The position numbers and the translations under genes were made by a program. A stretch of 64,000 nt of DNA, taken from positions 66,023,898 to 66,087,897 of the forward strand of contig OX104123.1 of the NCBI GenBank assembly GCA_944474755.1, given 5' to 3'. Position 1 is the stretch's first letter. Each line of letters begins with the position of its first letter. The notes below the pieces were generated by a model. It saw only the letters and a program-made list of their open reading frames with translations. It was not told the origin of the DNA and made no database searches. Source of the DNA: Limnoperna fortunei. Taxonomy: Eukaryota > Mollusca > Bivalvia > Mytilida > Modiolidae. Below are positions 1 through 64,000 of this stretch, piece after piece.

Positions 1-2204
1 GATTCTAGATTGGCAGTTATTGGCCACAGCTTTATTATACAAATACAATATATCATATACATATTTTTATTTGAAATCTAAGATAGATTAAAGTTCAAGT
101 AAGTATATTGGTCGACCCAACTTGATGGCAGACCATAGATAAATTAGCAACTGATATATGGGGGATGGGCAACCCTGCGAAACCGAGGTTACTCCAGAAT
201 TTAGATATTTGCTAAGTGACAGTTAATAAAAAGGGGGCCAGTGCAGTAAAAAATCTTATAATGTCCGAATCCAGGATTTTGCTCGCTTCTCACTCCATGA
301 CGATACCAAGACTACGTGTTTTTGCCTTACAAGGCTTCTCAATCCATAAACTCCAAGCGGTCCCAAAACCTGAAAATATTCAAGGACAGGAAGCGCAGTG
401 CCAATTTCATTGGCAAGACGATTAGAAAAAATATTACCAAATGAATTAACCTTTGTGTGTGTTATGTAATGGTGGTGGGTGGGAGGGTTTAAAAAATTCA
501 GATTGTAAAACCGACATTTTTCCTGTCACCTCCTTGCTGTCGATTTTCAATAAGACCGAACCTCAATTTGCTTTTTCTATTTTTAGGACAGGTTTAACAG
601 ATCGCCTATCATTTTTTAGGAATACGAGAATAAAACGCAACAACAAACCAACTACTATAGTCATTCTTCCTTTGATAAAGGAATTTAATGCTAAAAATAT
701 AAATATATATATATATATATCATATTTGAATAAATAATTGCAGCAACATATATATAAATTCCTAATTTCAAGTATATATATGGCATATTTAACTAAATAA
801 TTGCAGCAATGTAGATGTGTGTAAATATTTGTTTATCATTTTTTGTCAATAGTAAGAACACAATTTGTCAAAATTATTTAAATATATCCAGGTAAGTGCA
901 AGGGTTGTGTTTAACAAATTGCTCAAAGGCTCATGGAATTGTATTAATTAAAAGACTTCTCAAGACTTGTAAGGTGAACTCCTTTTTCATGTGAGAAAGT
1001 CGAGTTCCCTTTTATCTTAAATAGCCGCCCCCCATTTTCGGACAAAAGCAGCAACAAAATTATTTAATCTCTGTCTGGCATTGTCCATGGCAGCAAGGTT
1101 ACTAGAGTAGCGCCAGGGTGTTCTTGGCTATATTTGCGACCACATGATAATAACATCTGGCATTACATTTTTTAACCAATACATGCAATTTTTCAAATTA
1201 CAGTGCAAATCTCCTAACTTTACCAATATAATTCCCCCCAATATGTATAATAAAATTGGAAGGGTCTTTCAATTTAATCAAGGCCCTAATATATCCTATA
1301 TGTAGGGTTAAGCCACCTCTCCTCTACCAAAACAAACTGCTCTCCAAGAAGTCCGAGGGTCGGATTGACACCTTGCGGACTCTTTTTAGCTTCAATAAAT
1401 GCATTCCTTATGATGGATAAGCCAACAAGGCAGAACTTTTGTGTTTGACCTACAATACTTGTATATCATTCAGAATCTGTAGTTAATTGCTAACATACGT
1501 GTATATACTAGTATTAAAAGAAAGATATCAATTGTAAACATTAAAAGTTTAGCTACATGAAGAGATTGTAATATAATTTCTGGAAAACATTGAATTTCCA
1601 CCTTCCAAGAGTTTTATATCTTCAACTGACAATTCCTCCCAAGGAGGAATATGATGCCAAAACAATGCGAAATAAAAGAGACAATATGTTCTCATGATTG
1701 ACTTTAAGTAATTTTAATGTTCTCTTTAATATGGTTGTAAACTGGTAGCATGCTGAGGGGGACTCCAAGTTCACACTTCTGAACTAGATGTTATGCTTCA
1801 TTGTTAAGAAAAGAAAGGGTCTCATGAGTTTCATGACCTGTGTGGATTTTGAAGTTCTCTTGTTAATAATTGCCATAAGTCATTATTTTAGATAATGACC
1901 AACAAAGTATGTTCCTCAACCCAGAAAGGTTTGGGGGGGGGGGGGTACCTGAACTATCAATGAATAATTCAATAGCTGGTCATATGATCGTCTTAAGAAC
2001 GCTCCAGATGAGGCAATTGCCTTTGAACAAGATGTCATAAGGTTAATCACAGATTCAAAGTATGCGAAATATAACTTTTTAAACTAAACGTAGGGAGATT
2101 AACTGCTTTAAGCCTTTCACTTCGAATTCTTAGTGTCGTTGCATTGTGTCTATATCCAAGCCCAAAAATGTCAATAATTTTGTGAGCTAAATTTTATTAT
2201 TATT
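1..2204. other. AT-rich DNA without a recognisable gene
   Basis: No frame has a domain I recognise, and the short open frames look random. Visible details: a TA dinucleotide run near 704-720, a locally duplicated segment (about 719-760 and 783-825, sharing ATAATTGCAGCAA), and a run of 13 G at 1933-1945. Confidence 0.5.
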
Positions 2205-3434
2205 AAGGTCTTTCCCCTTTCCAAAGGAAAGACCTTAATGTATTTCTTCTGATTACTATTATTTTTCTTCTTTTCCACCGTCAATGTCAAAAAATGTCTT
2301 GACGTATCGCTTTGAAACTTGGCACACTTAACCGACACTACCTGGACTCGACCTGGGTCACCTTGCGAAACCGATCTATTGTTAGTAACGGAGTTATCTG
2401 CCCCAAACCCAAAACTTTTGTGTTCAGATAAACTCAGAAACCATGACATATGTCAAAAATCTAAAGTGGGGAAAATGTTGTCTGACTCATGGCCATGATT
2501 TGTCATGCCAAACAAAATGTTTCGATCACTTCCTGTTTACGCGATTTTGACGCGAAGTTTGTCGAAAACGTCAAAGTTGTTCGATTTCCACAAAACTTGG
2601 TTTCCAAGTAGATATGAGGGTCCTAATTACAAATGTCGGATCAAAATTTTTTTTCGGTCCACTATTTTCAAAATGGCCGCCATTGAAATTCAATATATCT
2701 CAAAAACCATAAAAAATTAAGCAGACAATATATCAGAAAAATGTTCCCCTCATTGAGATCTACATTTGATATAAAGGGTCGAAAACAGTGCGACAAACCG
2801 TTTTCGAGGTTATGGCCCTTGACAGTTTTCGGCTAAATTTTGTTTTCAATATATCTCAAAAACCATAAAAAAATTGAAGCAGACAATATATCAGAAAAAT
2901 GTTCCCCTCATTGAGATCTACATTTGATATAATAGTCGAAAACTGTGCGACAAACCGTTTTCGAGGTTATGGCCCTTGACAGGTTTCGGCTAAATTTTGT
3001 TTTCAATATAACTCAAAAACCATAAAAAATTGAAGCAGACAATATATCAGAAAAATGTTCCTCTCATTGAGATCTACACTGGCTATAAAGTTTTGAAAAC
3101 TGTGCGACAAACCGTTTTCGAGGTTATGGCCCTTGACACGTTTCGGCTAATCAGTTTTGGGCTTATAACTTTAAAACCGTTAGAGATAATAGAGTAAACA
3201 TATAAGTTTTTTGTGACCAAAGTCGAATGGTTATGGGCAGCCATTTTCAAAATGGCTGACACCATAAACAGTTTTTTTTATAAAATAACACTTTAACCTT
3301 ACAAAATTGAAGCGGACAATACATGGGAAACTGAATCGGGATCACTCACTGAATTCAAATATTGTATGACCGGAAGTGACATTTTGGCAACTATATACCT
3401 AGACATAACACTAACAAAATGCAAGGAAAGACCT
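2205..3434. repeat. Candidate mobile repeat bounded by GGAAAGACCT motifs
   Basis: The left edge is a palindrome (2205-2236) with arms AAGGTCTTTCC and GGAAAGACCTT. The same GGAAAGACCT motif recurs at about 3425-3434. Both ends lie next to (ATT)n-like sequence (2191-2204 and 3466-3482). The interior holds a 157-bp tandem array and no coding capacity. The layout suggests a non-autonomous element inserted in an ATT-rich site, but no clean terminal inverted repeat or target duplication could be fixed by eye, so the outer borders are approximate. Confidence 0.4.
2691..3150. repeat. Tandem array, three copies of a ~157-bp unit
   Basis: Units begin with CAATATA at about 2691, 2847 and 3004, giving periods of 156-157 bp. 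Each contains CTCAAAAACCAT, GCAGACAATATATCAG, GAGATCTACA and ACCGTTTTCGAGG in the same order, and each ends near a CGGCTAA (the third at about 3150). The first two units are closest; the third has more substitutions. The array lies within the candidate mobile repeat. Confidence 0.85.
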
Positions 3435-3659
3435 CACATTTGTTCTCTGAACAAATGACTTTTCATTATTAGTATTATTATAAAGTTACACATTTTGGAA
3501 AAAGTGTGCATCAATAGATCTAGGTCTTGATGTTTTTTGACGTGTTTAGTTAATTTTGCAGTAAATGCTCGAATGTGGCTCATTGCATTTTAGACACTCG
3601 TGCCTATACACACAATTTGACTTAACACATCTTCCATCATAAATAAAGGAGTAACATTT

Positions 3660-4105
3660 TAAAGGTGTATTGTGTATGTTTTTTGTATTTGGCAAATATT
3701 GATTGGACTGTGTCTGACCATTTGAAATGTACAGGAGCCAAAGCTCATTGTCTATTTGATCCCAGGGGCTTGTTGGGAGCTATAGATTTACGTTGTCGGA
3801 ATTGTTCATCATACGATTTCCAGCCTAATGTTGGACAAAGCTTTGAGGCTGGACGAATAATATTCATGTATTTTAAAAGGTGTGGGTTCAGATTTGTATG
3901 TAGGGAACAGTATATGCTCATGTAAACTATATATATTGGCATCTGTCCAAGAATCAATACTAGGGACGTGTTTATCTTGTTTGGATTGCAGTACTAGTTC
4001 ACCATTGATCAGGACAATTTTTTGACTTCTGTTCATAAGTACTGCAAGGTCAACATATTCGCCAGGTAAAATCTTTTGCTTTATGTCAGGCAAGACATAC
4101 ATAGA
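3660..4105 (-). pseudogene. Decayed ORF fragment, possibly gag-like ORF of a DIRS-type element
   Basis: Read on the minus strand, two overlapping frames together carry landmarks that I associate with a conserved uncharacterised ORF of marine-invertebrate tyrosine-recombinase (DIRS-like) retroelements. These are PGEYVDLAVLM near 4060, SIDSWTDA near 3950, GWKSYDEQFRQR near 3810 and an ELWLL-like stretch near 3750. At least two frameshifts separate them. The motif order fits a single ancestral ORF. The family assignment is from memory and tentative; no recombinase or RT is adjacent. It ends about 120 bp before the LINE A insertion. Confidence 0.3.
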
Positions 4106-4434
4106 AATATCATCTGTTGGTTATCAAACAAGGCATACTTGTGAATTGTCCAACTAGTAACAGACGTACTTGACGACTCTGTAACAATATATTTTATTTG
4201 GCTAATCAGAATGAAACCTGTCCTAATGACATTTACATTGATTGATTGTTTGATGTTTTACGTCCAGCAAGCAATATTTCAGCTATATTCAGGACGTGAA
4301 AATAAGAATTTTAATTATTTAAAGAATATCCATACTTTATAAAACGTGGTCTAATATAATAATATGAGCATATATACAGATAAAAAGAAAACTAAAACAC
4401 TAAAAAGTATTCAATATCACAATTTAAAATCCAA

Positions 4435-7400
4435 TTAAATTTTTCTGTACAAGTTAATTTCCTTTAAAAACTGTAAAATTGTGTCGCCAGCGACAGCTGT
4501 AAATAAAGTCTTATAAGAATTAACAGAATAAAAACGTTCCCGAATGTGTGCCACGTCAACACAGTCCATCAAGACATGCTTGATGGTATATGGACAGTTG
4601 CATGGCACACACTCGGGTCTTGGTTCATTGTTTAAAATATAACTATGTGTTGTCCTGGTATGCCCAAGACGACACCTGGTTAAAACCACTTGGTCCCTAC
4701 GACCTCTACAAGATTTCAAATTATGCACGTGCAGAAGTGGTTGGATCTCATGCAGTTTATTATGTACTTCTAGATCCCAACCACGCTGCCATAGATTAGA
4801 AATGTATTTAAAAATATATAATTTAAAATCAGTAAAAGGAATTTTACAGTTAATAATATCATTTTCTAAGGCAGCCTTAGCCTCCCTGTCCACGACTGTG
4901 TTTCCATGGATTCCCACATGGCTGGGAATCCAGAAAAATACAACCTCTTTACCCAATGTTTTCAAGGATTTGTAAATTTTGATGATTTTTAAAATAAATG
5001 CATTCTTTATTTTACAATTTTCAATTGCCTGAAGACATGACAAAGAATCGGAGCAGATAATAAATTTACTCTCATCTGACGAAGCAATAATTTTTAGTGC
5101 AAGAAGGATAGCTTGTGCTTCTGCACTAAATACAGAAGAAACGGAAGGAAGACGGCGAGTTTCAACACGCTCTCCAAAGGCAGCGGCCGATGCAACTTTA
5201 TCGCCGTCCTTCGATCCATCTGTATAAATTGCAGAATGGCCAGGATAGTGAGATTTTATTTCTGCAAAGTGTTGTTGAATAATTAAAGGATTTGTGTCAG
5301 ACTTTTTATGGTTTCTAAGATCAAAAATAAATACCGGTTTTGGATTTAACCATGGTGGGTTATGTGGAATTTCAATAGCAGCAATTTCATCTAAATTTAT
5401 ACCAGAGTTCTTCAAATGAGGTTTTATTCTGATACCAAAAGGTTGAATTTTATTTGGATGTTTTTCAAAAATATTTTCGTAAGGAGGTTTGAAAACACAG
5501 TCGTGTGCCGGGTTGCTAGGATACGCCTTCAATTTGGTTGCATATTGCAAAGCGAGCTTAATTCAAGACATAGTCGCAATCCCTGATGGTGTATAGTATC
5601 AAGGATTTTGACATATGACTTGCGAGCAGAACCATAAATAAAGCAACCGTAATCCAATTTCGATCGAACCAGCGATCTATAAAGATTCAGTAAAACATCG
5701 CACTCAGCACCCCAGTCGGTGCTGGATACGACTTTTAAAATATCTAATGCTTTAAGGCATTTATTTTTTAACATTTTGATATGGGGTAGAAAGGTTAGCC
5801 TTGAATCAAATATGAGACCAAGCAAAGTAGTTTCTTTTACAATTTTGATAGGATTATTATGTAATTTTAATTCGGGATCAGGATGCATCTTTCGTTTATT
5901 ACAAAAATGCATCCCAACGGTTTTTGCAGTGGAGAATTTAAAACCATTCTCCATTGCCCATTTCTCTATTCTATTTAAACATAACTGCAGTTGACGTTCA
6001 ATATTATTCATGTTTTTTCCTCGGTAACATATGAGGAAGTCGTCAACATATAGAGAACCATCAATATTATCTTTTAAAACTTGAGCAAGGCTATTAATTT
6101 TGATACTGAATAAAGTGACAGAAAGGATACTCCCCTGAGGAACACCCATTTCCTGTTCAAAGGGGTTAGATAAAGTAGAATTGACCCTAACTTTAAATTC
6201 TCTGTCCGATAAAAAGTTTGAAATAAAGGTAGGAAGTCTACCTTTCAACCCCATATCAAAAAGATCTTTTACAATACCATATTTCCATGTTGTGTCATAT
6301 GCTTTCTCTAAATCGAAAAAGATAGACACAACATGTTCATTCTTGGCAAAAGCGTTTCGAATATACGTTTCGAAACGTACAAGATGATCTAGGGTACTTC
6401 GCCCTTGCCTGAATCCACATTGGATATTTGATATTAGATTGTTAGATTCTAAAAACCAGACAAGGCGATCATTGATCATCCTTTCCATGGTTTTACAAAG
6501 ACAGCTTGTGAGTGCTATAGGCCGATAGTTGGACGCTTCCGAGTGATCTTTTCCTGGTTTTGGAATAGGCACAACAGTAGCCATTTTCCAAATAGATGGT
6601 AAGTCACCCGTTTCCCAAATGTTGTTAAGAAGATTGAGAAGACATTGGAGAGAAGATTGTGGCAGATGTTTAAGAAGTTGATAATGAATGTCATCTGGAC
6701 CACATGCTGTATCGTGAGATTTGTTCAATGAAATTTTTAGCTCTTCCAAAGAAAAAGGTGTATTGTAATCTTCTAGATTTTTTGACTGGAAAGTAAGTTT
6801 TGATTTTTCTTTTTGAATTTTGATCCGCTGAAAATTGGGATGATAATTTTCAGCAGAGGAGTGTGTTGCAAATGTTTCGGCCAATTTATTTGATATGTCT
6901 GACTCTGATGTTAACAAGTCTTGTCCATCCTTTAAATGATGGACATTTGCTCTACTGTTTTTACCTTTAATTTTACGAATCGTGTTCCAAATTTTATTCA
7001 TAGGGGTATGGTTATTTAGTTTAGAAACAAAGTTACGCCAAGAGGTACGTCGTCTTTGTTTCGTTACCCTGCGAGCTTTCGCTCGAAAAATTCGGAATTG
7101 ATTAAGATTATTTTGAGTTGGGTGTTTATTAAAGCGTCGTTCGGCCTTTTTCCGGTCTTTAATAGCGTCCTCACAGCTGTCATCGAACCAGGGTTTACTA
7201 GGATGTTTTGGATTTGTCGAGGTCTTAGGAATTGTTTCATCAGCAATTGAAATAAGTGTTTCATTGAATTTTAAAATGGGATCAGAAATAGCTTCAAAAG
7301 TGTCGGAGTTAAGTCGCTCTATACAGAGTTGTTCAAATAGAGGCCAATTGGCTTTGTTAAATTTGTACCGAGCGGCTCGTTCTGTGTTGGAAGAGTGCAA

Positions 7401-8045
7401 AGATTCCAATATAATGGGAAAATGATCACTGCCACAGAGATCGTCATGGACTTTCCATGAGAAATCGGGCAACAGAGAAGGATCTGCTATTGTAAGATCA
7501 ATAGCCGAATATGATCCATTCCCAGGATGTAAATAGGTATTGGTTCCATCATTAAAAATACAGAGGTCTTCCTGATTCATTAAGCCTTCAATAATTTTAC
7601 CTTTATCGTTTATTGTATTACTGCCCCATAAAGGGTTGTGTCCGTTGAAGTCACCAAGTAATATATAAGGGGCTGGAAGCTGATCAGTAAGATGTTTCAA
7701 CTGGTTTAAATTTAATGAAGAATTCGGAGGGATATACACAGAGCATAAAGTAATTGTTTTGTCTAAAGATATTCTAACAGCAACCGCCTGAAGATCAGTG
7801 TTGAGATCTACAGGGCTATGTAGAACTTGATCTTTTACAAGAATGGTAGAGCCGCCAGCAGCTCTATCATTCTCGTCTACAAATGTGCTGTATATAGAGT
7901 AGTTTTTTAAAGATATGTTATCACTTCGTTTTAGGTGGGATTCTTGGAGGCAAAATGCAACAGGAAGAAAGGCTTGAACCAATAATGTAATTTCAAGAAA
8001 ATTAATCTTAAGACCTCGACAATTCCATTGTATTATAGTACCCAT
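4435..8045 (-). pseudogene. LINE A ORF2 (endonuclease-RT-RNase H), frameshifted
   Basis: The first segment runs 8045-5529 (838 codons) and holds the APE endonuclease (GDFNGH, GSDHFPI) and reverse transcriptase (VPQGS, YVDD). The second, 5550-4435, holds the RNase H (YTDGSKDGD, AEAQAILL, CSDSLS) and the Cys/His tail (CVPCNCPYTIKHVLMDC). Between them about 90 bp present in other copies are deleted near 5560, which shifts the frame. All catalytic motifs remain readable, so this is a fairly young dead copy. Confidence 0.92.
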
Positions 8046-9301
8046 TATGGTCTGCGAATAGGGGAATAGTTGACAGTTTTTTTGGGGCTATTCCGCCGGT
8101 TTCTGCTGGGGGATCTACTTTTAGATCCAGTATCTGGGGGTAGTGTATCCATGGGATCGCCCCAGATAGTAGTGTCTAGATGATCTAGACTTCCAAACCT
8201 GTTGTGGACCTTAATGGGATCCCGCAGCAGTTTTGGAGTGCGATCTCCTTTTTGATTTGAGTTTTTATTTGAATTTAAATTGGAGCTGGTATTTTTTGAA
8301 TTTTTTTTTTTGGCTGCTTGAAGAAGTGGTTGAGGATTGAGAGGGTGCTGAAGACGTAGCAGTTTGAGAGGGTGCTGAAGACGTAGCGGTTTGAGAAGAT
8401 GACGATTTTCGTGAAGATTTAATGATTTTGTCTGTTGTTGTAACTGTTAATTTTGAAGGTTCCTGTTTGTCAATAGGCCAGGTGATGATTGTCTGCGTTT
8501 CAACTGAAGTGAGAACGCGTTTGGCAACACTGGCGTATGATGTTGATGCAGGAGACGAAGGATTATTCGTTGAATTATACAGACGACGAGCCTCAGGGTA
8601 AGGGATGTTTTTTTCAGTTTTTAACTTTTGTATTTCTTTTTCCTTTTTAAAATGATGACAATCCTTGGATGAGGACATGTGATCTTCACCACAATTGGCA
8701 CACTTTGGAGTTTTAGTGCAGGTAAAGCCCTCATGTCCTTCTTCGGCGCACTTAAAACAGATCAAGTGACCTCTGCACTGTCCCTTCCCATGGCCGAACT
8801 TTTGACACTTAAAGCAGCGCACAGGGTTGGAGATGTATGCGCTGACTTTAACATTGTAGAGACCGATTTTTATTGATGAAGGGACAGATGGAGTATTAAA
8901 GTGTAGGAGGAAGGTATTCAGTTTGACCTAACACCTTCTCTGTTGGCTACGAATCTTTTGACTTTAGTTATACCCTGAGGTTTAAGTTCTTCACAAATTT
9001 CGTCATCTGTAAGTTCAGAGAGATCTTGGTCTCTGTAACGAATAATACCTTGACTGGAATTTAACGTTCTATGAGGAGAAGAAGAGATGTTTAAATCAAG
9101 AATTTTGTTTAATTTTAACAAATTGAAGGATTGCTGTTTCTTTGAACATTCAATTAACAAAGAGCCTGATTTCAATTTTGTAACATTTTTTACATCTCCT
9201 GCACAACCCTTTATAGTTTTTTCAATTACAAAAGGAGAAATTTTGGATAAAGGTTTATTTTGTTCAGTACTGGTTAGAACAATAAATCTTTTAGAAGCCA
9301 T
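8043..9301 (-). pseudogene. LINE A ORF1 (nucleic-acid-binding, zinc knuckles), broken
   Basis: The ATG is at 9301-9299 (MASKRF on the minus strand). Compared with the intact copy at 51583, about 27 codons holding the KKRK stretch are deleted directly after the start. A small change near 8925 shifts the frame, and a second break occurs in the poly-A/poly-T tract near 8305. The three CCHC knuckles survive at 8690-8822 (CX2CX4HX4C twice, then CX2CX3HX6C). ORF1 proteins of this group coat the element RNA. The end overlaps the ORF2 start in TAATG, as in all copies. Confidence 0.88.
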
Positions 9302-10196
9302 GTTGTAAGAATGCGGTTCACCACCCTTGTCACCCACCCGCCACGGAGTGCCAACAGGGGCGATGCTTGTCTCTGCGGATCACCAGCAGAAAGCATCAGG
9401 TGTTCCAAGGGTGGTATACTCAAATAGATGAATTTCTTCACGAACGCAAGCTTCGTGCCAGAATTAACTGGCGAAACAACCGTTCGAAACTCATTCCACT
9501 CGATTGACCCATGAGCCACCGCCTTCTTAACAGCTTGTAACAACAACTTGGAACTGAAATTCACAGGATATGATCAAGTGACAAGAGAAATGACGACAAG
9601 CTTGTTAAGGGCTCGGCGTGACCAGCCGATTGACCGAACCGGGTCCATCCGGTCTCCCGTCTAGTTGAAGTCAGGGCCAAAGTGGTGTATTGAAAATCAA
9701 ACCCGCTGACCCGCACTAATGGATGCAGCAGAGAGTGATCTCTCAACCACCAGGATCCCTTCCTCCACCGACACGGGTTGCAACACACGGCAAACATGTC
9801 GCCTCTATGAAGCTGAGGAAGCTTTGCCCTTCAGCCACCGCCTTCTTTGCAAATCCTGCAAGGGAGCTGTCTATCAAATGGTACATACATTTCATGGAAC
9901 AGTTTGAAGGAAAAAATGTAATAGAGTAGCTTAAATGAGAAGGATTCACAAAGGGCAAGACGTGACATGCCGATTCATCGAAGTCAGGGCTAACTCGATT
10001 TCCCGTCTAGAAAAAGTAAGGGTTCAGTAAGTTATCGGGACCGTTTACCCGGCCTACTGAAATCCCGTCCTGTAATCGACACGGGTCGCAACACACGGCA
10101 AGTGTTGCCTCTGTTAGCAGACTCTTACTGCAGGCTGAGGAAGCCGTGGGCCTATTCTCCTGTGCCCCGGGTCCCACACGGGGTATGACATTTACA

Positions 10197-10407
10197 ATGT
10201 ACTATTTTCTTAAAATTATACAGTAAAATATACACCTCTAATAATATTTCAAACTTATACCGTTTCGTTAAAAACTAAAAATACTTGTCAAAATAACAGT
10301 TGATTTCCATTTTAAATTAAATTTATCAGCAGAAGTGGTGTCTAAAACTGCAACAAGTTGTTTAATTAAGTTGTAACAACATTTGGTTTCCATTTTAAAT
10401 TGATTGT
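10197..10407. other. Flank between LINE A and SINE, no gene
   Basis: AT-rich sequence without an ORF of note. It includes the left copy of the SINE target duplication TTAAATTGATTGT (10395-10407). Short stretches (TTTCCATTTTAAATT) are repeated at about 10306 and 10387. Confidence 0.5.
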
Positions 10408-10919
10408 GCCCCGTGCGGGATCCGGGTGGCTAAAAGAATAGACCGCAGTCGCGCTAGCTTGTCGTAAAAGGCGACTAAATAGCGCCCAGTACCCTGACCG
10501 GCGTGTCAGGTCGGTTTGCCTAAAGACCGACTGGGATGATGTGCCCCAGGTGGTTGAATGGGGTACCCCTGGCAAGCTGTGGTTGTCAGGCCATAATACG
10601 GAAAACCTGACCGCAAACCATATTAGTGCACCGTGTTGGGGAAAATGCCACGTTCCTCGCACGTTAAAGAACGCTGCTGTAGTATTCGCTATGAGTAGGG
10701 ATTTTGATCCCGCTACAGGAGGCTAAATTGCCCGACCCTATCCATCCCCCCATTTGCCAGTGGCAATCTAAAATCCGTTACCCCTATTTTTCTTTGTATC
10801 CCATCCCATTTTCATTCATCATCATTTCATGTTCATTTTATCATCCATTTCATGTTCATCGCCTGGATATAGCTGAAATATTGCTGCTCGGGCGTTAAAC
10901 ACCATTAATCAATCAATCA
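10408..10919 (+). mobile_element. ~510-bp SINE-like element with LINE-like head and tail
   Basis: Flanked by a perfect 13-bp target duplication TTAAATTGATTGT (10395-10407, 10920-10932). It begins CCCCGTGCGGGATCCGGG, matching the head of the LINEs here (CCCCGTGTGGGACCCGGG). It ends with a hairpin tail (GATATAGCTGAAATATTGC) followed by ATTAATCAATCAATCA, again like the LINE end. The interior is different, non-coding DNA. A possible T-arm-like box (GGGATTTTGATCCC) lies near 10697. A second full copy is at 39470 and a truncated one at 19110. Confidence 0.88.
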
Positions 10920-10932
10920 TTAAATTGATTGT

Positions 10933-11958
10933 TTTGCACAGCGGTGTCCATGACTGCAACCATTTGTGTATTTAATGTAAGGAAGAGTTTGTTTCTCATC
11001 GAGGTATTGAAGATCAAGGTAAACACAGTTTTGATATTGTGAAACGGTTGAAAGGATGTAGTAAATAATATTAAAGCGCGTAAAGTTAATAAATTGAAAG
11101 GTTTTATCATTGAAGATAACGGGGGCTTCTCGTGAGAGTTTCAGACACAAAAGAAGTCATTGTCAGCTATTGCGGGAATTGATAGATTGGATGTTTGCTT
11201 TACGTCTGGCGAGGAGTATTTTTGCTCTATTCATGACGAGAACAAGTTAACAATGAAACAAAATAAACGGTCAAACCTATTTTGACATCGGCAACAAATT
11301 TCCTGTCTTAAACGGTGTTTGATACAGTGATAAGGAAAAAAAACTCGCGTTTATAAGGTTATATAGCAGAAAATTGATAAGAATCGGACTTACAGCATAA
11401 AGCAACATTCTTCAATTTAATTTCATATGTTTTCACCAGACCATAAAAGATGAATATAACTGATAGTTTTAAATTATAATACAAAGAACCTTTTTTGCAA
11501 GTCGATTTCCGGTAAAAAGTGGCGGATTCGGGCATATTGTGTTACCTATTCCAGTTCTTATGTTCTGGATAAAATGTACCAATCAATCCAAGTATCGTGC
11601 TTTTTAATCTCTAGCACACGCCATTGCCTGGGTATTATAGCTGGTTGTACGGGTTTACGTCATTTAGGTCAAAGTGCAGAGCTATTTGATGACCTTAGAC
11701 TTGAAGTTCTTTCTCTGATCCGATTGTAATCTTTCAGGTATCCCGTAATGAACGATAAAATGGTTAAAGAGCTTCGTTTGTTGTTCTTGCCATCTAGATT
11801 TTGATTAGAATAACATACACATACCTGGTAAAATGAACCACAACGACAAGGCCCTACGCTATTACCGACGATTTCTTTGCTAAGACACGAATGCGGATCA
11901 AACGGTATTTTAGGTTTAAAATGAACGCACCCGTTCTCGGAACCGCTCATCAATGTTT
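10933..11958. other. Intergenic, with a decayed LINE-type tail
   Basis: No gene recognised. About 11180-11255 (minus strand) resembles a diverged copy of the LINE/SINE terminal tail: TTGATAGATTGGATG, then TTTACGTCTGGCGAGGAGTAT, then CATGACGAGAACAAG. The rest shows nothing I can name. Confidence 0.4.
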
Positions 11959-12206
11959 ATTGTTTGTTTGAATGTTGTTTAAAGCCACTTTTAGCAATTT
12001 TTCAGCTATATCATGGCGTCTAGTTTTTATTGGTGGAGGAAGCCGGAGAAAACCCCGGACCTTCGGTAGGAAAACCGGCAATCCTTGTCAATTAAGATTG
12101 GAGTCGAGCGCACCCAGCCCGCAAGGGCTCGAACCAATCTCAGTGCTGACAGACCACGTGATCAATAGACGAACTATCTTAACCACTCGGCCACCGAGGA
12201 CCCCCA
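11959..12206 (-). mobile_element. tRNA-derived SINE with (CAAA)n tail
   Basis: On the minus strand the head GGTCCTCGGTGGCCGAGTGG carries a canonical A box. A B box (GGTTCGAGCCC) follows about 85 bp downstream, so the head looks derived from a Leu- or Ser-type tRNA gene. The body contains GACAAGGATTGCC and CCAATAAAAACT. The tail has GATATAGCTGAAAAATTGCT, then TTTAAAC and CAAA repeats. Related copies are at 14619 and 22747. No clear target duplication could be fixed for this copy. Transcription by Pol III is expected for the class. Confidence 0.82.
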
Positions 12207-12569
12207 TAATTGTTTTTAAAAAATTAAAGAAAATATCTGCAGTGAACACGAAATGACAGGTCCTTTTGGTGCTTTACTTAGTAGTATTTACTCTTTATAT
12301 AATGCGTTCAGGTGATACACGTCAGTTAGATACACAAAAATCTTTACGTGTCAAAATGCCGAAACGAAAAGCTGTGGAATCAAATGAGGATTCTAAAAAA
12401 GTCTTTTCAGAGGTTTAAAGTCGAGTATATAGAAACTTGCAAATAAATCTTTCATTGTAAAAACTACTCTGAAATTGGTATGGCACTAATATCTTGTGAA
12501 AAAAAGTGGTAAACATGTCTGCACTAGCTGCAATGGGTAAGAAGTCTCAATCTTGACTATTGGAGCTCT
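12207..12569. other. Intergenic, nothing recognised
   Basis: AT-rich, without repeats or motifs I can identify. Confidence 0.4.
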
Positions 12570-12815
12570 CTAGTTAAGATTGGTTTTCTTTCTGATACAT
12601 CTATTAAATGAAATAATCCAAACTTCAACATCCTTCGCCATTACGAGCCAGAAGAAGTGATAAGTACGGTCCTTCGCTGGGTGACTCATGTCAAGTAAAG
12701 CCTGGTGAACTGTATTGGAGTGTGGAGCAGGAAAAAACAGCTGCTGTTTTATCTCGTAATCTATCTTGACCTCGCGGTACAGTATGTTATCCACGATCTT
12801 AAGATGCTGATTCAT
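12570..12815 (-). pseudogene. Gypsy-type integrase zinc-binding domain fragment
   Basis: The minus-strand translation shows the pre-integrase and H2C2 layout: a DNILYREVKID stretch like the usual 'dgvLyR', QLFFPAPHSNTV, an HPAKDRT remnant of the 'H..GH.G..rT' loop, KDVEVWI and a final CIRKK. Several zinc ligands are lost. It is a scrap of an LTR retrotransposon unrelated to the two better preserved ones here; no LTR or RT is adjacent. Confidence 0.6.
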
Positions 12816-13740
12816 TCAAGACCTTTACTTGGCTTAAGCTCGAACCATTTTGTACCAATTGCTTACCATTGTTTGTTGTAATTTTGCCTTCCTCCTTAAG
12901 TTTGCTGTTTGTGTTTGGACTTGTGTATCATTATTTTTAATTAGCTCTGATGAAACAGCAAGGCACTCTTATGTATGGTAAAGAGGTGGCAGATTGCCGT
13001 ATGGCTTTAAAAGACTCGCTATTGATTGGTTTATTGATTGATTGGATGTTTGCTTTACGTCCAGCGAGCAGTATTTCATCTATAATCGGAATGAGAACAA
13101 GTTAAACGATAAATCAACGACAAATGGGTGGTATTGGACATAGGGAACACATTTTGTCTAACCGTAAATAGATGGGAGTATTGGGTATGGACGGAAAATT
13201 TAACCTTTTGTATTGACTACAAAAAAAGCCTAATTTGTTCTTAATCTAAAACAAAGCGCCTTTTATCGTGACAGGCAAGTAACCCATTATGGTCCTCGGC
13301 CAGGCTTTCTGTATACGACCTAACAACCAACCCGCCTCCCGTAACGATAGGGTCTCCCCTATCCGCCTCCTTGGTATGCGCTGGGCTGCTCTGTGGGTCG
13401 AGCACTTGCAACCCTCACAAAATGATATCCGTTATGATAGGCAGTCGACTTGAACCATCAGTTTCCATTGGTGTTGCCTGGGCGGTACTGTATGCATACG
13501 TCGGATGCAGGTAACCGCACGTCGCGTCCAGTACCGAAGTAATTGTTATCAATAAGAACACTGAATCTGACACCGTACAATTTGTACCTGAATTTGTCAC
13601 ATACTTTCAACTTCAGGGCAGCTGATTACCCTTTTCTGTTGTTCCTGGTATAGGACGGCTCATTACCCTGTCAAGTACCAGGCAACTGTATGACACGTTT
13701 AGCCTATAATTGGTGCAAGGTGTTGTTCAAGTATAGCAGT
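12816..13740. other. Intergenic with a diverged LINE-type tail
   Basis: About 13018-13110 (minus strand) matches the terminal tail pattern: TTGATTGATTGGATG, then ACGTCCAGCGAGCAGTATTTCATC. The following ~600 bp (to about 13700) may be the body of that older element but contains no motif I can assign. Confidence 0.4.
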
Positions 13741-13744
13741 AGCG

Positions 13745-14452
13745 GGGTTTATTATTTTATTTAACTGTTAAATTTCAACTGTGTATTGCCTTTTTAAGTT
13801 TCAATAATTTATAAATATATATGTTGTTGATACTTTTGATTCGCTGACGTTGTAATCTGGTACCTTATGTATATCTTATGTAAATGCAACTAATTGTTAA
13901 GTTTTGTTTAGTCTCGGACATTCTTTTGACCGTCCCAAGGCCACAGCAACTGTCAAATCTTTGGATATGATAAGGATATCAAACCCCAAGTATGTTAGTT
14001 CAAAAAGTGAATGGCCAGCTGAAAGAAATTTCGGAAATGAAATCTCCATGTACTTTTGAAGAAGTAATAGAAATAGGTGATTACATCCCACGAGACGTAG
14101 ATTTGGAAATGGTTGAAATGGACACTGTCTTTGTAGCTGAAATTAAGAGACTTTTTAAATTGTAGTTTGTTGAGAACAATTTTTTTTTCCTTTTCATTTT
14201 TTACAATAAGTGTTAATATTAATTTTGTTGATTATTGGTATAAAGCCATTATATTTTAATGGTTTAAAGGTGGGGGATTGTAGGCTTTTTTAATTTACTT
14301 TCAATTGTGTATTACCTTTTCAGTAGTTATAATATAAAAATATTATGTTGTTTATACTTTTAATACGCTGATGTTGTTTACTGGTATCTTATGTAAAGCA
14401 ACCAGTTGTTGTTCCGAGTTTTGTTTAGTCTCAGATTTGTACCATTTCTATA
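13745..14452 (+). repeat. Pair of diverged ~170-bp direct repeats, possible relic LTRs
   Basis: 13745-13915 and about 14283-14450 share an ordered set of blocks: GTGTATT-CCTTTT, ATGTTGTT-ATACTTTT, CGCTGA-GTTGT, CTTATGTAAA-GCAAC and GTTTTGTTTAGTCTC. The second copy is preceded by a purine tract (AAAGGTGGGGGA) directly before TTGTAGG, as at a polypurine tract/3' LTR junction. Between them a 58-codon plus-strand ORF (13990-14166) of unknown nature is open. The arrangement would fit a shrunken LTR element, but identity is low. Confidence 0.3.
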
Positions 14453-14618
14453 ATTGTATTTTCAAACTTTTCATAACAACTTTGTTATCAATTCAATCAT
14501 TGGTTCACTTTATATTAATTAAGTTTTAATTGGATAAGTGTTTAATACTCTGTTACTATTATTATCCATAAATTGGTATATAAGCTCATTATTTTCTAGG
14601 CGGGGGGGGGGGGGGGGG

Positions 14619-14830
14619 CTCGGTGGCCGAGTTGTTAAGGTAGTTCGTCTACTATCTGTCTCACTGCGGGCAGGGTGCACTTGACTCCAATCTCAACTGA
14701 CAAGGATTGCCAGTTTTTATACCGACGTTTGGGGGTTTTCTCTAGGTACTTCGTCTTTCCTCCCCAATAAAAACTGGAGGCCATGATATAGCTGAAAAAC
14801 TGCTGAATGTGGCGTTAAACAATATTCATA
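14619..14830 (+). mobile_element. tRNA-derived SINE, diverged
   Basis: Begins after a G run (14601-14618) with CTCGGTGGCCGAGTTGTTAAG, an A-box head like the copy at 11959. It continues with GACAAGGATTGCC and CCCCAATAAAAACTGG and ends with GATATAGCTGAAAAACTGCT and GTGGCGTTAAAC. The B box region is eroded (ACTTGACTCC). The terminal stem arms are partly mutated. Confidence 0.8.
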
Positions 14831-15387
14831 AATACATACATTATTGTCTAATTAAAACGCTTTTTATAGAACCACAGTAGCATACGCAAGGTACTAGGTA
14901 GGTGCATTCCATCAAAGCACCAATTCACAAAGTATTTGTATACTTCTTAAGGCTAAATATGTGAGGAAGGGGATACATTATTCATAGAATTTTGGCTATT
15001 TGCACTGGCACTTCTGGTTGGGCCCAGAAATCGTTTCCATTAAATTTTGAATAAATTATTATTTCAAGTTTTCTAAATATTTTTGATAGGAAATACAATA
15101 GTACAAATGGTAGCTATTTTAAAATTCAGGAGTATATGTAGTTTTATCTCGAGACTGTTTCGGAATAATTCCAAATAATGTTATATTGCTATATATTTTG
15201 TGTAAAGTAAAATCTATTAAACACTTATTCGTTTTTGTTTCCACTTTAGTAGAGACTTGGGTCCAATGATTGGATCCTTTAGTATTTATTTAAAAGGGAG
15301 TTCACATTTCGAATTACAAATCCAAGTCAAACTTTCGGCTATGGATGTCTTAAGTATTGATGTCGTCGAAAACCCAAACGTAAAGAG
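14831..15387. other. Intergenic, nothing recognised
   Basis: AT-rich; no motif or repeat identified. Confidence 0.4.
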
Positions 15388-15560
15388 TGATTGATGGTTG
15401 TTTTACGTCCAGCAAGCAATATCTAGGCTAAATTCAGGACGTGAACATTATTTTAATTTCATTATTAGAACCTTCAATCCTTAGGATTAAAAAGTGATCT
15501 CGTATAATAATATGAGAGTATTTACAGATAAAAAAGATAATTAAAACAATAAAATGTATA
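15388..15560 (-). mobile_element. 5'-truncated LINE fragment (3' UTR and tail only)
   Basis: On the minus strand this matches the 3' UTR of the LINEs (the TTACAGATA and ACTCTCATATTATTATACGAGATCAC region) followed by the hairpin tail (arms at 15406-15410 and 15437-15441). The inner part is mutated (AATATCTAGGCTAAATT). No coding part of ORF2 is present, as expected for incomplete target-primed reverse transcription. Confidence 0.75.
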
Positions 15561-15794
15561 AAGCATAACAAATTCTGAAACTCAAACAATAAAACACAAA
15601 TCAATATTTCTACGTTTATTTAAAATAACCCTCCTATCCCTGTTCCTTACCCCAGTGCCAGTCTTGCTTCTGTGTGCTCTTTTTGTTCTCGATTTCTTTA
15701 TACTTTTTTACACAATAATTAAATGAAATCACGGTTACAAAAGACTATTATTCTCGAGATTGTCCAAGAGTAATTAAATACAGACAAAAAACTG

Positions 15795-16336
15795 TGTGAC
15801 GAAGTTTGTAATTGAGCTATTTTTAGATGGTGGTAGACCGGAATTTGTTTACTTGCCGATAAGGGATGGTGTATTCGGTACACACACGTGTAAACATCAT
15901 AGTGGATCTTTTAACTAGGCTTTGGTTATCGCAACTGGAAACGTTCTGGTGATGAGAATATTTCATCCAATCAAAATGCAGCATGGGGGTATATAAGCCA
16001 AGAGTTTCAGTTATTCGTTAATGGTGCTGAAGTTGAACCTGTGAGACGGATTGAATTTAAGAGTTATTAATACAGAAGGGTTTGTATACTACTATTTCTT
16101 ATTACTACCGCACATCCTGAAAACGGCTTAGGGTCGTACTATAGAAGTAATTAGTATAGGCACGCATACATTGAATTCCCTTATATCTGAGTGCGTACCG
16201 AGTGTAGTGGTTGCAATCTGTCTCTAAAGTCGTAGTAGGTTTATATATCAGCGCCTGCGTATCAAGGGAAGCGTATGAGCCCAGCCCATGCGACGATTAT
16301 ATATGCAGTAGACACGAACTCATTAAACACGTTACA
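15795..16336 (+). repeat. Gypsy-2 5' LTR
   Basis: TG...CA ends. A promoter is readable: a CCAAT box near 15967 and TATATAAG at about 15990, followed by an initiator-like TTCAGTT near 16006. Compared with the 3' LTR it lacks about 38 bp near 16187. The primer-binding site follows as TTGGTGGCAGCTGTGG (16340-16355), similar to that of Gypsy-1. Confidence 0.88.
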
Positions 16337-16413
16337 CAATTGGTGGCAGCTGTGGCATAGGGTACATATTGACGATACATATGAATCCAAGTTTAGCGAA
16401 ATTAACGTAGGAA

Positions 16414-17500
16414 ATGGAGGCGCTTAGGTCTAACATTGAGGAAATAGAATCCTCTTTGCATTCGACCCCAATACGATACAGAGAAGACAGAACTATTGGG
16501 AGCTTGTCTAGTGTTAAGTCGGTGAAAGATTCGAGAATAGCGAGCGCCAGCGGTATAGGAATGAAATTAAGGATGCCTATAGAGGATAGAGAAGATGTAA
16601 CGCCAAAGTTGAGATTCCGCGAGGACGTGAGTGGAAACTCGGCGGACTCGCAGCGAGGTAAAAGGACGAGCGGCAACATAACAACGGAATATGATGTGAA
16701 AGGTGGATTTATGAAACTGGCGACTTACGATGGTAGTACTCCATGGATAGACTTCAAGGCGCATTTTGAATCGATGGCGCTGATAAATCGCTGATCGGAC
16801 ATACAAAAAGGCCTGTACCTTGCCGCCTGCCTACGAGGAGCTTCACAAGGAGTATTAGGAAACTTACAGGGTGACGAAAACCACGAGTATAAGGAAATAG
16901 TAGAAGCAGTAGGAAGCCGATTTTTTAGTCAACCAGACGGAGTAACGTCAAGAGACAGAAGACTGAAGCCAGGCGAGACCCTTCCAGAATTAGGTGAAAG
17001 TATCAGAAGACTGGCGCATCTAGCGTATCCGTCGGCACCACGCGATGTGACGGAAACGCTAGCGAGGGATTATTTTGTAGACGCTTTACCGGACTTTGAT
17101 ATGAGGCTGAAAATTCAAGAGTACAGTCAGCAGTATCTTTACGATGCTATTTGACTCGCGCTTAGAAACAACGACGCGGTGAAAGAGGTTACGAACTACC
17201 GGCGCTTGTAAATGAGAGAGATGGTACAGATAGCCAACCCGTTGATAATTTCATGCAGAAATTCGTTGATAGGGTGAATCAGTTGCTAATGGAAATAAAA
17301 GTAGGAATAAGAAGTTTGCAGAAAGACGCAACGAAAGCGAAAGCGCAAGAGACAAGGCAAAAATCGCGTCCAAAGTGCTATAACTGTGTTGAAATAGGTC
17401 ACATGCAAAGAGATTGTCGTAGCACAGGTGGATGCGGTATGCGTCGATTTTCAGGTCGTAAACCACAGCAGAATGGTAAAACAAACGTCGAGGCAATACA
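16414..17500 (+). pseudogene. Gypsy-2 gag, interrupted
   Basis: The ATG at 16414 (MEALRSN) opens 126 codons to a TGA at 16792-16794. The same protein continues past this stop and two later ones. The capsid-like part contains FKAHFESMALINR, LRGASQGVL, a PGETLPEL helix and LAYPSAP. The zinc knuckle CYNCVEIGHMQRDC (CX2CX4HX4C) is at 17376-17417. The order and motifs match Gypsy-1 gag. Gag would form the particle and bind RNA; this copy cannot be made in full length. Confidence 0.82.
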
Positions 17501-17879
17501 ACTACTTGTTAGGGTCTGGACGAAAAAGGAAGCAGGTCTTTACATTGAAGCCTTGGTCAATGGAGTTCCTATGACGATGTTGAAAGATACTGGCACCACT
17601 GTCACACTTATTTCGGCGACAACGTACGGGCGGATATGTGACAAGCCAGAATTAAGAAACGAACGACAAGAAATTTTGGCCGTGCAGGGCACACCTTTAG
17701 AAATTATAGGAATCGCCAATTTTAAAGTAGAAATCGTGGATATGAAGTTTGCAAACTACGCGCTTGTATCGAAATTGGGGGTTGATGGTAACCTGGGATT
17801 AGATTTTTTTCAATGTCACCACGGAATAGTCAATGTTGCAGAAAAGATGTTGACTCTAAACGGCACGGAATTGTCTTAA
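17500..17879 (+). pseudogene. Gypsy-2 aspartic protease region
   Basis: It lies in one frame with the zinc knuckle (open from 17253 to 17879, 208 codons). The active-site motif reads KDTGTTVTLI, followed about 70 residues later by the flap-to-LGLDFF region (the usual ILGxDFL). The short fused frame is a remnant of gag-pro. Confidence 0.8.
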
Positions 17880-18099
17880 TTCATTCATTGAACTAAACAA
17901 AGAAATTGGAGGGTTCGATGCAGTTGTCGAACAGGATCTGAAGTTTGCCGACAGGGGAATTGCGATGGTAGCCCGAACTTTGGTTACGTTTTCGGACAAT
18001 GTTCCTATACGACTAATGAATGTTACCGACGAAGTTAAGCAAATTCACAAAGATACAATCGTGGGAAACCTGTATCCTGTTTAAAGAATCGAAAACACA

Positions 18100-19109
18100 G
18101 ATTTACTGGCCAACAATGAGACGAAGTCTAAGCTGCCTGAAGATGTGCAAAAACTGTATGAACAAACCATAACGAATTTGGACCCAGACCAGTCTCAAAA
18201 AGTTTATTCTCTGTTGGGCAAGTATTCTCATATTTTTTGCAAAAGACGACAACGACATGGGTAGAACGAGAGAAGTTAAACACAAGATAGAGACGGGTGA
18301 TGCTGCACCCATAAAGCAGCCTCAACGACAATTCCCCCGACGCTCGCTTATACTGTCGATAAAGAAGTAGATACAATGATCGAGAGAGGTGTAGTGCAGC
18401 CCTCACGCAGTCCATGGTCATCCGGAGTTGTTTTGATGAAAAAAGACGGGACACTTAGGTTATGTCGAGGATAGGCGCCTGAACCAGGTAACGACGAAGG
18501 ACGCTTATCCGCTGCCAAGAGTCGACGTCTCGATTGACACTCTCGCGGGAGCTAAATAGTTTTGCACCATATACTTATTTGCGGGTTATTGGCAAGGAAT
18601 AATGGAGGTTGACAAAAGACTGCGTTTTCGACTTGAAAGGGACTTTACGAATTCACGGTGATGCCTTTTGGATTATGCAATAATGGGGCGACATTTGAGA
18701 GGTTGATGGAGACAGTTCTGTCTGGATTCACTGGGATATCTGCTTGGTCTATATTAAACATCGTGATTGGAAAAACATTTGAGGAAACATTAAGAAATTT
18801 GGAGACTGTTTTCTAACGACTCAGCGACTCTGGTTTAAAACTTAAGGCGAGAAAATGCGAGCGTTTTAAGAAGAAAGTTCTGTTTCTTGGATATGTGATC
18901 ACAGGTGAAGGAATAATGAAAGACGACGAGAAAATCAAGGTGGTCAAGCAATGGCCAACGCCAGTAAACGTGACAGAAGTTCGTTCCTTCGTAGGGCTTT
19001 GCAGCTATTATAGAAAATTCATTCCGCGATTTACTGTTGTAGCGAGACCACTACACCGCCTGACAGAAAGGGGGCTTGAATTCAAGTGGACGCAGGAATG
19101 TGATAAAGT
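18100..19109 (+). pseudogene. Gypsy-2 reverse transcriptase, heavily mutated
   Basis: Pieces in several frames match Gypsy RT in order: a YTVDKEVDTMIERGVVQPS-like region near 18345, the KKDG motif near 18440, AYPLPRVD near 18505, FGLCNNGATFERLMETVL near 18666, and KVLFLGYVITGEG with SFVGLCSYYRKFIPRF near 18870-19030. The catalytic YIDD block is destroyed (about 18750). It is broken at 19110 by a SINE. Confidence 0.85.
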
Positions 19110-19341
19110 TGATTGATTGATTGATTAATGGTTTGCGGTCAGGTTTTCCGTATTATGGCCTGACAACCCCAGCTTGCCAGGGGTACCCATTCAACCACCT
19201 GGGGCACACATCCCAGTCGGTCTTTAGGCAAACCGACCTGACGACCCGATCAGGGTACTGGGCTCTATTTAGTCGCCCTTTACGACAAGCTAGCGCGACT
19301 GCGGTCTATTCTTTTGGCCACCCGGATCCCGCACGGGGCAT
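19110..19341 (-). mobile_element. SINE copy with internal deletion, inserted in Gypsy-2 pol
   Basis: Reverse orientation. The 5' head (CCCCGTGCGGGATCCGGG on the minus strand) is at the right end, and the (TCAA)n repeat is at 19110-19125. Relative to the full copy at 10408 about 290 bp are missing, from just after GACCGCAAACC to the terminal ATTAATCAATC. The copy therefore lacks the tail hairpin. ACCAT occurs at both deletion edges in the full copy. No unambiguous target duplication is visible. Confidence 0.8.
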
Positions 19342-19898
19342 TTCCAGAGCTAAAAGTACGGCTCACGAATTCACCTATTCTCATTCATCCTGATATGAAT
19401 AGCGCTTTCATCTTGGATACAGACGCTAGTGGCGAGGGAATCGGTGGCATACTCAGTCAAGTACGTGTTGGGAAAGAAAGGGTTGTTGTTTATACGAGTC
19501 GAGCGTTCAGTAAAGCGGAAAGGAAGTATTGCGTTACCCGTAAAGAATTGTTAGCTGTCGTAACCTTTGTTAAGTACTTTCGCCACTATCTATTCAGTCA
19601 GAAGTTTACCATTCGGACGGATCATAGCGCATTACGGTGGTTGTACAATTTCAAGGAGCCTGAATGGCAAGTGGCCAGATGTATAGAAGTTTTAGGTTGT
19701 TATAATTTTGAGATTCAGCATCGACCTGGCGTGCGGCATCGCAATGCGGACGCGTCGAGTCGTATCCCAGAACAAAATCAAGGCGGGTGCGAAGGCGATA
19801 AATTCCAGAGCGTGAACATTGTGTTGCAGAGACATCAAAATCAGAGTGGACCGGGTTGCCAGAACATCCAGATTATTCAGGTTCTGACGACGATGTAA
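19342..19898 (+). pseudogene. Gypsy-2 RNase H domain
   Basis: An open stretch with FILDTDASGEGIGGILSQ, VTRKELLAVVTFVKYFRHYL, RTDHSALRWL and the closing HRPGVRHRNADASSR. These are the standard Ty3/Gypsy RNase H landmarks with catalytic D and E residues present. Downstream only a short pre-integrase scrap (near 19970-20035) is left; about 1.3 kb corresponding to the integrase core in Gypsy-1 is absent. Confidence 0.87.
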
Positions 19899-20303
19899 AA
19901 CATGTCAAGCAGTGGGTTTGTAATGGCATAAAACCGTCCTATCCATCAGTGAAGTCGAATAGCCACGTGGTCAAGGCTGTTTACAATTATTTTGAAGCGC
20001 CTTTTGTCGAAAAGAACATTTTGTACAGGCGTTAGAATGACGGAATTTGGACGATTTACATGAGGATAGAACAGAAAAGGCAGAGCGGGAAGACCGCATA
20101 AACGGCGATTCTCTTGTGTCGTTGCCTGCACCGTACGCTTTAGACAGTTATTTAATATCGAGTCGTACGCGCGTACGAAAAATGCCTGCCAGGTTCGCAT
20201 ATTACGTGTTCTTAAGTTAGAGTGACTACTGTAAATACCGTAATATTGAGCTGTATATAATTCGATTGCCATTGTTTGAAATTGTCATATTATGTTTTTC
20301 AGA

Positions 20304-21130
20304 ATGGTGAACATAAAGGTCACTGCTCGAAAAGATGTTGCAGGTGTTGATGCGAACGATGAGTTAAGGTGCGCCATGTGCTCTTAGATTTTAGCTACGG
20401 ATGAAGAATGGAGAGAGCATACACTCGACTGTGCTTAGCAGAGAAGGGTGAAGAAATTCAAATGTAAGGACTGTAACTACGCCACGAATAAGTTGTGCGA
20501 TATGAAGAGGCATATAAATAGGATGCACACCCAAGGGGCGGCTGATAAGTAAGATAGCGACGACGATGGAAGGCACAAGACCCCGGATAAATGACAGATA
20601 TTCTCGGGGCGGCATCGGAAACTGAAGTGATTAGCGGACAGTCGGACACAGAAGGTGAAGTAGTTAATGAGCCACAGAAATCGGAGAAATCCGTCCATAA
20701 CGAGTCATCCTGTGTCCGGCATTCTTGAACCTGGGCGAATTATAAGAAAGCCGACGACACCAAGCATTATGTGCTCCGCAATCAAGAGAAAGTTGACATT
20801 GTCACCGAAGAAAATCGACGAAATTAAAAAGAGAATCGTTTTGTCCAAACCTAAAATACCATCTAAGAAAACCGGCAGTGAAATGTGGCGTGCCACTAGA
20901 GAAACAAAAGGATACCAAGGACTGTATAGAGGTCGGCGTGCCTTCGGTTTCTACTTAGTCTTACAGAGGAGGAAACGACTCTGATAAGTTGGGTGGAAAT
21001 TGTACGCTATGTGAGAAATCGCGAAACGAGGGAAGGCTTATCAGGAGGACGAAGAAGATGACAAGAACTTATCAGGAAGGCGGGCAAACCATAGTTGAAG
21101 TCGTCGAGGAAGAATATTTGTTTGGATAAT
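20304..21130 (+). pseudogene. Gypsy-2 ORF3: C2H2 zinc-finger protein, with stops
   Basis: The ATG at 20304 follows an acceptor-like TTTTTCAG (20295-20302). In that same frame come a degenerate finger (C..C...H....C, 20370-20437) and a well-formed finger (C at 20463 and 20472, H at 20511 and 20526; CX2CX12HX4H), interrupted by TAG at 20388 and 20442. The downstream region is in mixed frames and basic. The position between pol and the 3' LTR, the paired fingers and the acceptor directly before the ATG match ORF3 of Gypsy-1. Function unknown; RNA or DNA binding is inferred from the fingers. Confidence 0.6.
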
Positions 21131-21975
21131 TTTTAAAGACAGTTCTTGATTTGTGATTTTTATTCTTTAGGAATAGTTTACGATTTCAAGTTCGATTGTG
21201 GAATGTTGATGACGTTTATTTACTTTGATTAGAACTGTAGTTTAGAGTCGAGTTGTTAATTCGTTCGCTTATAAAATGTTTTAGTTCTTATATTTTCATT
21301 TTAATCTATGTAGTCCTTCGGATGAGACGGTAAACCGAGTCTCCATGTTTAGAAACGGTCACAGCCTGTGCACGTTGAAGATCCCTCCTGCAGAGTTCGA
21401 TAAGAATAAGGCCTCTTGGGACCGCTGCAGAGGCAAAATTTGTTAAGGAAAAGAAAAGTTGTTCTTTAGGCCGTGATACTTTAAATTACAGTCTTCAGAG
21501 AAGAGTTAAAATTTATGGAATGGCGTATATTTTTGCGAATTGGTCGCGTTATCTCGGTAGATTTCAAAACTGTTATTTGGTCTCAGATTACTTTCAAAAA
21601 TGTGTTGAATGTTGTGCTGTCGATTGAACAAATGTAGGTTAAGATTTTCAAGGATAGAGATCATAATTACCGGCTTCTGTTCGGTGATTCGAGCGTCATG
21701 TACCGCATGGAATCAAAGTGAATTCACAATGGAGTTGATGTAGAGCCGGAACTGTGGGTAGAATTTGCTTCTACGATGTATTGTTTTTGGCTTATGTTAT
21801 ACCAGTTTTGTCGGATTTGAATCAGTTCATGGGTGTTTAACCTCTGCTTCGCAAGTTGATAGAGTTTGAGCCTGAGAAATGTCTACATGAATCGATGATT
21901 ACAATCTCCAGTTGTTGATTGAAAACACTTTTGCCGATGTGAATGCGGGGTCGCATTGTTCGGAGACGTGGGTAA
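21131..21975 (+). other. Gypsy-2 3' non-coding region
   Basis: Lies between ORF3 and the 3' LTR. No ORF. A short block near 21310-21430 (TTCGGATGAGACGGTAAACCGAG, then GTTGAAGATCCC) resembles a widespread invertebrate repeat, recalled from memory only. A weak purine stretch (GGAGACGTGGGTAA) precedes the LTR. Confidence 0.45.
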
Positions 21976-22644
21976 TGTGACGAAGTTTGTAATTGAGCTA
22001 TTTTTAGATTGTGGTAGATCGGAATTTATTTACTTGCTGATAAGGGATGTTGTATTCGGTACACACACGTGCAAACATCCTAGTGGATCTTCTAACTAGG
22101 CTTTGGTTATCGCATCTGGAAACGTTCTGGTGATGAGGATATTTTATCCACTCAAAATGCAGCATGGAGGTTTATAAGCCAAGAGTTTCAGTTATTCGTT
22201 AATGGTGTTGAAGTTGAACCTGTGAGACGGATCGAATTAAAGAGTTATTAAGACAGAAGGGTTTGTATACTACTATTTCTTATTACTACCGCACATCCTG
22301 AAAATGGCTTAGGGTCGTATTATAGAAGTAATTAGTATAGTCACGCATACATTGAATTCCCTTATATAAGAGGATGCGGCATTAGTTGACTGAATCTGCA
22401 ACAGCGAGTGCGTACCGAGTGTAGTGGTTGCAATCTGTCTCTAAAGTCGTAGTAGGTTTATATACCAGCGCCTGCGTATCAAGGGAAGCGTATGATTGAT
22501 TGATTGATTGATGTTTAACGTCCAGCAAGCAATATTTCAGCTATATTCAGGACGTGTGGGAAGCGTATGAGCCCAGCGCATGCGACGATTATATATGCAG
22601 TTAATATTACCCTATTCAAGAACGAATTCATTAAACACGTTACA
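21976..22644 (+). repeat. Gypsy-2 3' LTR, carrying a LINE-tail insertion
   Basis: Same TGTGACG...TTACA ends as the 5' LTR. It retains about 38 bp missing from the 5' copy and contains the short insertion at 22497-22556. The TATA box is mutated (GTTTATAAG). Confidence 0.88.
22497..22556 (-). mobile_element. Minimal LINE tail insertion with target duplication
   Basis: About 60 bp consisting only of the (TCAA)n repeat and the terminal hairpin (arms 22519-22523 and 22550-22554), on the minus strand. It interrupts the LTR and is flanked by GGGAAGCGTATGA on both sides (13 bp, single in the 5' LTR near 16267). The empty site in the 5' LTR shows the insertion is precise. Confidence 0.85.
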
Positions 22645-22746
22645 ACTGTTACCTTTGAAAACGTATTTAAGGCTTTTTATTTGTGACAATGTATAACGTC
22701 GGATTAATACATAACGAATATATATCTAATTTAATACTGGTATATC

Positions 22747-22884
22747 CAAGGATTGCCAGTTTTCCTACCGCAGGTCGGGGGTTTTCTCCGGGTACTCCGG
22801 CTTCCTCGCCCAATAAAAACTGGACGCCATGATATTGCTGAAAAATTGCTGAAAGTGGCGTTAAACACCACCAAACAAACAAAC
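22747..22884 (+). mobile_element. 5'-truncated tRNA-type SINE
   Basis: Contains only the 3' half: AAGGATTGCCAG, CCAATAAAAACTGGACGCCATGATATTGC, GTGGCGTTAAACACC and (CAAA)n. A perfect 14-bp target duplication AATACTGGTATATC is at 22733-22746 and 22885-22898. The terminal stem CGCCA/TGGCG is intact. Confidence 0.9.
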
Positions 22885-22898
22885 AATACTGGTATATC

Positions 22899-23229
22899 AG
22901 ATTTAATCAAATGACACATTACAACCTGAGAAAGTTCAAGAGTACGAGATAACAATTTAGTGACGTACAATTAACACCTTTCGGTAGTGAACAAAAATAT
23001 TGCCACATCATCAGTACTGAATGTCGTGAAATGTTTGTTTAACGCCGTTATTGTTGCAACAATTATACTTTGAAAATTCATTGACACATTTAAAATAATT
23101 TTGAAATGATAACATGTTTCAGTTTGTCTTCTTTATAGCAGTCATTCAAATATAGTTCAACCACTTACCAAGTCTGCATAACTTTCAATTTCCAAGTCGT
23201 TTGTTCAGAATATAAAATACGTCAAATAA
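22899..23229. other. Intergenic, nothing recognised
   Basis: AT-rich sequence without a motif I can name. Confidence 0.4.
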
Positions 23230-25121
23230 TCAATGTATTAATTACATGTGCAATCAACGGATATTATAATGTCGAATAATAAGCCATAAAATGTACAAGT
23301 CTTTTAATGCTGTCATACTTATCCACAAGGACCTGAAAAAGCAGTAAATACCCAAGGTTCGAATATGTTATAAAAACTTCGTAATAATCTTTGTGAAAAC
23401 TGTTGGGAGCCCAAGGAATTAAAAAAGTAAACAGTTTACCTTTCCATAAAAGTTTCAATATTTTTTGCACGATTTATGTATTAAAAGTGAAAAATACAAG
23501 TCAATCAAGTTTACACTTGTAAGGAAGATATTTTTAGAAATGCAACTTTGTACAAAACAAAAGTTTCTTGTTTATATTGATGATACTGAACACGGATATT
23601 AATTTTTTCTAATTTATAACTGGTCTAAATTTGACATAATTTTTCTGTTTAAATCAAACGTATACTAGAAATAAATATATCAACTTCTTGGGTTAAAGGT
23701 TAAACAGTCTTTTCCAATCATAAATCTTAAATTTTTAATCTCTATAACTTGAAATTTCTTCACTATTAAACAGTCACATTTGGATACCTTTTTTTGCATG
23801 TGTATTTGTAAGAATCCAAGTCGTAAGTAACAGCTTTTAACGGAAGATAAATTAAACATCAAATTTAAATCATGGGTAACATAAAATTCGCCAGTAGTCT
23901 GGACAATACGGAACGAAAGAACTCTTTTTGAATGCTAGACATTTGACAAAACGACTTGCAGCGATCTCGCATCTTGAAATATCATCTAATTAGTCGTTCA
24001 TACTGTCTCACACGAAGACTGTAACGCGGCAAAATTGACGTTGTGCTCTTCCAGACCACAGCTTGACTCCTCACAATTCGTACTTGATAATCTGCATACG
24101 TTGCATCTCGTTTCCGGTGCACAAGCATCACAAAGAATATTATATGGTATTGGGTTTGTATCTCTCCTTACAAGATTTTAAGTCGTCTTGTGTCGTTTCG
24201 AAATCGTAAAATAATTTGGGGGTGGGGGGCTTTTGTTTGTTTTCAAAAAGTCGACGTTGATAACACAAATGTTGATCCAAAAAATATTTTTTACATGTGT
24301 ATTCTGCACAAATTTTCTCTTTCTTATACTTTTTTACAAGTTCTACTTTGGTCTATTTTTTCTTATAAAAATTTGTCAACCTCATCTTATTTTTTTATAC
24401 TGTGTGCTACGTAGCATTCGTACGCTCGACAAGTTCTTTGACAATCAATAGTTAATTTGTAAATGTATCTCTACAAGACACGTTATACACTCGTTTCACC
24501 CGAGTCTTTTCCTTTGTTTTAAGGTTCTAGACATGTCTCGCAGACATATCCATATCCAAAGAATCCGTTCATGCTTCCGATACCACCGAAATGTCCAATT
24601 TAGTCCGTTGACGTCATGTATAGATACAGGTTGGTCTATCATGATTTTTGGCAATTAGACATTTGTTTAATAACTTGGGGGATAACACCAGGATGTTTAC
24701 GTCCAAAAAAGATCTTCAAATGTTTTATGTCTGATAAAACTAATGGTCTATCGATTGGAACTCCCGCTTCCCTACACAAGGTAACAGCCATGTTTAAGCA
24801 TGACTTTTTACAGTATTATCCCCGACATGCGTATAAAAACTCTTTGTCGTTTTTCTGTGTTTAATGACTTTCATCGTGGTATTCATCGATGAATGATTTT
24901 TCTCCGTTATTCTTTTCCATTCGTCTAAGGGTACAATTGTGCAATGCTTCAAAAAGCATCTCCCAATGGCCAACGTCATGCAAAGCTGATCGTCATTGGA
25001 TACTTTCAATAAAGACTTTTGAAGATATATTGAGTTTTGTTGACCGATTAATCTGATTATATGGGTAGGCCCGGAACCATTAGGGATGTCTATATTTCCT
25101 ATAGTTACCTCCTTTTTAGAG
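23230..25121 (-). pseudogene. Polinton/Maverick-type DNA polymerase B, decayed N-terminal part
   Basis: Minus-strand frames, broken many times, keep an order of landmarks typical of the protein-primed PolB of Polintons: NDDQLCMTLAIGRCF near 24995, CREAGVPIDRPLVLSDI near 24750, HFGGIGSMNGFFGYGYVC..C near 24580, further Cys/His pairs to about 24400, and a KGKLFTFLIPW block near 23430 like the usual 'KGyFPh.fN'. Such polymerases replicate large virus-like DNA transposons. Palm motifs are not visible, and more than ten stops or shifts make it dead. The upstream edge is cut by LINE B at 25122. Assignment is by remembered motif order. Confidence 0.5.
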
Positions 25122-26004
25122 ACCCCGTGTGGGACCCGGGGCACAGGAGAATAGGCCCACGGCTTCCTCAGCCTGCAGTAAGAGTCTGCTAACAGAGGCA
25201 ACACTTGCCGTGTGTTGCGACCCGTGTCGATTACAGGACGGGATTTCGGTAGGCCGGGTAAACGGTCCCGATAACCTGCTGAACCCTTACTTTTTCTAGA
25301 CGGGAAATCAAGTTAGCCCTGACTTCGATGAATCGGCATGTCACGTCTTGCCCTTTGTGAATCCTTCTCATTTTAGCTTTTCTATTACATTTATTTCTTT
25401 TCAAACTATTCCATGAAATGTACTAACCAGTTGATAGACAGCTTCCTTTAAGGATTCACAAAGAAGGCGGTGGCTGAAGGGCAAAGCTTCCTCAGCTTTA
25501 TAGAGGCGACATGTTTGCCGTGTGTTGCAACCCGTGATGGTGGAGGAAGGGATCCTGGTGGTTGAGAGATCACTCTCTGGTGCATCCATTAGTGCGGGTC
25601 ATCGGGTTTGATTTTCAATACAGCACTTTGGCCCTGACTTCAACTAGACGGGAGACCAGATGGACCCGGTTCGGTCAATCGGCTGGTCATGCCGAGCCCT
25701 TAACAAGCTTGTCGTCATTCTTCTTGTCACTTGATTTTATCTTGTGTATCCTACTACAAAAGTTGTTCAGTAACAGGCTGTTAAGAAGGCGGTGGGTCAT
25801 GGGTCAATCAAGTAGACAGAGTTTCGAACTGTTGTATCGCCAGGTAACCCCGGGCACGAGTTCATGCGAAATTCGTCTGTTTGAGTATACCACCCTTGGA
25901 ACACCTGATGCTTTATGCTGGAGATCCACAGACTCTAGGCATCGCCCATGTTGGCACTCCGTGATGGGTGGGTGACAAGGGTGGTGAACCGCAATTTTCT
26001 AATC

Positions 26005-27361
26005 ATGGCTTCCGAAACACCCCCTTTAACACAAAAAGGTCCAAAAAAAAGAAAAAATGATTTCCCTCTCGAAGATTTGGTTGTAGAAGAAAGTTGGCCT
26101 AAATTTATTGTAGTATCTAGTAAAGACCCAACTAAACCTTTGGCAAAAGTATCTCCATTCATCATTGAAAAATCTATCAAGGGTTGTGCAGGAGACGTTA
26201 AAACGTCACCAAAATGAAGTCCGGTTCCCTGATAATAGAATGCAGTAGTAAACAACAATCGCTGAATTGACTCAAACTTTCCAAAATTGTAGATTTAGAT
26301 ATAACTAGCTCACCAAACAGAACGTTAAACTCGAGTCAAGGGATTATTCGCTATCGAGGTGAAGATCTCTCGGAATTATCAGATGATGAAATCTGTTTAG
26401 AACTAGAGCCTGAGGGTGTAACAAAAGTGAAAAGATTTATTGCTAACAGACAGGGTGTTCAGTTTTACCTGAACACCTTTCTGTTGAATTTCAATTCACC
26501 CACTGTCCCCGAGTCAATCAAGATTGGTCTCTACAAAATTAAAGTCAGCGCATACATATCCAACCCGGTGCGCTGCTTTAAGTGTCAAAAGTTCGGTCAT
26601 GGAAAGGGACAGTGCAGAGGTCACCTGGTTTGTTTTAAATGTGCAGAAGAAGGACATGATGGCTTTACCTGCACTAAAACTCCAAAGTGTGCCAATTGCG
26701 GTGAAGCTCACATGTCCTCATCCAAGGATTGTGAACATTTTAAAAAAGAAAAAGAAATACAAAAATTAAAAACTGAAAAGACCATCTCATACCCTGAGGC
26801 TCGTCGTCTGTATAATACCATGAATAATCTCTCGTCTCCTGCATCAACGTCATACGCCAGTGTGGCCAAACGCGTTCTCACTTCAGTTGAAACGGAGACA
26901 ATCATCACCTGGCCTATTGACAAACAGGAACCTTCAAAATTACCAGTTACAATAACAGACAAAATCATCATCTTCTCAAACTGCTACGTCTTCAGCACCC
27001 TCTCAAACTGCTACGTCTTCAGCACCCTCTCCATCTGCTACGTCTTCAGCACCATCTCAATCCTCAACCAAATCTTCAAGCAGCCCACCAAAAAATTCAA
27101 AAAATACCAACCCCAATTTAAATTCTTCTAACTCAAAATAAAAAATCAAATCAAAAAGGAGATCGAACTCCAAAACTGCTGCGGGATCCCATCAAGGTCC
27201 ACAACAGGTTTGGAAGTCTAGATAATCTAGACACTACTATCTGGGGCGATCCCATGGATACATTACCCCTAGATACTGGATCTAAAAGTAGATCCCCCAG
27301 CAGAAACCGGCAGAATAGCCCCAAAAAAACTGTCAACTATTCCCATATTCGCAGACCATAA
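26005..27361 (+). pseudogene. LINE B ORF1, broken
   Basis: The ATG at 26005 is followed by PKKRKND, a monopartite-NLS-like stretch. A single A is lost near 26203 (shift) and a TGA appears near 26267. The later part (26427-27131) keeps all three CCHC knuckles (26571-26735). A micro-inversion changes QVKLN to QFYLN. Part of the Ser-rich repeat region is deleted near 26968. The end overlaps the ORF2 ATG in TAATG (27359-27363). Confidence 0.88.
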
Positions 27362-29787
27362 TGGGTACAATAATACAATGGAATTGTCGAGGTCTTAAGA
27401 TTAATTTTCTTACATTATTAGTTCAAGCCTTTCTTCCTGTTGCATTTTGCCTCCAAGAATCCCACCTAAAACGAAGTGATAACATATCTTTAAAAAATTA
27501 CTCTATATACAGCACATATGTAGATGAGAATGATAGAGCTGCTGGCGGCTCTACCATTCTTGTAAAAGATCAAGTTCTACATAGCCCTGTAGACCTCAAC
27601 ACTGATCTTCAGGCGATTGCTGTTAGAATATCTTTAGACAAAACAATTACTTTATGCTCTCTGTATATCTCTCCGAATTCTTCATTAAATTTAAATCAGT
27701 TGAAACATCTTACTGATCAGCTTCCGGCCCCTTATATATTACTTGGGGACTTAAACGGACACAACCCTTTATGGGGCAGCAACACAATAAACGATAAAGG
27801 TAAAATTATCGAAGGCTTAATGAATCAGGAGGATCTGTGTATTTTTAATGATGGAACCAATACTTATTTACATCCTGGGAATGGATCATATTCGGCTATT
27901 GATCTTACAATAGCAGATCCTTCTCTGTTGCTCGATGTCTCATGGAAAGTCCATGACGATCTCTGTGGCAGTGATCACTTTCCTATTATCTTGGAATCTT
28001 TACACTCTTCAAACATCGAAAGAATCGCTCGGTATAAATTTGGCAAGGCCAATTGGCCTCTATTTGAACAACTCTGTATAGAGCGACTTAACTCGGACGT
28101 TTTTGAAGCTGTTTCTGATCCAATTTTAAAATTCAATGAAACACTTATTTCAATTGCTGATGAAACAATTCCTAAGCCCTCGACAAATCCAAAACATCCT
28201 AGTAAACCATGGTTCGATGACAGCTGTGAGGACGCTATTAAAGACCGGAAAAAGGCCGAACGGCGCTTTAATAAACATCCAACTCAAAATAATCTTAACC
28301 ATTTCCGAATTTTTCGAGCGAAAGCTCGCAGGGTAACGACACAAAGACGACGCACCTCTTGGCGTAACGTTGTTTCTAAACAAAATAACCATACCCCTAT
28401 GAATAAAATTTGGAACATGATTCGTAAAATTAAAGGTAAAAACAGTAAAACAAATGTCCATCATTTAAAGGATGGACAAGACTTGTTAACATCAGAGTCA
28501 GATATATCTAATAAATTGGCCGAAACATTTGCAAAACACTCGTCCGCTGGAAATTATCATCCGGATTTTCAGCGTATCAAACTCAAAAAGAAAAATCAAA
28601 ACTTAATTTCCAGTCAAAAAATTTGGAAGATTACAATACACCTTTTTCTTTGGAAGAGCTAAAAACTTCTTTGAACAAATCTCACGACACAGCATGTGGT
28701 CCAGATGACATCCATTACCAACTTCTCAAACATCTGCCACAATCTTCTCTCCAATGCCTTCTGAATCTTCTTAACAACATTTGGGAAACTTACCATCTAT
28801 ATGGAAAATGGCCACTGTTGTGCCTATTCCAAAGCCAGGAAAAGATCACTCGGAAGCGTCCAACTATCGCCCTATAGCACTCACAAGCTGTCTTTGTAAA
28901 ACCCTGGAAAGGATGATCAGTGATCGCCTTGTCTGGTTTTTAGAATCCAACAATCTACTTTCTAATGTTTAGTGTGGTTTTAGACAAGGGCGAACTACCC
29001 TAGATCATCTTGTACGTTTCGAAACGTATATTCGAAACGCCTTGCAAAAAATGAGCATGTTGTGTCTATCTTTTTCGATTTAGAAAAAGCGTATGACACA
29101 ACATGGAAATATGGTATTTTAAAAGATCTTTTTGATATGGGGTTGAAAGGTAGACTTCCTACCTTTATTTCAAACTTTTTATCTGACAGAAAATTTAAAG
29201 TTAGGGTCAATTCTACTTTATCTGACCCATTTGAACAGGAAATGGGTGTTCCTCATGGAAAAACTCTGCAAAAACTGTTGGAATGCATTTTTGTAATAAA
29301 CGAAAGATGCATCCTGACCCCGAATTAAAATTATATAATAGTCCTATCAAAATTGTAAAAGAAACTACTTTTCTTGGTCTCATATTTGATTCTAGGCTAA
29401 TCTTTCTACCCCATATCAAAATGTTAAATAAAAATGAATGCCTTAAAGCATTAGATATTTTAAAAGTCGTATCCAGTACCGACTGGGGTGCTGAGTGCGA
29501 TGTTTTACTGAATCTTTACAGATCGCTGGTTCGATCGAAATTGGATTACGGTTGCTTTATTTATGGTCCTGCTCGCAAGTCGTATGTCAAAATCCTTGAT
29601 ACTATACACCATCAGGGATTGCGACTATGTCTTTGAGCTTTTAGAACCACACCTGTAAATAGTTTATATGTAGAAGCAAACGAGCCTTCTTTGTATCAAA
29701 GAAGAGTTAAGCTCGCTTTGCAATATGCAACCAAATTGAAGGCGTATCCTGGCAACCCGGCCCACGACTGTGTTTTCAAACCTCTTT
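27361..29787 (+). pseudogene. LINE B ORF2, broken and truncated
   Basis: The endonuclease part is open from 27361 to 28662 (433 codons; GDLNGH replaces the usual GDFNGH). Then come a frameshift near 28590, a short deletion near 28790 (WETGDL region), a stop near 28970, a missing base near 29045, and a ~220-bp deletion removing the YVDD active site. Similarity ends after CVFKPL. It cannot make an active RT. Confidence 0.9.
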
Positions 29788-30543
29788 TTGCGGATGTACG
29801 TAATCTCCTTGCACATCGCCCCCTCCGGATTCAACTGTCGGTAATCGAACTAGTGCTCGTGTTTGGTAAAGAATCAATGTCTACATCGGTCATCATCGGA
29901 GCAACAGTTAAGTGAGTTGCATGAACTTAATCATTCAAGTCGAAATAACAACTATTTGTATTGTCGTAAGAAATATTTTCCAAAGGCGTCATCGCTGTAT
30001 AATCAGAAATGACTGTCTTTGTCGACGTTACGTTTGTCATTTTGGAATTCACGATTTCGTCGAATTACTCGTGAGTAGTCTCGTGTTGTTGTAATTCAGA
30101 CTCTAAGTAAATGTTACATTACATTGTTTGCACGTTAACCATGCATTCAATCTGTCAATGACTGCATCGTCGCATAACGTTGTTCTCTACTGCCCATTGT
30201 GTTAAGGAAGGTACGTCGGCAATTGTGTTTATAGTCTTACGAATGATTACATCTCTTTTTTGTTGAACAAAGGGATGCGTTATTAATTCATTTTCTAATA
30301 TCCATGAAAAAAATTCATCGTGCGTTTCGACAGAGTTTTAAATGTCCTTCAGGCTGATTCGTTTCCTTGTATCCATTTTTTTTTGTTTTCTATTTATAAA
30401 GAAAATTTTTGACGTTGCATTTGAGGGTACATCTTTTTAAAGGTGGTCAGGATAGATTACTTTTCTGATTGTAACTTTTTGCTTGTGTTTGAGCATTGTA
30501 AATGAGTGGTTGTGTGTCATTTTTGACTGTGTTTTATTACATG
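29788..30543. other. Flank 3' of LINE B; probably continues the Polinton relic
   Basis: On the minus strand, 29788-29840 ends in GDYVHPQ and is in a frame compatible with the PolB relic on the far side of LINE B. This suggests the LINE lies within one ancestral ORF. Beyond about 30070 nothing is recognisable. Confidence 0.35.
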
Positions 30544-31600
30544 AATGCTTCCGTTAGAAGATAATTGGTAGTCGCAAATGAATATAAGATTGATGTGTTC
30601 ATAAGAAAGTATATCGAAAATGGTGATAAAAATATCCAACTAAACAGGGAGTTAAACTCACTATGTCGAGATGGCTTATGCTTGAAATGAAGCAAGACGA
30701 GATCGACAGCATGTTCCATGACGGTCTAATGGATACACTGGACGATGATGAAGATAAATTATTCCATTTAGGTAGTGGGGTGTATGTCACCATAAGCGCA
30801 AATTTTCCCACAGTAGACATAAAACATTTCTGGAAACCCTCAGACTCGCTAAAACATGTGGCCACAAAAAGGGAGTCTCTTTAAATCAGCTTAAATAAGA
30901 AAAGCGACACAATGTAATGGATATAAGATATTTTGTCCCAGAACCTAATTCATCAGTAATATCTGAATACACACCTCATCCACAGGCCGATCTATTGTAT
31001 GAGTGTACACTATTTCAAGAGAAAGAAGAAGAAATGGAAGAAACGAGTCTAAACCAAGAAGGAAATCTAGAATTCGTGAAATCCTTTTGGGCTTCAACGA
31101 CAGACGATGACACTAATTGATGTGAAAATATATTATTCTTTGTCCTTACATATTATTCATATTTAAGTCATCGGTCTACTTATAGTTATTGTATGTATAC
31201 TCGTTTATGCAAATAATAACATAAATTTAGATGTTTTGAATTTTATCACACACATATATTTATTGTTCTTTAAACGATTTGATTGAGGCAGACATGCATG
31301 TCTTTCTATATCCATACACAATTAAAAACACGTGATTTTAATTGAGAAATTTACATTATACAAATACAAAACATTAAATTAATTTTTTTTTAATATGCAT
31401 ATCGTGTTGCCAACACGTTGTGGTATTTTTTTCCATGTTCAGTTTTTCTCTTTCACAGTCTATTATTGGTTGTAAAAACGCAATTTAAGATGTTCTATCC
31501 TTTTAATAACAATATCGTGATTTTTCTGAATTAAATCTCTCTCCATTTCATTTAAGGACGTCGAGTGAACTTCATCGATGTCACTAAAAAACCAAATAAT
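30544..31600 (+). repeat. Segmental duplication, copy 1
   Basis: From TGCTTCCGTTAGAAGATAATTGG (about 30544) to the MITE at 31605 this matches 40879-41428 joined to 63558-63933, with indels (for example about 31240-31320 is absent from copy 2). After the MITE the match continues (32308-32360 against 63938-64000). Copy 2 is split by Gypsy-1, so copy 1 serves as its empty site. Confidence 0.85.
30560..31120 (+). pseudogene. PC4/Sub1-like tandem domain, copy 1 (broken)
   Basis: Pieces in two frames resemble two successive p15/PC4 C-terminal (ssDNA-binding coactivator) domains. The first has VANEYKIDVFIRKY and SRWLMLEMKQDEID; the second has LFHLGSGVYVTISANFPTVDIKHFWKP then KKGVSLNQLK (frame-shifted near 30865). 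A TAA at about 30895 sits where the family usually has the Trp of 'GVSLxxxxW'. Acidic and FWASTTDDDTN residues follow to the stop at 31118-31120. A paralogue at 40880 shares the layout and a stop at the same codon. It could also be an exon remnant; no splice sites were established. Confidence 0.5.
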
Positions 31601-31604
31601 TTAA

Positions 31605-32303
31605 AGGTGTATTAAACGTCAAATTAGTAAAAAAAATCACTTATTAGAAACTTATGAAACGTGTAAATATATAAATAAAAAGAGCGTCCGCGTTTTTAAA
31701 AAGTACCAGTAACATCGTATTTTATAAATATTTGCTAAAATTCCATCGAGATTTTCTCGCGTTGATGATGACGACGCCATCTGTTTAATTTTCGGAAATA
31801 AACGACCTTGACCTCCGGAAAATACCGATCGCATTGTTTTTATCCTGATGGATTACGAGGTAAGAACGTGTATTGCTGTTTATTTAATTAATATCATTTG
31901 AAAAAGTTGTGAATCGTGATTAAAGTAATTTATTACTATGTCAATAGTCTTTGTTAATAATATTCAAGAAGTTAACGATCTCTAAATCGAGTTAATTAAA
32001 TGAAAATGCCATTTGCAAACATCGAATGAAGAATGGGGTACCACAAAGGGACTCGACATCTTCTCGGTATCAACTAACTGCGCATGCGTGACCTCGTACT
32101 TCGGGAGTTCATGTGAATGTTGGGCGGTTTACCTCCGAATTTTTGTCATCCACACAATAATTCAAAATAACCAAGAAAATTGTATTTTTACGATATTTAC
32201 AAGGGAAATGTCGCATTTTTTCTTACTATTTTATACAATATTTTTCAATTTCGATCTCATTATAAAGTTGAAAATTTTACAAATTTTGACGTTTAATACT
32301 GCT
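31605..32303. mobile_element. ~700-bp MITE with TTAA target duplication
   Basis: Termini AGGTGTATTAAACGTCAAA (left) and AGCAGTATTAAACGTCAAA (right, reverse complement) form terminal inverted repeats. TTAA flanks both sides (31601-31604, 32304-32307). The paralogous segment at 63931-63940 has a single TTAA and no insert, giving an exact empty site. TTAA targets are typical of piggyBac-type transposases; no transposase ORF is present. Confidence 0.85.
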
Positions 32304-32450
32304 TTAAGCGTATGTATGAAGCCTTCAATACTTATACATAGTTATATACAGTGAACTGATTATTTGCGGTGATCAAGAAATTCCTTATTTACGCTCATTA
32401 ATACAATATAAAAAAACTACTAAACATATATATCTTAAAATCAATTTCAT

Positions 32451-32454
<4 letters not shown>

Positions 32455-32506
<52 letters not shown>
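32455..32506. repeat. (TA)n microsatellite
   Basis: About 25 uninterrupted TA dinucleotides in AT-rich DNA. Confidence 0.95.
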
Positions 32507-32507
<1 letters not shown>

Positions 32508-33108
32508 TTCGTTTAAAAGACTGTACACCATCTGCGTTCTAATTCAATATACATGTATAACCCATATTTGTATTGTATTTTATACAACATGGATAACCTT
32601 GAAAGGTTTGCTTACACCAAATACTAATTGTGTATGATAGTATGAATTAAACTGAAGTCAAAAGTTGGTTGTACTACCCAGGAGTATCGCTATATATATC
32701 AGGCAAAAGATGGGTCAGTCAAACTGTCATTTATTTATTTTGTTTTATCTTTACTAATCATTAATAATCAATCTTAATTTGTATATTTTATTTTTCTTAT
32801 TGTTTCTTTATTATTGTAATTCCACTGCCCACTGTGGGCGCCGTGATTGGCAAATAAACAATTTGTTGTTGTTGTTGTAATTAACGAAACAATTTTTTGT
32901 TAGTGCTATTACACGAATGTACAGGTGTATAAGTAAGTAGCACTATTAATAAGGTTTCAATCAATATGGATGTATCTGATCTACAGTCCTAGAATTTTTC
33001 ATTATTCCTTTCGGAAATGATGTTCCCAATGTTTTTATCCAAACTCTTTCTCTTTCTCTGTTTGTCTGTCACCTTGGGTTATGGTCTATTTGGGTCTCCT
33101 TGAGTTCA
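32507..33108. other. Intergenic with a short (TTG)n-ending tail
   Basis: No ORF. About 32835-32877 (GTGGGCGCCGTGATTGG, CAAATAAACAA, then TTG repeats) looks like the 3' terminus of an unidentified retroelement. Nothing else is recognised. Confidence 0.35.
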
Positions 33109-33297
33109 TTAAAAAAATTCATTTATTACAGTGCCGTGCGTACGTAGATGTATATTTAGGGATAGGTTGAGTTGTGTCGCTTCTGGGTGTCCATTCATTC
33201 GTTTGCTGAACCTTTGCACAGACTCGCCAACATACTGGAGATGGCATATATCACACTGCAACAGGTATATGATATTCTCACTTTTCCAAATTGTTTG
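33109..33297 (-). pseudogene. Penelope-like element: GIY-YIG endonuclease part
   Basis: The minus strand encodes NIIYLLQCDICHLQYVGESV, QRFSKRMNGH and IHLRTHG. This is the C-terminal GIY-YIG nuclease of Penelope-like elements: IYLL and YVG with the CxxC between them, then the Arg-containing helix. The upstream part of the same relic continues beyond LINE C at 39395-39469 and 40012-40325. The LINE C target duplication marks the split. Confidence 0.75.
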
Positions 33298-34187
33298 ACC
33301 CCGTGTGGGACCCGGGGCACAGGAGAATAGGCCCACGGCTTCCTCAGCCTGCAGTAAGAGTCTGCTAACAGAGGCAACACCTGCCGTGTGTTGCGACCCG
33401 TGTCGATTATAGGACGGGATTTCAGTAGGCCGGGTAAACGGTCCCGATAACCTACTGAACCCTTACTTTTTCTAGACGGGAAATCGAGTTAGCCCTGACT
33501 TCGATGAATCGGCATGTCACGTCTTGCCCTTTGTGAATCCTTCTCATTTTAGCTTTTCTATTACTTTATTTCTTTTCAAACTATTCCATGAAATGTATTA
33601 ACCAGTTGATAGACAGCTTCCTTTAAGGATTCATAAAGAAGGCGGTGGCTGAAGGGCAAAGCTTCCTCAGCTTTATAGAGGCGACATGTTTGCCGTGTGT
33701 TGCAACCCGTGATGGTGGAGGAAGGGATCCTGGTGGTTGAGAGATCACTCTCTGCTGCATCCATTAGTGCGGGTCAGCGGGTTTGATTTTCAATACACCA
33801 CTTTGGCCCTGACTTCAACTAGACGGGAGACCGGATGGACCCGGTTCGGTCAATCGGCTGGTCATGCCGAGCCCTTAACAAGCTTGTCGTCATTCTTCTT
33901 GTCACTTGATTTTATCTTGTGTATCCTACTACAAAAGTTGTTCAGTAACAGGCTGTTAAGAAGGCGGTGGCTCATGGGTCAATCAAGTAGACAGAGTTTC
34001 GAACGGTTGTATCGCCAGGTAACCCCGGGCACGAGGCATGCGTTCATTGAGAAATTCGTCTGTTTGAGTATACCACCCTTGGAACACCTGAAGCTTTCTG
34101 CTGGAGATCCGCAGACTCTACGCATCGCCCATGTTGGCACTCCGTGGCGGGTGGGTGACAAGGGTGGTGAACCGCAATTTTCTAATC

Positions 34188-35564
34188 ATGGCTTCCGAAA
34201 CACCCCCTTTAACACAAAAAGGTCCAAAAAAAAGAAAAAATGATTTCCCTCTCGAAGATTTGGTTGTAGAAGAAAGTTGGCCTAAATTTATTGTATTATC
34301 TAGTAAAGACCCAACTAAACCTTTGGCAAAAGTATCTCCATTCATCATTGAAAAATCTATCAAGGGTTGTGCAGGAGACGTTAAAAACGTCACCAAAATG
34401 AAGTCCGGTTCCCTGCTAATAGAATGCAGTAGAAAACACCAATCGCTGAATTTACTCAAACTTTCCAAAATTGTAGATTTAGATATAACTAGCTCACCCC
34501 ACAGAACGTTAAACTCGAGTCAAGGGATTATTCGCTATCGAGGTGAAGATCTCTCGGAATTATCAGATGATGAAATCTGTTTAGAACTAGAGCCTCAGGG
34601 TGTAACAAAAGTGAAAAGATTTATTGCTAACAGACAGGGTGTTCAGGTAAAACTGAACACCTTTCTGTTGAATTTCAATTCACCCACTGTCCCCGAGTCA
34701 ATCAAGATTGGTCTCTACAAAATTAAAGTCAGCGCATACATATCCAACCCGGTGCGCTGCTTTAAGTGTCAAAAGTTCGGTCATGGAAAGGGACAATGCA
34801 GAGGTCACCTGGTTTGTTTTAAATGTGCAGAAGAAGGACATGAGGGCTTTACCTGCACTAAAACTCCAAAGTGCGCCAATTGCGGTGAAGCCCACATGTC
34901 CTCATCCAAGGATTGTCAACATTTTAAAAAAGAAAAAGAAATACAAAAATTAAAAACTGAAAAGACCATCTCATACCCTGAGGCTCGTCGTCTGTATAAT
35001 ACCATGAATAATCCCTCGTCTCCTGCATCAACGTCATACGCCAGTGTGGCCAAACGCGTTCTCACTTCAGTTGAAACGCAGACAATCATCACCTGGCCTA
35101 TTGACAAACAGGAACCTTCAAAATTACCAGTTACAATAACAGACAAAATCATTAAATCTTCACGAAAATCTTCATCTTCTCAAACTGCTACGTCTTCACC
35201 ACCCCCTCAAACTGCTACGTCTTCAGCACCATCTCAATCTGCTACGTCTTCAGCACCATCTCAATCCTCAACCAAATCTTCAAGCAGCCCCCAAAAAAAT
35301 TCAAAAAATACCAACTCCAATTTAAATTCTTCTAACTCAAATAAAAAATCAAATCAAAAAGGAGATCGAACTCCAAAACTGCTGCGGGATCCCATCAAGG
35401 TCCACAACAGGTTTGGAAGTCTAGATAATCTAGACACTACTATCTGGGGCGATCCCATGGATACATTACCCCCAGATACTGGATCTAAAAGTAGATCCCC
35501 CAGCAGAAACCGGCGGAATAGCCCCAAAAAACCTGTCAACTATTCCCCTATTCGCAGACCATAA
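34188..35564 (+). CDS. LINE C ORF1 protein (458 aa), intact
   Basis: The start at 34188 (MASETPPLTQKG) was chosen because it aligns with the other copies; the frame is open upstream without conserved sequence. Residues about 11-18 include PKKRKND, an NLS-like stretch. The middle (about residues 100-180) resembles the region preceding the knuckles in Jockey/I-type ORF1 proteins. Three zinc knuckles follow near residues 185-242 (CFKCQKFGHGKGQC; CFKCAEEGHEGFTC; CANCGEAHMSSSKDC), then a Ser/Thr/Gln-rich stretch made of a repeated QTATSSAPS unit and a basic C-terminus. It should bind element RNA. It ends in TAA overlapping the ORF2 ATG. Confidence 0.9.
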   Translation: MASETPPLTQKGPKKRKNDFPLEDLVVEESWPKFIVLSSKDPTKPLAKVSPFIIEKSIKGCAGDVKNVTKMKSGSLLIECSRKHQSLNLLKLSKIVDLDITSSPHRTLNSSQGIIRYRGEDLSELSDDEICLELEPQGVTKVKRFIANRQGVQVKLNTFLLNFNSPTVPESIKIGLYKIKVSAYISNPVRCFKCQKFGHGKGQCRGHLVCFKCAEEGHEGFTCTKTPKCANCGEAHMSSSKDCQHFKKEKEIQKLKTEKTISYPEARRLYNTMNNPSSPASTSYASVAKRVLTSVETQTIITWPIDKQEPSKLPVTITDKIIKSSRKSSSSQTATSSPPPQTATSSAPSQSATSSAPSQSSTKSSSSPQKNSKNTNSNLNSSNSNKKSNQKGDRTPKLLRDPIKVHNRFGSLDNLDTTIWGDPMDTLPPDTGSKSRSPSRNRRNSPKKPVNYSPIRRP

Positions 35565-38500
35565 TGGGTACAATAATACAATGGAATTGTCGAGGTCTTA
35601 AGATTAATTTTCTTGAGATTACATTATTAGTTCAAGCCTTTCTTCCTGTTGCATTTTGCCTCCAAGAATCCCACCTAAAACGAAGTGATAACATATCTTT
35701 AAAAAACTACTCTATATACAGCACATATGTAGATGAGAATGATAGAGCTGCTGGCGGCTCTACCATTCTTGTAAAAGATCAAGTTCTACATAGCCCTGTA
35801 GACCTCAACACTGATCTTCAGGCGATTGCTGTTAGAATATCTTTAGACAAAACAATTACTTTATGCTCTCTGTATATCCCTCCGAATTCTTCATTAAATT
35901 TAAATCAGTTGAAACATCTTACTGATCAGCTTCCGGTCCCTTATATATTACTTGGGGACTTCAACGGACACAACCCTTTATGGGGCAGCAACACAATAAA
36001 CGATAAAGGTAAAATTATCGAAGGCTTAATGAATCAGGAGGATCTGTGTATTTTTAATGATGGAACCAATACATATTTACATCCTGGGAATGGATCATAT
36101 TCGGCTATTGATCTTACAATAGCAGATCCTTCTCTGTTGCCCGATTTCTCATGGAAAGTCCATGACGATCTCTGTGGCAGTGATCACTTTCCTATTATCT
36201 TGGAATCTTTACACTCTTCAAACACCGAAAGAATCGCTCGGTATAAATTTGGCAAGGCCAATTGGCCTCTATTTGAACAACTCTGTATAGAGCGACTTAA
36301 CTCGGACGTTTTTGAAGCTGTTTCTGATCCGATTTTAAAATTCAATGAAACACTTATTTCAATTGCTGATGAAACAATTCCTAAGACCTCGACAAATCCA
36401 AAACATCCTAGTAAACCATGGTTCGATGACAGCTGTGAGGACGCTATTAAAGACCGGAAAAAGGCCGAACGACGCTTTAATAAACATCCAACTCAAAATA
36501 ATCTTAACCATTTCCGAATTTTTCGAGCGAAAGCTCGCAGGGTAACGAAACAAAGACGACGCACCTCTTGGCGTAACTTTGTTTCTAAACTAAATAACCA
36601 TACCCCTATGAATAAAATTTGGAACATGATTCGTAAAATTAAAGGTAAAAACAGTAAAGCAAATGTCCATCATTTAAAGGATGGACAAGACTTGTTAACA
36701 TCAGAGTAAGATATATCTAACAAATTGGCCGAAACATTTGCAAAACACTCGTCCGCTGGAAATTATCATCCGGATTTTCAGCGTATCAAAACTCAAAAAG
36801 AAAAATCAAAACTTAATTTCCAGTCAAAAAATTTGGAAGATTACAATACACCTTTTTCTTTGGAAGAGCTAAAAACTTCTTTGAACAAATCTCACGACAC
36901 AGCATGTGGTCCAGATGACATCCATTACCAACTTCTCAAACATCTGCCACAATCTTCTCTCCAATGCCTTCTGAATCTTCTTAACAACATTTGGGAAACG
37001 GGTGACTTACCATCTATATGGAAAATGGCCACTGTTGTGCCTATTCCAAAGCCAGGAAAAGATCACTCGGAAGCGTCCAACTATCGGCCTATAGCACTCA
37101 CAAGCTGTCTTTGTAAAACCCTGGAAAGGATGATCAATGATCGCCTTGTCTGGTTTTTAGAATCCAACAATCTACTTTCTAATATTCAGTGTGGTTTTAG
37201 ACAAGGGCGAAGTACCCTAGATCATCTTGTACGTTTCGAAACGTATATTCGAAACGCCTTTGCAAAAAATGATTTAGAAAAAGCGTATGACACAACATGG
37301 AAATATGGTATTTTAAAAGATCTTTTTGATATGGGGTTGAAAGGTAGACTTCCTACCTTTATTTCAAACTTTTTATCTGACAGAGAATTTAAAGTTAGGG
37401 TCAATTCTACTTTATCTGACCCTTTTGAACAGGAAATGGGTGTTCCTCAGGGAAGCATCCTTTCTGTCACTTTATTTAGTATCAAAATTAATAGCCTTGC
37501 TCAGGTTTTGAAAGATAATATGGATGGTTCTCTTTATGTTGACGACTTCCTCATATGTTACCGAGGAAAAAACATGAATAATATTGAACGTCAACTGCAG
37601 TTATGCTTAAATAGAATAGAGAAATGGGCAATGGAGAATGGTTTTAAATTCTCCACTGCAAAAACCGTTGGGATGCATTTTTGTAATAAACGAAAGATGC
37701 ATCCTGACCCCGAATTAAAATTATATAATAATCCTATCAAAATTGTAAAAGAAACTACTTTTCTTGGTCTCATATTTGATTCTAGGCTAACCTTTCTACC
37801 CCATATCAAAATGTTAAAAAATAAATGCCTTAAAGCATTAGATATTTTAAAAGTCGTATCCAGTACCGACTGGGGTGCTGAGTGCGATGTTTTACTTAAT
37901 CTATATAGATCGCTGGTTCGATCTAAATTGGATTACGGTTGCTTTATTTATGGTTCTGCTCGCAAGTCATATGTCAAAATCCTTGATACTATACACCATC
38001 AAGGATTGCGACTATGCCTTGGAGCTTTCAGAACCACACCTGTTGAGAGTTTATATGTAGAAGCAGGCGAGCCTTCTTTGTATCAAAGAAGAATAAAGCT
38101 TGCTTTGCAATATGCAACCAAATTAAAGGCATATCCTGGCAACCCTGCCCACGACTGTGTTTTCAAACCTCTATATCAAAACATTTTCGAAAAACATCCA
38201 AACAAAATTCAACCTTTTGGCCTCCGAATTAAATCTCATTTGGAAAATTCTGGTATAAATTTAGATGAAATTGCTGCAATCGAAATTCCGCATAATCCCC
38301 CGTGGTTAAACCCCAAACCGATATTTATTTATGATCTAAGAAAACATAAAAAGTCCGACACAAACCATTTAATAATACAACAACATTATGCAGAAATTAA
38401 ATCTTGTTACCCTGACCATAGTACTATTTACACAGACGGGTCAAAAGACGGTGATAAAGTCGCCTCGGCCGCTGTCTTCGGAGAGCGTGTTGAAACTCGC

Positions 38501-39205
38501 CGCCTTCCGTCTGCCGCATCTGTATTTACAGCAGAGGCGCAAGCTATTCTTCTTGCGATGAAAATAGTTGCTTCGTCAGACGAATGCAAATTTATTGTCT
38601 GCTCCGATTCCCTGTCTTGTCTACTGGCTATTGAAAATTTCAAAATTAAAAATCCTTACATTTTAAAAATTATTCAAATCTACAAATCTCTTGTTGCTTT
38701 GGGAAAAGAGGTTATCTTCTTCTGGATTCCCAGTCATGTCGGAATCCGTGGAAACACAGTCGTGGATCAGGAGGCTAAAAATGCTCTAAAGAATAATGTC
38801 ATTAAATGTAATATTCCTTTTACTGATTTTAAACCGTTGATTTTTAAATATATTTCTAGTTTGTGGCAGAGTGGTTGGGATCTCCAAGTTCATAATAAAC
38901 TTCATGAGATCCAGCCACTACTGCACACAAATATTTTTAAATGTTTTAGAGGTCGAAGAGACCAAGTTGTTTTAACAAGATGTCGTCTTGGTCATACCAG
39001 GACGACACATAGTTATATTTTAAACAATGAGCCACGACCCGAATGTCCATACACCATTAAGCATGTCTTGATGGACTGTGTGGACGTGGCCCACATTCGG
39101 GAACGTTTCTATAGTGTAGATACATATTTTAATTTATATAAAACTGTCGCAGGCGACACAATTTTAAAGTTTTTAAAAGAAATTAATTTATTTAATAAAA
39201 TTTAA
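35564..39205 (+). pseudogene. LINE C ORF2, interrupted
   Basis: The endonuclease part is open to a TAA at 36707-36709, where other copies have TCA. The frame then continues from 36725 to 39205. Two in-frame deletions damage it: 24 bp near 37270 remove the hydrophobic residues before RT motif A (FFDLEKAYD becomes DLEKAYD), and 15 bp near 39046 remove the VPC of the CVPC zinc pair. YVDD and all RNase H motifs are intact. Confidence 0.92.
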
Positions 39206-39394
39206 TTTCACTACTAAGTGTGATGCTTCATATTTTATTTTTATCTGTATATACTCTCATATTATTGTATGAGATTACGTTTTAGTATAAAAGGGGAGGC
39301 ATGACATACTAATAAGTTAAAATCTACAATTTTCACGTCCTGAATATAGCTGAAATATTGCTTGCTGGACGTTAAACAACAACCAATCAATCAA

Positions 39395-40325
39395 CCAAAT
39401 TGTTTGCCATTTGATGTGCTAGTGAAGTATTGGGTTTGTTGTATGTGATCATATGTCATACAACGACCGGCTCCGTGCGGGATCTGGGTGGCTAAAAGAA
39501 TAGACCTGGGTCGCGCTAGCTTGTCGTAAAAGGCGACTAAATAGCGCCCAGTACCCTGACCGGCGTGTCAGGTCGGTTTGCCTAAAGCCCGACTGGGATG
39601 TGTGCCCCAGGTGGTTGAATGGGGTACACCTGGCAAGCTGGGGTTGTCAGGGCATAATACGGAAAACCTGACCGCAAACCATATTAGTGCACTTGTGTAT
39701 TAGTGCACCGTGTTGGGAAAAATGCCACGTTCCTCGCACGTTAAAGAACGCTGCTGTAGTATTCGCTATGAGTAGGGATTTCGATCTCGTTACAGGAGGC
39801 TAAATTGCCCGACCCTATCCATCCTCCCATTTGCCAGTGGCAATCTAAAATCCGTTACCCCTATTTTTCCTTGTGTCCCATCCCATTTTCATTCATCATC
39901 ATTTCATGTTCATTTTAACATCCATTTCATGTTCATCGCTTGAATATAGCTGAAATATTGCTGCTCGGGCGTTAAACACCATTAATCAATCAATCAATCA
40001 TACAACGACCGTCACCCCAGATGCAACATTGCCCCATTTGGCTTCTACGTGACGACATATCTGCTCTGACTAACTGATCTTTTGAACTTTTGGGTCGGAG
40101 CTCTCCGCGACGCTGCGTAGTATTAGCCTCCGTAGAACAGATGCATTTAACTCGCAGAGCTTGGCTGAAATGAATACTTTTGCTGCATTGTTTAGGATGA
40201 CAGCTGTTTGGTGAGAAGTACTGATGTTTATCTGTGGGTTTACAGTTTATATATATATTGCATATGGTAATTAATTCAATTATATAATGCTGATAAAGGT
40301 TATCACGGTATTTCATTGTCTTCAT
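39395..40325 (-). pseudogene. Penelope-like element: RT C-terminal part, split by a SINE
   Basis: The minus strand at 40270-40080 encodes YINCKPTDKHQYFSPNSCHP and IHFSQALRVKCICSTE, the hallmark region after the RT palm of Penelope-like elements (TDxHxYL...SxHP...SxPxxQxxRxxRICS). The ORF then enters the SINE (39470-39998) and resumes at 39469-39395 before LINE C. The upstream RT palm is absent, so the element is truncated. Together with 33109-33297 it forms one relic. Confidence 0.72.
39470..39998 (+). mobile_element. SINE-like element, second full copy
   Basis: Same family as 10408: head CTCCGTGCGGGATCTGGG, tail GAATATAGCTGAAATATTGC, GGGCGTTAAACACC, ending ATTAATCAATCAATCAATCA. Target duplication CATACAACGACCG at 39457-39469 and 39999-40011. 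It carries a small internal duplication (TTAGTGCAC twice near 39685-39710). Confidence 0.9.
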
Positions 40326-40878
40326 TACCTGTTCAAAAAAACTGTATGTTAATCCCTTTCCTTATTTTACCATTGTAAATGAGGGGTCTTATGACGATGA
40401 TTTTGAGATTAATCTCCATTTATAAACAAGTAGTCATGATTAAATACGTTTCGTATGGCGTTTCATCATTGTCAAAAGGGGGGGGTATTTTTAATTCAAG
40501 GATTCACAACTTGTTTCATACAGTTTTGTAATCTTGACAACCAATCGGAGTTCTAGTCATCATTCATGTGTGTACTCTTCACGCATACAAAATAAAAATT
40601 ACACTTTCATTACCTGAGTAGCATTAACGAGCTTCGTTATGGAAAAAGGCAAAAGGATTGATTGATTGTTGTTTTACGTCAAGCACGAAATATTTCAGCT
40701 ATATTCAGGACGTGATAATAAGAAACAATTAACATAAAAAAGAGTATGGTGGAATGCAGAAGTGTCCTTATTCGTAAAATTAATACCGATATGATTATTC
40801 ATCACCTCAGACTCCAAGGGGTATTATCAGAGAGACGCAAAATGGAATTTACCAACCTGACAGCAAAAAGACGGATGT
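40326..40878. other. Intergenic with a LINE-tail relic
   Basis: About 40653-40745 (minus strand) is a decayed LINE tail: ATTGATTGATTG, ACGTCAAGCACGAAATATTTCAGC, ATTCAGGACGTG. The remainder shows nothing recognisable apart from a G run near 40480. Confidence 0.55.
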
Positions 40879-40879
40879 A

Positions 40880-41415
40880 TGCTTCCGTTAGAAGATAATT
40901 GGTACGTAGTCGCAAATGAATATAAGAATGATGTGTTCATACACATTAGAAAGTATCTCGAAAGGGGATAGAACTAAACATGGAGTTAAAATCACTCTGT
41001 CGAGGTGGCTTATACTTGAAATAAAACAAGACGAGATCGACAGCATGTCCCATGACGGCCTAATAATGAACTGGACGGTGATGAAGAGAAATTATTCCAT
41101 TTAGGTGGTGGGGTGTATGTGACCATAATCGCAAATTTTCCCACAGTAGACATGAGACATGTCTGGAAACCCTCAGACTCACAAAAAGGAGTCTCTGTAA
41201 ATCAGCTTAAATAGGAAAAACGAAAAAATGTAATGGATTTCATTAGAGATTTCGTCCCACAACTTAATTCATCATTAATATGTGAATACAAACGTCATGC
41301 ACAGGCCGATCTATTGGAATGTAATGAGTGTACACCATTTCAAGAGAAAGAAGAAGGAAATCTAGAACTCATGAAATCCTTTTGGGCTTCAACGACAGAC
41401 GATGACACTAATTGA
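40880..41415 (+). pseudogene. PC4/Sub1-like tandem domain, copy 2 (broken)
   Basis: Paralogue of 30560. Domain 1 reads WYVVANEYKNDVFIHIRKY, then HGVKITLSRWLILEIKQDEID in another frame, better preserved than in copy 1. Domain 2 reads LFHLGGGVYVTIIANFPTVD and QKGVSVNQLK. The same codon as in copy 1 is a stop (TAG near 41212). The end, KSFWASTTDDDTN, stops at 41413-41415. PC4 proteins bind single-stranded DNA and act in Pol II transcription; here function is unlikely. Gypsy-1 begins 13 bp further on. Confidence 0.5.
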
Positions 41416-41428
41416 TGTGAAAATATAT

Positions 41429-42783
41429 TGTAACGAATTTCTCATGGAGTGTCTCCGTTATCAGACATGAATAAGTTCTTATGATTGAAACCTCGTAGTT
41501 TTCTTAAATATTATGCCTTTTTATAATTTTTATTATTGTCAAATAGACCACGTAAAGATAAAACGTCACTTATTGAAAACCTACCAGGTATTATGTTGAA
41601 AACTTCAAATGACGTCAGTAACAAATGTACACTATTTAAGTCCAACGAATATTGTTTGATACAGAAATATGAGTTTATTTGTTATAACTTGACTTGTCTA
41701 TCGAATGTTTATTATAATGTATGAATATTTTGTCATTTTGCTTACCTTTTAGCTATGCGGATAGCCCTGGTCAAGCGCCATCTTGTGTCTATTTGCTTAC
41801 TGCCGTAAATCAGTCTAGATGTCGTATAGCGTTTAATACGTCAAATTTAAGTCTTTTAAGTATCCGGTGACGTCATAATCAAAATTAAGTCACCCGATAG
41901 TATAAATAGAGCGAGATTTGAGTCTTAGTTCAGTCGTGATTTGACTCCCGAATCGTTCACTTGAACGTCAAACGTCCTTCGAGACTCAGCTAAGACCTTT
42001 TCATAGCGACATCATAAATTCAAGGTCAATATTTATTCGAGTTGATAAATTCAGTGTTTAAACGCAAAGTGACTCAAGTTACAATATTTCAATTATGTCG
42101 AGACTCAAGCAGTTCTAAGGCGCAACGACCATATAAGGAAATAACAAACTATAAAAAAAATATTTGCGTCTCATTTGTTCCGATTTTATGAGTCTTCTTT
42201 CAACACTAAGTCACTTCATTACTTATTAATTTGTGTTAAGAGTTTACAAACAAGACTCAACGAGCTCGTGCACTATACGAACAAGACACTAAACAACTTA
42301 CATTACGAACAAGACACAACAGAAAATCACATATAATTATTATTGGGTATTTTAACTTAAATATTCGAATGCGTACTTGACCAGAGCTATCCGCGCAATA
42401 ATGTGTTGAATGAGTCTGAATAATAATAATATAAAATGAGTCTTACTATGTATTAAACTCAAAGTTGTTAAGTCTCAATAAACAATAACATCCTTACAAG
42501 ATATTGTAATCCTTGTTAAAAATCTTCTTGACAACGCACATACTTAACTATAATACAGTAACACAATAGATTCTCGAGTCTCAAATTTATATTGAGCCAA
42601 GACTACGAAGTCTCAAGTCACATGTCAAATATTTGTCTTGTGTCGCAAAATAAGGAACTTAAGTAGTTCCTCAAAGAACACATATCCAAAACTAGTGGTC
42701 TCGGAGTCAAGGAGTGTCGGTTGCCATTTCGTGTCCTAAGGTAAAACTTACTTAAAAATAATTAGCGGGGTAGGTTCGCTACA
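41429..42783 (+). repeat. Gypsy-1 5' LTR
   Basis: TG...CA ends. It contains a core promoter, two perfect CRE palindromes, a polyadenylation signal AATAAA (42477-42482) and eleven GAGTC/GACTC pentamers between 41914 and 42715. Nearly identical to 62200-63553. Confidence 0.95.
41868..41935 (+). promoter_or_regulatory. Gypsy-1 LTR core promoter (CRE, TATA, initiator)
   Basis: CRE TGACGTCA at 41868-41875, TATAAATA at 41901-41908 and an initiator-like TCAGTC at 41930-41935, 29 bp after the TATA start. A second CRE is at 41610-41617. The same set is at 62639, 62672 and 62381 in the 3' LTR. The spacing fits a cAMP/stress-responsive Pol II promoter; this is a motif-based inference. Confidence 0.65.
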
Positions 42784-42784
42784 T

Positions 42785-42802
42785 TGGTGGCCAGTGTGGG
42801 GA
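42785..42802 (+). promoter_or_regulatory. Gypsy-1 primer-binding site
   Basis: TGGTGGCCAGTGTGGGGA begins one base after the LTR; the initial TGG would pair with a tRNA CCA end. Gypsy-2 has TGGTGGCAGCTGTGG at the same place. The pattern is close to Leu-type primer sites of other Gypsy elements, but the tRNA is not established. Confidence 0.6.
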
Positions 42803-42841
42803 TCCCTGTCATTTCAAAGGGATCTCCACGAACTTAATTTT

Positions 42842-42849
42842 AAGTAAGT
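42842..42849 (+). promoter_or_regulatory. Splice-donor-like site in the Gypsy-1 leader
   Basis: AA|GTAAGT with the GT at 42844-42845, nine bases before the gag ATG. It matches the U1 consensus from position -2 to +6. Paired with the acceptor-like TTGTAG at 48256-48261 it would remove gag-pol and make the ORF3 ATG the first AUG of the spliced RNA. Splicing is inferred. Confidence 0.55.
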
Positions 42850-42858
42850 CAAAACAAA

Positions 42859-44367
42859 ATGTCGAGTTCTCGTGTGTCAAGGCAACCGAGTTTTGTGATG
42901 TTAGAACAGACTGAAAGTGAAGGTACATCATCATTGGAATCGGGAGTCGATCCACGACTCCCCGCATCGAGGTCGATGGACTTAAACTCTACGAAATCGA
43001 GTCATTTAGATCTAACACCATCAGGTGAAGTCCAGATGCGGGTAAAAACATCTGTTTCCCGACGAGAAACGAGTCGTGACATTGATAATTTGCAAAACAC
43101 AAATACGGAAAACTTAAATTTACAAAAGCGCGAAAAACTGAAACGGGAACTAAGTGAACTCAGGGAGACTGAAAGACGAATTATTGGTTTATTGGAGAGT
43201 CATAATGACGATGAAATTCGTTTTGAGAATTTCAGGCTATCCCATGAAGGGGGAGACAATCATCTAAATGATGGAGTGTTGCCAGATCTCCGCGGTCAGA
43301 GTGATCAGTGCTATGGGCCCAGCACTAACTCTTCATGGAAGGCACCACCAACTTTACGTGATGAGGTGTGCGGACCTGTCCGAATGGACAGAAACGGGTG
43401 TGTAGACACCATGACTCCTCCCGATCGAAGGTACACAAATGTGGGGTGTGGTAAACGTGAAATGGAAAACTCCCGAGTAAAACTTACAAAGACTGACGAC
43501 TCGTACTCGTGCAACCAGTTAGTCTCGAATGGGTCAAGTTCATTGTCTCAATTTAAGCCTAAGAAACCACCAACTTTTGACGGTTCAAACAGTTGGCAAG
43601 ATTTTCTCGTTCAATTCGAAATGGTGTCCACTGTCAATAGGTGGGATGAATACACCAAAGCTTACGAAATTGCCACAAGTTTAAGGGGTGTGGCACAGGG
43701 TGTTGTTACGGAAATTGAGCCGGCAAAAAGGTTTGATTATGATTATTTAGTTTTGGCTCTGACTTCGCGGTTCGAGCCCGTAAATCAGCAAAACATGTAT
43801 AAAGCACAATTGAATTCCTTATACAGAAAACCGGGACAGGCATTACCTGAAATGGCACAAGAGATACGACGTATTACTAGGCTTGCATATCCGTCAGCTC
43901 CTATAGATATACGAAATCAACTTGCAAAGGACTGCTTTATAAGAGCGATTAACGACTCTAAACTTCAACTCTCGATCTTCCAGCGAGAGCCGAAGTCCAT
44001 AGACGACTGCGTTCGTTTCGGTGTAGAATATGAGTCTTTCATTGTCGATCAAAAAAGACTTCAAAGTGGGAAACAAGGACTGCGCATGATAAATGCAAAT
44101 GATCAAAATGAAGATGAAATTCATGTTCGGCTAGCAAAAATTAGTGATCAAATAGAAAAACTTAATAATCAGTCACATAAAATTTCAAAAGTTATTACGT
44201 GTTTTTACTGTGGCAATAAGGGTCACATTAAGAAAGAATGTCGAAAATTCGAGTGGGATAAGAAACACAATTGTGTCAAGTACAAACAAGCGGACAAGCA
44301 AAATACAAACCCCCCACAACAGACTCAAATGGTTGAGTCGAATTCAACCCGACATCAGGGAAACTAA
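42859..44367 (+). CDS. gag: Gypsy-1 Gag polyprotein (502 aa)
   Basis: The first ATG after the leader is at 42859 (MSSSRVSRQP). Residues about 90-120 form a charged, Leu-rich probable coiled coil (REKLKRELSELRETERRI). Residues about 235-400 are the capsid-like region (PPTFDGSNSWQDFLVQF, LRGVAQG, LPEMAQEIRRITRLAYPSAP). The CCHC knuckle CFYCGNKGHIKKEC is near residues 448-461, before a Gln/Asn-rich end. It should form the particle and package RNA. The stop TAA (44365) directly follows a -1 frameshift heptamer, so a fraction of ribosomes would continue into protease. Confidence 0.92.
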   Translation: MSSSRVSRQPSFVMLEQTESEGTSSLESGVDPRLPASRSMDLNSTKSSHLDLTPSGEVQMRVKTSVSRRETSRDIDNLQNTNTENLNLQKREKLKRELSELRETERRIIGLLESHNDDEIRFENFRLSHEGGDNHLNDGVLPDLRGQSDQCYGPSTNSSWKAPPTLRDEVCGPVRMDRNGCVDTMTPPDRRYTNVGCGKREMENSRVKLTKTDDSYSCNQLVSNGSSSLSQFKPKKPPTFDGSNSWQDFLVQFEMVSTVNRWDEYTKAYEIATSLRGVAQGVVTEIEPAKRFDYDYLVLALTSRFEPVNQQNMYKAQLNSLYRKPGQALPEMAQEIRRITRLAYPSAPIDIRNQLAKDCFIRAINDSKLQLSIFQREPKSIDDCVRFGVEYESFIVDQKRLQSGKQGLRMINANDQNEDEIHVRLAKISDQIEKLNNQSHKISKVITCFYCGNKGHIKKECRKFEWDKKHNCVKYKQADKQNTNPPQQTQMVESNSTRHQGN

Positions 44368-44398
44368 TAAAAGCTGGAGACGAGGACCGGTCACCAGC
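44358..44398 (+). promoter_or_regulatory. Gag-pro -1 ribosomal frameshift signal
   Basis: The heptamer G GGA AAC (44358-44364) is in the gag phase (codons GGA AAC then stop). After an 8-nt spacer comes a hairpin: GCTGG (44373-44377) with CCAGC (44394-44398), one A-A mismatch, GAC (44379-44381) with GTC (44390-44392), 8-nt loop. The -1 frame is open from 44337 through the protease. Heptamer, spacing and structure all fit the canonical design. Confidence 0.85.
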
Positions 44399-45245
44399 AA
44401 CTTGTCATGAAAATTTTAGGTCCCCGGAAATAAATAAACAAGACAGTTTATATTTGAAATGTTTTATTAATTCTCTTGAAATTAATTGTTTAATCGATAC
44501 AGGTTCAACGATATGCATTCTACACCCTAGGAAATACAATGTTATACCTTCAAATTATAGACCAGATATAAAAGCTTATAACACAAGACTCTGTCTTGCT
44601 GATGGAGGACAGATAAAAACTTTCGGTTACATAGATTTACCGGTAACCATACATGATATTACATTGACTCACAAATTCATAATAGCTGAGATTGACGTAC
44701 CAGCTATCATAGGTTATGATTTCTTAAGTAAATTCAAATGTACTCTCGACCTTGGGGTGGGAATACTAACTCTATATCAAAATAAAATACAGTGCATCAA
44801 AGAAAGTCAAATTGACTCAGTGTTTAAAGTATCGCTAATGGAAAAGGTTACCATTCCACCAAATGCTGAAATTATCGCAACAGGACAGGTCAATGGCGAC
44901 TCAAGTAGTGTCGTTAATGCCATTATCGAGTCGTCTCATTCAAAACACGTCAATAATGTCCTAGTAGCAAAAACGCTTGTTGATCCTAGTTGCGGGTTAG
45001 TTCCGTTGAGACTTGCAAATATCAATGATTTTGAAATAACTTTACCTTGTTCTACATGTGTAGCAACTTGCGAGTCTGTGCACTTTGATGTTTCTTTCAA
45101 TCGTAACAACGCAAAACTAATGAAGGTCGATACTACCGAAACAGACGTACTACCCGAATATTTACTCGACCTCAAAAACAGAAGCAGCGAAAATTTAACT
45201 GAAAACCAAATTGAACAATTAGAGAGACTTTTGAAAAAAACATAG
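44364..45245 (+). CDS. pro: Gypsy-1 protease region, in the -1 frame
   Basis: Entered by frameshift at 44364; the first Met codon is not needed. The active-site triad lies in CLIDTGSTICIL (DTGS at 44496-44507), with the second motif IIGYDFLSKF about 80 residues later. An extension of ~170 residues follows before the stop at 45243-45245. This aspartic protease matures Gag-Pol. The stop lies just after a run of seven A (45234-45240), beyond which the RT frame begins one base out of phase. Confidence 0.88.
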   Translation, partial: LIKAGDEDRSPATCHENFRSPEINKQDSLYLKCFINSLEINCLIDTGSTICILHPRKYNVIPSNYRPDIKAYNTRLCLADGGQIKTFGYIDLPVTIHDITLTHKFIIAEIDVPAIIGYDFLSKFKCTLDLGVGILTLYQNKIQCIKESQIDSVFKVSLMEKVTIPPNAEIIATGQVNGDSSSVVNAIIESSHSKHVNNVLVAKTLVDPSCGLVPLRLANINDFEITLPCSTCVATCESVHFDVSFNRNNAKLMKVDTTETDVLPEYLLDLKNRSSENLTENQIEQLERLLKKT

Positions 45246-48048
45246 ACACGTGTTTTCTAAAACTAAAGACGACTTAGGGGTTGCGAGTAGTATTAAACAC
45301 AAAATAAACACTGGCAACGCACAACCTTTCAAACAACCGCCGAGACGGATCCCGCACACAAAAAGAGACGCAGTCGATCAGGAGATACAGCGACTTATCG
45401 GTTGTAAAATAATAGAACCATCGACGAGCCCATGGGCATCAAATATAGTGCCAGTCACAAAGAAAGACGGTTCTATTCGTATCTGTGTTGACATGCGTTC
45501 TCTCAATAATTTAACTATTAAGGACTCATATCCTCTACCACGAATAGACGATTCTCTTGATGCTTTACGGGGTTCAAAATGGTTTAGTGTCTTAGATTTA
45601 TCGAGCGGTTATTTTCAGGTCCAAATGGACGAAAAAGATAAAGAGAAAACTGCATTCTCAAGCACTAAAGGCTTATTTCAGTTTCGGGTAATGGCAATGG
45701 GTCTATGCAATGGCGTCGCAACTTTTCAACGGTTAATGGAGTATGTTTTAGAAGGACTCAATTGGAGAACCTGTTTAATTTATATAGATGACATTATTGT
45801 TTTCTCTGATTCATATGAGTCTCACTTGGAAAGACTCGCTGAGGTTTTAAGTCGGATAGCCAAAGAAGGCTTAAAGATATCGCCCAAAAAGTGCTGTTTC
45901 TTCCAGAAGCGTGTTTTGTTTCTTGGACACACTGTGTCTGCAGACGGTGTAGCTACTGACCCTGATAAAATTGACTCTGTTAAACCATGGCCGAGTCCCA
46001 AATCACTAAAAGATGTCCGAAGTTTCTTGGGTACATGCTCTTATTACCGTAAATTTATCAGAAACTTCGCTGTTATAGCAAAACCCATGCATAAGTTGAC
46101 AGAAAAGAATTGTCCTTTCAAATGGACAGATGAATGTGAAACGGCTTTTCAACAACTAAAAAACTCACTGTTGACTGCACCTATACTTGGCTTTCCGGAC
46201 ATGGCCAAACCTTTCATTCTTGATACCGATGCTAGTGGTTACGGTATAGGCGCAGTTCTGTCACAAATATCAGATGGCAAAGAAATTGTCATAGCGTACT
46301 TTAGTAAAGCTCTCAGCAAAGCTCAAAGACAATATTGTGTCACACGACGTGAGCTATTAGCAATTGTTTTAAGTCTCAAGCATTTTCACCATTATTTGTA
46401 TGGAACACAGTTCTTAGTTAGAACAGACCATGGCGCCTTGACATGGCTTTTACGTTTCAAAAACCCCGAAGGTCAAATGGCGCGTTGGCTCGAAATGCTC
46501 AATACATACAATTTTACGATACTGCACAGGCCAGGTAAACAACACGGAAACGCCGATGGCCTGTCGCGGCGTCCGTGTAATGAATGTAATCACTGCAGCC
46601 GTCGTGACGAAATGGAATTGGAATCAATGGGTGGAAATGCATGTAACCAAGAGTTTTTACGAAGAACTAGAAAGTGTGAAATGAAGTCTTTAGAAGATGA
46701 TGATCACTATACATTTCAATGGTTGTCTCACAAAACTGATGTGGAAATGTCAGATGCTCAAAAATCTGATATGGATATCTCTATTCTGTATAAGCTGAAA
46801 GCTTCAAGTCGCGAACGACCCACTTGGGTAGAAATTGCCATTGAAAATGTAAGATTAAAAAAATATTGGTCACAGTGGGATCGGATTGAAATTATTAATG
46901 ATGTCCTTTATCGCAAATGGATACATCCAGTTACGGAGCAAACAAATTTACAATTTCTGATTCCAAATGTCTGGAAGCAAGAAATATTATCACTGGTCCA
47001 TGATGACCCTTCTGCAGGTCATATGGGGATCCACAAAACAACTGCAAGGGTTCAAAATAGGTTTTATTGGGTTGGATATAAAAATGATGTAATTAACTAT
47101 ATAAAAAACTGTAAAACTTGCAGTTCGAGAAAGCAACCACAACGCAAAGCAAAAATGAAGCAATACAATGTGGGTGCTCCCCTTGAGAGGATTGCTTTAG
47201 ACATTATAGGCCCTTTACCATTGACGAATAAGGGAAATAGATATGCACTTATCGTCGCAGACTATTTTACAAAATGGGTTGAAGGTTACTCTATTCCAGA
47301 CATTGAAGCTGCAACAATAGTTGAAAGTTTTACTACTAACTTTGTTAGTAGATTTGGTGTCCCTCGCGAGATACATACAGACCAAGGAAGGCAATTCGAA
47401 TCTGCGTTGTTTAAAGAATTGTGTAAACAATTCAGAATAAATAAAACTCGAACTACTGCATTTAGACCACAAAGTGATGGCCTTGTTGAACGATTTAACC
47501 GTTCCCTCGAAGATATTTTAAGTAAATATATAAATAAAAATCAAAGAGACTGGGATGAACAGTTACCGTGGGCTTTAATGGCCTACAGGTCATCTGAACA
47601 TGATAGTACTAAGCTCTCCCCTTGTTTAATGATGCTCGGACGAGAAATTGAGCTCCCTGTAGACTTAATTTATGGCCCCCACCCACAACGCGAACATTTC
47701 AAAGATAAAGTGGATGCAAAACATGAATATGTTCTTAACTTGTAAGAAAAACTTTGGAAAGTACAAGAAAGAGCACGAAAAAATATTATCGCAGCCAGTG
47801 ATAAACAAAAACGACAATATGACATTAAAGCAAAGCAAAATTCGTACAAAGTTGGTGATTTTGTGTGGCTATATTCTTTAGTGAGAACTAAAAATGCGAG
47901 TCCAAAACTGCAGAGGCATTGGGATGGGCCATACTGTATATTAGAAGTAATATCAGATGTTATCTATAAAATCCAAAAGTCTCAGAATTCAAAAATTCAA
48001 GTCGTTCATCATGATAGGCTCAAACCATATTTTGAGCAGGCTGAATAA
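45241..48048 (+). pseudogene. pol: Gypsy-1 Pol: RT, RNase H, integrase (one nonsense codon)
   Basis: RT: LNNLTIKDSYPLPRID, DLSSGYFQVQM, FRVMAMGLCNGVATFQRLM and YIDD at 45781-45792. RNase H: FILDTDASGYGIGAVLSQ, RTDHGALTWL, HRPGKQHGNADGLS. Integrase: zinc-binding HMGIHKTTARV...CKTC near 47020-47125, then catalytic D (LDIIGP), D (HTDQGRQF) and E (GLVERFNR), then a GPY/F-type module (RHWDGPYCILEV) near 47920. An in-frame TAA at 47743-47745 cuts the protein before the last ~100 codons; the same frame resumes to 48048. The extra A before 45241 also separates it from protease. Confidence 0.92.
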
Positions 48049-48261
48049 AAAAAAAAGAAAAGAAGTGTCATTAGTCTGTTACTTGATCTGTAAAAAAAAG
48101 TATATTTTTAATAAATAAAATTAGAAAACAAACATGTTATACAAAACGTGTATTTAAAGAAAAAGTTTGGACTAACGAGAAAACACAACATGTGAGATAG
48201 CTCTCTGGTCAATGCGCAATGTTAAAAATGTATTCTCAAAAATCTTGTTTCATCCTTGTAG

Positions 48262-49485
48262 ATGGGTTTTGAATGTTATCAATGCGGAAACTGGTACAAC
48301 ACTAGACAGGCACTAATGAGACACGTGAGGGTGGTACATCCTAGCAAGGTTGTTAAATGTAACCTGTGTTCATATGTAGTTTCTTCATCACTGAAATACC
48401 GAATGACTGACCACCAACTGCGTAAGCATGGCATAGCCTATACTGATGACAAGGAAAACAGAAATATGACACACATGACCATACCAGACATCCCCTGCAG
48501 CTACTACCAGGATCTACCCACATATAGTACATCTGCCAGTAAAACTTTGGAACTGAAGCCGAGCGACAGAGATACATTCCAACCACTTACTCCTCTACAA
48601 GTTCAACGACCAGCAAACCAGTTCAGCCCTTGTTCCACCCGTTCATCACTTGTTTCACCTGTAAGCATCACACTCGGATATGAAGACCATGAAATTGAAC
48701 AGGAAATCATTGATACCTCGTTGTTTACCAGACCTGTCAGAATCATCTCTCCAATACCATCAACACCACCTTCAAAGAAACCTAAAACAGACCGTGTCCC
48801 AGCATTTGTAACCGAACCAACTAATTCACCTGTAATCATCATTGAGGATGATAATCTGTTGCCTGATGAAATGAGATCGGAAATCATACCAAACTTGTCT
48901 TCCACTAGCTCATCTTCATCATCATGCACATCCTCTGAATCTTCCTGCTCTTCACCCTCTGTCATGAAACCGCATATGTATACTACAAAAAGAGACTCAA
49001 GCCATCTTGCAGTACCTAACCCTGAGGCAACTTCAAAAGGAAAATTGTGGCACAGATTTTTAGCACCTCCCAGTTCATTTGATGCATCTAAAACAGGAAA
49101 ACTTATTCAGAACATCAGAAAGGAAGCCGTAAAAAGCTCAACTTATCAGGGCTCTGTTATTCCTTATGGGTACAATTGTGTCAGGAAGGAAGAGAAAGTA
49201 GTGTTACCAGATGGAACTGTCTATGTTCTGACAGCTACTTGGGTGGCTGATCCAACAATTAGTTCAAGGAGGACAATTGGTGTACAAGTAGATGTACCGT
49301 ATTATATTGCACAACCGATTGCGAATGCTTCTATCCAAGTAGAGCCTGTCAGGGAGGAGGAACAAACACAGACAGAAACAACAACAGAAGAGAAGGGGAC
49401 CAACACCCGTTTTCTTAGGAGGAATGTTTCAATTCAGAACTCTTTACAAGTAACAACAGCTCACGCTTCTACACAAACCAACAAA
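48262..49485 (+). pseudogene. Gypsy-1 ORF3: paired C2H2 zinc-finger protein, interrupted by LINE D
   Basis: The ATG at 48262 follows an acceptor-like pyrimidine-rich TTGTAG. Two fingers lie at the N-terminus: C5-C8-H21-H26 (CX2CX12HX4H) and C33-C36-H51-H56 (CX2CX14HX4H). Then come a low-complexity Ser/Thr/Pro region, a basic SKKPKTD patch near residue 170, a Ser-rich tract near 218-236, a conserved-looking LWHRFL...GYNCVRKEEKVVLPDGT...TATWV block, and a tail with VQVD, IQVE, TQTE, LQVT and TQTN motifs (341-407). The frame is intact up to the LINE. After the LINE 27 more codons reach a TGA at 61815. Function unknown; it lies where env would be but has no signal peptide or membrane segment. Confidence 0.75.
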
Positions 49486-50696
49486 CCCCGTGTGGGACCC
49501 GGGGCACAGGAGAATAGGCCCATGGCTTCCTCAGCCTGCAGTAAGAGTCTGCTAACAGAGGCAACACTTGCCGTGTGTTGCGACCCGTGTCGATTGCAGG
49601 ACGGGATTTCAGTAGGCCGGGTAAACGGTCCCGATAACCTACTGAACCCTTACTTTTTCTAGACGGGAAATCGAGTTAGCCCTGACTTCGATGAATCGGC
49701 ATGTCACGTCTTGCCCTTTGTGAATCCTTCTCATTTTAGCTTTTCTATTACATTTATTTCTTTTCAAACTATTCCATGAAATGTATTAACCAGTTGATAG
49801 ACAGCTTCCTTTAAGGATTTACAAAGAAGGCGGTGGCTGAAGGGCAAAGCTTCCTCAGCTTTATAGAGGCAACATGTTTGCCGTGTGTTGCAACCCGTGA
49901 TGGTGGAGGAAGGGATCCTGGTGGTTGAGAGATCACTCTCTGCTGCATCCATTAGTGCGGGTCAGCGGGTTTCGATTTTCAATACACCACTTTGGCCCTG
50001 ACTTCAACTAGACGGGAGGCCGGATGGACCCGGTTCGGTCAATCGGCTGGTCACGTCGAGCCCTTAACAAGCTTGACTTCATCTTTCGTATTACTTGATT
50101 CTGTCTTGTAAATCTTACAAACAAAATTGTTCAGTAACAGGCTGTTAAGAAGGCGGTGGCTCATGGGTCAATCAAGTAGACCGAGTTTCGAACGGTTGTA
50201 TCGCCAGGTAACCCCGGCCACGAGGCATGCGTTCATTAAGAAATTCGTCTGTTTGAGTATACCACCCTTGGAACACCTGATGCTTTCTGCTGGTGATCCG
50301 CAGACACCAAGCATCGCCCCTGTTGGCACTCCGTGGCGGGTGGGTGACAAGGGTGGTGAACCATATTTTTTCATCATGGCTTCAGAAATTCAAATAAAAA
50401 ATGGTACAAAAAAAAGAAAAAATGACTTTCCTCTTGAAGAATTGGTTGTTGAAGAAAATTGGCCTAAATTTATTGTTTTATCTAGCAAAGACCCAACTAA
50501 ACCTTTGGCAAAAGTATCTCCTTTCATTATTGAAAAAGCTATTAAAGGGTGTGCAGGAGACGTTAAAAACGTCACAAAAATGAAATCCGGTTCCCTCCTT
50601 ATTGAATGTAATAGAAAACACCAGTCTACAAATTTATTAAAACTTTCAAAAATTGTTGACTTAGAAATATCTAGCTCTCCCCACAGAACTCTAAAA

Positions 50697-51582
50697 CCCC
50701 GCGTGGGACCCGGGGCACAGGAGAATAGGCCCACGGCTTCCTCAGCCTGCAGTAAGAGTCTGCTAACAGAGGCAACACTTGCCGTGTGTTGCGACCCGTG
50801 TCGATTACAGGACGGGATTTCAGTAGGCCGGGTAAACGGTCCCGATAACCTACTGAACCCTTACTTTTTCTAGACGGGAAATCGAGTTAGCCCTGACTTC
50901 GATGAATCGGCATGTCACGTCTTGCCCTTTGTGAATCCTTCTCATTTTAGCTTTTCTATTACATTTATTTCTTTTCAAACTATTCCATGAAATGTATTAA
51001 CCAGTTGATAGACAGCTTCCTTTAAGGATTCACAAAGAAGGCGGTGGCTGAAGGGCAAAGCTTCCTCAGCTTTATAGAGGCGACATGTTTGCCGTGTGTT
51101 GCAACCCGTGATGGTGGAGGAAGGGATCCTGGTGGTTGAGAGATCACTCTCTGCTGCATCCATTAGTGCGGGTCAGCGGGTTTGATTTTCAATACACCAC
51201 TTTGGCCCTGACTTCATCTAGACGGGAGACCGGATGGACCCGGTTCGGTCAATCGGCTGGTCATGCCGAGCCCTTAACAAGCTTGTCTTATTTTTCTTGT
51301 CACTTCATCATATCTTGTGAATTTCACTTCCAAAGTTGTTCAGTTACAAGCTGTTAAGAAGGCGGTGGCTCATGGGTCAATCGAGTAGATAGAGTTTCGA
51401 ACGGTTGTTTCGCCAGTTAATTCTGGCACGAAGCTTGCGTTCGTGAAGAAATTCATCTATTTGAGTATACCACCCTTGGAACACCTGATGCTTTCTGGTG
51501 GTGATCCGCAGAGATAAGCATCGCCCCTGTTGGCACTCCGTGGCGGGTGGGTGACAAGGGTGGTGAACCGTATTCTTTCAAC
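50697..51582 (+). promoter_or_regulatory. LINE E 5' UTR (presumed internal promoter)
   Basis: Non-coding leader conserved in all five copies. It is made of related blocks: GCCGTGTGTTGC with CCCTGACTTC and CTAGACGGGA occurs twice (50779-50905 and 51091-51235), and AAGAAGGCGGTGGCT occurs at 51036 and 51356. Such leaders normally carry the internal promoter of non-LTR elements; no core motif was identified. A 62-codon antisense ORF recurs in several copies but looks like a by-product of sequence conservation. Confidence 0.55.
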
Positions 51583-52923
51583 ATGGCTTCTACAACTAAT
51601 AGTATAATGGGTTCAAAAAAAAGAAAAAATGAATTTCCTCTTGAAGAAATGGTTGATGATGAGCAGTGGTACAGATTTATTGTTCTAACAAGTACTGACC
51701 AAACTAAACCTTTATCTAAAATTTCTCCATTTGTAATTGAAAAAACTATTAAGGGTTGTGCAGGAGATGTAAAAAATGTAACAAAACTGAAATCAGGCTC
51801 ATTGTTAATTGAATGCTCAAAGAAACAACAATCCTTCAATTTGTTAAAATTAAACAAAATTCTCGATTTAAACATCTCTTCTTCTCCCCATAGAACTTTA
51901 AATTCCAGCCAAGGTATTATTCGTTACAGAGACCAAGATCTCTCTGAGCTTACAGATGACGAAATTTGTGAAGAACTTAAACCTCAGGGTATTACAAAAG
52001 TAAAAAGATTCGTAGCCAACAGAGAAGGTGTTCAGGTTAAACTGAATACCTTCCTTCTGCACTTTAATACTCCATCTGTCCCTTCATCAATAAAAATCGG
52101 TCTCTACAATGTTAAAGTAAGCGCATACATCTCCAACCCTGTGCGCTGCTTTAAGTGTCAAAAGTTCGGCCATGGGAAGGGACAATGCAGAGGTCACTTG
52201 ACCTGTTTCAAGTGTGCAGAAGAAGGACATGAGGGATTTACCTGCACCAAAACTCCAAAGTGTGCCAATTGTGGTGAAGCCCACATGTCCTCATCCAAGG
52301 ATTGTCATCATTTTAAAAAGGAAAAAGATATACAAAAGTTAAAAACTGAAAGAAACATCTCTTACCCTGAGGCTCGTCGTCTGTATAATACAACGAATAA
52401 TCCTTCGTCTCCTGCATCAACGTCATATGCCAGTGTGGCCAAACGCGTTCTAACTTCAGTTGAAACGCAGACAATCATCACCTGGCCTATTGACAAACAA
52501 GAACCTTCCAAATTATCAGTTACAACAACAGACAAAATCATTGAATCTTCAAGAAAATCTTCATCTTCTCAAACTGCTGCGTCTTCAGCACCCTCTCAAA
52601 CTGCTACGTCTTCAGCACCCTCTCAATCCACAACCAATTCTTCAAGAAGCCCCAAAAAAAATTTAAAAAATACCAACTCCAATGTAAATTCTAACTCAAA
52701 TAAAAACTCAAATCAAAAAGGAGATCGTACTCCAAAACTGCTGCGGGATCCCATTAAGGTCCACAACAGGTTTGGAAGTCTAGATCATCTAGACACTACT
52801 ATCTGGGGCGATCCCATGGATACACTACCCCCAGATACTGGATCTAAAAGTAGATCCCCCAGCAGAAACCGGCGGAATAGCCCCAAAAAAACTGTCAACT
52901 ATTCCCCTATTCGAAGACCATAA
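51583..52923 (+). CDS. LINE E ORF1 protein (446 aa), intact
   Basis: The start at 51583 (MASTTNSIMG) is chosen by alignment with other copies. KKRKNEFP lies near residue 12. Residues about 100-185 form the conserved segment preceding the knuckles; three CCHC knuckles follow near 188-242, a Ser/Gln-rich stretch with two QTA(A/T)SSAPS units near 335-360, and a basic end with SRSPSRNRRNS. Predicted RNA chaperone/RNP protein of the element. The stop TAA (52921-52923) shares its last A with the ORF2 ATG. Confidence 0.93.
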   Translation: MASTTNSIMGSKKRKNEFPLEEMVDDEQWYRFIVLTSTDQTKPLSKISPFVIEKTIKGCAGDVKNVTKLKSGSLLIECSKKQQSFNLLKLNKILDLNISSSPHRTLNSSQGIIRYRDQDLSELTDDEICEELKPQGITKVKRFVANREGVQVKLNTFLLHFNTPSVPSSIKIGLYNVKVSAYISNPVRCFKCQKFGHGKGQCRGHLTCFKCAEEGHEGFTCTKTPKCANCGEAHMSSSKDCHHFKKEKDIQKLKTERNISYPEARRLYNTTNNPSSPASTSYASVAKRVLTSVETQTIITWPIDKQEPSKLSVTTTDKIIESSRKSSSSQTAASSAPSQTATSSAPSQSTTNSSRSPKKNLKNTNSNVNSNSNKNSNQKGDRTPKLLRDPIKVHNRFGSLDHLDTTIWGDPMDTLPPDTGSKSRSPSRNRRNSPKKTVNYSPIRRP

Positions 52924-52925
52924 TG
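52921..52925 (+). promoter_or_regulatory. TAATG stop-start overlap of LINE ORF1 and ORF2
   Basis: The ORF1 stop TAA overlaps the ORF2 ATG by one base. The same TAATG is present in copies A (8043-8047, minus), B (27359-27363), C (35562-35566) and D (57841-57845), even in decayed ones. UAAUG coupling is known to drive termination-reinitiation in the silkworm element SART1; the same mechanism here is inferred. Confidence 0.8.
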
Positions 52926-55900
52926 GGTACAATAATACAATGGAATTGTCGAGGTCTTAAGATTAATTTTCTTGAAATCACATTATTAGTTCAAGCCTTT
53001 CTTCCTGTTGCATTTTGCCTCCAAGAGTCCCACCTAAAACGAAGTGATAACATATCTTTAAAAAATTACTCTATATACAGCACATATGTAGACGAGAATG
53101 ATAGAGCTGCTGGCGGCTCTACCATTCTTGTAAAAGACCAAGTTCTACATAGCCCTGTAGATCTCAACACTGATCTTCAGGCGGTTGCTGTTAGAATATC
53201 ATTAGACAAAACAATTACTTTATGTTCTGTGTATATCCCTCCAAATTCTTCATTAAATTTAAATCAGTTGAAACATCTTACTGATCAGCTTCCGGCCCCT
53301 TATATATTACTTGGGGACTTCAACGGACACAACCCTTTATGGGGCAGTAACACAATAAGCGATAAAGGTAAAATTATTGAAAGCTTAATGAATCAGGAAG
53401 ATCTGTGCATTTTTAATGATGGAACTAATACATATTTACATCCTGGGAATGGATCATACTCGGCTATTGATCTAACAATAGCAGATCCTTCTCTGTTGTC
53501 CGATTTCTCATGGAAAGTCCATGACGATCTCTGTGGCAGTGATCACTTTCCAATTATCTTGCAATCTTTACACTCGTCAAACAAAGAACGAGACGCTCGG
53601 TATAAATTTGGCAAGGCCAATTGGTCTCTATTTGAACAACTCTGTATAGAGCGACTTAACTCGGATACTTTTGAAACTATTTCTGATCCAATTTTAAAAT
53701 TCAATGAAACACTTATTTCAATTGCTGACGAAACTATTCCTAAGACCTCGACAAATCCAAAACATCCTAGTAAACCATGGTTCGATGACAGCTGTGAGGA
53801 CGCTATTAAAGACCGGAAAAAGGCCGAACGACGCTTTAATAAACATCCAACTCAAAATAATCTTAACCATTTCCGAATTTTTCGAGCGAAAGCTCGCAGG
53901 GTAACGAAACAAAGACGACGCACCTCTTGGCGTAACTTTGTTTCTAAACTAAATAACCATACCCCTATGAATAAAATTTGGAACATGATTCGTAAAATTA
54001 AAGGTAAAAACAGTAAAGCAAATGTCCATCATTTAAAGGATGGACAAGACTTGTTAACATCAGAGTCAGATATATCTAACAAATTGGCCGAAACATTTGC
54101 AAAACACTCGTCCGCTGGAAATTATCATCCGGATTTTCAGCGTATCAAAACTCAAAAAGAAAAATCAAAACTTAATTTCCAGTCAAAAAATTTGGAAGAT
54201 TACAATACACCTTTTTCTTTGGAAGAGCTAAAAACTTCTTTGAACAAATCTCACGACACAGCATGTGGTCCAGATGACATCCATTACCAACTTCTCAAAC
54301 ATCTGCCACAATCTTCTCTCCAATGCCTTCTGAGTCTTCTTAACAACATTTGGGAAACGGGTGACTTACCATCTATATGGAAAATGGCCACTGTTGTGCC
54401 TATTCCAAAGCCAGGAAAAGATCACTCGGAAGCGTCCAACTATCGGCCTATAGCACTCACAAGCTGTCTTTGTAAAACCATGGAAAGGATGATCAATGAT
54501 CGCCTTGTCTGGTTTTTAGAATCCAACAATCTACTTTCTAATATTCAGTGCGGTTTTAGACAAGGGCGAAGTACCCTAGATCATCTTGTACGTTTCGAAA
54601 CGTATATTCGAAACGCCTTTGCAAAAAATGAGCATGTTGTGTCTATCTTTTTCGATTTAGAAAAAGCGTATGACACAACATGGAAATATGGTATTTTAAA
54701 AGATCTTTTTGATATGGGGTTGAAAGGTAGACTTCCTACCTTTATTTCAAACTTTTTATCTGACAGAGAATTTAAAGTTAGGGTCAATTCTACTTTATCG
54801 GACCCTTTTGAACAGGAAATGGGTGTTCCACAGGGAAGCATCCTTTCTGTCACTTTATTTAGTATCAAAATTAATAGCCTTGCTCAAGTTTTAAAAGATA
54901 ATATTGATGGTTCTCTTTATGTTGACGACTTCCTCATATGTTACCGAGGAAAAAACATGAATAATATTGAACGTCAACTGCAGTTATGTTTAAATAGAAT
55001 AGAGAAATGGGCAATGGAGAATGGTTTTAAATTCTCCACTGCAAAAACCGTTGGGATGCATTTTTGTAATAAACGAAAGATGCATCCTGACCCCGAATTA
55101 AAATTATATAATAATCCTATCAAAATTGTAAAAGAAACTACTTTTCTTGGTCTCATATTTGATTCAAGGCTAACCTTTCTTCCCCATATCAAAATGTTAA
55201 AAAATAAATGCCTAAAGGCATTAGATATTTTAAAAGTCGTTGCCAGCACCGACTGGGGTGCTGAATGTGATGTTTTACTCAATCTATATAGATCGCTGGT
55301 TCGATCGAAGTTGGATTACGGTTGTTTTATTTATGGTTCTGCTCGCAAGTCATATGTCAAAATCCTTGATACTATACACCATCAAGGATTGCGACTATGC
55401 CTTGGAGCTTTCAGAACCACACCTGTTGAGAGTTTATATGTAGAAGCAGGCGAGCCTTCTTTGTATCAAAGAAGAATAAAGCTCGCTTTGCAATATGCAA
55501 CCAAATTAAAGGCATATCCTGGCAACCCCGCCCACGACTGTGTTTTCAAACCTCTTTATCAAAACATTTTCGAAAAACATCCAAACAAAATTCAACCTTT
55601 TGGCCTCCGAATTAAATCTCATTTGGAAAATTCTGGTATAAATTTAGATGAAATCGCTGCAATCGAAATTCCGCATAATCCCCCGTGGTTAAACCCCAAA
55701 CCGATATTTATTTATGATCTAAGAAAACATAAAAAGTCCGACACAAACCATTTAATAATACAACAACATTATGCAGAAATTAAATCTTGTTACTCTGACT
55801 ATAGTACTATTTACACAGACGGGTCAAAAGACGGTGATAAAGTCGCCTCGGCCGCTGTCTTCGGAGAGCGTGTTGAAACTCGCCGGCTTCCGTCTGCCTC

Positions 55901-56603
55901 ATCTGTATTTACAGCAGAGGCGCAAGCTATTCTTCTTGCGATGAAAATAGTTGCTTCGTCAGAAAAATGCAAATTTATTGTCTGCTCCGATTCCCTGTCT
56001 TGTCTACTGGCTATTGAAAATTTCAAAATTAAAAATCCTTACATTTTAAAAATTATTCAAATCTACAAATCACTTGTTGCTTTGGGAAAAGAAATTATCT
56101 TCTTCTGGATTCCCAGTCATGTCGGCATCCGTGGAAACACAGTCGTGGATCAGGAGGCTAAAAATGCACTAAAGGATTCGATCATTAACTGTAGTATTCC
56201 TTTTACCGATTTTAAACCGTTAATTTTTAAATATATTTCTAATTTGTGGCAGAGTGGTTGGGATCTCCAAGTTCATAATAAACTTCATGAGATCCAGCCA
56301 CTACTGCACACAAATAATTTTAAATGTTTTAGAGGTCGAAGAGACCAAGTTGTTTTAACAAGATGTCGTCTTGGTCATACCAGGACGACACATAGTTATA
56401 TTTTAAACAATGAGCCACGACCCGAATGTGTGCCATGCAACAGTCCATACACCATTAAGCATGTCTTGATGGACTGTGTGGACGTGGCCCACATTCGGGA
56501 ACGTTTCTATAGTGCAGATACATATTTTAATTTATTTAAAACTGTCGCAGGCGACACAATTTTAAAGTTCTTAAATGAAATTAATTTATTTAATAAAATT
56601 TAA
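52923..56603 (+). CDS. LINE E ORF2 protein (1226 aa), intact
   Basis: APE-type endonuclease with N8, E35, GDFNGH (131-136) and SDH (206-208); RT about residues 480-745 with FFDLEKAYD, VPQGSIL near 634 and YVDD near 665; RNase H about 962-1085 with YTDGS, TAEAQ, CSDSLS and VVDQEAK; C-terminal CRLGHTRTTH...CVPCNSPYTIKHVLMDC near 1147-1184. The enzyme would nick the target, prime reverse transcription on the (TCAA)n tail and remove RNA. Translation is probably coupled to ORF1 by the TAATG overlap. The trailing RNase H points to the I/Nimb-like group. Confidence 0.96.
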   Translation: MGTIIQWNCRGLKINFLEITLLVQAFLPVAFCLQESHLKRSDNISLKNYSIYSTYVDENDRAAGGSTILVKDQVLHSPVDLNTDLQAVAVRISLDKTITLCSVYIPPNSSLNLNQLKHLTDQLPAPYILLGDFNGHNPLWGSNTISDKGKIIESLMNQEDLCIFNDGTNTYLHPGNGSYSAIDLTIADPSLLSDFSWKVHDDLCGSDHFPIILQSLHSSNKERDARYKFGKANWSLFEQLCIERLNSDTFETISDPILKFNETLISIADETIPKTSTNPKHPSKPWFDDSCEDAIKDRKKAERRFNKHPTQNNLNHFRIFRAKARRVTKQRRRTSWRNFVSKLNNHTPMNKIWNMIRKIKGKNSKANVHHLKDGQDLLTSESDISNKLAETFAKHSSAGNYHPDFQRIKTQKEKSKLNFQSKNLEDYNTPFSLEELKTSLNKSHDTACGPDDIHYQLLKHLPQSSLQCLLSLLNNIWETGDLPSIWKMATVVPIPKPGKDHSEASNYRPIALTSCLCKTMERMINDRLVWFLESNNLLSNIQCGFRQGRSTLDHLVRFETYIRNAFAKNEHVVSIFFDLEKAYDTTWKYGILKDLFDMGLKGRLPTFISNFLSDREFKVRVNSTLSDPFEQEMGVPQGSILSVTLFSIKINSLAQVLKDNIDGSLYVDDFLICYRGKNMNNIERQLQLCLNRIEKWAMENGFKFSTAKTVGMHFCNKRKMHPDPELKLYNNPIKIVKETTFLGLIFDSRLTFLPHIKMLKNKCLKALDILKVVASTDWGAECDVLLNLYRSLVRSKLDYGCFIYGSARKSYVKILDTIHHQGLRLCLGAFRTTPVESLYVEAGEPSLYQRRIKLALQYATKLKAYPGNPAHDCVFKPLYQNIFEKHPNKIQPFGLRIKSHLENSGINLDEIAAIEIPHNPPWLNPKPIFIYDLRKHKKSDTNHLIIQQHYAEIKSCYSDYSTIYTDGSKDGDKVASAAVFGERVETRRLPSASSVFTAEAQAILLAMKIVASSEKCKFIVCSDSLSCLLAIENFKIKNPYILKIIQIYKSLVALGKEIIFFWIPSHVGIRGNTVVDQEAKNALKDSIINCSIPFTDFKPLIFKYISNLWQSGWDLQVHNKLHEIQPLLHTNNFKCFRGRRDQVVLTRCRLGHTRTTHSYILNNEPRPECVPCNSPYTIKHVLMDCVDVAHIRERFYSADTYFNLFKTVAGDTILKFLNEINLFNKI

Positions 56604-56745
56604 TTTCTTTATTAATTGTGATACTTAATATTTTTATTGTTTTAACTACCATTTTTATCTGTGTATATTCTCATATTATTGTATGAGATCACGTTTTAGT
56701 ATAAGGAGGCATGATGTTCTACTAATTTAAAAATTATGGTTTTCA

Positions 56746-56781
56746 CGTCCTGAATATAGCTGAAATATTGCTTGCTGGACG
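56746..56781 (+). other. LINE 3'-terminal hairpin
   Basis: Arms CGTCC (56746-56750) and GGACG (56777-56781) enclose GAATATAGCTGAAATATTGC, in which AATA/TATT can also pair; (TCAA)n follows. Present at the same place in copies A, C and D. Likely the RT recognition structure. Confidence 0.7.
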
Positions 56782-57842
56782 TTAAACATCAATCAATCAA
56801 TCAATCAATCAATCAGAACTCTAAACTCGAGTCAAGGGATTATTCGTTACCGAGGCGAAGATCTCTCGGAATTATCGGACGATGAAATCTGTTCAGAACT
56901 AGAGCCTCAGGGTGTTACAAAAGTTAAAAGATTTATTGCTAACAGACAGGGTGTTCAGGTAAAACTGAACACCTTTCTGTTAAATTTCAACACACCTACT
57001 GTCCCCGAATCCATCAAGATTGGTCTGTACAAAGCTAAAGTCAGCGCATACATCTCCAACCCTGTGCGCTGCTTTAAGTGTCAAAAGTTCGGCCACGGAA
57101 AAGGACAGTGCAGAGGTCACCAGATTTGTTTCAAGTGTGCAGAGGAAGGACATGAGGGCTTCACCTGCACTAAAACGCCAAAGTGTGCTAATTGTGGTGA
57201 AGCCCACATGTCCTCATCTAAGGACTGTCAGCATTTTAAAAAGGAAAAAGAAATTCAAAAAATTAAAACTGAAAAAACATCTCTTACCCTGAGGCTCGTC
57301 GTCTGTATAATACAACGAATAATCCCTCGTCTCCTGCATCAACGTCATACGCCAGTGTTGCCAAACGCGTTTTCACGTCAGTTGAAACGCAGACAATCAT
57401 CACCTGGCCTATTGACAAACAGGAACCTTCAAAATTAGCAGTTACAACAACAGACAAAATAATTACATCTTCACGAAAATCTTCATCTTCACAAACTCCT
57501 GCGTCTTCAGCAACCTCTCAAACTGCTACGTCTTCAGTACCCTCTCAATCCTCAACCAATTCTTCAAGTAGCCAAAAAAAAAAATTCAAAAAATGTCAAC
57601 TCCAATTCTTCTAACTCTAATAAAAACTCAAATCAGAAAAGAGATCGTACTCCAAAACTGCTGAGGGATCCGATAAAGGTCCACAACAGGTTTGGAAGTC
57701 TAGATCATCTAGACACTACTATCTGGGGCGATCCCATGGATACACTACCCCCAGATACTGGATCTAAAAGTAGATCCCCCAGCAGAAACCGGCGGAATAG
57801 CCCCAAAAAAACTGTCAACTATTCCCCTATTCGCAGACCATA

Positions 57843-60800
57843 ATGGGTACAATAATACAATGGAATTGTCGAGGTCTTAAGATTAATTTTCTTGAAATTA
57901 CATTATTAGTTCAAGCCTTTCTTCCTGTTGCATTTTGCCTCCAAGAATCCCATCTAAAACGAAGGGATAACATATCTTTAAAAAACTACTCTATATACAG
58001 CACATATGTAAACGAGAATGATAGAGCTGCTGGCGGCTCTACTATTCTCGTAAAAGATCAAGTTTTACATAGCCCTGTAGATCTCAACACTGATCTTCAG
58101 GCGGTTGCTGTTAGAATATCTTTAGACAAAACAATTACTTTAGGCTCTGTGTATATCCCTCCGAATTCTTCATTAAATTTAAATCAGTTGAAACATCTTA
58201 CTGATCAGCTTCCGGCCCCTTATATATTACTTGGGGACTTCAACGGACACAACCCTTTATGGGGAAGTAACACAATAAACGATAAAGGTAAAATTATTGA
58301 AGGCTTAATGAATCAGGAAGATCTGTGTATTTTTAATGATGGAACCAATACATATTTACATCCTGGGAACGGATCATATTCGGCTATTGATCTTACAATA
58401 GCAGATCCCTCTCTGTTGCCCGATTTCTCATGGAAAGTCCATGACGATCTCTGTGGCAGTGATCACTTTCCCATTATATTGGAATCTTTGCACTCTTCCA
58501 TCACAGAACGAGCCGCTCGGTATAAATTTAACAAAGCCAATTGGCCTCTATTTGAACAACTCTGTATAGAGCGACTTAACTCGGATACTTTTAAAGCTAT
58601 TTCTGATCCAATTTTAAAATTCAATGAAACACTTATTTCAATTGCCGATGAAACAATTCCTAAGACCTCGACAAATCCAAAACATCCTAGTAAACCATGG
58701 TTCGATGACAGCTGCGAGGACGCTATTAAAGACCGAAAAAAAGCCGAACGACGCTTTAATAAACACCCAACTCAAAATAACCTTAACCACTTCCGAATTT
58801 TTCGAGCGAAAGCTCGGAGGGTAACGAAACAAAGACGACGCACTTCTTGGCGTAACTTTGTTTCTAAACTAAATAACCATACCCCTATGAATAAAATTTG
58901 GAACATGATTCGTAAAATTAAAGGTAAGAACGGTAAAACTAATGTCCATCATTTAAAGGATGGACAAGACTTGTTAACATCAGAGACAGATATATCTAAC
59001 AAATTGGCCGAAACATTTGCAAAACACTCGTCCGCTGAAAATTATCATCGCGATTTTCAGCGCATCAAAACTCAAAAAGAAAAATCAAAACTTAATTTCC
59101 AGTCAAAAAATTTAGAAGATTACAATACACCTTTTTCTTTGGAAGAACTCAAAATTTCTCTAAACAAATCACACGATACAGCATGTGGCCCAGATGAAAT
59201 ACACTATCAACTTCTTAAACATCTCCCACAGTCTTCTTTGCAATGTCTTTTAAATCTTCTTAACAGTATTTGGGAAACGGGTGACTTACCTTCTATTTGG
59301 AAAATGGCTACCGTTGTACCTATTCCAAAACCAGGTAAGGATCACTCAGAAGCGTCGAACTATCGGCCTATAGCCCTTACAAGTTGCGTCTGTAAGACCA
59401 TGGAACGGATGATTAATGATCGCCTTGTCTGGTTTCTTGAATCCAATAACCTTCTATCAAATATACAGTGTGGATTCCGACAAGGACGAAGTACCATGGA
59501 CCATTTGGTACGTTTTGAAACTTTTATTCGAAACGCCTTTGCCAAAAATGAACATGTTGTGTCTATCTTTTTCGATTTAGAAAAAGCATATGACACAACA
59601 TGGAAATATGGTATTTTAAAAGATCTTTTTGATATGGGGTTGAAAGGTCGACTTCCTACCTTTATTTCAAACTTTTTATCTAACAGAGAATTTAAAGTCC
59701 GGGTAAATTCCACATTATCGGACCCATTTGAACAAGAAATGGGTGTCCCTCAAGGCAGCATTTTATCAGTAACTTTATTTAGTATTAAAATTAATAGTCT
59801 GGCTCAAGTCTTGAAAGACAATATTGACGGTTCTCTCTATGTTGACGATTTCCTCATTTGCTATCGGGGAAAAAACATGAACAATATTGAGCGTCAACTA
59901 CAGTTATGTTTACATAGAATAGAGAAATGGGCAATGGAAAATGGCTTTAAATTTTCCACTTCCAAAACTGTCGGTATGCATTTTTGTAACAAGAGAAAAA
60001 TGCATCCTGATCCCGAACTTTCATTGTATAACAACCCTATTAAAATTGTGAAAGAAACTACTTTTCTTGGTTTGATATTTGACTCTAAACTCACCTTTCT
60101 TCCCCATATAAAAATGTTGAAATCTAAGTGCCTTAAAGCACTTGATATTTTAAAAGTCGTATCCAGCACTGACTGGGGTGCGGACCGCGACACATTATTG
60201 AATCTATATAGATCGCTGGTTCGATCGAAATTAGATTATGGTTGTTTTATTTATGGTTCAGCTCGCAAGTCATATGTCAAAATCCTTGATACCGTTCACC
60301 ATCAAGGATTGCGACTATGTCTTGGAGCTTTTAGAACCACACCTGTTAATAGTTTATATGTAGAAGCAAACGAGCCTTCTTTGTATCAAAGAAGAATTAA
60401 GCTCGGTTTGCAGTATGCAACAAAACTTAAGGCTTATCCTACCAACCCTGCTCATGACTGTGTTTTCAAACCGTTTTGTAAACAAATTTTTGATAATCAT
60501 CCAAACAAAATTAAACCTTTTGGCCTAAGAATTGCATCTCATTTGGAAAATTCTGGTATCTGTATAGATGAAATTGCCCCAACTGAAATTCCTCACAATC
60601 CTCCATGGTTAAATCCTAAACCAGTATTTATTTATGATTTGCGAAAATATAAAAAATCTGACACAAACCGCTTGATTATTCAGCAACATTTTGCAGAGAT
60701 TAAATCTTGCTTTGTTGATCACAGCTCAATTTATACGGATGGATCGAAGGACGGTGATAAAGTCGCTTCAGCCGCTGTCTTCGGAGAGCGAGTTGAAACT

Positions 60801-61523
60801 CGCCGTCTTCCTTCTGCTTCTTCCATATTTAGTGCAGAAGCCCAAGCCATTCTTCTTGCACTAAAAATTGTTACCTCGTCAGTGGAGGATAAATTTCTTG
60901 TCTGCTCCGATTCTTTATCGTGCCTTCTTGCCATTGAAAATAACAAAGTTAAAAATCCATTTATTTTAAAAATTATTCAAATTTACAGGTCCTTAACAAC
61001 TTTGGGTAAAGTTGTTGTGTTTTTCTGGATTCCCAGTCATGTGGGAATCCATGGAAACACAGTCGTGGACAGGGAAGCTAGGAAAGCCTTAAATAATGAC
61101 ATCATCAACTGTAAACTACCTTTTACTGATTTTAAGTCTTTTATTTTAAAATATATTTATAATTTGTGGCACATTGGTTGGGATCTCGAAGTTCATAATA
61201 AACTTCATGAGATCCAACCACTAATTCGCCATACAAATTTTAACACTTTTACATGTCGTAGAGACCAAGTAGTTTTAACACGGTGTCGTCTTGGCCATAC
61301 CAAGACGACCCATAATTATATTTTAAATGGTGAACCACGACCCGAGTGTGTGCCATGTAACAGTCCGTATACAATCAAGCATGTCTTGATGGACTGTGTT
61401 GACGTGGCCCACATTCGGGAACGTTTTTATACTGTGGATTCTTATTTTAATTTGTTTACAACTGTCGCTGGCGACAAAATTCTACAGTTCTTAAAGGAGA
61501 TTAATTTATACAATAAAATATAA
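57843..61523 (+). CDS. LINE D ORF2 protein (1226 aa), open
   Basis: Endonuclease (residues 1-225): QWNCRGLK, CLQESHLK, LGDFNGHNP, SAIDLTIAD, GSDHFPI. RT (about 480-745): YRPIALTS, CGFRQGRST, FFDLEKAYD, GVPQGSILS, YVDDFLICY, LGLIFDSK. RNase H (about 962-1085): YTDGSKDGD, SAEAQAILLAL, CSDSLS, GNTVVDREA. C-terminus: CRLGHTKTTH and CVPCNSPYTIKHVLMDC. All catalytic residues I can place are present. Because ORF1 is split, this ORF probably cannot be translated by the normal coupled route, although it could act in trans if expressed. Confidence 0.93.
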   Translation: MGTIIQWNCRGLKINFLEITLLVQAFLPVAFCLQESHLKRRDNISLKNYSIYSTYVNENDRAAGGSTILVKDQVLHSPVDLNTDLQAVAVRISLDKTITLGSVYIPPNSSLNLNQLKHLTDQLPAPYILLGDFNGHNPLWGSNTINDKGKIIEGLMNQEDLCIFNDGTNTYLHPGNGSYSAIDLTIADPSLLPDFSWKVHDDLCGSDHFPIILESLHSSITERAARYKFNKANWPLFEQLCIERLNSDTFKAISDPILKFNETLISIADETIPKTSTNPKHPSKPWFDDSCEDAIKDRKKAERRFNKHPTQNNLNHFRIFRAKARRVTKQRRRTSWRNFVSKLNNHTPMNKIWNMIRKIKGKNGKTNVHHLKDGQDLLTSETDISNKLAETFAKHSSAENYHRDFQRIKTQKEKSKLNFQSKNLEDYNTPFSLEELKISLNKSHDTACGPDEIHYQLLKHLPQSSLQCLLNLLNSIWETGDLPSIWKMATVVPIPKPGKDHSEASNYRPIALTSCVCKTMERMINDRLVWFLESNNLLSNIQCGFRQGRSTMDHLVRFETFIRNAFAKNEHVVSIFFDLEKAYDTTWKYGILKDLFDMGLKGRLPTFISNFLSNREFKVRVNSTLSDPFEQEMGVPQGSILSVTLFSIKINSLAQVLKDNIDGSLYVDDFLICYRGKNMNNIERQLQLCLHRIEKWAMENGFKFSTSKTVGMHFCNKRKMHPDPELSLYNNPIKIVKETTFLGLIFDSKLTFLPHIKMLKSKCLKALDILKVVSSTDWGADRDTLLNLYRSLVRSKLDYGCFIYGSARKSYVKILDTVHHQGLRLCLGAFRTTPVNSLYVEANEPSLYQRRIKLGLQYATKLKAYPTNPAHDCVFKPFCKQIFDNHPNKIKPFGLRIASHLENSGICIDEIAPTEIPHNPPWLNPKPVFIYDLRKYKKSDTNRLIIQQHFAEIKSCFVDHSSIYTDGSKDGDKVASAAVFGERVETRRLPSASSIFSAEAQAILLALKIVTSSVEDKFLVCSDSLSCLLAIENNKVKNPFILKIIQIYRSLTTLGKVVVFFWIPSHVGIHGNTVVDREARKALNNDIINCKLPFTDFKSFILKYIYNLWHIGWDLEVHNKLHEIQPLIRHTNFNTFTCRRDQVVLTRCRLGHTKTTHNYILNGEPRPECVPCNSPYTIKHVLMDCVDVAHIRERFYTVDSYFNLFTTVAGDKILQFLKEINLYNKI

Positions 61524-61735
61524 TCATCTAATACCATAAATATGCTATTGTTTCATATTTTATCATTTTAGTCATGTTTTTTATTGTATATACTCTCATA
61601 CTATAGTGTGAGATTTCAGTTTTATTATAATTCAACAGGGTTGCTTCTAACTTCTGAACGATATCAATTTTGTTCACGTCCTGAATATAGCTGAAATATT
61701 GCTTGCTGGACGTTAAACATCAATCAATCAATCAA

Positions 61736-61817
61736 ACAAACCAACAAAACAGAAACAGGACAACAGGACACAGAAACAGGACATACAGATGAATTAGTGT
61801 TTTCCTATATAAGTTGA
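61736..61817 (+). pseudogene. Gypsy-1 ORF3, C-terminal end after the LINE
   Basis: Begins with the right copy of the target duplication and continues the ORF3 frame for 27 codons (with TETGQQDTETG, a short repeat) to TGA at 61815-61817. It shows that the ORF was open at the time of the LINE D insertion. Confidence 0.8.
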
Positions 61818-62199
61818 CAATTTATTTTTTCTTTTTGACTTTTGATAATAATATAACGATAATCTAAATTGAAAATGAAAATTGATCTGATAGAGTAAAT
61901 AATTTTGCCTTAAAAACAAATTAATCTCATAATCAAGAATTTTACAAAATTAACAAGGTCTTTGAAATTTTGGTGTTTTTAAGTCATGGTCATTTAGCCT
62001 GAATTTAGTTAAGGTTAGTTACTATATAAAACAAGGTTTTGAGTATTCATTAAGTTAATTGTAGAAAGTTTTTCTGAAAATTTATGTCTACAAGACTTAA
62101 TTTTTGTTGTTGTAAATGATTAGATTTTTTTTACCAGTTAATGTGTACATATTGTTTTATTCCTGTCCGGGACGGACAGACTCTTTGAGAAGGGGGCAA
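61818..62199 (+). other. Gypsy-1 3' untranslated region and polypurine tract
   Basis: AT-rich with no ORF. It ends in the polypurine tract GAGAAGGGGGCAA (62187-62199) immediately before the 3' LTR, the usual plus-strand primer. Confidence 0.8.
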
Positions 62200-63553
62200 T
62201 GTAACGAATTTCTCATGGAGTGTCTCCGTTATCAGACATGAATAAGTTCTTATGATTGAAACCTCGTAGTTTTCTTAAATATTATGCCTTTTTATAATTT
62301 TTATTATTGTCAAATAGACCACGTAAAGATAAAACGTCACTTATTGAAAACCTACCAGGTATTATGTTGACAACTTCAAATGACGTCAGTAACAAATGTA
62401 CACTATTTAAGTCCAACGAATATTGTTTGATACAGAAATATGAGTTTATTTGTTATAACTTGACTTGTCTATCGAATGTTTATTATAATGTATGAATATT
62501 TTGTCATTTTGCTTACCTTTTAGCTATGCGGATAGCCCTGGTCAAGCGCCATCTTGTGTCTATTTGCTTACTGCCGTAAATCAGTCTAGATGTCGTATAG
62601 CGTTTAATACGTCAAATTTAAGTCTTTTAAGTATCCGGTGACGTCATAATCAAAATTAAGTCACCCGATAGTATAAATAGAGCGAGATTTGAGTCTTAGT
62701 TCAGTCGTGATTTGACTCCCGAATCGTTCACTTGAACGTCAAAAGTCCTTCGAGACTCAGCTAAGACCTTTTCATAGCGACATCATAAATTCAAGGTCAA
62801 TATTTATTCGAGTTGATAAATTCAGTGTTAAAACGCAAAGTGACTCAAGTTACAATATTTCAATTATGTCGAGACTCAAGCAGTTCTAAGGCGCAACGAC
62901 CATATAAGGAAATAACAAACTATAAAAAAATATTTGCGTCTCATTTGTTCCGATTTTATGAGTCTTCTTTCAACACTAAGTCACTTCATTACTTATTAAT
63001 TTGTGTTAAGAGTTTACAAACAAGACTCAACGAGCTCGTGCACTATACGAACAAGACACTAAACAACTTACATTACGAACAAGACACAACAGAAAATCAC
63101 ATATAATTATTATTGGGTATTTTAACTTAAATATTCGAATGCGTACTTGACCAGAGCTATCCGCGCAATAATGTGTTGAATGAGTCTGAATAATAATAAT
63201 ATAAAATGAGTCTTACTATGTATTAAACTCAAAGTTGTTAAGTCTCAATAAACAATAACATCCTTACAAGATATTGTAATCCTTGTTAAAAATCTTCTTG
63301 ACAACGCACATACTTAACTATAATACAGTAACACAATAGATTCTCGAGTCTCAAATTTATATTGAGCCAAGACTACGAAGTCTCAAGTCACATGTCAAAT
63401 ATTTGTCTTGTGTCGCAAAATAAGGAACTTAAGTAGTTCCTCAAAGAACACATATCCAAAACTAGTGGTCTCGGAGTCAAGGAGTGTCGGTTGCCATTTC
63501 GTGTCCTAAGGTAAAACTTACTTAAAAATAATTAGCGGGGTAGGTTCGCTACA
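62200..63553 (+). repeat. Gypsy-1 3' LTR
   Basis: Near-identical to the 5' LTR. Differences seen are C/A near 62371, A/C near 62744, A/T near 62829 and one fewer A near 62930. CRE sites are at 62381 and 62639, TATA at 62672. Confidence 0.95.
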
Positions 63554-63557
63554 ATAT

Positions 63558-64000
63558 TATTCTTTGTCCTTCAACGTATTTTAGTCATCGTCGACTTATT
63601 AGTTATTGTATGTATACTCGTTTAAACGAGTATTCATAATTTTAGTTGTTTTGAATTCTATCACAAACAAAAAATTGATTTTAATTCAGAAATGTACATA
63701 CAAAACTCAAATTAATTTTATAAATATTCATATCGTGTTGCCAACACGTTGTGGTATTTTTGTCCATGTTCAGTTTTTCTCTTTCACAGTCTATTATTGA
63801 ATCTAAATACGCAATTTTAGATTTTCTATCCTTTTAATAACAATATCATGATTTTTCTGAATTAAATCTCTCTCCATTTCATATATGGATGTCGAGTGAA
63901 CTTCATCGATGACACTGAAAAAACCCAAATCATTTAAGCGTATGTATGGAGAGATAACCCTTCAATACTTATACATAGGTATATACAGTGAATTGATTAT
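63558..64000 (+). repeat. Segmental duplication, copy 2 (right part)
   Basis: Matches 31130-31600 and, after the MITE empty site (TTAA at 63934-63937), 32308-32360. Shared blocks include CATATCGTGTTGCCAACACG and CTTCATCGATG. It continues beyond the window. No gene recognised in it. Confidence 0.82.

Follow-up and report, generated by a model that had tools for sequence, protein, structure and literature searches.

A C2H2 zinc-finger third gene behind integrase in Ty3/Gypsy elements of mytilid bivalves, probably expressed by splicing

The locus and its interrupted third gene

As summarized in Table 1, the window (the whole 64,000-nucleotide stretch of Limnoperna fortunei DNA that was analysed) holds two Gypsy elements. 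Gypsy-1 is a Ty3/Gypsy LTR retrotransposon, as attested by its TG..CA LTRs, its 4-bp target duplication and its protease-RT-RNase H-integrase order, the Pfam matches being RVP, RVT_1, RT_RNaseH, Integrase_H2C2 and rve, in that order. Protease and pol lie in different frames in this copy, and pol carries an in-frame stop (47743-47745). The primer-binding-site (PBS) block was the same or nearly the same in nine of ten leader regions of related copies, and was absent from L053. Behind pol, in the position of env, lies a third open reading frame, ORF3.

ORF3 is split by a nested non-LTR insertion, bordered by a 13-bp target duplication (ACAAACCAACAAA) whose first copy (49473-49485) falls inside ORF3 and whose second copy occupies 61736-61748. 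The outer non-LTR element runs to about 50694 and resumes at about 56815; another copy belonging to its family is nested in between (about 50694-56814). The 466-aa frame starting at 48262 reads into the inserted element, and only 48262-49485 is native to ORF3. Position 49485, which the earlier note had taken as the end of the feature, is the exact point at which ORF3 is interrupted, but the gene continues behind the insert to a stop at 61817 (...FSYIS*). P0009, a relative from outside the window, crosses the insertion point without the insert, and its residues 167-192 correspond to 61737-61814 with 100% identity.

By eye, the nested element is of a two-ORF, APE/RT type, and the same family also occurs at about 25122-29787, 33298-39398 and, on the minus strand, 10187-4237 of the window. 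A short dispersed repeat (GATTGATTGATGTTTAACGTCCAGCAAGCAATATTTCAGC-like) is present in many copies (22498-22556, 15385-15443, 40656-40724 and others), some of them within the Gypsy-2 3' LTR and others where the non-LTR elements have their 3' ends.

Table 1. Features of Gypsy-1 and Gypsy-2 (window coordinates)
Feature	Position	Strand	Basis
Gypsy-2, older element; LTR starts at 15795 and 21976; flanking repeat ACTG	15795..22644	+	
Decayed Gypsy-2 ORF3, 6 stops; TTTTTCAG-A-ATG acceptor-like sequence directly upstream	20304..20984	+	
Gypsy-1 5' LTR (TG...CA)	41429..42783	+	4-bp flank ATAT; self-BLAST, 99.7% vs 62200-63553
Primer-binding-site block TTGGTGGCCAGTGTGGGGATCC	42784..42805	+	leader comparison
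GTAAGT, putative splice donor in gag leader	42844..42849	+	sequence reading and donor score
gag, 502 aa, CCHC knuckle	42859..44367	+	ORF list, Pfam
Protease region	44454..45245	+	ORF list, Pfam
RT-RNase H-integrase (pol)	45250..48048	+	ORF list, Pfam
Pyrimidine-rich predicted splice acceptor ending CTTGTTTCATCCTTGTAG, adjoining the ORF3 ATG	48240..48261	+	
ORF3 main part, 408 codons: two C2H2 fingers, NLS-like SPIPSTPPSKKPKT, conserved SSHL...RFLAPPS...PDGTVY..TATWVADP domain	48262..49485	+	
Nested insertion within ORF3	49486..61735 (about)	+	self-comparison; element type by eye
ORF3 3' end, ...TDELVFSYIS*	61749..61817	+	P0009 comparison
Polypurine-tract-like GAGAAGGGGGCAA	62187..62199	+	
Gypsy-1 3' LTR	62200..63553	+	self-BLAST partner of 5' LTR; ATAT flank on both sides of element

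The ORF3 protein, its relatives and selection

The translation of ORF3 begins with C-x2-C-x12-H-x4-H followed by C-x2-C-x14-H-x4-H, in agreement with the two C2H2 fingers that had been described at its start. The Pfam C2H2 models stayed below their cut-offs on full-length ORF3 proteins, L040 alone passing one zinc-finger model (zf-BED, by 1 bit). Both fingers are retained in most subfamily representatives, a finger-2 ligand being lost in L031 and L004. Its conserved Cys2-His2 pairs place ORF3 among the C2H2 zinc-finger proteins.

We aligned 15 ORF3 proteins, nine from genomic loci and six from protein searches, some of them incomplete. Conserved toward the N terminus were C..CG..Y.....LMRHVR..HP, a second C..C...H...H and SPV.ITLG..DH; toward the C terminus, HL..P, RF..PPS and Y.GSV.PYG...V.K.E.V..PDGT.Y.LSA.W..DP. 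A proline-flanked, basic, NLS-like motif, SP..PTPKR(K)R, matched in 9 of the 15. The tail is acidic, ends in SYIS or SYFS in many of the aligned proteins, and contains stretches that may be SUMO-interaction-like. The C-terminal domain, despite its conservation, bears no Pfam name, and no relatives of it were found outside the family. A fold model had a mean pLDDT of 46, with the fingers alone confident, and the best match to PDB profiles had an E value of 0.62.

A search of the L. fortunei genome with 48262-49482 (the stretch used as the ORF3 query) returned at least 135 matches, many with open frames of 348-440 aa; since 102 of 311 candidates were scored, these counts are lower bounds. Subfamilies at about 35-50% protein identity keep long open frames behind integrase, and 30 loci examined, representing 23 distinct places, had pol sequence upstream in 29 cases (22 places). 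Three protein searches gave 19 distinct matches, and all those with organism names (all but 8) came from Mytilus edulis, M. coruscus and M. galloprovincialis. Related elements keep a C2H2 ORF behind integrase, as the earlier note had anticipated. Neither the ORF3 alignment nor pol had relatives in scans of viral contigs, and a 34-residue Sphingobium match (L001) from the genome-contig scan was taken as chance. In one element copy (L014/L008/L015, L. fortunei C1:47975868-47981152), the pol end and the ORF3 start are partly tandem-duplicated.

Codon models gave an omega of 0.105 for ORF3 over six subfamilies (303 codons) and 0.100 over nine (306 codons), compared with 0.064 for integrase in the same six; for the Gypsy-1 subfamily, the ORF3 was that of L003 and the integrase that of L004, a sister copy. 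These values are approximate, because synonymous sites are saturated between subfamilies, but an omega of 1 was still far worse in likelihood: log-likelihoods with free omega and with omega 1 were -5310.0 and -5531.7 (ORF3, six subfamilies), -8397.6 and -8785.8 (ORF3, nine) and -3390.8 and -3773.2 (integrase). ORF3, at about 0.10, is under purifying selection. Within subfamilies, dN/dS ranged from 0 to 0.78 in 12 pairs with few differences and exceeded 0.5 in six of them; raised values are expected here, because young copies include post-insertion changes. The ORF3 and integrase trees had the same topology, with low support at several nodes.

Gypsy-2 provides a second, more distant case. Its RNase H frame and its ORF3 are separated by only 405 bases, a gap too short for an integrase. 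We could confirm both the acceptor-like TTTTTCAG one base before the ATG at 20304 and, despite six stops, a frame with paired Cys/His fingers, the second of which, as a 36-aa piece, scored 30.7 bits against a Pfam cut-off of 27. When the intact tail of this ORF3 was used as a query, ten genome matches were found (20 of 20 candidates scored). Two of them, L080 and L081, each carry an intact 274-aa ORF3 with the paired layout, one finger being C2HC and the other C2H2, and a basic SPKK-containing segment; it starts with TTTTTCAG-A-ATG immediately after the integrase, which shares 41% identity with the Gypsy-1 integrase. In L085 (L. fortunei C9:56259500-56261000), an open frame of 285 codons encodes a Gypsy-2-like ORF3 that is more diverged and has its Cys/His clusters in a pair. 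The two-finger modules of Gypsy-1 and Gypsy-2 could be aligned in register over 52 columns (pairwise E 0.00095, probability 22%, for the finger module alone), which hints at a common origin of the modules.

Splice sites around ORF3

The earlier note had proposed that ORF3 is expressed from a spliced subgenomic mRNA, with its acceptor in the pyrimidine-rich stretch whose TTGTAG directly precedes the ATG at 48262. The stretch is exactly as described. An AG lies immediately or one base before the ORF3 ATG in 48 of the 53 copies with a visible ORF3 start (L012 and L049, which have none, were excluded); of the remaining five, L017, L019 and L064 have a decayed start, and L037 and L041 have an excised spacer. 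The sequence before the AG differs by subfamily (TTGTTTCATCCTTGTAG, TTTAATTCCAG, CTTTTCTTCCAG, TTAACCACTTCCAG, AAATACTTACAG, TGTTTTTCAGA, GTATCTTTTCAG, AATTATAATTTCAG, TGTATATTGGCAG). By comparison, 95 of the 2248 ATGs in the window (4.2%) are preceded by YAG or YAGN together with at least 9 pyrimidines in 18 positions. A single acceptor or GTAAGT would be no more than suggestive, but the recurrence of the acceptor across many subfamilies is far beyond chance.

Two genomic copies appear to be fossils of splicing. L037, which resembles its sibling L038 closely (98.4% over 921 upstream bases, four ORF3 differences), is without exactly 278 nt of L038, from behind the integrase end to the acceptor (GTGAAT...TTACAG). 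L041, likewise close to its sibling L040 (98.9% over 1394 upstream bases, one ORF3 difference), is without exactly 175 nt of L040 (GTGAGA...TTTCAG), from GTGAGA through the acceptor TTTTTCAG. Because both excisions are exactly GT-AG, splicing at the ORF3 acceptor has very probably taken place in two subfamilies or more. The donor of each fossil lies behind pol, not in the leader, and also exists in unspliced copies: among 20 copies, GTGAATAT is present in all three that are of the L038 type, and GTGAGA in all nine that are of the L040 type. L049 (a spacer deletion) and L012 were also considered as spliced copies and rejected, the ends of their deletions not being GT-AG.

In L037 (C2, minus strand), the loss of the spacer lets the pol frame read over the ORF3 ATG to an immediate stop (ATGTATGA), so that stop and start overlap. 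Three predicted Mytilus gene models, known from protein sequence, join three different upstream coding stretches to ORF3 (integrase in P0016 and P0018, an OTU-domain protein in P0019), all just before MMF-T/I-CRHCG. The OTU-domain fusion to the ORF3 start in P0019, from Mytilus edulis, might reflect exonisation or an annotation artefact.

The evidence on the leader side is more mixed. The Gypsy-1 GTAAGT lies exactly nine bases before the gag ATG, as had been noticed, and ranks in the top 0.8% of GT sites in the window by donor-matrix score; GTAAGT occurs nine times on the plus and 14 times on the minus strand of the window. We scored seven leaders (Gypsy-1, L032, L033, L034, L050, L052 and L054; L035, L036 and L051 have the same site as L034, and L053 has no PBS), and in each of the seven a GT lies 51-61 nt from where the PBS begins. 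The putative donor was strong (GTAAGT, GTAAGG or GTAAGA) in Gypsy-1, L033 and L054, moderate (GTGAAA) in L050 and weak in L032, L034 and L052, other GTs outscoring the candidate in L032. A genome-wide pattern search for copies of a leader-to-ORF3 junction, conducted for the L040 subfamily, found none. In the Gypsy-2 lineage, one relative was read and no convincing leader donor was found; GTAGGA was dismissed as a candidate, an intact relative having no GT there. The acceptor half of the splicing proposal is supported by the two fossils. Its donor half, the junction from 42843, is weaker (a strong donor in three of seven leaders, no junction copy in the L040 subfamily), and a long leader-to-ORF3 intron is a less certain feature.

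Could these observations be accounted for without a spliced ORF3 message? That the spacer-less L037 and L041 are chance deletions is very unlikely: nearby deletions with other ends do occur (L049, L012), but both fossils, from different subfamilies, combine a GT start with precisely the predicted acceptor AG, as only about 1 in 10,000 start/end pairs in these stretches would. It is unlikely, though less so, that ORF3 is a real gene read from unspliced or alternatively initiated RNA, by reinitiation after pol or from an internal promoter, with the acceptor serving mainly a short pol-end intron. The fossils, which both drop the pol-ORF3 spacer alone, would fit such expression, as would the weak leader donors of several subfamilies and the pol frame of L037, whose end just past the ORF3 ATG is compatible with reinitiation. 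Against it, subfamilies share the placement of the acceptor at the ATG, those with a strong leader donor among them, and retrocopies of an RNA devoid of gag and pol would presumably be rarer anyway.

Possible roles and known counterparts

Complex retroviruses are characterised by accessory regulators that act in the nucleus. A genome that contains splice sites and yet has to be exported unspliced faces a difficulty that Rev overcomes in HIV and CERV in the nematode element Cer1. The earlier suggestion of a third gene in the env position, with features of a nuclear or nucleic-acid-binding factor, is sustained by purifying selection, by the fixed place behind integrase and by acceptor use in two fossils. 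In our judgement, a large mytilid Ty3/Gypsy lineage probably has in ORF3 a genuine third gene, coding for a spliced, soluble and probably nuclear accessory protein functionally like CERV. This protein, with its N-terminal paired fingers, basic NLS-like motif, conserved C-terminal domain and acidic tail, would be translated from a spliced RNA whose acceptor lies exactly at the initiation codon. In the main message, a leader exon would most likely be joined to ORF3, its donor lying some 50-60 nt past the start of the PBS, and a second donor just behind pol would also be used in some subfamilies. Since the genomic RNA would then contain functional splice sites, ORF3 would most likely serve to act in the nucleus on the nucleic acid of the element itself: it could promote export of the unspliced genome, in the way that CERV serves Cer1, or act on LTR transcription. 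More broadly, we tentatively propose, with perhaps a little more against the idea than for it, a bivalve Gypsy clade of at least two deep lineages (integrases about 41% identical) in which a spliced C2H2 protein in the env slot controls the nuclear fate of unspliced genomic RNA or LTR activity, in the manner of complex retroviruses but with an origin separate from both retroviral Rev/Tat and nematode CERV.

It is possible, if rather doubtful, that ORF3 is instead a nuclear DNA-binding factor, concerned with LTR transcription or with integration targeting or protection rather than with RNA export. DNA is the commonest target of C2H2 fingers, and to our eyes the TPKRxR-type basic motif and the acidic tail look like those of nuclear regulators; two fingers only, however, would be expected to confer little DNA specificity unless the protein multimerised. 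C2H2 fingers are also widespread in animals, and the M. edulis model P0019 couples an OTU domain to the ORF3 start, as might be expected if ORF3 were a captured host gene with no function in the element. Such an origin is highly improbable, being contradicted by the purifying selection on ORF3 (omega about 0.1 across subfamilies, with a topology matching that of integrase); moreover, none of the 19 protein matches was a characterised host gene with the C-terminal domain. Finally, its position alone would suit a divergent envelope or membrane fusogen, but this is barely credible: runs of nonpolar or small residues reach at most 12 in the 15 proteins, so that neither a long hydrophobic stretch nor a membrane segment is evident, and Pfam scans of ORF3 proteins gave no env match.

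In errantiviruses, the env-bearing Ty3/Gypsy elements, the third gene codes for a membrane glycoprotein, Env, and its message arises when a leader donor is spliced to an acceptor behind pol. ORF3 has the same place and an acceptor behind pol as well but, unlike Env, no evident membrane segment. The third ORF behind pol is variable in bdelloid rotifer LTR retrotransposons, where it encodes an env-like glycoprotein, a GDSL esterase/lipase or a DEDDy exonuclease, and the portion of that report at hand describes no C2H2 protein (PMC5408684). The accessory genes sORF1 and sORF2 of env-less Gypsy elements of the Drosophila MDG1 group are likewise under selection but, as far as the portion consulted describes them, differ from ORF3 in being short, upstream of gag, HTH-like or transmembrane, and without splicing evidence (PMC11952523). 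Plant LTR retrotransposons, in other hosts, share an extra ORF behind pol, for which splicing is reported in some (Bagy2), and some antisense products are reported to be nuclear; the term 'zinc finger' has no occurrence in its text (PMC7264820). In the main text of a mollusc LTR survey, 'ORF', 'env' and 'zinc finger' appear zero times as whole words (PMC6238403). Among the open-access papers retrieved for this layout, none reported in its title or abstract opening a Gypsy element with a C2H2 ORF behind integrase; an earlier catalogue entry, as in Repbase or a subscription journal, is possible.

CERV is the closest known analogue of ORF3 in position, expression and presumed site of action, although it is described as a different protein. 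In Cer1 of C. elegans, as set out in the sections of the report available to us, this nuclear regulator is translated from a spliced mRNA into which the env-position ORF is incorporated; it is a five-exon product whose C-terminal half is that ORF, has an NLS candidate and a possible zinc-binding loop, perhaps a C4 zinc finger, and is needed for export of the unspliced genomic RNA (PMC10309623). Both elements have a non-Env-like ORF between pol and the 3' LTR and an NLS candidate; the spliced mRNA and the nuclear product described for CERV are probable for ORF3 (PMC10309623). By the published description, ORF3 is set apart by its own ATG at the acceptor and its two C2H2 fingers (PMC10309623). 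The earlier view that no described family has this layout should be qualified: Cer1 has a spliced nuclear regulator involving the env-position ORF, although the C2H2 module is absent from the available description of CERV (PMC10309623).

A spliced zinc-finger third gene would suggest that these elements run a nuclear control step of their own. If so, nuclear accessory regulation would arise repeatedly in LTR elements, here with acceptor use recorded in genomic copies, and the ORF3 elements would constitute a large natural family for testing how unspliced retroelement RNA leaves the nucleus. Outside the complex retroviruses, CERV is the one worked example that we have met; ORF3 would be a second, numerous and selectively maintained, in a bivalve.
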